DNA of 28,791 bases from a virus, in IMG/VR virus record IMGVR_UViG_3300035156_000057, positions 1-28,791 of that record; one strand, written 5' to 3'. The notes below the pieces were generated by a model that was not told where the DNA came from, made no database searches, and was given only the letters and a program-made list of their open reading frames with translations. Below are positions 1 through 28,791 of the stretch, one piece after another. Both the position numbers and the translations under genes were made by a program. Every line of letters starts with the position of its first letter. Position 1 is the stretch's first letter.

Positions 1-48
1 AGGTCCAATCTCTCTCCGCATGGAAAAAACGCTCCGGAGGTGACCGCG

Positions 49-333
49 ATGCCCCGCAAGCTGGCCGTGGTGGCGCCTGATACCGAGGGGCAGCGGAAGC
101 CGCCAAGCACCATCAAGCAGGCCGCTGAGTCGTCGGAGCGGGACTTGCTGGTGGCTCTCCGCGCTCATCTGGCTATGGAGATGGACAAGGGTGCGGTGCC
201 GGCGCACGCACTGGCGGGGGTGAGCGCCAAGATTCGGGAGTATGACCGCGAGGTTCGCGCTCTGGACGCCCGTGAGGAGCAGGAGACGGAGAATCGTGGT
301 CCGGTCGCAGACGAGAAGTGGTCGGCTATCTGA
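49..333 (+). CDS. Terminase small subunit (putative)
   Basis: A 94-residue protein directly upstream of the large terminase, the usual place for the small subunit that recognises phage DNA and loads it on the packaging motor. It is rich in charged helices: a basic, proline-containing N-terminus (about residues 1-25) is followed by helices around residues 30-80 with the pattern ERDLLVALRAHLAMEMDKG, as in many actinophage small terminases. The start chosen is ATG at 49, because GGAGG at 36-40 lies eight bases before it; an in-frame GTG at 40 would sit inside that ribosome site. The frame is open to the window edge, so an upstream start cannot be fully excluded. Its 3' end overlaps the preferred start of the large subunit. 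The family call rests on position and general pattern, not on a strong motif. Confidence 0.7.
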   Translation: MPRKLAVVAPDTEGQRKPPSTIKQAAESSERDLLVALRAHLAMEMDKGAVPAHALAGVSAKIREYDREVRALDAREEQETENRGPVADEKWSAI

Positions 334-1741
334 GGTAGCCCGCCACGTCGTGCTGCCGTCGGGGATTGAGTCGACGGGGTGGCCGGCGGTTGAGGATCAG
401 TGCCGGAAGTTCGGTGACGAGTTCGATGAGTGGCAGGCGGGTGCGGGGCGGGCGATCCTCGCGAAGCGGTCCGACGGGATGTACGCCGCGACCGTCGGTG
501 GTGTGGTGCTCAGCATCCCCCGGCAGGTGGCGAAGACGTTCCTTGTCCTGCGGATCATCTTCGCGCTGTGTGTGATGTTCCCCGGGTTGAAGGTGTTGTG
601 GACGGCGCATCACGGCCGGACGATCACGAACACGTTCCGCTCTATGCAGTCGTTCGCGCGGCGGAAGGCTGTGGCGCCGCACGTAGCGCATGTCCGGACG
701 GCGAACGGCGAGCAGGAAGTCCGGTTCGCGAACGACTCCGTCATCATGTTCGGTGCCCGCGAGCAGGGCTTCGGGCGTGGGTTCGATGAGGTCGACGTCG
801 AGGTCTTCGATGAGGCGCAGATCCTCACGGAGAAGGCGCTCGAGGACATGGTCGCCGCGACGAACCAGTTCCGGCACCCGCACGGGGCGCTGCTGTTCTA
901 CATGGGGACGCCTCCGCGGCCGACGGACCCTAGCGAGGCGTTCACCGCCAAACGGGCCAAGGCGCTGTCGGGCCAGTCGCAAGACATGGTCTACATCGAG
1001 TGCAGCGCCGACGAGAACGCTGACCCTGACGACCGGGCGCAGTGGGCGAAGGCGAACCCGTCGTTCCCCAACAGGACCCCGTTGCAGTCGATGCTTCGGC
1101 TGCGGGAGAACTTGCCGTCCGATGACGCGTGGCTGCGTGAGGCGCTGGGCATCTGGGGTTCGTCGGGGTCGGCTGCGGTCATCAACGTGGATGTGTGGGC
1201 GGCTCTCAAGGATCAGCAGTCCAACCCGGAGGACCCTGTCGCGTTCGCCGTTGACGTCGCTCCTGATCGGTCCCGGTCGTGCATCGCCATCGCGGGTCGC
1301 AGGCCGGACGGTAAGGCGCACCTCGAGGTCGTGGACGCGGACATGGGTACGGGTTGGGTCGCGGATCGGCTGGTGGAGCTGACACGGAAGTGGGCGCCGT
1401 GCGCCATCGTCATCGACCCAGGTGGACCGGCTGGGGCGTTGCTGCCGGACCTTGAGCGGGCCGACGTGGACGTCCTCAAGGTCACGGGACGCGAGTACGC
1501 GCAGTCGTGCGGAGCGTTCTACGACGCCACCGCGCAGGACAAGGTTCGGCACCTGGGGGACCCGCGGCTGAACGTGGCGGTGAGCGCCGGCAGGAAGCGC
1601 CCGCTGGGGGACGCGTGGGCGTGGCACCGCCGGGACATGGCTACAGACATCACCCCGCTGGTGGCGGTGACGTTGGCCTTGCACGGGCTGGCGGTGCGGG
1701 GAGACGTGAAGAAGAAGTCCAGGGCGGCGTTCGGGTTCTAG
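296..1741 (+). CDS. terL: Terminase large subunit (TerL)
   Basis: The ATPase and nuclease that translocates DNA into the prohead and cuts it. From the chosen start it is 481 residues. The ATPase half has a Walker A-type loop IPRQVAKT with lysine 80, a Walker B strand ending VEVFDEAQ (Asp172, Glu173) and a coupling segment LLFYMGTPPRP. The nuclease half shows acidic strands typical of the RNase H-like fold: AFAVDVAPDRS, IVIDPGGPAG and a later acidic LGDPRLNVAV. The usual glycine before the Walker lysine is alanine here. Start choice: GTG at 296 has AGGAG at 281-285 and keeps a LSEVARHVVLPSGI N-terminus that looks family-like. GTG 350 and ATG 242 are alternatives; the ATG lies deep inside the small subunit gene. 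The stop TAG at 1739-1741 is followed immediately by the portal ribosome site. Confidence 0.95.
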   Translation: MVRSQTRSGRLSEVARHVVLPSGIESTGWPAVEDQCRKFGDEFDEWQAGAGRAILAKRSDGMYAATVGGVVLSIPRQVAKTFLVLRIIFALCVMFPGLKVLWTAHHGRTITNTFRSMQSFARRKAVAPHVAHVRTANGEQEVRFANDSVIMFGAREQGFGRGFDEVDVEVFDEAQILTEKALEDMVAATNQFRHPHGALLFYMGTPPRPTDPSEAFTAKRAKALSGQSQDMVYIECSADENADPDDRAQWAKANPSFPNRTPLQSMLRLRENLPSDDAWLREALGIWGSSGSAAVINVDVWAALKDQQSNPEDPVAFAVDVAPDRSRSCIAIAGRRPDGKAHLEVVDADMGTGWVADRLVELTRKWAPCAIVIDPGGPAGALLPDLERADVDVLKVTGREYAQSCGAFYDATAQDKVRHLGDPRLNVAVSAGRKRPLGDAWAWHRRDMATDITPLVAVTLALHGLAVRGDVKKKSRAAFGF

Positions 1742-1755
1742 GGAGGGTGGCGTAG

Positions 1756-3168
1756 GTGACTGTTCCGACGCTGCTGCCTGTGGTGCCTGTTGAGGCTGCG
1801 ATGACCCCGCGGTGGTGGGTGTCCCGGTTGTACGCGCAGTTGGTGGAGCGTCAGCCGGACATCGACTTCTACGGCCGGTATGTGGATGGGGTGCATGACG
1901 CGCCGACCCTCGAGGAGAAGGCGTCACGGGCGTTCCGTCGGATCGTGGGGTTGTCCCCGACGAACCTGACCGGCTTGGTGGTTGAGGCGACGGCGGAGCG
2001 TCTTGAGGTGCAGGGGTTCCGGTTCGGTGATTCGCCGGACGCGGATGGGGACGCGTACCGCATCTGGCAGGGCTCGGACTTCGACTCGGAGTCTGAGCTG
2101 TTGATGACGGCGGCGTTGACGGCTGGTCGGTCGTTCGTGATGGTGGAGCCGCCCCGGTCGGGTGATGGGTTGCCGCGGTTGTACGCGGAGGACGCGTCGC
2201 AGATGGTGGTGGCGTACGAGTCGGGGCGTCGTGACCGTCGCCTGGCGGCGCTGAAGGTGTGGGTGGACGAGTGGACCGCGGAGCGGCACGCCACCCTGTA
2301 CCTGCCGGGGTCGCTCCACAAGTTCCGGGCGCCGGCCGCCCCCGTTGCGGGTGTCGACGCCCCGCGGTGGGAGCTGCGTGACCCGGAAGTGGACGGGGAG
2401 CGGAACCCGCTGGGCACGGTCCCGGTGTTCGAGCTGCGGAACCGCCCGAAGCTGCGTGGGCCGGTGCGGTCCGAGGTCCACGACGTCATCAGCGACCAGG
2501 ACGCGTGTAATCACATCGCGTTGAACGCGTTGATCGCGGCGGAGTACGGGGCGTTCCGGCAGAAGTGGGCGACTGGGCTTGAGGTGCCGCGTGACCCGGT
2601 GACGGGGCAGGCGATCGAGCCGTTCGACGTGGCGGTGAACCGCATCCTGATCAACGAGTCGGATGAGCCTGGGGCGCGGTTCGGGGACTTCAACGCGACG
2701 GACCTCAAGCCGTACATCGAGCTGTATGAGTCGCGGGTGAAGCACATGGCGGCGGTGTCGCAGACCCCCGTCAGCACGTTCGGGATCGTGCCGAACGTGT
2801 CGGCGGAGGCCCTGGCGTTGAGCATCACGGGGCTGGTGAACAAGGTGGCGAGGCGCGCGAAGCACTTCGAGCAGCCGTTCGAGGCGGCGCTACGCCTGGC
2901 CTTCCGGTCAATCGGTGACCCCCGCGGAGACGCGGTGACGGCGGAGACGATCTGGAAGGACCCGGAGATTCGCTCGTTCGCGCAGATGGCTGACGCGGCG
3001 CAGAAGCTCACGGGTGGCCCGGTGATTACCCCGCAGACCGCGCAGGAGTTCATCTTGGGGATGACGGAGACGCAGCGGGCCAGGGATGAGGCGTGGCGGG
3101 GTGAGAACGACGTGTTGGGGTCGTTCGCGCGTGACCTTGAGGCGCAGGCTGGCGTCCTGGGGTCGTGA
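1756..3168 (+). CDS. Portal protein
   Basis: A 470-residue protein expected to form the dodecameric ring at the capsid vertex through which DNA passes and to which the tail attaches. Size, place after TerL, and pattern match the SPP1 gp6-like portal group of actinophages: an N-terminal RWWVSRLYAQLVERQPDID stretch, a mid-region with repeated mixed strands (for example LLMTAALTAGRSFVMVEP), a helical stem/crown part with VISDQDACNHIALNALIAAE, and a C-terminal helical section ending in charged residues. GTG at 1756 is preceded by GGGAGGG at 1741-1747 with good spacing. Its TGA overlaps the GTG of the next gene (GTGA, 3165-3168), indicating translational coupling. Confidence 0.93.
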   Translation: MTVPTLLPVVPVEAAMTPRWWVSRLYAQLVERQPDIDFYGRYVDGVHDAPTLEEKASRAFRRIVGLSPTNLTGLVVEATAERLEVQGFRFGDSPDADGDAYRIWQGSDFDSESELLMTAALTAGRSFVMVEPPRSGDGLPRLYAEDASQMVVAYESGRRDRRLAALKVWVDEWTAERHATLYLPGSLHKFRAPAAPVAGVDAPRWELRDPEVDGERNPLGTVPVFELRNRPKLRGPVRSEVHDVISDQDACNHIALNALIAAEYGAFRQKWATGLEVPRDPVTGQAIEPFDVAVNRILINESDEPGARFGDFNATDLKPYIELYESRVKHMAAVSQTPVSTFGIVPNVSAEALALSITGLVNKVARRAKHFEQPFEAALRLAFRSIGDPRGDAVTAETIWKDPEIRSFAQMADAAQKLTGGPVITPQTAQEFILGMTETQRARDEAWRGENDVLGSFARDLEAQAGVLGS

Positions 3169-3749
3169 ATCCGCACACGGCGGAGCACCGCCGGCAGCAA
3201 CTAGCCCTGCGGGCGAGTGTGTTGCTCAGGCTCCGCGAAGTGTGGCCGTTGCTGGACCCGGGGCGGCTGGACGAGTCGTTCCCGGGGTGGGCGACGGCGG
3301 TCATGCCGTTGGTGGTGGCGAACAGGAACGTGTCGTCGGCGTTGTCGGCCCGGTACTTGCGGTTGATCCGCGCCGCGGCTGGTGTGCCCGGTCAGGCGCC
3401 CGTGGTCCGCGCCCCTGTTCTGCCGCCGGCGGTGCTGCTGTCGTCGTTGGCGGTGACGGGCCCGGTCGCGGTGAAGAAGTCGATGGCCCGCGGTGCTGGC
3501 TTGCGGCGGGCGGTGGACGCGGCGTTCGTGCTGTCTGCTGGGGCGATCACCCGGCACGTCCTCGACGCCGGACGGCAGACCGTGATGGCCGCCGTGGCGC
3601 AGGACCCGCAGTCGGTTGGGTGGCGGCGGGTTGCGTCTGCCCGGGCGTGTTCGTTCTGCGACTCCCTGCAGGACACGTACCCGCCCGGTGAGGGCGACTT
3701 CAAGGCGCACGACGGGTGCGCGTGCTCTGCGGAGCCCGCCTACCGGTGA
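3165..3749 (+). CDS. MuF-like minor head protein
   Basis: A 194-residue protein between portal and scaffold, the standard location of the MuF/SPP1 gp7-like head morphogenesis protein, which is carried inside the capsid close to the portal. The C-terminal part has the family's cysteine signature: RACSFCDSLQ near residues 161-170, followed by KAHDGCACS near 181-189. This is a CxxC...HxxCxC arrangement likely to bind metal. The N-terminal two thirds are helical and alanine-rich. It begins at GTG 3165, overlapping the portal stop by four bases, and has no strong ribosome site of its own, so it probably depends on re-initiation. It is shorter than many MuF proteins and carries no recognisable C-terminal toxin domain. 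Confidence 0.85.
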   Translation: MNPHTAEHRRQQLALRASVLLRLREVWPLLDPGRLDESFPGWATAVMPLVVANRNVSSALSARYLRLIRAAAGVPGQAPVVRAPVLPPAVLLSSLAVTGPVAVKKSMARGAGLRRAVDAAFVLSAGAITRHVLDAGRQTVMAAVAQDPQSVGWRRVASARACSFCDSLQDTYPPGEGDFKAHDGCACSAEPAYR

Positions 3750-3752
3750 CTT

Positions 3753-3769
3753 CCTGGCGCAACGCCAGG
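3753..3769 (+). promoter_or_regulatory. Stem-loop before scaffold gene
   Basis: Directly after the MuF stop codon, CCTGGCG (3753-3759) and CGCCAGG (3763-3769) form a perfect 7-bp stem with a CAA triloop. There is no T-run after it, so a classical terminator is unlikely. It may stabilise or process the message for the abundant scaffold and capsid proteins. Confidence 0.5.
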
Positions 3770-3792
3770 GGATGTTCAGAGGAGATGGCGCA

Positions 3793-4323
3793 ATGCCAGA
3801 AGACGAAGGCACGCACGACGACAGCACGCAGCCTCCTGCGCAGGATCCGCAGCCCGCAACGGGCGACACCGACGCACTGGGCGACGCGGGCAAGAAGGCG
3901 ATCGACGCGATGAAGGCGGAGCGGAACGCGGCTGCGTCCCGGGCGAAGGCGCTCGAGAGGGAGCTGAACCAGTTCCGGCAGGCGTCGATGTCCGAGTCCG
4001 AGAAGGCCGTCGCGGAAGCGGAGGCCCGTGGCCGCGCAGCTGCCAGTTCGGAGTTCGGGCAGCGCCTCGCGCGGTCGGAGTTCGCCGCAGCTGCGGCACG
4101 CCGCAACCCCACCTACGAGGTCGCGTACGAGTACGTGAACCTCGCTGGGCTCGTCAGCGACGCAGGCGAGCCCGACGCCAAGGCCATCGCCAGAGCGGTG
4201 GAGCGGTTGGTGCCCGCTGCGGAGACCGGCCCCCCATCGTTCGACGGCGGGCCCCGGATCACCGCACCGAAGACACCGGACATGAACGACCTGATCCGGA
4301 GCAAGGCCGCAACACGCAACTAA
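3793..4323 (+). CDS. Capsid scaffolding protein
   Basis: A 176-residue acidic and highly charged protein immediately upstream of the major capsid gene, as expected for the scaffold that guides prohead assembly. The first 40 residues are acidic and proline/glutamine-rich (MPEDEGTHDDSTQPPAQ). Residues about 40-110 form a long predicted coiled coil, with KAERNAAASRAKALERELNQ followed by an alanine/glutamate-rich helix. The C-terminus ends in a short segment NDLIRSKAATRN that may contact capsid protein. ATG 3793 has a strong AGAGGAGA (3778-3785) at good spacing. The frame is open further upstream, but that part overlaps the MuF gene and has the base usage of an out-of-frame shadow. Confidence 0.88.
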   Translation: MPEDEGTHDDSTQPPAQDPQPATGDTDALGDAGKKAIDAMKAERNAAASRAKALERELNQFRQASMSESEKAVAEAEARGRAAASSEFGQRLARSEFAAAAARRNPTYEVAYEYVNLAGLVSDAGEPDAKAIARAVERLVPAAETGPPSFDGGPRITAPKTPDMNDLIRSKAATRN

Positions 4324-4328
4324 CCCCC

Positions 4329-4351
4329 GTAGGCCCCGGTGTGGGGACTAC
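4329..4351 (+). promoter_or_regulatory. Stem-loop in capsid leader
   Basis: GTAG (4329-4332) and CCCC (4334-4337) pair with GGGG (4343-4346) and CTAC (4348-4351), separated by one G/A mismatch, around the loop GGTGT. It lies between the scaffold stop and the capsid ribosome site GAAGGAG (4358-4364). A role in mRNA stability or processing is plausible. Confidence 0.5.
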
Positions 4352-4372
4352 TCACCCGAAGGAGTGATCCCC

Positions 4373-5323
4373 ATTCCGTACAACAACATCGTGAGCCGCA
4401 CCGACGCGTCGGCCGTGATCCCCGAGGAAGTCTCCAACGTCCTCCTCGGCGGCTCCACCTCGGAGTCCGCCGTCATGTCCATGTTCCGGCGCGTGCCCGT
4501 GGGTCGGAACCAGACCCGACTGCCCGTGCTGTCGGCGCTGCCCGTCGCCTACTGGGTGACCGGTGACACCGGGCTCAAGCAGACCACTGAGATCAACTGG
4601 GCGAACAAGTACCTGAACATCGAGGAGGCGGCGACGATCATTGCCGTCCCGGACAACGTCGTCGCTGACATGGACGTGAACGTGTGGGACGAGGCGATGC
4701 CGTACCTGCGTGAGGCGTTCGGCCGGCTGGTCGATGAGACGGTGTTCTTCGGTGTGGGCGCCCCGGCGTCGTTCCCGACGAACATCAACGCTGCCGCTGC
4801 CGCTGCGGGGAACAACGTCACCGAGGCCGCCGCGGCGACCGCGGGCGGGTTCTACGGTGACCTCGACAGCCTGTACGGGGTCGTGGAGGCCGACGGGTTC
4901 GACGTCAACGGGTTCGTCGCGGCCCGGTCGGCGCGCACCCGGCTCCGGTCGGCCCGCGACTCCACCGGTCAGAAGATCGACGCTGGCCGTGTCGGTGGGG
5001 ATCTGAGCACGGTCGACGGGCTGCCCGTCTCGTACCCCATGCGTGGCCTGTTCCCCACGGGCGGCGCCGCGGGCACGAACGTCCGCCTGTTCGCCGGCGA
5101 CTGGGACCAGTTCATCCTGGGCGTCCGCAAGGACATCACGGTGGACGTGTTCCGCGAGGGCGTCATCCAGGACAACACCGGCGCGATCGTGTTCAACCTG
5201 ATGCAGCAGGACATGACCGCGATCCGGCTGACCTTCCGGCTCGGCTGGCAGGTGTCGAACCTCATCAACCGCGACCAGCCGACCGAGGCCAGCCGCTACC
5301 CCGTCGGCGTCCTGCGGTACTGA
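4373..5323 (+). CDS. Major capsid protein
   Basis: An HK97-fold shell protein, 316 residues from the chosen start. Its N-terminus PYNNIVSRTDASAVIPEEVS is the characteristic opening of a large actinophage capsid family. Further family-like features are RVPVGRNQTRLPVLSALPVA, a DETVFFGVG stretch, and a C-terminal MQQDMTAIRLTFRLGWQVSN. The start is unusual. AAGGAG at 4359-4364 is ideally spaced for an ATT codon at 4373, giving fMet-Pro-Tyr-Asn-Asn, the usual family N-terminus. The upstream in-frame GTG at 4364 overlaps the ribosome site and has none of its own; ATC at 4367 is too close. Its TGA overlaps the next ATG (TGATG). The function is secure; the start codon is an inference from spacing and family. 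Confidence 0.93.
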   Translation: MPYNNIVSRTDASAVIPEEVSNVLLGGSTSESAVMSMFRRVPVGRNQTRLPVLSALPVAYWVTGDTGLKQTTEINWANKYLNIEEAATIIAVPDNVVADMDVNVWDEAMPYLREAFGRLVDETVFFGVGAPASFPTNINAAAAAAGNNVTEAAAATAGGFYGDLDSLYGVVEADGFDVNGFVAARSARTRLRSARDSTGQKIDAGRVGGDLSTVDGLPVSYPMRGLFPTGGAAGTNVRLFAGDWDQFILGVRKDITVDVFREGVIQDNTGAIVFNLMQQDMTAIRLTFRLGWQVSNLINRDQPTEASRYPVGVLRY

Positions 5324-5709
5324 TGGTCGCCGGCCGCTCCACCGAGTCGAAGTCGGCTGCGGTGACGAAGGTCAGCGGGTCCGCGGCTGTCACCGCCCCC
5401 GCTGGGACGTTCACCGAGGAGGACGCCGGTCGCGGGATCACCGGGACCGGCATCCCCGCCGGCACCACGGTCCTGTCGGTGCAGTCGGGGACTGCGGCGA
5501 CCCTGTCCGCGAACGCCACCGCGACGAACTCCGCGACTGCCACGTTGGCAGCTGCGTCGGGCCAGTCGTACGGGTTCGTGGGCTGGTCCCCGGAGTCCGA
5601 CGACGAGTCGGAGACCTACACGGTCGCCGCGAACAACGCCGGGACGGTCACACCGGACCGGGTCACGTCCAGTACGAGCCGTGTCCCACCACACCGAACG
5701 AGAGGCTGA
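5323..5709 (+). CDS. Possible capsid decoration/head fibre protein
   Basis: A 128-residue protein overlapping the capsid stop by one base. The middle (residues about 14-85) is a small beta-rich domain of alternating threonine, alanine and glycine: AVTAPAGTFTEEDAGRGITG, then TGIPAGTTVLSVQSGTAATL. This module recurs in structural proteins of actinophages, often near capsid genes. The C-terminal 40 residues are acidic and then serine/threonine-rich, with GFVGWSPESDDESETYTV. Placement next to the capsid suggests a head decoration or fibre protein, but no motif proves this. The final residues SRVPPHRTRG are basic and of lower sequence quality in codon bias. Confidence 0.55.
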   Translation: MVAGRSTESKSAAVTKVSGSAAVTAPAGTFTEEDAGRGITGTGIPAGTTVLSVQSGTAATLSANATATNSATATLAAASGQSYGFVGWSPESDDESETYTVAANNAGTVTPDRVTSSTSRVPPHRTRG

Positions 5710-5711
5710 CG

Positions 5712-5933
5712 ATGGCTGCTGTCAGGAAGGACCCCGAGAAGGCTGCTGAGGCCGGGAACGAGCAGGTCCAGGAGCAGGTCGATGAGGTCAACGAGCTGGG
5801 GTTCCGCGGTGTCGAGGTCGACACCACGCCGAACGAGAACTACTCCGTCGCCGGTGTGACTGCCGGCAAGCCGGTGCCCGAGGCTGAGGCTGACCCCGTA
5901 GCGGCCCGGCGCAAGGCGGCACAGCAGGGCTGA
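5712..5933 (+). CDS. Small hypothetical protein after capsid
   Basis: A 73-residue acidic protein of unknown function with a charged helical N-terminal half (RKDPEKAAEAGNEQVQEQVD), a short central strand region (ELGFRGVEVDTTPNENYSVA), and a basic C-terminal tip (AARRKAAQQG). ATG at 5712 follows GAGAGG (5700-5705). Its place between the capsid genes and the connectors suggests a head-associated role. It contains no membrane segment, cysteines or recognisable domain. Confidence 0.6.
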   Translation: MAAVRKDPEKAAEAGNEQVQEQVDEVNELGFRGVEVDTTPNENYSVAGVTAGKPVPEAEADPVAARRKAAQQG

Positions 5934-5966
5934 CCCGTCCGTCGTCGTGGGGGAGGTGAGTGCCGG

Positions 5967-6170
5967 ATGGTTCGTACCTTCCCCACGGCGCGGTGGCAGG
6001 TCCCGGAGCAAGTCATCAACGCCGACGTCAGCGACCTTCCCCCGGGGGATGCGGTGGCGGCTGCGGCTGTACGTGCGGCGTGGGCGCCGTTGAACCGGCA
6101 GGGGGTGGTCAGTTGTGGTGGTCGTGTCCGATCTGGAAGCGAAGCTTGGTCGGCAGCTCACTGGCGCTGA
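5967..6170 (+). CDS. Small hypothetical protein in connector region
   Basis: A 67-residue reading frame. ATG 5967 is preceded by GGGGGAGG (5949-5956) at about ten bases. Residues 1-48 (MVRTFPTARWQVPEQVINAD, then an alanine-rich helix) have the G/C-ending codons of real genes here. The last 20 residues, where it overlaps the next gene by 56 bases, lose that bias, as expected when the other frame is the constrained one. Similar short proteins precede head-tail adaptors in related phages. An alternative frame starting at GTG 5960 has poorer codon character. Function unknown. Confidence 0.55.
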   Translation: MVRTFPTARWQVPEQVINADVSDLPPGDAVAAAAVRAAWAPLNRQGVVSCGGRVRSGSEAWSAAHWR

Positions 6171-6483
6171 CCGTGCCCGCGCGGAGTCCGACTTGGACGA
6201 CGCGTACGCGTTGGCGTCGGCGGCGGGGTTGCTGAGTGACCCTGAGACGGCGGCGCAGCGTGCGGTGATCAAGCGGGTGGCGTTGCGGGCGTTCGGTTCC
6301 CCTGATGGGGTGCGGGTGATCACTCAGGAGACGATCGGTTCCCGGTCGGTGTCGTACTCCGACAACCGGGGTGTGTCGTCTGGGGTGTTCTTCACGGCGG
6401 AGGACCGGGCTGCGATGCGTGGCCGGCCCATCTCCGGGGCGTACTCCGTCCCGTTGACCACTCCCAGCGACCACCTCCCATGA
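6115..6483 (+). CDS. Head-to-tail adaptor (connector) protein
   Basis: A 122-residue protein, first clear connector after the capsid genes. Its mostly helical N-terminal part (SDLEAKLGRQLTGADRARAE, then DDAYALASAAGLLSD) and the following VIKRVALRAFGSPDGV fit the gp6/gp15-like adaptor fold that docks beneath the portal. The C-terminal part (TIGSRSVSYSDNRGVSSGVF, then FFTAEDRAAM) is the familiar actinophage connector ending. GTG 6115 has GGGGGTGG upstream; GTG 6118 and 6124 are alternatives, since the protein begins with a run of valine codons. The stop overlaps the next start as ATGA. Confidence 0.8.
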   Translation: MVVVSDLEAKLGRQLTGADRARAESDLDDAYALASAAGLLSDPETAAQRAVIKRVALRAFGSPDGVRVITQETIGSRSVSYSDNRGVSSGVFFTAEDRAAMRGRPISGAYSVPLTTPSDHLP

Positions 6484-6803
6484 ACCTGCTGACGGAGACC
6501 GTGATCCTCATGGATCGCGAAGTCGTCGGGACGGACACGTACGGGAACGACGTTGTGGACTGGGTGCAGGCCACGTCCCCCGCTTGGCTCGAGCAGCGGA
6601 ATGGTCAGGAGACCACCGGCGCAGGTGAGCAGTCCGTCGCCAACATGTTGCTGTGGCTCCCCGGCGACCTCCTAGTTGAAGCCGTCGACAAGGTCGTCTG
6701 GCGCGGTTCTGAGTGGGAGGTCGCCGGCGCCCCGGGCTGGCAACCGCCGGGGGCCACGATCGACGCGTACCAGGTCATGGCGTTGCGAAAGGTCACGGGC
6801 TGA
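6480..6803 (+). CDS. Head closure (stopper) protein
   Basis: A 107-residue, beta-rich protein in the second connector position. The pattern TETVILMDREVVGTDTYGND, then a central LLWLPGD strand, WRGSEWEVAGAPGWQPPGA, and a terminal YQVMALRKVTG resembles small head-closure proteins that plug the portal channel after packaging. It starts at ATG 6480, overlapping the preceding stop by four bases, and ends in TGATG with the following gene. The assignment comes from gene order plus overall beta character; there is no catalytic motif. Confidence 0.7.
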   Translation: MNLLTETVILMDREVVGTDTYGNDVVDWVQATSPAWLEQRNGQETTGAGEQSVANMLLWLPGDLLVEAVDKVVWRGSEWEVAGAPGWQPPGATIDAYQVMALRKVTG

Positions 6804-7084
6804 TGGCGCGGGTGGAGTACACGTCGGCGTTCATCGTCAAGGCGATGCAGTTGCCGAAGACCCGTGAGGCGTTGCGGGCCAAGGGGACGGACCTCGCCAG
6901 CCGGGTGGACGCTCTCGCGGCGCGTGAGGGTGTGAAGATGCGGCCGGCGCGTACGGAGTCGGGGACCCGCCCGAAGGGCCGTCCGGTGACCAGTGTGATC
7001 GTCCCGGACGGGGCAGGGCAGGAGTTCGGCACCTCGAGGACTGAGCGGCGGCGGATCCTTGGCCGTGTCGCTGAGGGCGCCTGA
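6803..7084 (+). CDS. Neck protein (HK97 gp10-like, putative)
   Basis: A 93-residue basic protein with helical N-terminal residues about 1-48 (SAFIVKAMQLPKTREALRAK) and a beta strand section VTSVIVPDGAGQEFGTSRTE near the C-terminus. This, together with its position between head closure and tail terminator, fits the HK97 gp10-like neck proteins. ATG 6803 overlaps the previous TGA by one base. The same frame stays open upstream to 6713, but that part lies wholly within the head closure gene and is not credible as coding. Confidence 0.65.
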   Translation: MARVEYTSAFIVKAMQLPKTREALRAKGTDLASRVDALAAREGVKMRPARTESGTRPKGRPVTSVIVPDGAGQEFGTSRTERRRILGRVAEGA

Positions 7085-7464
7085 TGGCCCGCTGGCCGGA
7101 CGTGGAGTTCATCGTCGGCGCCTACCTCCGCGCGTCCCTCACTGGCACCCGGGTGGTCACGAAGCTCCCTGCGAACCTTGAGGCGTCGTTGCCGCTGGTG
7201 TGGGTCGCCCGCGGCCCCGGTTCCGACGACGGGTTCACCGACTCCCCGCTGATGGACGTGGCCGCGTTCGCTGCTAGCCGCGCCGAGATGTGGTCGTTGG
7301 CGGAGGACGCGCGGGAAGCGATGCACGCCCTCGCCGGCCGGGCCGTCAACGGTGCGCTGGTGGACACGGTCGACACGGCTGTGGGCCCTGTTTGGTTGGA
7401 CTACGAGAACGACGCGGTGAACCGCGCGGTGGCGTCGTACCGCCTTGCGCTGCGGCGCTCCTGA
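7084..7464 (+). CDS. Tail terminator protein
   Basis: A 126-residue protein expected to cap the tail tube and join it to the head. It has an N-terminal helix with DVEFIVGAYLRASLTGTRVV, a strand PLVWVARGPGSDDGFTDSP, a helix MDVAAFAASRAEMWSLAEDA with continuing helix, and terminal strands ending ASYRLALRRS. This alternation of helix and strand is typical of gpU-like terminators. Its ATG overlaps the preceding TGA. The next gene in this phage type is normally the major tail protein, but here an HNH gene intervenes; the terminator itself is intact. Confidence 0.78.
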   Translation: MARWPDVEFIVGAYLRASLTGTRVVTKLPANLEASLPLVWVARGPGSDDGFTDSPLMDVAAFAASRAEMWSLAEDAREAMHALAGRAVNGALVDTVDTAVGPVWLDYENDAVNRAVASYRLALRRS

Positions 7465-7501
7465 TACCCACCCAAGTTAGTAGAATGATGGCAAGGAAAG
7501 A

Positions 7502-7530
7502 CCCCCGCACCGATTGCAGTCGGCCGGGGG
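7502..7530 (+). promoter_or_regulatory. Stem-loop before HNH gene
   Basis: CCCCCG (7502-7507) pairs with CGGGGG (7525-7530), and CCGA (7510-7513) pairs with TCGG (7520-7523), with CA opposite C as a small internal loop and a TTGCAG apex. No T-run follows. It stands between the tail terminator gene and the HNH gene, in a patch more A/T-rich than its surroundings, and may limit or reset expression at the insertion. Confidence 0.5.
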
Positions 7531-7559
7531 CGTGGGCGACACCGGGAAGGGTGCCGACG

Positions 7560-8249
7560 ATGAGCAACGCTACATGCCTGTGGCCTGACTGCGAGAAGCT
7601 TGCTCACGCACGGGGATTCTGCAACCGAGACGCGCAGCGGGCGAGACGTGAAGGCAACTTCGTGGACCCGTGGGTGACGTGGGCGCCCAGGAAGGTGCGT
7701 CCGCCGCGCTGTCAGTGGCCGGACTGTGAGAGCGCCACGCTAGCCCGCGGGTTGTGCGCCACCCACCACCAACGAGCACGGAAGGTCGGCACCTTCGACC
7801 AGCCGTGGACGCGCTGGCGCGAGGAACGAAACTGCGCTTGGTGCGGTGACACCTTCAAGAGCCCCGCGCACCGCGACACCCGGTGCTGCTCGTTTGCCTG
7901 CTCCACAAAGCTGTGGAAGAGGGCGAACCCTGACAGCGTCCGCGCCCACGGACAGGATGCGAAGTTCAAGCGACGCGCCCGACTGCGCCAAGCACCCTAC
8001 GAGTCGTTCACCATCGCTGATGTCCGAGCCCGTTACGGCGACGACTGCTACCTCTGCGGCGAACCCATCGACTTCCGGTTGAAGTGGCCGCATCCTCTAT
8101 CGCCCTCGCTTGACCACGTCGTGCCGTTGGCGCGCGGCGGGAAGCACACGCTGGACAACGTTGCGATGACCAACCTCGCGTGCAACCTGCGGAAGCACGT
8201 CCGGCCGGCAGCGTCACCACCCATGCCCACCCTGCTCATCATCCGGTAG
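7560..8249 (+). CDS. HNH endonuclease, free-standing homing type (putative)
   Basis: A 229-residue DNA-cutting enzyme candidate. Residues 6-41 and 51-86 are two copies of a cysteine-rich unit with the pattern CxWPDC...ARGxC...QRAR..G.F..PW..W. A CAWC...CC..AC cluster spans residues 92-114. The C-terminal HNH nuclease has CYLCG (163-167), SLDHVVPLARGGKHTLDN (183-200) and NLACNLRK (205-212): Asp185, His186, an Asn and zinc cysteines 163, 166 and 208. ATG 7560 has AAGGG at 7547-7551; ATG 7485 in the same frame lacks a ribosome site and would place the upstream stem-loop inside the gene. Codons are visibly less G/C-biased than in neighbours. It separates two genes normally adjacent, and both flanking genes are intact, so it is a free-standing insertion rather than an intron. 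Confidence 0.88.
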   Translation: MSNATCLWPDCEKLAHARGFCNRDAQRARREGNFVDPWVTWAPRKVRPPRCQWPDCESATLARGLCATHHQRARKVGTFDQPWTRWREERNCAWCGDTFKSPAHRDTRCCSFACSTKLWKRANPDSVRAHGQDAKFKRRARLRQAPYESFTIADVRARYGDDCYLCGEPIDFRLKWPHPLSPSLDHVVPLARGGKHTLDNVAMTNLACNLRKHVRPAASPPMPTLLIIR

Positions 8250-8261
8250 AACGCGCCCAGC

Positions 8262-8290
8262 GTGGGTGCGCCAAAGAAGGGAACACCCAC
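8262..8290 (+). promoter_or_regulatory. Hairpin presenting major tail gene ribosome site
   Basis: GTGGGTG (8262-8268) and CACCCAC (8284-8290) form a perfect 7-bp stem. The 15-base loop contains the ribosome site AAGAAGGGA (8274-8282), and the ATG at 8292 follows immediately. A competing fold, GCGCCCA (8253-8259) with TGGGTGCGC (8263-8271), shares bases with it. Confidence 0.45.
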
Positions 8291-8291
8291 C

Positions 8292-8942
8292 ATGCCCGCA
8301 TTCGAGGATCTGCAGGAACACTTCCAGGATCTTATTCGGAAGGGTCTTTCGGGAAGCGTGTTCGTGAAGCGCTACGCCCCGGCTGACGCGGAAATCACGA
8401 AGCTCAAGGACGGCACGGGGCTCCTTTCTCTGCCCACTGGATACGCGGACACCGGGTACCTGACCAAGGACCAAGGCGTCGCGTGGTCCCGTGACATCGA
8501 CACGTCGGAGACGACGTCCCTTGGTGAGGCGGAAGCCACCCGGGTCGACGTCACCAGCGACGTGTCCGGGTTGTCGTTCACGATGCAGGAGTCCAAGCGG
8601 ACCGTGTTCGAGCTGTACGAGGGGCAGTCCCTCGCCGGCATCAACCAGGACGCCAACGGCAACGTCACGTGGGACAAGCCCGACCGGCCCGCGACTACCT
8701 ACTACCGGGTGCTGGTGCTGTTCAAGGACGGTGAAGGTGCCGAGGCGATGTACTTCGCGAAGTGGGGTCCGCGAATGCAGGTCACTGACCGGTCCGAGCA
8801 GTCGTGGGGTGAGTCGGACGAGGTGCAGTACGGGGTGACGTTGCGCGGGTTCAAGGACCCGGTGTACGGGACCGCGTTGCGGTCTCTGTGGGCGGGGCCG
8901 GTCACCTCAATGACGCGGATGGGTTTCCCGACCGCTGTCTGA
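8292..8942 (+). CDS. Major tail protein (tail tube)
   Basis: A 216-residue protein that should polymerise as the tail tube. After a short acidic helix (PAFEDLQEHFQDLIRKGLSG), the body is beta-rich and has features of the actinophage tube family: VDVTSDVSGLSFTMQESKRT, then FELYEGQSL, TTYYRVLVLFKDGEGAEAMY and VQYGVTLRGFKDPVYGTALR. The start is ATG 8292, set by AAGAAGGGA upstream; an in-frame GTG at 8262 has no ribosome site. It lies three genes before the tape measure, the normal distance. A strong stem-loop begins two bases after its stop, in keeping with a need for high expression relative to downstream genes. Confidence 0.88.
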   Translation: MPAFEDLQEHFQDLIRKGLSGSVFVKRYAPADAEITKLKDGTGLLSLPTGYADTGYLTKDQGVAWSRDIDTSETTSLGEAEATRVDVTSDVSGLSFTMQESKRTVFELYEGQSLAGINQDANGNVTWDKPDRPATTYYRVLVLFKDGEGAEAMYFAKWGPRMQVTDRSEQSWGESDEVQYGVTLRGFKDPVYGTALRSLWAGPVTSMTRMGFPTAV

Positions 8943-8944
8943 TC

Positions 8945-8983
8945 CTGACGTGGCCGGGTCGGGTGGGCCGCCCGCCACGTCAG
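8945..8983 (+). terminator. Strong stem-loop after major tail gene
   Basis: CTGACGTGGC (8945-8954) and GCCACGTCAG (8974-8983) form a perfect 10-bp stem, and the 19-base loop CGGGTCGGGTGGGCCGCCC can pair further through GGG and CCC. It begins two bases past the stop codon. No T-run follows, so it may act as a partial terminator of the T-less kind proposed in actinobacteria, or as a 3' stabiliser of the tail tube message. Confidence 0.55.
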
Positions 8984-9021
8984 CTACACCCAACCCATCC
9001 GCACGACCTGAGGAGTCCCCG

Positions 9022-9171
9022 ATGGCTGACACCAAGACGTTGTTCTCCCCTGCGGGGGAGAAGTATGAGACCGGTTCGCGTGCTGAGGTGACTCGGCTGA
9101 TCGCGGCGGGGTACTCGGAGAAGAAGCCGACGCCGACGCAGATCGCGGCGGAGACCGGCAAGAAGCCCTGA
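9022..9171 (+). CDS. Small hypothetical protein between tail tube and chaperones
   Basis: A 49-residue protein, MADTKTLFSPAGEKYETGSR at its N-terminus, then a helix EVTRLIAAGYSEKKPTPTQI. ATG 9022 is preceded by TGAGGAG (9009-9015), a convincing ribosome site. Short proteins with a similar start pattern (a strand, then a 'spaeynrL..GY' type helix) are often found at this point in actinophage tail operons, without a known role. The lysine-rich end differs from its acidic neighbours. Confidence 0.65.
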   Translation: MADTKTLFSPAGEKYETGSRAEVTRLIAAGYSEKKPTPTQIAAETGKKP

Positions 9172-9197
9172 TCGAACTACGAGAGGCCCACCCAGCC

Positions 9198-9539
9198 ATG
9201 ACCGCTCAGAAGACCCGGCATGTCGCGACCACCAAGAAGTGGGACGCGTACGTAGCCGAAGCGTCCAAGCCGGACTTCGTGATCGAGGTCCCCGGCGAGG
9301 ACGACATCGTCATCCACAACCCGACCGGGGAGCAGGCTGAGCGGGCCCGTCATATGGACCAGCAAGGCGAACTGTCCGAGGCGCTTGAAGCCATCTGCGG
9401 CGAGGATGCCGCTGGCCGGCTGATGCCGATGCTGATGAACGCACCAGCTGGCGTCATCGGTGCGCTGACCGACGACATCATGAAGCACTTCGTCGGTGAC
9501 CAGGCTGACCAGGGAAACTCCCCCGCGTCGTCGCGCTGA
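9198..9539 (+). CDS. Tail assembly chaperone, short form
   Basis: A 113-residue protein, the upstream product of the two-frame chaperone gene that coats the tape measure during tail assembly (gpG analogue). It has an N-terminal basic part (TAQKTRHVATTKKWDAYVAE), an acidic centre PDFVIEVPGEDDIVIHNPTG, and helices EQAERARHMDQQGELSEALE and AGRLMPMLMNAPAGVIGALT ending in DDIMKHFVGDQ. ATG 9198 has GAGAGG at 9181-9186. The -1 slippery site GGGAAAC at 9512-9518 is seven codons before its stop, so most ribosomes finish here and a minority continue in the other frame. Confidence 0.88.
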   Translation: MTAQKTRHVATTKKWDAYVAEASKPDFVIEVPGEDDIVIHNPTGEQAERARHMDQQGELSEALEAICGEDAAGRLMPMLMNAPAGVIGALTDDIMKHFVGDQADQGNSPASSR

Positions 9540-10003
9540 TCGAACGGTACGGCGACGCGATCGAAGCGGACCTCCACCGGGTCTACGGGCTGGACCTCCT
9601 CGACTTCTTCCGCGGTGAGTACACGTGGCGGAAGCTGCTAGTCCTCCTCGACCAGCTGCGACTGTCGGACCGGTCCCTGTACGTGCAGGCGCAGATGGAC
9701 GACCCCGAACTAGCGGAGTTCCTAGCGTCGCAAGACGCCCCGCCGCCTCGCCCGGGGCGGCCGGCCCTGTCGGAGTGGACCCCCGAGGTGTCCACGCTGA
9801 CTGCGATCCTCGACCGGCTCGGTGAGGTGGTCGTCGCGGTGGTGGCGGGTGCGGGTGGCAAACCCCCGAAGCTGACGCCCGCGCCACGTCCCAGGACGGC
9901 GCTTGAGGCGGGGCGTGCGGCTGTGCGTAAGTCGCGGCATGAGGCGCTGGTCGCTGAGGTCCGCGAGGCGCAGGCGAGGTACGCCGCCACCCATCCGGAC
10001 TAG
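9198..10003 (+). CDS. Tail assembly chaperone, -1 frameshift product
   Basis: The gpGT-type fusion. It is read in one frame from 9198 to 9518, then, after a -1 slip, from 9518 to 10003, giving 268 residues. The junction reads ...DQGN then LPRVVALIERYGDAIEADLH. The second frame is open from just after a stop at 9506-9508 and has no ribosome site or start near its beginning, so it must be reached by frameshifting. Its product continues with helices (DLLDFFRGEYTWRKLLVLLD, QAQMDDPELAEFLASQD), then a proline-rich stretch, and ends in a charged helix RHEALVAEVREAQARYAATH. The tape measure follows, as always for this gene pair. Confidence 0.88.
9512..9518 (+). promoter_or_regulatory. -1 ribosomal frameshift slippery heptamer
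   Basis: GGGAAAC is read as G GGA AAC in the chaperone frame, a textbook X XXY YYZ site, and re-pairs as GGG AAA in the -1 frame, which is exactly the frame of the downstream open stretch. A 7-bp stem starts five bases further on. Confidence 0.88.
9524..9559 (+). promoter_or_regulatory. Frameshift-stimulating stem-loop (putative)
   Basis: CGCGTCG (9524-9530) and CGACGCG (9553-9559) are perfectly complementary, with a 22-base loop. The five-base gap after the slippery heptamer is within the usual range for structures that pause ribosomes and promote a -1 slip. The loop could also form a pseudoknot with downstream sequence; that was not tested. Confidence 0.55.
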
Positions 10004-10021
10004 TTCAGAGAGGAGGTCAGC

Positions 10022-12946
10022 GTGCCCGAAGCAAGCGACGCGGTGTGGCTGGCCGTCCTTCCTGACATGTCGCGGTTCGGCGCGGAGATGGAGCGATCCG
10101 CGTCGACCGCGGCGGACTCTGCGGGCCGGAAGGCGGGGGGCCGGTTCGAGTCGGGGTTTGGCGGGATGCTCAAGAAGTCGGCGGTGGGGATCGGGCTCGC
10201 CGCCGGTGGCCTGCTCGCCGGGGCGCTCACGTCCGGCATCGGGCGGCTGACGAACATCGAGAACGCCACGTCCACCCTTGAAGGGCTTGGGCACTCCGCC
10301 GAAGCTGTCACCGCGATCATGAACGACGCGCTGGCGTCGGTGAAGGGGACGTCGTTCGGGTTGGACGAGGCCGCGACCATCGCGGTGTCCGCCGTCGCGT
10401 CTGGTGTGAAGCCGGGTCAAGACCTGCAGCGGACCTTGGGCCTGGTCGCTGACACAGCGTCGATCGCCGGTGTGTCACTGGCTGACATGGGGTCGATCTT
10501 CAACGGGATCGCCGCATCGGGGGCCATCTCCGGACAGGAAATCAACCAGCTCGCGGACCAGGGCATCCCCGCGTTGCAGTGGCTCGCGGACATGTACGGC
10601 GTCACGGCGGAAGCCGCTAGCGAGATGGTGTCTGAGGGCAAGGTGTCCTTCGCGGACTTTCAACGCGCGGTGGAAACGAACATCGGCGGGGCGGCCCTCA
10701 CAGCGGGGAACACCACGTCGGGTGCGTTCGCGAACATGGGCGCGGCGCTGGCCCGGTTCGGGGCGTCGCTACTGACGGGCGTGTTCCCTATCGCGCGGGA
10801 GGTGTTCGGGGGCCTCACGGGGTTCCTTGACGCGGCCACTGCCAGGGTCGGTCCGCTGGCGGAGGCGATGACCGCGGACTTGCTGGCTGCCGCGACCTCC
10901 ACGTTCGGTTTTTTCCGGAACACGGTCATCCCTGCCCTGCGTGACGTGAAGGGGTGGGTGCAGGACAACGCCGGCACCATCGGGTTCCTGACCGCCGCCG
11001 TGACGGCACTGGCGTTGCCGTACATCGCGTCGGTGGTGGCGATCAACGCGCAGGTTGCGGCGTTCCTGGTGCAGAACGCGGTCATGCGTGGGGCAGCGGT
11101 CATCACCCGGGCGTACGCGGCGGCTCAGGCGTTGCTGAACGCTGCCCTGTTCGCGAACCCCATCGGGCTCGTCCTTGTGGCGTTGGTAGCCCTCGCGGCC
11201 GGGCTGGTCGTCGCGTACCGCCGGTCGGACGAGTTCAGGGCGGTCGTGGACAACGCCTGGAAGGTCATCCGGGAAGCGGTGGCCGTGGCGTGGGATGGGT
11301 ACATCCGGCCAGCGCTGATCGCGTTCGCCGGGTTCATCACCGGGACCCTGGTCCCGGCGGTGGAGTGGTTCTGGCGGAACGTGATCGTCCCTGCGTTCGC
11401 GGGGATCAGCACCGCAGTGCAGTGGGCATGGGCCAACGTCATCCAACCGGCCCTCCGCGCGCTGTGGTCGTTCATCAACGACGTCCTCGCCCCCGTGGTC
11501 ATGTGGCTGTGGAACAACGTCGTCAAGCCGGCGTTCGCGGGGATCAGCTTCGCGGTGCAGGTGGCGTGGAACGTTGTGAAGCTCATCTTCGACGCGTGGG
11601 TGTTCTACCTACAGACGGTCCTGGCCCCGGTTGTCAGGTGGCTGTGGGAGAACGTCGTCGGGCCCGTGTTCAACGCCATCAGTAACCACGTGTCGTGGGT
11701 GTGGAACAACGGCATCAAGCCGGTGTTCGAGGCGCTGGGCGGGTTCATCCGTGACCACGTGGCGCCTGCGTTCACCACGGGGGTCAATGCGATCGGTGCC
11801 GCTTGGGACCGGATCAAGGAACTGGCGCGGGCGCCGATCAACTTCGTCATCGACACGGTGTACAACAACGGCATCCGGGCAGGTTTCGAGGCGCTGGCGA
11901 GGGCTGTCGGGTCCGACGCTCGGCTGCCGCGGATGGACACGGTCGGTGCCCCGGCTGGCAACGCCAACGCGGTGACCACGTCGAACGTGCGGGCCAGGGC
12001 GAAGGGTGGGTTCACCCCGCCCGGGATGACCCTGGTGGGTGAGGAAGGCCCGGAGCTTGTCGACTTCAAGGCGCCGGGCCGGGTGTACACCGCCGCGGAC
12101 ACCCAGAAGATGCTGCAGCGTCAGCCGGGCACCGGGGACTTCTTCGATGATGTGGTGAACCTTGGGAAGTCCGCGGTCCGCAAGGGCACCGATGTGGTCG
12201 TCGGTGCGGCGGACATGCTGTCCAACCCGTTCAAGTTCCTCCGGGACAAGATCGCTGGCACGTTGCAGGGCATCGGTGGTGGCGACCTGGGGCGGATCGT
12301 CGCGGCCATCCCCCGGAAGATGCTCGACACGATCAAGACCAAGGTGGAGAGCTTCTTCACTCCCAGCGTGGAGGGTGGCGCGACCGGGGCGATCGGTACG
12401 GGCGCCGGCGGCGGTGGGTGGCAGTGGCAGATGGCTGTCCTTCGGCAGGTGTTCCCCGGGCTGGCTCTCAACTCGGGGTTCCGCCCTGGCGCGATCACCG
12501 CGACCGGTAACCCGTCGATGCACGGTCGTGGCCGGGCGGTGGACGTTCCGCCGCGGATGGACGTCTTCAACTGGATCAAGGCGAACTACGGCGCGAACAC
12601 CCAAGAGCTGATCTTCTCCCCTGCGGGTGGGGGGCAGATTCACCGTGGGAAGCCGCACATGTACACGGGCATCACCCGGGCGATGCACTTCGATCACGTC
12701 CACTGGGGGTACGACCGGGGCGGGGTGCTCCCTCCGGGCGTCAGCCAGGTGGTCAACAGCACCCGTCAGCCCGAGGCGATTCTGAACCCGCAGCAGTGGC
12801 GGGACGTGTCGACGCTGGCGGCGCGGGGTGCCACCGGGCGGGGGGACGTGAACTTCAACGGTCCGCTGCAGGCGCTCGACACGCGGGCGTTGGCGTCTGA
12901 GGTGGTCACCTTGATCCGCCGTGACGAAGCGCTGAGGGGGGTCTAG
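10022..12946 (+). CDS. Tape measure protein with M15-like peptidase motif
   Basis: A 974-residue protein that sets tail length and leads DNA into the cell. By the usual 0.15 nm per residue the tail would be roughly 145 nm. Domains in order: a helical N-terminus; a TP901-type tape measure core (about 108-225; KGTSFGLDEAATIAVSAVAS, GSIFNGIAASGAISGQEINQ); a hydrophobic stretch at about 320-400 ending NPIGLVLVALVALAAGLVVA, able to enter a membrane; three tryptophan-rich repeats of 45-46 residues (443-579); a linker; and a C-terminal peptidase-like domain. The last has SMHGRGRAVD (Ser832, His834, Asp841) and HFDHVHW (His889, His892, His894), matching the SxHxxGxAxD and HxH zinc motifs of D-Ala-D-Ala peptidases. 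GTG 10022 has AGAGGAGG just upstream. Its TAG overlaps the next GTG. Confidence 0.95.
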   Translation: MPEASDAVWLAVLPDMSRFGAEMERSASTAADSAGRKAGGRFESGFGGMLKKSAVGIGLAAGGLLAGALTSGIGRLTNIENATSTLEGLGHSAEAVTAIMNDALASVKGTSFGLDEAATIAVSAVASGVKPGQDLQRTLGLVADTASIAGVSLADMGSIFNGIAASGAISGQEINQLADQGIPALQWLADMYGVTAEAASEMVSEGKVSFADFQRAVETNIGGAALTAGNTTSGAFANMGAALARFGASLLTGVFPIAREVFGGLTGFLDAATARVGPLAEAMTADLLAAATSTFGFFRNTVIPALRDVKGWVQDNAGTIGFLTAAVTALALPYIASVVAINAQVAAFLVQNAVMRGAAVITRAYAAAQALLNAALFANPIGLVLVALVALAAGLVVAYRRSDEFRAVVDNAWKVIREAVAVAWDGYIRPALIAFAGFITGTLVPAVEWFWRNVIVPAFAGISTAVQWAWANVIQPALRALWSFINDVLAPVVMWLWNNVVKPAFAGISFAVQVAWNVVKLIFDAWVFYLQTVLAPVVRWLWENVVGPVFNAISNHVSWVWNNGIKPVFEALGGFIRDHVAPAFTTGVNAIGAAWDRIKELARAPINFVIDTVYNNGIRAGFEALARAVGSDARLPRMDTVGAPAGNANAVTTSNVRARAKGGFTPPGMTLVGEEGPELVDFKAPGRVYTAADTQKMLQRQPGTGDFFDDVVNLGKSAVRKGTDVVVGAADMLSNPFKFLRDKIAGTLQGIGGGDLGRIVAAIPRKMLDTIKTKVESFFTPSVEGGATGAIGTGAGGGGWQWQMAVLRQVFPGLALNSGFRPGAITATGNPSMHGRGRAVDVPPRMDVFNWIKANYGANTQELIFSPAGGGQIHRGKPHMYTGITRAMHFDHVHWGYDRGGVLPPGVSQVVNSTRQPEAILNPQQWRDVSTLAARGATGRGDVNFNGPLQALDTRALASEVVTLIRRDEALRGV
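11348..11758 (+). repeat. Three tryptophan-rich protein repeats in tape measure
   Basis: Three tandem units of 46, 45 and 46 codons, each opening with L(V/A)P(A/V)V.W.W.NV(I/V).P.F..IS. At DNA level GCGTTCGCGGGGATCAG occurs in the first two units. Tape measure repeats of this kind contribute helical length; copy number changes would alter tail length. Confidence 0.8.
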
Positions 12947-13977
12947 TGCCGATCCCCGTTGGGCCGGCGCCTGTCGTCACCCCGCCGACACCGGGGCAGC
13001 CGGGTCAACCGCAGCAGCCGGGGCAGCCGACCAGGCCGGGGCCGCGGCAACCGCCTCCCCCTATCCGTGAGCCGCTGCCCCCGCCGGACATCGGTGGGTT
13101 CAGCGTGTCTTTGACGAAGGCGTCCACGACTGTGGCGCTTGAGCCTCGGGATGGGCACTCCGGGCCGTTCCTGATGCCGGGGGTGGAGGGGTTGGGGTTC
13201 GCCCCGGTGGAGCTGTTCGGGCCGCCCCTGCCGGATGGGGATGGGTCGGTGTTCCTGGGGTCGAGGTTCGGGGACGGGCGGGTGTTCCTGCCCATCTTCA
13301 TCGGTGCCCGGGACTGGCCGTCGTTGCGGGAGCACCGCCGGCAGCTTGAGCGTGTGTTGGACCCGGCGACGGGTCCGGTGCGGGTGTACCTGACGCAGCC
13401 CGACAGCAGCGCGGCCCGGTACGTGGAGGGGTACTACGCCGGCGGGATGGAAGGCGGGTACGGCGCGGACGAGGCTGGTTGGTCGTGGCAGAAGGTCGGC
13501 GTGGAGATTCGGTGCTTCGACCCTGCCGCGTATGGGGAGACGGTGACGCAGCCGTGGTCGGTGACGGGTGCGCCGCGCCCGTTCCTGTCGACCACGACGG
13601 CGTTCTTCCCGGTGGTGCTGGGGGACTCGTTGGTGGGTGGTGAGCGGGTCCTGACGAACGCTGGGGACATCGACGCGTGGCCTGTGACGGTGGTGACGGG
13701 CCCGGGGTCGGGGCTGGTGTTGTCGAACTTGACGACGGGGAAGACGTTCGCGTTGACGGGGGACATCACGTCGCCGGTGACGGTGGATGCGCGTCCGCGT
13801 GGCGCGGCTGATGTGTTCGACGCGTCGGGTGACTTGTGGGACCGGGTGACGTTGGGGTCGAGTCTGTGGCCGTTGGTGCCGGGCCCGAACCGGGTCCGGG
13901 TGACGTTGATCGGTGCCACCAGCGCGTCGTCCATCAGTGTGTCTTGGCGGCCCACGTACCGGTCGCTGCACGGCTGA
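12946..13977 (+). CDS. Distal tail protein (Dit-like minor tail protein)
   Basis: A 343-residue protein directly after the tape measure, the usual place of the Dit hub that joins tail tube and tip. From about residue 50 it reads as a Dit-type protein: GFSVSLTKASTTVALEPRDG, then VFLGSRFGDGRVFLPIFIGA, DWPSLREHRRQLERVLDPAT, and a body in beta strands closing with NRVRVTLIGATSASSISVSW. The N-terminus is odd: residues 1-47 contain 21 prolines with glycine and glutamine (PGQPGQPQQPGQP), an extended tail not normal for Dit. GTG 12946 overlaps the tape measure stop (TAGTG), and the far end overlaps the next gene as TGATG. Confidence 0.82.
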   Translation: MPIPVGPAPVVTPPTPGQPGQPQQPGQPTRPGPRQPPPPIREPLPPPDIGGFSVSLTKASTTVALEPRDGHSGPFLMPGVEGLGFAPVELFGPPLPDGDGSVFLGSRFGDGRVFLPIFIGARDWPSLREHRRQLERVLDPATGPVRVYLTQPDSSAARYVEGYYAGGMEGGYGADEAGWSWQKVGVEIRCFDPAAYGETVTQPWSVTGAPRPFLSTTTAFFPVVLGDSLVGGERVLTNAGDIDAWPVTVVTGPGSGLVLSNLTTGKTFALTGDITSPVTVDARPRGAADVFDASGDLWDRVTLGSSLWPLVPGPNRVRVTLIGATSASSISVSWRPTYRSLHG

Positions 13978-15128
13978 TGCGGGCGACGGTGTTCGTCCGG
14001 GACCGGAACCGGGTGCGGCGTGGTCCGCTGCCCGTGGTGAGCGGGGCGGCGGTGCTGCGGGTCAACACGGTCGGGTCGTGGCGGTTCGACGTGGACGCCG
14101 GGCACGTCAAGGCGGGCCGGCTCGAGCCGGGCGGTGGGGTTGTTGTGGTGGACGACGACACCGGCGAGGTCGTGTTCAACGGGCCGATCACGCAGCTGTT
14201 GAACGTGGCCGCGGCGGATGGTCCGGTGCGGACCCTGCAGGTGTCCGGGGTCACCGACGAACAGCACCTCGCGGACAGGGAAGTGTTGCCGAACCCGGCC
14301 GCTGACGTGACCGCGCAGACCGCTGTGGCCCGCTACGAGGCGTCGGGGCCGGCGGGGACAGTGATCCGGGCACTGGTGAACTCCCAGGCCGCTACGGGGG
14401 CCACTGTGCCCCGCAGGGTGCCCGGCCTGGCCCTGTCCGCCACCGGGGATGGGATCGGCGGGACGGTGTCCGTGTCGGTCCGGTTCAAGCCGCACCTCCT
14501 GGCGACCTTGACTGCGTTGGCGGACACGGGCGGGGTCGTGTTCCGGGTCGTGCAAGAGGGCACCGCGTTGGTGTTCCGGGTGTGGGTGCCGCGGGACCTG
14601 TCGAGGCGGGCCCGGTTCTCACGGGAACTGGGGAACCTCGGAGGGTTCTCCTACGGGTTGTCCGCGCCAGCCGTCACCCACGTCCCTGTCCTCGGGCAGG
14701 GCGAAGGTGTCCTCCGCACCGTCAGGCAGCGGGTCAACGACTCCCCCGAGGCGTTGGTGTGGGGGCGGCGGATCGAAGGGTCCATCGACCGGCGGGACAC
14801 CGACACCGACGACGTCCTCGACCAGGCCGGCGCCGAAGCCCTCCTCGAGGGTGGCCCGGCCGCGTCGCTCGAGTTCGACCCCGTGGACTTGCCCCGCCTG
14901 CAGTACGGGCGGGACTACCGCCTGGGGGACCGGGTCACCGTGGAGTTTGACACCGACACCCGCCTGACGGACGTGGTCCGGGAGGTGTCCCTCGCGTGGG
15001 AACCCCACGGGGTCACCGTGACCCCCCTGGTCGGGCCTGAGTCCGCGCGGGACTCACGGGACCGGTTGGTGGTGGCCCGGGTCAGGTACCTCAAGGCGCG
15101 ACTGGACAAGTTGGAGGCTGACCGCTGA
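13977..15128 (+). CDS. Minor tail protein, Gp37-like (tail tip)
   Basis: A 383-residue protein of the ReqiPepy6 Gp37-like group, which forms the tail tip hub (Tal position) in many actinophages. Family-like stretches include VFVRDRNRVRRGPLPVVSGA at the N-terminus, a strand series with VVVDDDTGEVVFNGPI, HLADREVLPNPAADVTAQTA in the first third, LVWGRRIEGSIDRRDTDTDD in the second half, and GRDYRLGDRVTVEFDTDTRL near the end, followed by a basic helix KARLDKLEADR. ATG 13977 overlaps the Dit stop (TGATG). The frame is open further upstream to 13836, but that is inside the Dit gene. It carries no peptidase motif. Confidence 0.85.
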   Translation: MRATVFVRDRNRVRRGPLPVVSGAAVLRVNTVGSWRFDVDAGHVKAGRLEPGGGVVVVDDDTGEVVFNGPITQLLNVAAADGPVRTLQVSGVTDEQHLADREVLPNPAADVTAQTAVARYEASGPAGTVIRALVNSQAATGATVPRRVPGLALSATGDGIGGTVSVSVRFKPHLLATLTALADTGGVVFRVVQEGTALVFRVWVPRDLSRRARFSRELGNLGGFSYGLSAPAVTHVPVLGQGEGVLRTVRQRVNDSPEALVWGRRIEGSIDRRDTDTDDVLDQAGAEALLEGGPAASLEFDPVDLPRLQYGRDYRLGDRVTVEFDTDTRLTDVVREVSLAWEPHGVTVTPLVGPESARDSRDRLVVARVRYLKARLDKLEADR

Positions 15129-16105
15129 TGGCTCAGGAGACGTTCCCGATCACGGGGCAACCGATGAGCAACGCCCAGTGGGCGGAGTTGGCGGGGCAGT
15201 TCACCGCGCCAGGTGTGGCCGCTGAGTTCGGTGCTGCGACGTCCTTGCTGCCGTTCCGTACCGCGGCGGGGTTGTTTCTGCCGGCGGGTGAGGCTGTGAC
15301 GACGCAGGGCGCGTACTACCGGAACACGGACACCGTGACGGTCGTGGTCCCTCAGAACGCGACGGGGACAGTACGGAACGACCTGCTGGTGTTGCGGCAT
15401 GACTTCGCGGTGGCCCCGGAGGCGCGGCTGACGTACCTGGTGGGTGGGGCGGTGGGTCCGTCTTCGACGGTCGCGACGGATGTCCCGCTTGGGCGGTGTC
15501 TTGTCCCGTCGGGCAGCAACGTCCCTCTCACGGTGGCGGACGCCCGGACGTACACCAGTTTGGGTGTGATTCCGTGCCGCACGGTCGCGGACATCCACAC
15601 CCGGCAGCTCGTTCCGGGCCGCATTGCGTTTGAGTTCCTTACGGGGTTGCTGCGGCTGTGGAACGGGAACCTGTGGGTCAACGTGGTCCTGTCCGCCCCC
15701 GCGGGCGCGTACAACGCGCAGTGGGTGTCATCCACCGGGTCGACCAGTGTCGGTGCCGGCGGTGAAATCGGCGGGGACTACACCCGGCTGGGCAACGTCA
15801 TCCACTGGACGTTCAACCTGCTCCTCGGCGGTCAAGGCATGACCGGTGGCCCCCCGACCCCGTTCTGGCGGTTCACCCTTCCCGTCCCCGCCCGCCTGCC
15901 CAATGCTCGGCAGAACATCGTCGGGACAGGGCAGATCAGGAAGAACGGGGTGTGGCGGGCGTGCGCCGCGCACCGCCACGGTGGGATCGCGGACAGCTTC
16001 ATCGTGGTCCTTGACAACGCGACCGAGGAAATCACCGGCGCGTACCCCGGCCCGTGGGTGCAGGGCGACGAAATCCGTCTCAACGGGACGTACGTGGCCG
16101 CGTGA
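15128..16105 (+). CDS. Minor tail protein (baseplate-like)
   Basis: A 325-residue structural protein. Its first half resembles actinophage tail-tip proteins that begin with a short acidic helix and a set of strands: ITGQPMSNAQWAELAGQFTA, then YYRNTDTVTVVVPQNATGTV, NDLLVLRHDF and VPLGRCLVPSGSNVPLTVAD. The second half (from about residue 190) is a glycine- and tryptophan-rich beta domain with YTRLGNVIHWTFNLLLGGQG and AYPGPWVQGDEIRLNGTYVA, which may be a C1q/TNF-like or jelly-roll receptor-binding head; that is a guess from pattern. TGATG overlap with the gene before. Part of the tail-tip block leading into the large fibre genes. Confidence 0.7.
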   Translation: MAQETFPITGQPMSNAQWAELAGQFTAPGVAAEFGAATSLLPFRTAAGLFLPAGEAVTTQGAYYRNTDTVTVVVPQNATGTVRNDLLVLRHDFAVAPEARLTYLVGGAVGPSSTVATDVPLGRCLVPSGSNVPLTVADARTYTSLGVIPCRTVADIHTRQLVPGRIAFEFLTGLLRLWNGNLWVNVVLSAPAGAYNAQWVSSTGSTSVGAGGEIGGDYTRLGNVIHWTFNLLLGGQGMTGGPPTPFWRFTLPVPARLPNARQNIVGTGQIRKNGVWRACAAHRHGGIADSFIVVLDNATEEITGAYPGPWVQGDEIRLNGTYVAA

Positions 16106-16132
16106 TGACCAGCTTCGAGTGGAGGGCTTCCT

Positions 16133-16600
16133 GTGGCTGTTCCTAGCACGCACGTCCGGTACGGCGGTGGGCCTGGTGACTTCGTGGGCGCGGGTACCTC
16201 CGGTGGGCCGTTGCTCCTCGCGGGTGGGGCGCTCCTGTCGGTGTGGCCCTCCGAGGTTGGGGGGGTGCAGGTCCGGGACCTGTTCAACGAGTCGCAGGAC
16301 GCGGTGGAACTGATCACCGCGGACAGCTTCGGCAACTTCGAGGTCTACGCGCCCGAGTCGTACGGGACGGTGTACGTGTCCACCGATGGTGGCGCGACGC
16401 GGTACCCGATCCAACCGTCGGACATCGGCCGGCAGGTGGGGATTCTGCGGGAGCGGGTCGCGAACATCCCCACGGACACGGGAGTCCCCGGTGGCGGGGG
16501 TGGGGGGACGGGCATCCCGGACGTCTTCGTCGCCGCGTCCGAAGCTGACGCTGCGAACGCCCCCGAGGGGTCACTTGTTCTAGTTCGGAGGGACGCCTGA
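16133..16600 (+). CDS. Minor tail protein
   Basis: A 155-residue protein of likely tail-tip role. It is beta-rich with an aspartate-containing middle section (VQVRDLFNESQDAVELITAD, GTVYVSTDGGATRYPIQPSD) and a glycine-rich hinge of about ten residues near 122-131. The C-terminal segment PDVFVAASEADAANAPEGSL followed by VLVRR is a short module that recurs at the ends of many phage tail proteins. GTG 16133 is preceded by GGAGGG (16121-16126). The following gene starts within its stop (TGATG). Confidence 0.68.
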   Translation: MAVPSTHVRYGGGPGDFVGAGTSGGPLLLAGGALLSVWPSEVGGVQVRDLFNESQDAVELITADSFGNFEVYAPESYGTVYVSTDGGATRYPIQPSDIGRQVGILRERVANIPTDTGVPGGGGGGTGIPDVFVAASEADAANAPEGSLVLVRRDA

Positions 16601-19600
16601 TGGCGGTCGCGCACGCATGGGTGGGGAACCAGTCCGCCACGGGGTTCGGGGTCACGGTCAAGGCGACCGGGGCCATCCGGGTCAAGGCCGGCACGAACAC
16701 CGGGGTCACGACCGGGGTGGTGTTCTCCACGTCGGTGACCCCGTCCAGTGGGTACGCGACGTGCCAGGTGACGGGGCTTACCCCGAACACCCAGTACTAC
16801 TACGTGGTTGAGGAAGCGGGTGTCCTGTCGACTACGACGGGTCGGGCCCGGACGTTCCCCACCGCGGGGACCGCGGCGAACTTCACGGTGGCGTTCTCGT
16901 CGTGCTTGGAGACGGGGAACACGCTGCGGACGGCGTTTGACCGGGTCGTGTCGTTGAACCCGATGTTCTTCGCGCACCGTGGGGACTTCCACTACGGGGA
17001 CAACTCGTCCACGTCTGAGGCGACCCAGCGGGGTCTGCTGGACGCGCAGATTCAAGTGAACCTTGGGCTCAAGGCGATGCTGGCGCAGACGCCCACGTAC
17101 TACCACCAGTCGGACCACGACGCGGGCGCGAACGACGCTGACCCTGGCCCGTACACGGTGCCGATCCAGAACGCCACGAAGATGCTGACCCCGCAGACGT
17201 CGTACCCGGTGGCGGGGACGTTGGCGTACGCGTTCACGGTGGGCCGGGTCCGGATGATCTTTCTGGACTCCCGGTCGCCGGCGAAGTCGTTGAAGGCCGC
17301 CACGGACAACTCGTCCAAGACGATGCTGGGGGCGGCGCAGAAGGCGTGGCTCAAGACGGAGCTGCTGCGGTCTGAGCCGTTGAAGATCATGTTCGGTGAC
17401 ACGGTGTGGATTCAGACGCCGGACTCCGGTGAGGACTCCTGGTCGTCGTTCAACACGGAGCGCACCGAGCTGGGGAACTTCATCCGGACGAACAACCTCG
17501 TCCAGAACGTCCTGTACTGCGGTGGGGACTCGCACAGCATCATGGCGGACTCGGGTGTGAACAACGCCTGGGGTGGGTTCGCGGTGATGGGTGGGGCGTC
17601 GCTGGGGCAGTCGGCGTCGATCAAGGGTGGACCTTGGTCGCAGGGCGCGACGGGTGGGCCGGGGCAGTTCGGGCACATCACGGTCACGGACAACGGGTCG
17701 ACGTTGACGTGGGCGTACGCGGGGTACCGGTCGACGGGTGCGACGGCGCACACCCTGTCCCGGTCGATCAGTACTTCGACGGTGACCCCGCCGGTGGACC
17801 CGGAGCCGGTCACCCCGGACCCGACGACTCCGACGGAGCCGTTGCCGCCGGCGCCGGCTGTCGGCGCGGTGAAGAACATCTTCGCGACGGAGGCGGAGAT
17901 TCAGTCGCTTCCGGTCACGGGGACGGCGTGGGACCGGGTGAAGGCGATCAGCACCACCGATCCCGGGGTGGGGCAGTTGGGTGCGATCAGCTCGACGCAT
18001 GGGCCTTCGCTGATCGTGATGGCGTTGCGGTGGCGCCGCGACGGTGGCGGTCTTGGCCGGCAGGTCGTGATCGACCACGCCTTGCAGGCGTTGGCGACGT
18101 ACGACGACCCGATCGACCAGCCGTTGAACCCGTACCGGCAGATCGGCGCGTACGTGCGGGCCCTGGACTTGGTGGACGCGTCGATGGCGACGCCCGTCCC
18201 CGGGACCGGTCTGACCCTGGGCGCCTTGTACGACCGGCTCGTCACGTACGACTTCCTGACCGCCACCGGTGTGTCGGGGAACGCGCGGTGGGCGAACGCG
18301 CTCGAGACGACCCGTGACTCCGGGTCCAACTGGGGGTCGATGGCCCGGGACATGGTCGCGGCCATCGGGCTGATCCGCGGGAACCAGGTGTGGATCGACC
18401 TGGCCCGGAAGTCCCACAAGCGGATGCTCGGTGACCTGACCGTCCACAACCAGGGCACCAGCGGGACGTCCACGAACCCCCGGTTCACCACGCAGACATC
18501 GATCAGCGCGGCGTGGTTCCCGGCGGGGTACTCCTACCCGGACACGACCGGGGCGATCAACCCGGCGGTGGCGGACCTCGACCTGGCCGGCGCGAACGCG
18601 GTGGAGGCTTCCCGCGGGTCCGCCGCGCCGCCGCTGTCCGCGTCCGGGCTCGGGTACACGATGGAGTCGTGGGAAGGGATGGTCGCGACCTCCCTGCTGT
18701 TCCTGCACGCCGGGTACCCCGACGCGCTGACGTGGGGGAACAACGCGATCGCGCGGAACGCGGCGAACTTCAACCGTTACGGCGGGTGGACTGACAACGC
18801 GTCCACTCAGGCGGCGCGGCGGTTCCTGGCGCACCTGTGCAACTACCTGTTCGGGACCACGTACAACGCGATCCCGGTGGTCGACGCTCAGGCTGGCCGG
18901 CGGATGCTGCCGGACGTCATCCCCTGGTTGGTGCAAGGGTCGTGGTCGAACACCGGGTCAGGGGGTGGGACCACACCGGTCGTGGTGCCTCCCACCGTGT
19001 CCCTCACCCTCGCCCTGGCGGCGCAGGAACGGACCATCGACGCGCAGGCCACGGTGACGGCTGGGTCGTCTCCTGCGTTGACGGCTCGGTTCGACTGGGG
19101 CGACGGGTCCGCGTCGACCGTTGACTCCTCCCCGCCGTTCGCGGCGCTCCACACGTACTCCACGGCCGGCCCGAAGACGGTGTCGGTGACGGTGACAGCG
19201 CAGGACGGGTCCACCGCCACAACGTCCGCGACCCGGACGCTGCCTCAGCCGGGTGTCACGACTCCGACGGCGGCGTTCACCGCGACCACCGCGACCCGTG
19301 GCCGCACCCCCCACACGGTCCGGTTCACCCTCGCCGGGACAGCGTCAGGGAACGCCACGTCGGTCGTCGCGGACGTGGACTTCGGTGACGGGCAAGGGCT
19401 GGTCAACGCGCCCCTGTCGGGGACGTTCGACCACACCTACCAAGCGTCGTCGTTCCCCGCGTCGTTCATCGCCCGGGTCACCGTCACGCAGGCGTCCACC
19501 GCGGAAGTGGTGACGAGGTCGGTCGCGATCACGGTCGACGCCCCCCTCGAGCAGGCGTCGTACTTGGAGCTGTTCGGGTACAAGGAGGAGGGGACGGTGG

Positions 19601-19728
19601 TCCCGTTGCGGGCACCGTCGACCGGGCTGTTGCGTGCGCGGGGGTTCACCGACGCTGTGGCGCTCCCGCAGGCGGAGTACGACGCGCTACCGGTGAAGGA
19701 CCCGTCCACCCTGTACATCACGTTCTGA
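16600..19728 (+). CDS. Tail protein: PhoD-like phosphatase, helical lyase-like and PKD domains
   Basis: A 1042-residue modular tail protein. Residues 1-92 look like an FN3-type domain (GYATCQVTGLTPNTQYYYVV), as at the N-terminus of PhoD. Residues 95-385 are a PhoD/alkaline phosphatase D-type metallo-phosphodiesterase: FSSC (Cys102), HRGDFHYGD (126-134), HQSDHD (169-174), LDSRS (222-226) and GGDSHS (308-313). A proline/threonine linker follows. Residues about 424-785 are an alpha-helical domain with SNWGSMARDMVAAIG and WFPAGYSYPDT, reminiscent of alpha/alpha-toroid polysaccharide lyases. Two PKD-like domains (RFDWGDGS near 831; VDFGDGQG near 927) and a C-terminal PQAEYDALPVKDPSTLYITF, shared with other phage structural proteins, complete it. 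Phosphatase call good; lyase call tentative. Overlaps both neighbours by TGATG. Confidence 0.85.
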   Translation: MAVAHAWVGNQSATGFGVTVKATGAIRVKAGTNTGVTTGVVFSTSVTPSSGYATCQVTGLTPNTQYYYVVEEAGVLSTTTGRARTFPTAGTAANFTVAFSSCLETGNTLRTAFDRVVSLNPMFFAHRGDFHYGDNSSTSEATQRGLLDAQIQVNLGLKAMLAQTPTYYHQSDHDAGANDADPGPYTVPIQNATKMLTPQTSYPVAGTLAYAFTVGRVRMIFLDSRSPAKSLKAATDNSSKTMLGAAQKAWLKTELLRSEPLKIMFGDTVWIQTPDSGEDSWSSFNTERTELGNFIRTNNLVQNVLYCGGDSHSIMADSGVNNAWGGFAVMGGASLGQSASIKGGPWSQGATGGPGQFGHITVTDNGSTLTWAYAGYRSTGATAHTLSRSISTSTVTPPVDPEPVTPDPTTPTEPLPPAPAVGAVKNIFATEAEIQSLPVTGTAWDRVKAISTTDPGVGQLGAISSTHGPSLIVMALRWRRDGGGLGRQVVIDHALQALATYDDPIDQPLNPYRQIGAYVRALDLVDASMATPVPGTGLTLGALYDRLVTYDFLTATGVSGNARWANALETTRDSGSNWGSMARDMVAAIGLIRGNQVWIDLARKSHKRMLGDLTVHNQGTSGTSTNPRFTTQTSISAAWFPAGYSYPDTTGAINPAVADLDLAGANAVEASRGSAAPPLSASGLGYTMESWEGMVATSLLFLHAGYPDALTWGNNAIARNAANFNRYGGWTDNASTQAARRFLAHLCNYLFGTTYNAIPVVDAQAGRRMLPDVIPWLVQGSWSNTGSGGGTTPVVVPPTVSLTLALAAQERTIDAQATVTAGSSPALTARFDWGDGSASTVDSSPPFAALHTYSTAGPKTVSVTVTAQDGSTATTSATRTLPQPGVTTPTAAFTATTATRGRTPHTVRFTLAGTASGNATSVVADVDFGDGQGLVNAPLSGTFDHTYQASSFPASFIARVTVTQASTAEVVTRSVAITVDAPLEQASYLELFGYKEEGTVVPLRAPSTGLLRARGFTDAVALPQAEYDALPVKDPSTLYITF

Positions 19729-21395
19729 TGCCTCAGCTGACGTGGGCGGGGCTTCGCCTTGGGTCCGCACAGGCGGCGCGGGCGTACCTGGGTGAGGTGG
19801 AGGTGTGGTCCCCGGAGTCGGACACCCCGGTCGAGTTCCGGGCGAAGTACCGCCCGGTGTACCGCCCGACGTACGAGGCGCCCACTGCGGCACCCAGCGA
19901 GGACGTGACCGCCCCGACGGCCCCGACGGGGTTGGCGGCGGCGGTGTTCACGGCCACGTCGGTGACGTTGACGTGGAACGCGTCGACCGACGCGGTGGGG
20001 GTGACCGGGTACGAGGTGTTCCGCGGCGGGGTGCTGTTGACGACCACGACCAGTCGCAGCTTCACGGTGACGGGGTTGACCCCGGCGACGGCGTACACGT
20101 TCACGGTTCAAGCTAGGGACGCGGCGGGGAACCGGTCGGCTGTGGCAACGGTGACCCGGACGACCGCGACAGCACCGGACACTGCGGGCCCCACGGTGGC
20201 TGTGACGGCCCCAGCGGCGGGGGCGACGGTAACTGGTACCGCCACGGTTTCCGGGACGGTCACGGACCCGTCAGGGGTCGCAGGGGTGCAGGTCCGCGCC
20301 AACGGCGTCACTCTCGGGAACGCCACCGTGGGGTCCGGGACGTGGACGTACGCGTGGGACACCACGGGCCGGGAGAACGGGTCCGTGTCCCTGACCGCCA
20401 GGGCCACGGACACGGCGGGGAACGCGACCATCTCGACGGGCCGGTCCGTCACCGTCACGAACGCCACCGCCCCGCCACCTCCTCCGGGCGGGAACGACCC
20501 GTTGGGGGCGTGGGACACGGGGTACGTCGGGCCGATCCCCGCGGACGCGGTGACGTTCTCTGGGACCACCGGGGCCGCCCTCCGCACCGCGATCCTCGCT
20601 CTGCCGGCGGGGAAGTGGTTGAAGGTCACGTCCACCACGATCACCGGGAGTATGCAGATCAGTTCCGGGCTCAAGGACAACATCGTCATCTGCAACGCCC
20701 CCGGTGTGCGCCCGACGATCCTCAACGGGCTGGTCACGATGGAGGGCGGGTTCGGGTGGCGGTGGCTCGGTATTGACATCCGGTACCCGTCGCCACCGGC
20801 CAGCTCCCACATCGCGAAGTTCGACGGGGGCTCCCGGTGGGAGGTCGCGTACTGCCGGGTGTACGAGACGCAGTGCTTCACCCTGGCCCGGGTCGGGCGG
20901 GGCGCCACGAACTGGCGGTGCCACCACATGCGGGTGGACGACAACCTCCCCGCGAACGGCACCAACCAGGACCACTGCTTCTACGTGGACCCCGAAGTGA
21001 TCGCGCAGAACGGGCGGATCGACCACTGCATCATCAGTGACTCCCCGAACGGGCGCGGCGTGAAGATCGGCGGCCCGTCCTCGGGTGGCGCGATCGGTGG
21101 GGTCCGGGTCGACCACAACACCATCCACCACTGCACGGGCCCGTCCGCGGTGCAGGTGTCCAACGGCGCCACGAACTGCGTCATCGAGAACAACGTGGTG
21201 TGGGCCTGTGGGCCAACGTCGTTCACGGACGGGCCGGGGTCGCTGGGCGGGAACTTGTACCGGAACAACGCGACGGACGTCCCCGCCGACAACACCGCGA
21301 ACCTGCGGGACGCCGGCGGCAACGTGATCCGCACCCTCGCCCAGTTGCAGGACGCCACGTTGATGGCGTCGCAGGGATACGGGCACCTGGCATGA
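19728..21395 (+). CDS. Tail protein: FN3, Ig-like and beta-helix domains
   Basis: A 555-residue modular protein. Residues 1-45 (WAGLRLGSAQAARAYLGEVE) look like a virion-anchoring part. Residues 63-147 form an FN3 domain (AVFTATSVTLTWNASTDAVG, then FTVTGLTPATAYTFTVQARD). Residues 150-250 form a bacterial Ig-like domain (VAVTAPAAGATVTGTATVSG, SGVAGVQVRANG, YAWDTTG). After a five-proline linker, residues about 265-530 are a right-handed beta-helix of the pectate-lyase-like type, seen from stacked repeats such as IDHCIISDS, VDHNTIHHC and VIENNVVWAC, with many Asn/His/Cys in ladders. Such helices are typical of tail spikes and polysaccharide depolymerases. A catalytic site cannot be named. It sits between two enzyme-bearing tail proteins. 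Confidence 0.8.
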   Translation: MPQLTWAGLRLGSAQAARAYLGEVEVWSPESDTPVEFRAKYRPVYRPTYEAPTAAPSEDVTAPTAPTGLAAAVFTATSVTLTWNASTDAVGVTGYEVFRGGVLLTTTTSRSFTVTGLTPATAYTFTVQARDAAGNRSAVATVTRTTATAPDTAGPTVAVTAPAAGATVTGTATVSGTVTDPSGVAGVQVRANGVTLGNATVGSGTWTYAWDTTGRENGSVSLTARATDTAGNATISTGRSVTVTNATAPPPPPGGNDPLGAWDTGYVGPIPADAVTFSGTTGAALRTAILALPAGKWLKVTSTTITGSMQISSGLKDNIVICNAPGVRPTILNGLVTMEGGFGWRWLGIDIRYPSPPASSHIAKFDGGSRWEVAYCRVYETQCFTLARVGRGATNWRCHHMRVDDNLPANGTNQDHCFYVDPEVIAQNGRIDHCIISDSPNGRGVKIGGPSSGGAIGGVRVDHNTIHHCTGPSAVQVSNGATNCVIENNVVWACGPTSFTDGPGSLGGNLYRNNATDVPADNTANLRDAGGNVIRTLAQLQDATLMASQGYGHLA

Positions 21396-21414
21396 CCACC
21401 TTGAGAGGACAGTG

Positions 21415-24400
21415 ATGGCTGCGACACCGCTGAACGTCCCGACCCGGCAGACCGAGCCGGAAGGTGGCACGCCTCGCGCTCCGGTGGCTGGGGAGCCGGC
21501 CGCGGACATCAACGCGATCGTCGCTCACACGAACGACGTGGTGGTCCCCGAGGTCAACGACAAGGTGTCGGTGAACGACCCCCGGCTCACTGACTCAAGG
21601 ACTCCGACGGCTCATACGCACCCTGTCTCGAACATCGTGGCGGTGGGGGTGCGGAACGCGACCACGTTCCTCCGTGGTGATGGTGCTTGGGCGCTGCCCC
21701 CAGCTGGCGGCGACGGCACCCCGACGCAGCCGACGCAGCCGGTCGACCCGGTGGACCCCACGTTGCCGCCTGACCCGAACGACCCGGACGGTCCGGACCC
21801 TGTCAACCCTGGGCCGGTGACCGACCCTGACACCGGGGTGGTGACCCGTCCGGTGCCGCCCCCGCCGGTGGGTCCGACGGTGACGACCCGCACGTTCTCC
21901 GTGTCGACGGTCGCGGCGCTGCGGACGCGCTTGGCGGATCTGACGATGGGTGACCGGATCAACCTGACCGGGGTGGTGTTCGCCGCGTCGGACACCGACC
22001 CCGCGGTGGTTCCCCGGACGAACGCTGCCGGTGCGACGTTCACGGCGTCCGCGTCGTTCGTCATCAACACCCCCAAGGGGCTGGCGGGGATGACCCCGGC
22101 GCAGGCCCGGGCGGCGATGCCCGTCATCAGCGGCGTCCCGGGAGCCACGGTCAACGGTGTGACCGGGCCGTCCCCGACCATCCTGCGGAACGGTCGCGGG
22201 ACCAGCGGGTACACCCTGTTCCTTGACCGCGCCCACTACGTCCGCCTCGAGAACTTGACCCTCGAGAACGGCGAGAAAGGTCTCATGGCGCATGAGACCA
22301 CCTACGGGCACCACATCAACCTGACGATCAAGAACGTCGGGCATGAGGGGTACCACCTGCGGAACAACTCCCACCACAACCACGCCTACAACGTGCGCGT
22401 CGATGGGACCGGGCTGACCACCCCGGACTTCGGTGAGGCGTTCTACTTCGGGATGGCGGCCACCTCTCGGACCGCGTCGTACTCGATGGTGTCGTCGTCC
22501 GCCCTCGACAAGTCGGACTACAACGAGCTGATCAACTGCACCGCGGTGCGGTTCACCGCTGAGGGTGTCGACGTCAAGGAGATGACCACCGGCAACCACA
22601 TCGGGTGGTGCAGCTTCGACGGTGGGTCCATCTCCGGGGCGAACAACGCCGACGGGTACATCGACTGCAAAGCCAACGACACCCTCATCGAGTACAACAA
22701 GGGCACCAACCCGTCAGCGGTGGTGCTGCACGGCGCGGAGACCCACATCCTGCTGTCCGGGTGGGGCAACCGGAACGTGTTCCGGGGGAACACGTTCGCC
22801 GCCGGCGGGAAGACCACCTCCAACATCATCAACATCCAGGAGACCGGTTCGCGGGGGACCGCCGTCGGGAACGTCGTGTACTCCGACAACGGTGGGACCG
22901 GCGCACCCGCTGGGCTGACGAACATCACCGTCACCCCCGCCGCGGGTGGCACTGCGCCCACGACGGGCGGCGGTGCGGGTGGCGACCCCACAGCGTCCCC
23001 CAGGTCGTGGTTGACCCCGTACTGGCGGCTGCACCTGCCGCTGCCGAACGCGGCCGGGACGTCCCTGCTTGAGGTCCACAACCCGGCACTGTCCACCACG
23101 TACTCCTCGCAGTGGTTCGCGGTCACCCCGGACGACCTGCAGATGACGGTCCGCGCCGACGGGTACGCGTCCTCGAACTCGTCCTACCCGCGGTCGGAGC
23201 TGCGGGAGACGAAGGAGGACGGGACCAACGCGTCCTGGGCGACCACCGTCGGGTACCACACCCTGAGCGTGTCGGGTGCGATCCTCGAGCTGGTCGCGAA
23301 CAAGAAGCGGGTCATCCTCACCCAGGTCCATTACGGCGGGTCGGACCTCGTTGTCACCCGTACCGACTCCAACGGCGCCGGTGGCCTGCAGGTCGCCTTC
23401 TGGTACCAGGACCTTGAGTCGGTCGTGGTGGAGCCGAACTACATCCTCGGGACCCGGTATACGATCCAGAAGGTCGTGTACGGCGGGAAGGTGTACTGCT
23501 ACTGGAACGGGGTCCTGCGGGCCACGTTCACGGACACCGTCAACACCAGCACCAACTACTTCAAGGTCGGCGCGTACTTCCTGACCCGCACGGGCCTGGT
23601 GTTCGAGGGTGGGGCGGCGGAGCCGGCGTCGTCCTACGCGAAGGTGTCGGTCGTCGCCCCCAGGGTCACGCACGCTTCCGCGCCTCCCGCGTTGCCGGTG
23701 TCCGCGACCGCTTCCAGCGGTGGCGATGGTGGTGGGCAGGACTTGTCGGGGTACGCGACCCGGGCGGAGCTGACGGGGTACGCCACCGACGCGGAACTGG
23801 CGGCGGGCTTACAGGGTAAGGCGAACCAGGCGACGGTTGACGCTGCGGTGTCGACGCCGGTCCCGACCAGTCTGATGCGGCGTGACCCGGCGGGTCGGAC
23901 ACAGGTCGCCGTCCCAGTCGCTCCGGGTGACGCCGCGACGAAGGGGTACACCGACGCCCTCGGTACTGCTGCGGCGACCCCGGGGACGGTGGTCCGTCGT
24001 GACGCGGCGGGCCGGTTCCAGACGGTGGACCCCGCGGCGGGGCAGGACGTCGCGACGAAGACGTACGTCGACGCGAAGCCACCCCTCGCGCACACCCACC
24101 CGGTGGGGGACCTGACCGCGACCGGCACCAGGGACGCCACCACGTTCCTCCGTGGGGACAACACGTGGGCCGCCCCAGCCGGCGGTGGTGGTGTTGGGGG
24201 TGTCCCCGGGTCGCTCCTGGACGCGAAGGGTGACCTGATCGTCGCCACCGCCGCGGACACCCCGGGGCGTCTCGGGGTCGGCGCGAACGGGCTCGTCCTG
24301 ACGTCGGACTCCACCACCACAGCGGGCATGCGGTGGGCGCCCCCGGCGACGTCGACCCCCGTGGTCGACGCCACCACCGCAGTCAAGGGTGTCGCCCGCA

Positions 24401-25185
24401 TCCTCAGTGGTACCGCCGACGCCCCCCTGGTGCCCGCCGCGTCGGTACCCGTCGCGGCGTTGCCCGGGTCGGAAGCCACCAACGCACAAGAAGCCTTCGA
24501 GGAACTCGCCGGCCGGCAAGTCGGGATCACCCAGGCGTACACGTCCGTCAGGGCCGCCGGTGGGACCGCTGTGCCGGCACGCAGCGTCCTTGAGGTCGTC
24601 GGGGGCGCCGTCACCGACGACCCGACCCTGGGTGTCACCCGCCTCGACGTGTCGACGTTCCCGGCGATCATCACCTCTCTGGGTGCGGACTTCACCATCC
24701 CCGCGCAGGCGACGCCGACGACGACAGCGGTCGGTGTCACCGGTCAGGGCGAACTGGCCTTCGACGTCGTCGCGGGACAGGAGTTCTTCATCCAGGCCAG
24801 CATCCTCTACCGGGTCAGCGCTGACACCGGGATGCGGTGGCAGATCACTGGGACGGTGGGAACGGCGTTCACGATGGTGGGGAACTCCTCCGGGGACGTC
24901 TTCAACCCCGCCGCCGCCGTAGGTTCCCGGACGCCCACTGTCACGGGGTCGGACACGGTGGCCCGCCCGATCACCGCGCAGGAAAGCGTGGGCCCGCAGA
25001 CAGCGCGGTACGTCGGCGGCAGAGGGCTCGGCATCAGCGCTTCGCTAAGCCTGACCGGGGTGCGTGTCCTGGTGACCGGGTCAGGGCGGGTCCTGTTCAA
25101 GGTGGGGCAGGGTGTGGGGAACACGACGGAAACCACCGGCCGGGTCGCGGCCGGGTCGTGGCTCCTCGCGGCGCGGTACGCCTGA
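21415..25185 (+). CDS. Tail fibre/spike with beta-helix and PL7 alginate-lyase-type domain
   Basis: A 1256-residue fibre. Residues about 68-99 are a fibre module (THPV...ATTFLRGDGAWALP), repeated at about 894-925. A proline/aspartate-rich linker leads to a beta-helix at about 165-525 (YVRLENLTLENGEKGLMAHE, ADGYIDCKANDTLIEYNKGT). Residues about 530-745 carry the three PL7 signatures: RSELRE (593-598), QVH (637-639) and YFKVGAY (715-721). In that family the His and the last Tyr are the catalytic pair (His639, Tyr721), and uronate polymers are cut by beta-elimination. Fibre repeats with DAATKGYTDAL and DVATKTYVDAK follow, then a terminal beta-sandwich. ATG 21415 is favoured by GAGAGGA at 21403-21409; GTG 21412 is too close to it. 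Confidence 0.88.
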   Translation: MAATPLNVPTRQTEPEGGTPRAPVAGEPAADINAIVAHTNDVVVPEVNDKVSVNDPRLTDSRTPTAHTHPVSNIVAVGVRNATTFLRGDGAWALPPAGGDGTPTQPTQPVDPVDPTLPPDPNDPDGPDPVNPGPVTDPDTGVVTRPVPPPPVGPTVTTRTFSVSTVAALRTRLADLTMGDRINLTGVVFAASDTDPAVVPRTNAAGATFTASASFVINTPKGLAGMTPAQARAAMPVISGVPGATVNGVTGPSPTILRNGRGTSGYTLFLDRAHYVRLENLTLENGEKGLMAHETTYGHHINLTIKNVGHEGYHLRNNSHHNHAYNVRVDGTGLTTPDFGEAFYFGMAATSRTASYSMVSSSALDKSDYNELINCTAVRFTAEGVDVKEMTTGNHIGWCSFDGGSISGANNADGYIDCKANDTLIEYNKGTNPSAVVLHGAETHILLSGWGNRNVFRGNTFAAGGKTTSNIINIQETGSRGTAVGNVVYSDNGGTGAPAGLTNITVTPAAGGTAPTTGGGAGGDPTASPRSWLTPYWRLHLPLPNAAGTSLLEVHNPALSTTYSSQWFAVTPDDLQMTVRADGYASSNSSYPRSELRETKEDGTNASWATTVGYHTLSVSGAILELVANKKRVILTQVHYGGSDLVVTRTDSNGAGGLQVAFWYQDLESVVVEPNYILGTRYTIQKVVYGGKVYCYWNGVLRATFTDTVNTSTNYFKVGAYFLTRTGLVFEGGAAEPASSYAKVSVVAPRVTHASAPPALPVSATASSGGDGGGQDLSGYATRAELTGYATDAELAAGLQGKANQATVDAAVSTPVPTSLMRRDPAGRTQVAVPVAPGDAATKGYTDALGTAAATPGTVVRRDAAGRFQTVDPAAGQDVATKTYVDAKPPLAHTHPVGDLTATGTRDATTFLRGDNTWAAPAGGGGVGGVPGSLLDAKGDLIVATAADTPGRLGVGANGLVLTSDSTTTAGMRWAPPATSTPVVDATTAVKGVARILSGTADAPLVPAASVPVAALPGSEATNAQEAFEELAGRQVGITQAYTSVRAAGGTAVPARSVLEVVGGAVTDDPTLGVTRLDVSTFPAIITSLGADFTIPAQATPTTTAVGVTGQGELAFDVVAGQEFFIQASILYRVSADTGMRWQITGTVGTAFTMVGNSSGDVFNPAAAVGSRTPTVTGSDTVARPITAQESVGPQTARYVGGRGLGISASLSLTGVRVLVTGSGRVLFKVGQGVGNTTETTGRVAAGSWLLAARYA
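21616..24186 (+). repeat. Duplicated fibre module flanking the lyase domains
   Basis: Codons for THPVSNIVAVGVRNATTFLR (from 21616) and THPVGDLTATGTRDATTFLR (from 24094) are two copies of one module, each followed by GD, a Trp and a glycine-rich end. They share ACCACGTTCCTCCGTGG exactly. The copies bracket the beta-helix and PL7 parts of the same gene. Confidence 0.75.
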
Positions 25186-26630
25186 TGGGTATTCCGCTGC
25201 TCATGGGGAAACGTCAGCGGTTCGGGCAGACCGCGCCTATCGTGGTGGACCCCGGACCTGGCGACGAAGACCTGACGGTTCCGCTGGTCACACCGATCGG
25301 CCGGTCTCACGGGGTGATCGAGTCCCTGTCGGTCGGCTTGCAGCCCACTGGTGGGGTGTGGACGGATGTGACCGCAGCCCAGTTCCAGACGGACCTGCAG
25401 TACCTGGGGTTCTCCGAGGTCCGCATGTCCCGGGTCGACACCAACCAGGCGAACCAGTCCCGGCTGATGAACTTGGCCGGCGACGTCGGGTACAAGGCGA
25501 ACATCATCATCGATGACGTGGGGGCACAGACCATCGAAAGTAGGTGGGCGCACGTCAAGGCCGCGTGGAACCGCATCCAGGTGGTGCGGGTGGAGATGGC
25601 GAACGAACCGCAGAACGGTGGCGGGTGGACCCCGGCGACGTGGCCGCTGGGTGTGGCAGCTACCCCGACGTACACAGGCGCGTCCAACGACCTACCCGTG
25701 AACGAGGTCCACGCGCAGCAGCGGCGGCTGCACGCGACCGTGCGGGGCGACGCGGACCCGGTCCTGTCGCGTATCCCGATCGCGTGCTCGTCGTTGGCGT
25801 TGCGTGACCAGGCCGCGTGGTGGGGGTCGTACGCGAGGAACCGCCCGGTCGACGGGCCGGTCGGGGAGCGGTCGTTCTTCTCGGACTTCAACTTCCACAT
25901 GTACCAGGCTGGTCGGAGGTTCCGGAAGAAGTTCACGGAGTCCCGGGAGACGGCTCCGGAGACGATCAACGCGGCGAGGGCGGCGTTCCCTGAGTCCGCG
26001 GCGGCGCCGCTGCTGTTCTCCGAGACAGGGTTCCATAACTTCACGGGCGCGGACTCGCACAACCCGACCCCGGAGGACGTCGCGGGTATCTACGCCGCGG
26101 ACTTCCCGTTCGAGGCTGCGACGCTGGGGATCGGGGTCATCTCGTTCCATCAGATGTACAACGATGACCGGCACGCCGCGGGCCGGGAGGGGTACTTCGG
26201 GTTGTTCCGGGCGCCGGGCGACCCGAAGCCCATCGCGGACACCCTGCACCGCATCACCGGGTTGTACGCCGATCCCGGGGCGACGGCTGTGCCGTTGAAA
26301 CCGTTGCGGTTCAGCATCAGTGGTGGTGGGACGGACCTGCGGTCCCAGTTGCGGCAGCGCCGGGACGGGTCGTGGGACTTGGCGTTGTGGCGGGACGTGT
26401 CGATCTACACCCCGGCGACGTCCATCGCGGCTGGCACCCGCTTGGCGAACCCGGCCCCGACGAACGTCACCTTGAAGTTCTCGAGGGCTAGGACCGTCAC
26501 GGGGTACACCCCGTACAGCGCGGCGGCACCGACCCTTGCTGCTACCACGGGGACCGTGGTCGGGTCCGGGCCGGCCCGGCAGGTGGTGGTCCCTGTCGAC
26601 CACAACCTGCGGACGCTGCGGATCGTGTGA
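25185..26630 (+). CDS. Glycoside hydrolase-like tail protein (TIM-barrel, putative)
   Basis: A 481-residue protein. Residues about 40-340 look like a clan GH-A glycosidase barrel: an early strand EVRMSRVDTN, then VVRVEMANEPQN with Glu141 in the NEP motif (expected acid/base), FSDFNFHMYQ, and LLFSETGFHN with Glu280 (expected nucleophile), then LGIGVISFHQMYNDD. The spacing of the two glutamates, 139 residues, is reasonable for the clan. Residues about 360-481 are a beta-sandwich of the kind that closes such enzymes (LRSQLRQRRDGSWDLALWRD, NVTLKFSRARTV). No signal peptide; the virion is the likely location, because it follows three tail proteins with TGATG overlaps on both sides. A cleaving role on host surface glycans is inferred; the exact family is unknown. 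Confidence 0.75.
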   Translation: MGIPLLMGKRQRFGQTAPIVVDPGPGDEDLTVPLVTPIGRSHGVIESLSVGLQPTGGVWTDVTAAQFQTDLQYLGFSEVRMSRVDTNQANQSRLMNLAGDVGYKANIIIDDVGAQTIESRWAHVKAAWNRIQVVRVEMANEPQNGGGWTPATWPLGVAATPTYTGASNDLPVNEVHAQQRRLHATVRGDADPVLSRIPIACSSLALRDQAAWWGSYARNRPVDGPVGERSFFSDFNFHMYQAGRRFRKKFTESRETAPETINAARAAFPESAAAPLLFSETGFHNFTGADSHNPTPEDVAGIYAADFPFEAATLGIGVISFHQMYNDDRHAAGREGYFGLFRAPGDPKPIADTLHRITGLYADPGATAVPLKPLRFSISGGGTDLRSQLRQRRDGSWDLALWRDVSIYTPATSIAAGTRLANPAPTNVTLKFSRARTVTGYTPYSAAAPTLAATTGTVVGSGPARQVVVPVDHNLRTLRIV

Positions 26631-26800
26631 TGCCGGTGTTCGTGGAGCTCCTGCCGGCGCCGGTGCCGGACCCGGAGTTGCTGGCGTTGCGGCGCCTGCG
26701 GGTCCGCGTCCAGGCGTTGCTGCAGGAGCCGGGTCACATCACCCGAGCCGAGGTGCAGGCCGCCCTTGACGACACAAAGGGGTCCGGCGCGGGCACCTGA
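26630..26800 (+). CDS. Small hypothetical protein after tail enzymes
   Basis: A 56-residue protein starting at an ATG that overlaps the preceding stop (TGATG, 26628-26632), the same junction used throughout this cluster. It opens with a hydrophobic, proline-rich part (MPVFVELLPAPVPDPELLAL) and continues as a basic helix RRLRVRVQALLQEPGHITRA, then EVQAALDD. The codons keep the strong G/C third-position bias of true genes in this window. No known domain. It sits between tail and lysis genes, where small accessory proteins are common. Confidence 0.65.
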   Translation: MPVFVELLPAPVPDPELLALRRLRVRVQALLQEPGHITRAEVQAALDDTKGSGAGT

Positions 26801-26838
26801 CTCCCAGCGAGACCCCCCTACGCGAGAGGCATCCCGCT

Positions 26839-27303
26839 GTGATTGATCCGCCCACTGCCGTCAACGAGACCCCCCGTAACCCGTTCGAGGTGTTCCTACT
26901 AGTCGCTGTCGCGGCTGGCGGTGTGAGTCTTCTGTTCGGGGCCCGCCCCGGCAGTGTCGAGGCGATCGCCCCGCCCGCCCTGGTCACCGCGTGGGGCGTG
27001 GTGTTGGTCATCGGCGGTTCACTGTCCTTGGCGGGTGTCCTTCGCCGCGGGGACAACGCGAAGATCGTCCAGCAGATCGGGCTGGCACTGGTCGCCGCCG
27101 CCTGCCCCCTTTACACCCTCGCACTGCTGCTGTCGGTCGGTCTCACCGCCACCATTCCCGCCCTCTACACGACAGCGCTGGCCCTCGCGTCGGTCGTGAA
27201 GTACCGGCAAATCCAGCGGGATATAGACCAGGTCATCACCTTCACGAAGGCCCACGCCGAAACGGTGGCCCGGGACGACTTCAAGAAGGAGCACCCCAAG
27301 TGA
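26839..27303 (+). CDS. Four-helix membrane protein (holin candidate)
   Basis: A 154-residue membrane protein with four predicted segments, at about residues 17-36 (EVFLLVAVAAGGVSLLFGA), 44-66 (PPALVTAWGVVLVIGGSLSL), 79-98 (IGLALVAAACPLYTLALLLS) and 101-119 (TATIPALYTTALALASVV). A charged cytoplasmic-type tail RQIQRDIDQVITFTKAHAET ends in DDFKKEHPK. Position just before a second membrane protein and the endolysin supports a holin or holin-partner role, but sequence alone does not prove it. GTG 26839 has GAGAGG at 26824-26829. The stop overlaps the next GTG (GTGA), and the ribosome site for that gene, AAGAAGGAG, lies within its last codons. Confidence 0.7.
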   Translation: MIDPPTAVNETPRNPFEVFLLVAVAAGGVSLLFGARPGSVEAIAPPALVTAWGVVLVIGGSLSLAGVLRRGDNAKIVQQIGLALVAAACPLYTLALLLSVGLTATIPALYTTALALASVVKYRQIQRDIDQVITFTKAHAETVARDDFKKEHPK

Positions 27304-27752
27304 CGATGGAGACGATCGTCGGGACCGCAGTCGCGGCCGGCGGGGCCGGGGTCCTCGGGGCCATCGTCAATGGCATCGTCAACCGGAGGAAGCTCGGGGC
27401 CGACGCGACAGAGGCCATCTCGCGGGCTGCGGGGTCGATGGTCAGCAGGCTTGAGGAGGACAACGCGCGTCTGCGTGCGGAGCGGGAGGCGGATCACATC
27501 GCGATCCGGGAGCTGCAACGCACGGTCGACGGTTTGGTGTCCGGCGCCGCCGACCGAGAAGCCTGGTTCATGTTGTACCAGGAGGCGCTGCGGAACATGT
27601 TCGCGGTTCACATGGCGTACGACGAGCGGATCATCGCCAGGCTCAAGGAGGCCAGCGTTGTTGACGTGCCGAAGCCTCCGACGTTGGAGATACCCGTGAT
27701 CACCGATGAGCAGGTCAACGCCGCGTCGCGACGTGGACGGAGTCGGCTGTGA
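27300..27752 (+). CDS. Single-span membrane protein with coiled coil (holin-like)
   Basis: A 150-residue protein with one small glycine/alanine-rich membrane segment near residues 5-26 (IVGTAVAAGGAGVLGAIVNG), then a helix and a coiled coil at about 50-85 (SRLEEDNARLRAEREADHIA, then RELQRTVDGL), and a soluble C-terminal part ending in basic residues SRRGRSRL. This form, and the position between another membrane protein and the endolysin, fits a holin or a regulator of one. GTG 27300 is chosen because AAGGAG at 27286-27291 is eight bases ahead and the codon overlaps the preceding stop; ATG 27306 is an alternative. The end overlaps the endolysin start (GTGATG). Confidence 0.65.
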   Translation: MTMETIVGTAVAAGGAGVLGAIVNGIVNRRKLGADATEAISRAAGSMVSRLEEDNARLRAEREADHIAIRELQRTVDGLVSGAADREAWFMLYQEALRNMFAVHMAYDERIIARLKEASVVDVPKPPTLEIPVITDEQVNAASRRGRSRL

Positions 27753-28630
27753 TGCTCACCGATCTGGCTGAGGCTTGCCGGAAGTCGGGGTTGCGGGTGG
27801 TGGAGCGGTCGGGGTGGAAGACCCGCGGTTACGGGCCGATGCGGGCGGTGGAGTCCATCACCTGCCACCACGACGTCACCCCGAACCACCTCACCGAGGG
27901 AGCCCTCGGGTACATCGAGGCGAACCGGCTGTCCCAGTTGACGTTGGCCCGCGACGGAACCGTGTACGTCGTCGCCGCCGGCCTCTGTTACCACGCCGGC
28001 GTCGTCCACCAGTCGTGGATGGGGAACTCCTACGCCATCGGCATCGAAGCAGCCCACTCCGGGAACCCGCGGGACGCGTGGCCAGGTGTGCAGTACGCCG
28101 CGTACGTCCGGCTGGTAGGGGCACTGAGCGCCCACTACGGGGTGCCGCTGGCCCGGGTCCTCGGGCACAAGGAGGTCGCCCGACCGACGGGACGGAAGAC
28201 GGACCCGACGTTCGACATGGACGAGTTCCGCCGGGACGTCCGGAACTACTTGAGCAGCGCCCACAAGGCGGACGAAGAGGAGGACGACATGCCGTGGAAC
28301 GACGAGGTCAGGCAGGACATCAAGCGGATCATCGCGGAGACCCTGCGGGAGAACGTCGGGGACATCGCCGCGCAGGATGAGAAGTCGTGGTGGCGCACCG
28401 GGCAACTGGGGCTGATCCAGGCTGGAACGACCTCAGTCCTCCGCAGCGAGGGTGTGTCGGGGGCCGGTGACTTGGGGCGGACGATCGCAGCCCTCGCCCC
28501 CCTGGTCAGCGGGGACGACGGGAACGGCCTGTCCGAGGACGATGTGCGGAGGGTCGCGGAGGCTGTGCAGCGGTTGGACGCGAAGGCTGTCGCGGAACAG
28601 CTCGCGGTGGTGTCACGGGCCGATGCCTGA
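27752..28630 (+). CDS. Endolysin, N-acetylmuramoyl-L-alanine amidase
   Basis: A 292-residue lysis enzyme expected to cut between the glycan and the stem peptide of host peptidoglycan. The N-terminal two thirds (1-165) is an Amidase_2/PGRP-type domain: ITCHHDVTPNH (His39, His40) near the start, ARDGTVYVVAAGLCYHAGVV, NSYAIGIEAAHSG, and LGHKEVARPTGRKTDPTFDM with His139, Lys149 and Asp151. Zinc ligands are probably His39, His139 and Asp151, as in T7-lysozyme-like enzymes. After an acidic linker DEEEDDM comes a helical C-terminal region (about 180-292) without a known wall-binding motif. ATG 27752 overlaps the upstream stop; GTG 27749 is an equal alternative with GGACGGAG ahead. An internal start at 28289 could release the C-terminal part. 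Confidence 0.9.
   Translation: MLTDLAEACRKSGLRVVERSGWKTRGYGPMRAVESITCHHDVTPNHLTEGALGYIEANRLSQLTLARDGTVYVVAAGLCYHAGVVHQSWMGNSYAIGIEAAHSGNPRDAWPGVQYAAYVRLVGALSAHYGVPLARVLGHKEVARPTGRKTDPTFDMDEFRRDVRNYLSSAHKADEEEDDMPWNDEVRQDIKRIIAETLRENVGDIAAQDEKSWWRTGQLGLIQAGTTSVLRSEGVSGAGDLGRTIAALAPLVSGDDGNGLSEDDVRRVAEAVQRLDAKAVAEQLAVVSRADA
28276..28291 (+). promoter_or_regulatory. Internal ribosome site and start inside endolysin gene
   Basis: AGAGGAGG (28276-28283) is followed after five bases by an in-frame ATG (28289). Translation from here would give a separate 113-residue C-terminal protein ending at 28630. Some endolysins of Gram-positive phages do use such a second start to supply extra wall-binding subunits. 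The site also encodes an acidic linker, so chance resemblance is possible. Confidence 0.45.
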
Positions 28631-28791
28631 GCGGACTCTGGACCGGGTCGTCCAGTTCGACCCGAAGTCGAGGGCGTACGGCATCGCCCCGCTCCTCGCC
28701 ACCGAGGCGCCCCGTTCTTACACCTGGTCCTGTCGGACCCACCTAGATCAAGGGGTCGAAGGGGCCTGCGTGGGGCACGCGTGGGCGCATG
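28623..28791 (+). CDS. Papain-like (C1) cysteine peptidase, N-terminal fragment
   Basis: An open frame from ATG 28623 to the window end, 56 codons seen. It overlaps the endolysin stop by eight bases. The segment HLDQGVEGACVGHAWAH (residues 40-56) matches the papain-family active-site loop QGxxGACxxxA, with Cys49 the expected nucleophile and Gln43 the oxyanion-hole residue. Before it comes a short leader with YGIAPLLATEAPRSYTW. The catalytic His and Asn would be beyond the window. Next to the amidase, it may be a second wall-cutting or host-modifying enzyme. The gene runs off the edge, so its full length is unknown. Confidence 0.7.
   Translation, partial: MPERTLDRVVQFDPKSRAYGIAPLLATEAPRSYTWSCRTHLDQGVEGACVGHAWAH

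Follow-up and report, generated by a model that had tools for sequence, protein, structure and literature searches.

A four-gene tail block of a probable actinophage encodes a PhoD-like phosphodiesterase, two uronate-lyase-family domains and a GH-A-like hydrolase

Results

Genome context and gene layout

The window analysed in this study is the whole 28,791-nt stretch of IMG/VR virus record IMGVR_UViG_3300035156_000057. It is an actinophage-like contig, with genes for terminase, portal, capsid, tail tape measure protein (TMP), distal tail protein (Dit), a Gp37-like protein, a block of four genes and then an amidase, and the virus is probably a phage of an actinobacterial host. No Rfam elements or tRNAs were found in the window. 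The block lies directly after TMP-Dit-Gp37 and ahead of the endolysin:

10022..12946, + strand, tail tape measure protein (PHROG TMP families, E as low as 1e-88)
12946..13977, + strand, distal tail protein Dit (phrog_33, E 4e-17; SPP1_Dit weak)
13836..15128, + strand, Gp37-like minor tail protein (Sipho_Gp37, E 4e-47)
16600-19728, + strand, gp1, 1042 aa
19728-21395, + strand, gp2, 555 aa
21412-25185, + strand, gp3, 1257 aa
25185-26630, + strand, gp4, 481 aa
27749..28630, + strand, amidase endolysin (Amidase_2, E 1.5e-18)

A preliminary description had placed four adjacent genes with overlapping or closely spaced starts at 16600-26630. This layout was confirmed by the open reading frames and by TGATG stop/start overlaps at three starts (16600, 19728 and 25185), with a 16-nt gap ahead of 21412. 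The codon-position composition of the four frames resembles that of the adjoining genes, and no obvious signal peptides were seen on the block enzymes, whose genes lie within the tail operon. A single frame spanning 24837-26630 was rejected, the likely start of gp4 being the ATG at 25185 that overlaps the gp3 stop. A long antisense frame (16345-18936) was discounted, since the PhoD match there lies in the + strand frame, which goes on to match PKD and Phage_tail_C further along.

The phosphodiesterase protein gp1

16600..17784, + strand, PhoD-like metallophosphodiesterase domain with a PAP/PhoD-type N-terminal beta domain (Pfam PhoD, PDB 2yeq, ligand alignment)
17872..18945, + strand, middle domain, apparently helical, candidate enzyme at most (AF2)
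18997..19539, + strand, two PKD repeats, a spacer (PKD_4, E 1e-11, two stretches)
19669..19725, + strand, C-terminal Phage_tail_C (tail tip) domain (PF24243, E 4e-8)

The PhoD-like phosphodiesterase anticipated in gp1 was recovered by Pfam (E 4e-12, 46 bits against a cut-off of 27) and by comparison with PDB 2yeq (E 5e-9), and its main metal ligands are present. The PhoD Fe/Ca ligand pattern (Cys or Asp, GDxxY, DHD..N/D, GDxH) is represented by C102, D129, Y132, D172/D174/D179, D310 and H312, the Asp-rich ligands having been placed through phage relatives and motif knowledge rather than a full PhoD alignment. PhoD members elsewhere act on phospholipids (PMC4223295).

With regard to the middle domain, the earlier reading as a helical lyase-like domain was not confirmed. 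No credible relative was found in Pfam (E up to 10), PHROG, PDB, phages or actinobacterial genomes. Matches in phages were at chance level; 424 actinobacterial genomes and a genome scan yielded a single match, which looks like chance and falls within a pilus-type gene, and the single-sequence AF2 model had a pLDDT of 34.7. The two PKD repeats and the Phage_tail_C domain had previously been missed.

The beta-helix protein gp2

19905..20456, + strand, fn3 and Big_7 domains (Pfam, E 1.5e-11 and 1.3e-17; phage tail PHROGs)
20511..21272, + strand, C-terminal beta-helix with weak chondroitinase B/PL6 resemblance (scores below cut-off)

A beta-helix had been expected in gp2, and a weak match to that fold was obtained, below the Pfam cut-off (Beta_helix, E about 0.002-0.003, 18 bits against 25.9); an enzymatic role was not borne out. 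Chondroitinas_B also scored below its cut-off (E 0.011, 15 bits against 24), so that assignment to PL6 was rejected. No relatives of the helix were found in phages or IMG/VR. The fn3 and Big_7 domains are additions to the preliminary description.

The tandem-lyase fibre gp3

21412..21711, + strand, N-terminal tail-fibre repeat (HTHPVSNIVAVGVRNATTFLRGDGAW), which repeats at gp3 residues 890-925
21883..22926, + strand, PL31 polysaccharide lyase domain, parallel beta-helix (PDB 6kfn, residue map, 22-sequence alignment)
23005..23667, + strand, PL7 lyase domain (Pfam PF08787, PDB 1uai, motif residues)
23734..24186, + strand, tail-fibre coiled/collar repeat region (minor tail protein matches; phrog_18673 tail fibre)
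24199..25182, + strand, C-terminal fibre head with no family

The second beta-helix of the block could be assigned more sharply than before, to the PL31 alginate lyase family: it matches the Paenibacillus sp. FPU-7 enzyme PsAly (PDB 6kfn) with E 2e-21 and 30% identity over 221 aligned residues. All ten key residues of PsAly (K128, H154, R156, E181, Y184, E216, D219, K221, D250 and K252) are kept, their counterparts in gp3 being Y345 (acid), K389 (base), K289, H315, R317, D418, K420 and the metal-site residues E342, E384 and D387. Mutation of some of these kept residues cut or abolished PsAly activity (PMC6796002). The domain has 321 bacterial relatives, many soil Actinomycetota and Paenibacillus among them. 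It is itself very divergent (branch 1.5), and its substrate may therefore have changed.

The predicted PL7 lyase was likewise found, by Pfam (PF08787, E 2.5e-22, 80 bits against a cut-off of 29.7) and PDB 1uai (E 4e-26). Its active site is intact, comprising the motifs RxExR at 594-598 (R594/E596/R598), Q(I/V)H at 638-640 (Q638, H640) and YFKxGxY at 716-722 (Y716/Y722), and almost all of 27 further viral copies conserve these residues. Residues 797-912 of gp3 match minor tail proteins of Arthrobacter and Corynebacterium phages. Tail-fibre repeats, which had escaped the preliminary description, flank the gp3 enzymes on both sides.

The glycosidase-like protein gp4

25296..26270, + strand, clan GH-A (PslG/GH39- and GH17-like) hydrolase (family profile, conserved columns)
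26292..26627, + strand, C-terminal beta domain, conserved with bacterial relatives

The sequence of gp4 alone gave a weak match to Pfam GH-A (E 0.02). The suggested GH-A-like hydrolase emerged from the family profile, whose best match was PslG (E 1e-8, about 100 residues), along with a GH17-type enzyme (E 1e-6), and from a conserved Glu pair. The acid/base is assigned to E141 (N140-E141) and the nucleophile to E280, with H238-x-Y240; the catalytic residues are conserved among relatives, with the exception of one degenerate copy. An AF2 model built with five sequences had a pLDDT of 35.9. Tail-type modules are present in gp1 (Phage_tail_C) and gp3 (fibre repeats), and gp4 is tail-associated by position only.

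Occurrence in other viruses

Credible relatives of PL31, gp4, the gp2 helix and the middle domain of gp1 were absent from 50,697 phage records, and a search of about 50,000 catalogued phages turned up no similar multi-enzyme tail. When IMG/VR was scanned with single sequences of the middle domain, gp4, the gp3 enzymes and the gp2 helix, nothing was returned; alignment-based scans were needed to reach the PL31, gp4 and PL7 relatives there. Two uncultured viruses, L116 and L111, combine PL6 (E 3e-38 and 1e-36) and PL7 in a single protein and carry a second PL7 gene; in L116 the lyase fusion lies downstream of TMP and Dit. In a third, L112, a PL7-PhoD fusion adjoins a minor tail protein. The order in a fourth, L097, is TMP-Dit-Gp37-PhoD-endolysin-PL31. 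L097 and L098 each encode PL31 as a protein of its own downstream of the endolysin, with a signal-like N-terminus in the L097 copy, so PL31 may not serve in the tail in every case. The gp3 domain is the only tail-borne PL31 in the collections searched.

Discussion

This study supports a reading in which the block probably encodes four virion tail-tip or fibre proteins of an actinophage that jointly depolymerize an acidic, probably uronate-rich surface polysaccharide. The analysis shows the domain families, the complete PL31, PL7 and gp4 Glu-pair sites and the main PhoD ligands. It also shows that gp3 is joined to fibre repeats and gp1 to a tail-tip module, and that the same classes of enzyme recur in tail modules of other viruses. 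We infer that the proteins are in the virion and active, and infer likewise which polymer they attack and the host. The proposal of a multi-enzyme kit against an anionic glycopolymer stands as the best reading, with the gp1 helical domain and the gp2 helix as candidate enzymes at most. Two findings strengthen it: PL31 adds a second family of uronate lyases, and combinations of PL6+PL7, PL7-PhoD and PhoD+PL31 occur independently in tail modules of other viruses.

In the proposed mechanism, the gp3 fibre would present PL31 and PL7 in tandem. In PL31, a cation on Glu342/Glu384/Asp387 would neutralize the carboxylate, Lys389 would abstract the C5 proton and Tyr345 would protonate O4; in PL7, His640 and Tyr722 would act with Gln638 and the RxExR arginines. 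The PhoD-type Fe/Ca phosphodiesterase of gp1 would remove or cut phosphodiester links, and gp4 would serve as a retaining GH-A glycosidase (Glu141/Glu280). Depolymerization may then open the way for the tail tip to the wall. The best candidate target would be a 4-linked uronate polymer, either mannuronate/guluronate-like (alginate-like) or a mannosaminuronate chain. The PL31 and PL7 families have been characterized on alginate and PhoD members also act on phospholipids, so that teichoic plus teichuronic acids remain guesses; teichoic acid would be one possibility among others for PhoD.

The alginate background of both lyase families could also point to the surrounding matrix. According to this alternative, the kit is aimed at alginate or a Psl-like exopolysaccharide made by neighbouring algae or biofilm bacteria, through which virions diffuse to actinobacterial hosts. 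PslG, the nearest solved relative of gp4, acts on biofilm exopolysaccharide, and PL31 relatives occur in many soil Actinomycetota and Paenibacillus. We consider this explanation unlikely, as it leaves PhoD unexplained, the fibre position of gp3 suggests engagement with the cell surface, and a family-level substrate is no proof of the actual one.

Glycan binding without cleavage is common among phage fibres, and the gp2 helix and gp1 middle domain carry no catalytic signature; the domains might accordingly be dead or nearly dead enzymes retained as carbohydrate-binding receptor modules for host recognition rather than digestion. Against this improbable reading, the PL31, PL7 and gp4 Glu-pair sites are complete despite about 30% identity elsewhere, and the PL7 site is conserved in nearly all viral copies. 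Retention of 10/10 key PL31 residues over a 30% background identity has a binomial probability of about 6e-6; this value is approximate because residues of this kind are conserved throughout the family. Auxiliary metabolic or lysogenic-conversion roles for PhoD and the lyases, in phosphate or carbon scavenging by enzymes that merely lie near tail genes, are very unlikely. The stand-alone PL31 of L097 and L098 and the PhoD genes outside the tail genes of the Streptomyces and Microbacterium phages inspected might suggest such roles, but the enzymes here are joined to tail-tip and fibre modules and encoded within a tail operon whose starts overlap, and they show no obvious signal peptides.

Depolymerase tails are best known as the single-enzyme tailspikes of phages of Gram-negative capsules. 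Under the favoured cell-surface depolymerization reading, two uronate lyases of unlike fold with PhoD and a glycosidase in the tail of a probable Gram-positive phage would indicate an acidic actinobacterial surface glycopolymer, which may be undescribed. A broader and rather doubtful extension is that actinophages share a lineage-spanning strategy, in which modular tips unite a pair of alginate-type lyases that differ in fold (PL7 with either PL31 or PL6) with a phosphodiesterase and a glycosidase, and that their hosts bear an undescribed polymer, alginate-like or mannosaminuronate, that carries phosphodiester substituents. The combinations of beta-helix PL with PL7 and of PL7 with PhoD form a searchable signature that recurs in uncultured viruses, and the domains are candidate probes for actinobacterial walls and polyuronate biofilms.

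Among known enzymes, PsAly shares with gp3 the sequence-based beta-helix lyase assignment, the first metal site and every catalytic or invariant residue, whereas the second cation site of gp3 is partly changed (Y244N, Q276E) and its PL31 domain forms one phage fibre protein with PL7. The PL7 polyguluronate lyase of PDB 1uai has the core and active site in common with gp3 (36% identity in the alignment), but the gp3 domain sits within a fibre. PslG (PDB 5bx9), a GH39 endo-glycosidase of Pseudomonas aeruginosa, shares the profile match and the nucleophile Glu region with gp4, although only part of the barrel aligns and no CAZy family could be assigned to gp4 from these matches.

Among phages, the phosphodiesterase of Thermobifida phage P1312 (KT021004) resembles gp1 in being a protein of about 1100 aa with an N-terminal PhoD domain, encoded right after TMP and a tail protein. 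Unlike gp1, which has C102, it lacks a Cys ligand at the aligned place; it also lacks a relative of the middle domain, and no annotated lyase gene adjoins it in the stretch seen. Enterococcal phage tail modules carry several lysins per tail and GDPD phosphodiesterase domains proposed to cut teichoic acid (PMC10194240); the likeness is the tail-borne phosphodiesterase, but it is GDPD rather than PhoD and is not accompanied by uronate lyases. The depolymerases of Curtobacterium prophages, two of which resemble polysaccharide lyases (PL39-type alpha/alpha barrel), are enzymes of actinobacterial prophages, but they are encoded downstream of the lysis module, with no multi-enzyme tail block described (PMC9862828). 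Pseudomonas syringae phages such as phiK7A1 also encode PL7, but as a small, distant (27%) stand-alone gene amid replication genes. L116, L111 and L112 likewise place two lyase classes, or a lyase and PhoD, on one tail-module protein; L116 and L111 use PL6 where gp3 has PL31, and L112 fuses the PhoD and PL7 domains that are carried here by separate proteins.

Organization of the late region and likely host

The virus record IMGVR_UViG_3300035156_000057 is linear (28,791 bases), with a late region of the regular siphovirus type on the + strand. Genes for terminase, portal, protease, scaffold, major capsid, HNH endonuclease, major tail protein, tail assembly chaperone, the tape measure protein (TMP), the distal tail protein (Dit) and a minor tail protein of the Gp37-like type are followed by two small genes, the four-gene block, some short genes and the gene of an amidase endolysin. 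The portal and Gp37 resemble those of Streptomyces, Arthrobacter, Curtobacterium and Microbacterium phages (~32-38% identity), which, together with a G+C content of ~69%, makes an actinobacterium the likely host. The HNH endonuclease gene (7290-8249) lies immediately upstream of the major tail protein gene and is possibly a homing-type insertion. The top PHROG of the TMP (10022-12946; E 1e-138) is annotated as endolysin, which may reflect a lytic domain in the TMP or a misnamed family.

All four genes of the block were found where the preliminary description had placed them:

16600-19728, + strand: gp1, 1042 aa, PhoD-headed protein
19728-21395, + strand: gp2, 555 aa, repeat protein with a probable beta-helix
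21412-25185, + strand: gp3, 1257 aa, fibre with two polysaccharide lyase (PL) domains
25185-26630, + strand: gp4, 481 aa, candidate hydrolase

The close spacing was also verified, with TGATG stop/start overlaps at 16600, 19728 and 25185 and a gap of 16 bases between gp2 and gp3. The codon-position base composition of these genes is the same as that of the neighbouring structural genes.

Predicted enzyme domains of the block

The two enzymes of gp3 sit between tail-type regions: its N-terminal repeat, AHTHPVSN..RNATTFLRGDGAW, is found again at residues 890-925, and residues 797-912 resemble minor tail proteins from Arthrobacter and Corynebacterium phages. The beta-helix of gp3 (158-505) was confirmed and could be sharpened to a PL31 lyase. 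A phmmer search against the PDB gave a single match (E 2e-21), the Paenibacillus sp. FPU-7 alginate lyase PsAly (6kfn), which we take to be the founder of PL31 in the CAZy classification. The residues that matter in PsAly, described as a novel lyase with a preference for mannuronate, are known from mutagenesis or invariance (PMC6796002), and all are kept in gp3 (K289, H315, R317, E342, Y345, E384, D387, K389, D418 and K420), with departures at two second-site residues (Y244N, Q276E). The core set is also kept in 21 bacterial relatives. The PL7 lyase (532-752) was likewise borne out (Pfam, 80 bits; PDB 1uai, E 4e-26), with intact RSELR, QVH and YFKVGAY motifs. As 1uai is named a polyguluronate lyase and PsAly prefers mannuronate, the two domains could be complementary in specificity.

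The PhoD-like domain of gp1 (residues 1-395) is clear (Pfam, 46 bits against a cut-off of 27; PDB 2yeq, E 5e-9). In Bacillus PhoD, a cysteine and a tyrosine are among the iron ligands, calciums are held by Asp/Asn, and Asn272 is sometimes replaced by Asp (PMC4223295). The PhoD-type residues C102, D129, Y132, D172, D174, D179, D310 and H312 are kept in gp1, the position of D179 being Asn in phage relatives. Beyond this domain, gp1 consists of a middle domain (~425-782) followed by a pair of PKD repeats, and it ends in a Phage_tail_C tip. The helical lyase previously suggested for the middle domain was unsupported: Pfam gave no family up to E 10, one chance match (E 5) was obtained among 50,697 phages, 424 actinobacterial genomes likewise yielded nothing beyond a chance match, and the single-sequence model was unusable. 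These ~360 residues (17872-18945) are without a credible relative across all collections searched.

The signal of gp4 in Pfam is nearly nil (Cellulase, E 0.02), and no relatives were found among phage records at E 1e-5. Bacterial relatives share 22-26% identity; a CBM60 is fused to one of them and ricin-type lectin domains to another. Two viral loci carry further relatives, one with three tandem copies. In that IMG/VR contig (L103:8465-13357), the three gp4-type GH-A domains lie in a single 1631-aa frame, and the third has lost the acid/base motif. A seven-member family profile matches the GH39 endo-glycosidase PslG (PDB 5bx9; E 1e-8) and a beta-1,3-glucanosyltransferase (E 1e-6). The acid/base and nucleophile of PslG are Glu165 and Glu276 (PMC11912335), for which E141 and E280 of gp4 are proposed as counterparts. 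The earlier GH-A-like assignment stands at the level of the profile; the fold was not confirmed (model pLDDT 35.9). In gp2, phage-tail-type fn3 and Big_7 repeats precede a probable beta-helix that falls below family cut-offs and for which no relative was found; this domain could serve in binding or be an enzyme of an unrecognized kind.

Recurrence of the enzyme combination

Among the 50,697 phage records, PL31 relatives were absent and PL7 gave weak matches only, in Pseudomonas phages; the only annotated PL7 there is encoded by a short gene in the midst of replication genes. Alignment-based scans of IMG/VR identified at least 3 PL31 and at least 22 PL7 loci, counts that are lower bounds because the scans require exact patterns. 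The relevant uncultured viral loci are:

L116:6050-11431 and L111:6063-11425: PL7 gene, then a frame of 1000-1430 aa that combines PL7 with PL6, the chondroitinase B/alginate lyase family (E 3e-38 in L116 and 1e-36 in L111)
L112: PL7 and PhoD in a single 629-aa frame (3-1889) adjoining a minor tail protein; another PL7 protein of this locus shows a weak beta-helix
L118, L110 and L105: PL7 inside large proteins close to the TMP
L122: two PL7 genes
L097: TMP-Dit-Gp37-two genes-PhoD (899 aa)-endolysin-PL31

TMP and Dit lie directly upstream of the L116 lyase genes, and PL7 active-site residues are retained in nearly all of 27 other viral copies. Therefore, the pairing of a beta-helix lyase with PL7, or of PhoD with a lyase, recurs across distantly related tail modules. 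L116 and L111 repeat a multi-lyase tail design in uncultured viral tail modules.

Two related actinophages with the same TMP-Dit-Gp37 order as the window carry stand-alone PL31 lyases 3' of the endolysin (L097:9716-10744, with a signal-peptide-like N-terminus, and L098:9869-10909), possibly matrix enzymes acting at lysis or secreted during lysogeny. In the PL31 tree, the four viral copies do not form one clade, and three label changes are forced by well-supported branches; PL31 was likely captured repeatedly by viruses. The window copy groups with Frankiaceae on a very long branch, which makes its exact place unsure.

Proposed function and comparison with known systems

A tail kit, for which we infer virion location, activity, substrate and host, is the most economical reading of the families, active sites, tail-type fusions and recurrence shown above. 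In this kit, gp3 would act by beta-elimination on a chain of 4-linked uronates, gp4 would hydrolyze neutral glycosidic links, and gp1 would cleave phosphodiester links or remove phosphodiester substituents. Alginate is a known substrate of the lyase families of gp3. Among the known wall polymers of actinobacteria, Micrococcus luteus teichuronic acid, 4-linked beta-mannosaminuronate with glucose (PMC3005890), has a comparable backbone. Teichoic acid, the PhoD target suggested earlier, is possible, but phospholipids are too (PMC4223295).

The block is not a new kind of system. Tail-borne phosphodiesterases of the GDPD type are known from enterococcal phages (PMC10194240), in Thermobifida phage P1312 the gene of a PhoD-headed protein is preceded by those of the TMP and a tail protein, and Curtobacterium prophages encode diverse depolymerases, one of them PL39-like (PMC9862828). 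What is new here is a PL31 tail enzyme, the presence of PL31 and PL7 in a single fibre, and the density of enzymes, together with the PL6+PL7 and PL7-PhoD relatives that recur in other viral tail modules.
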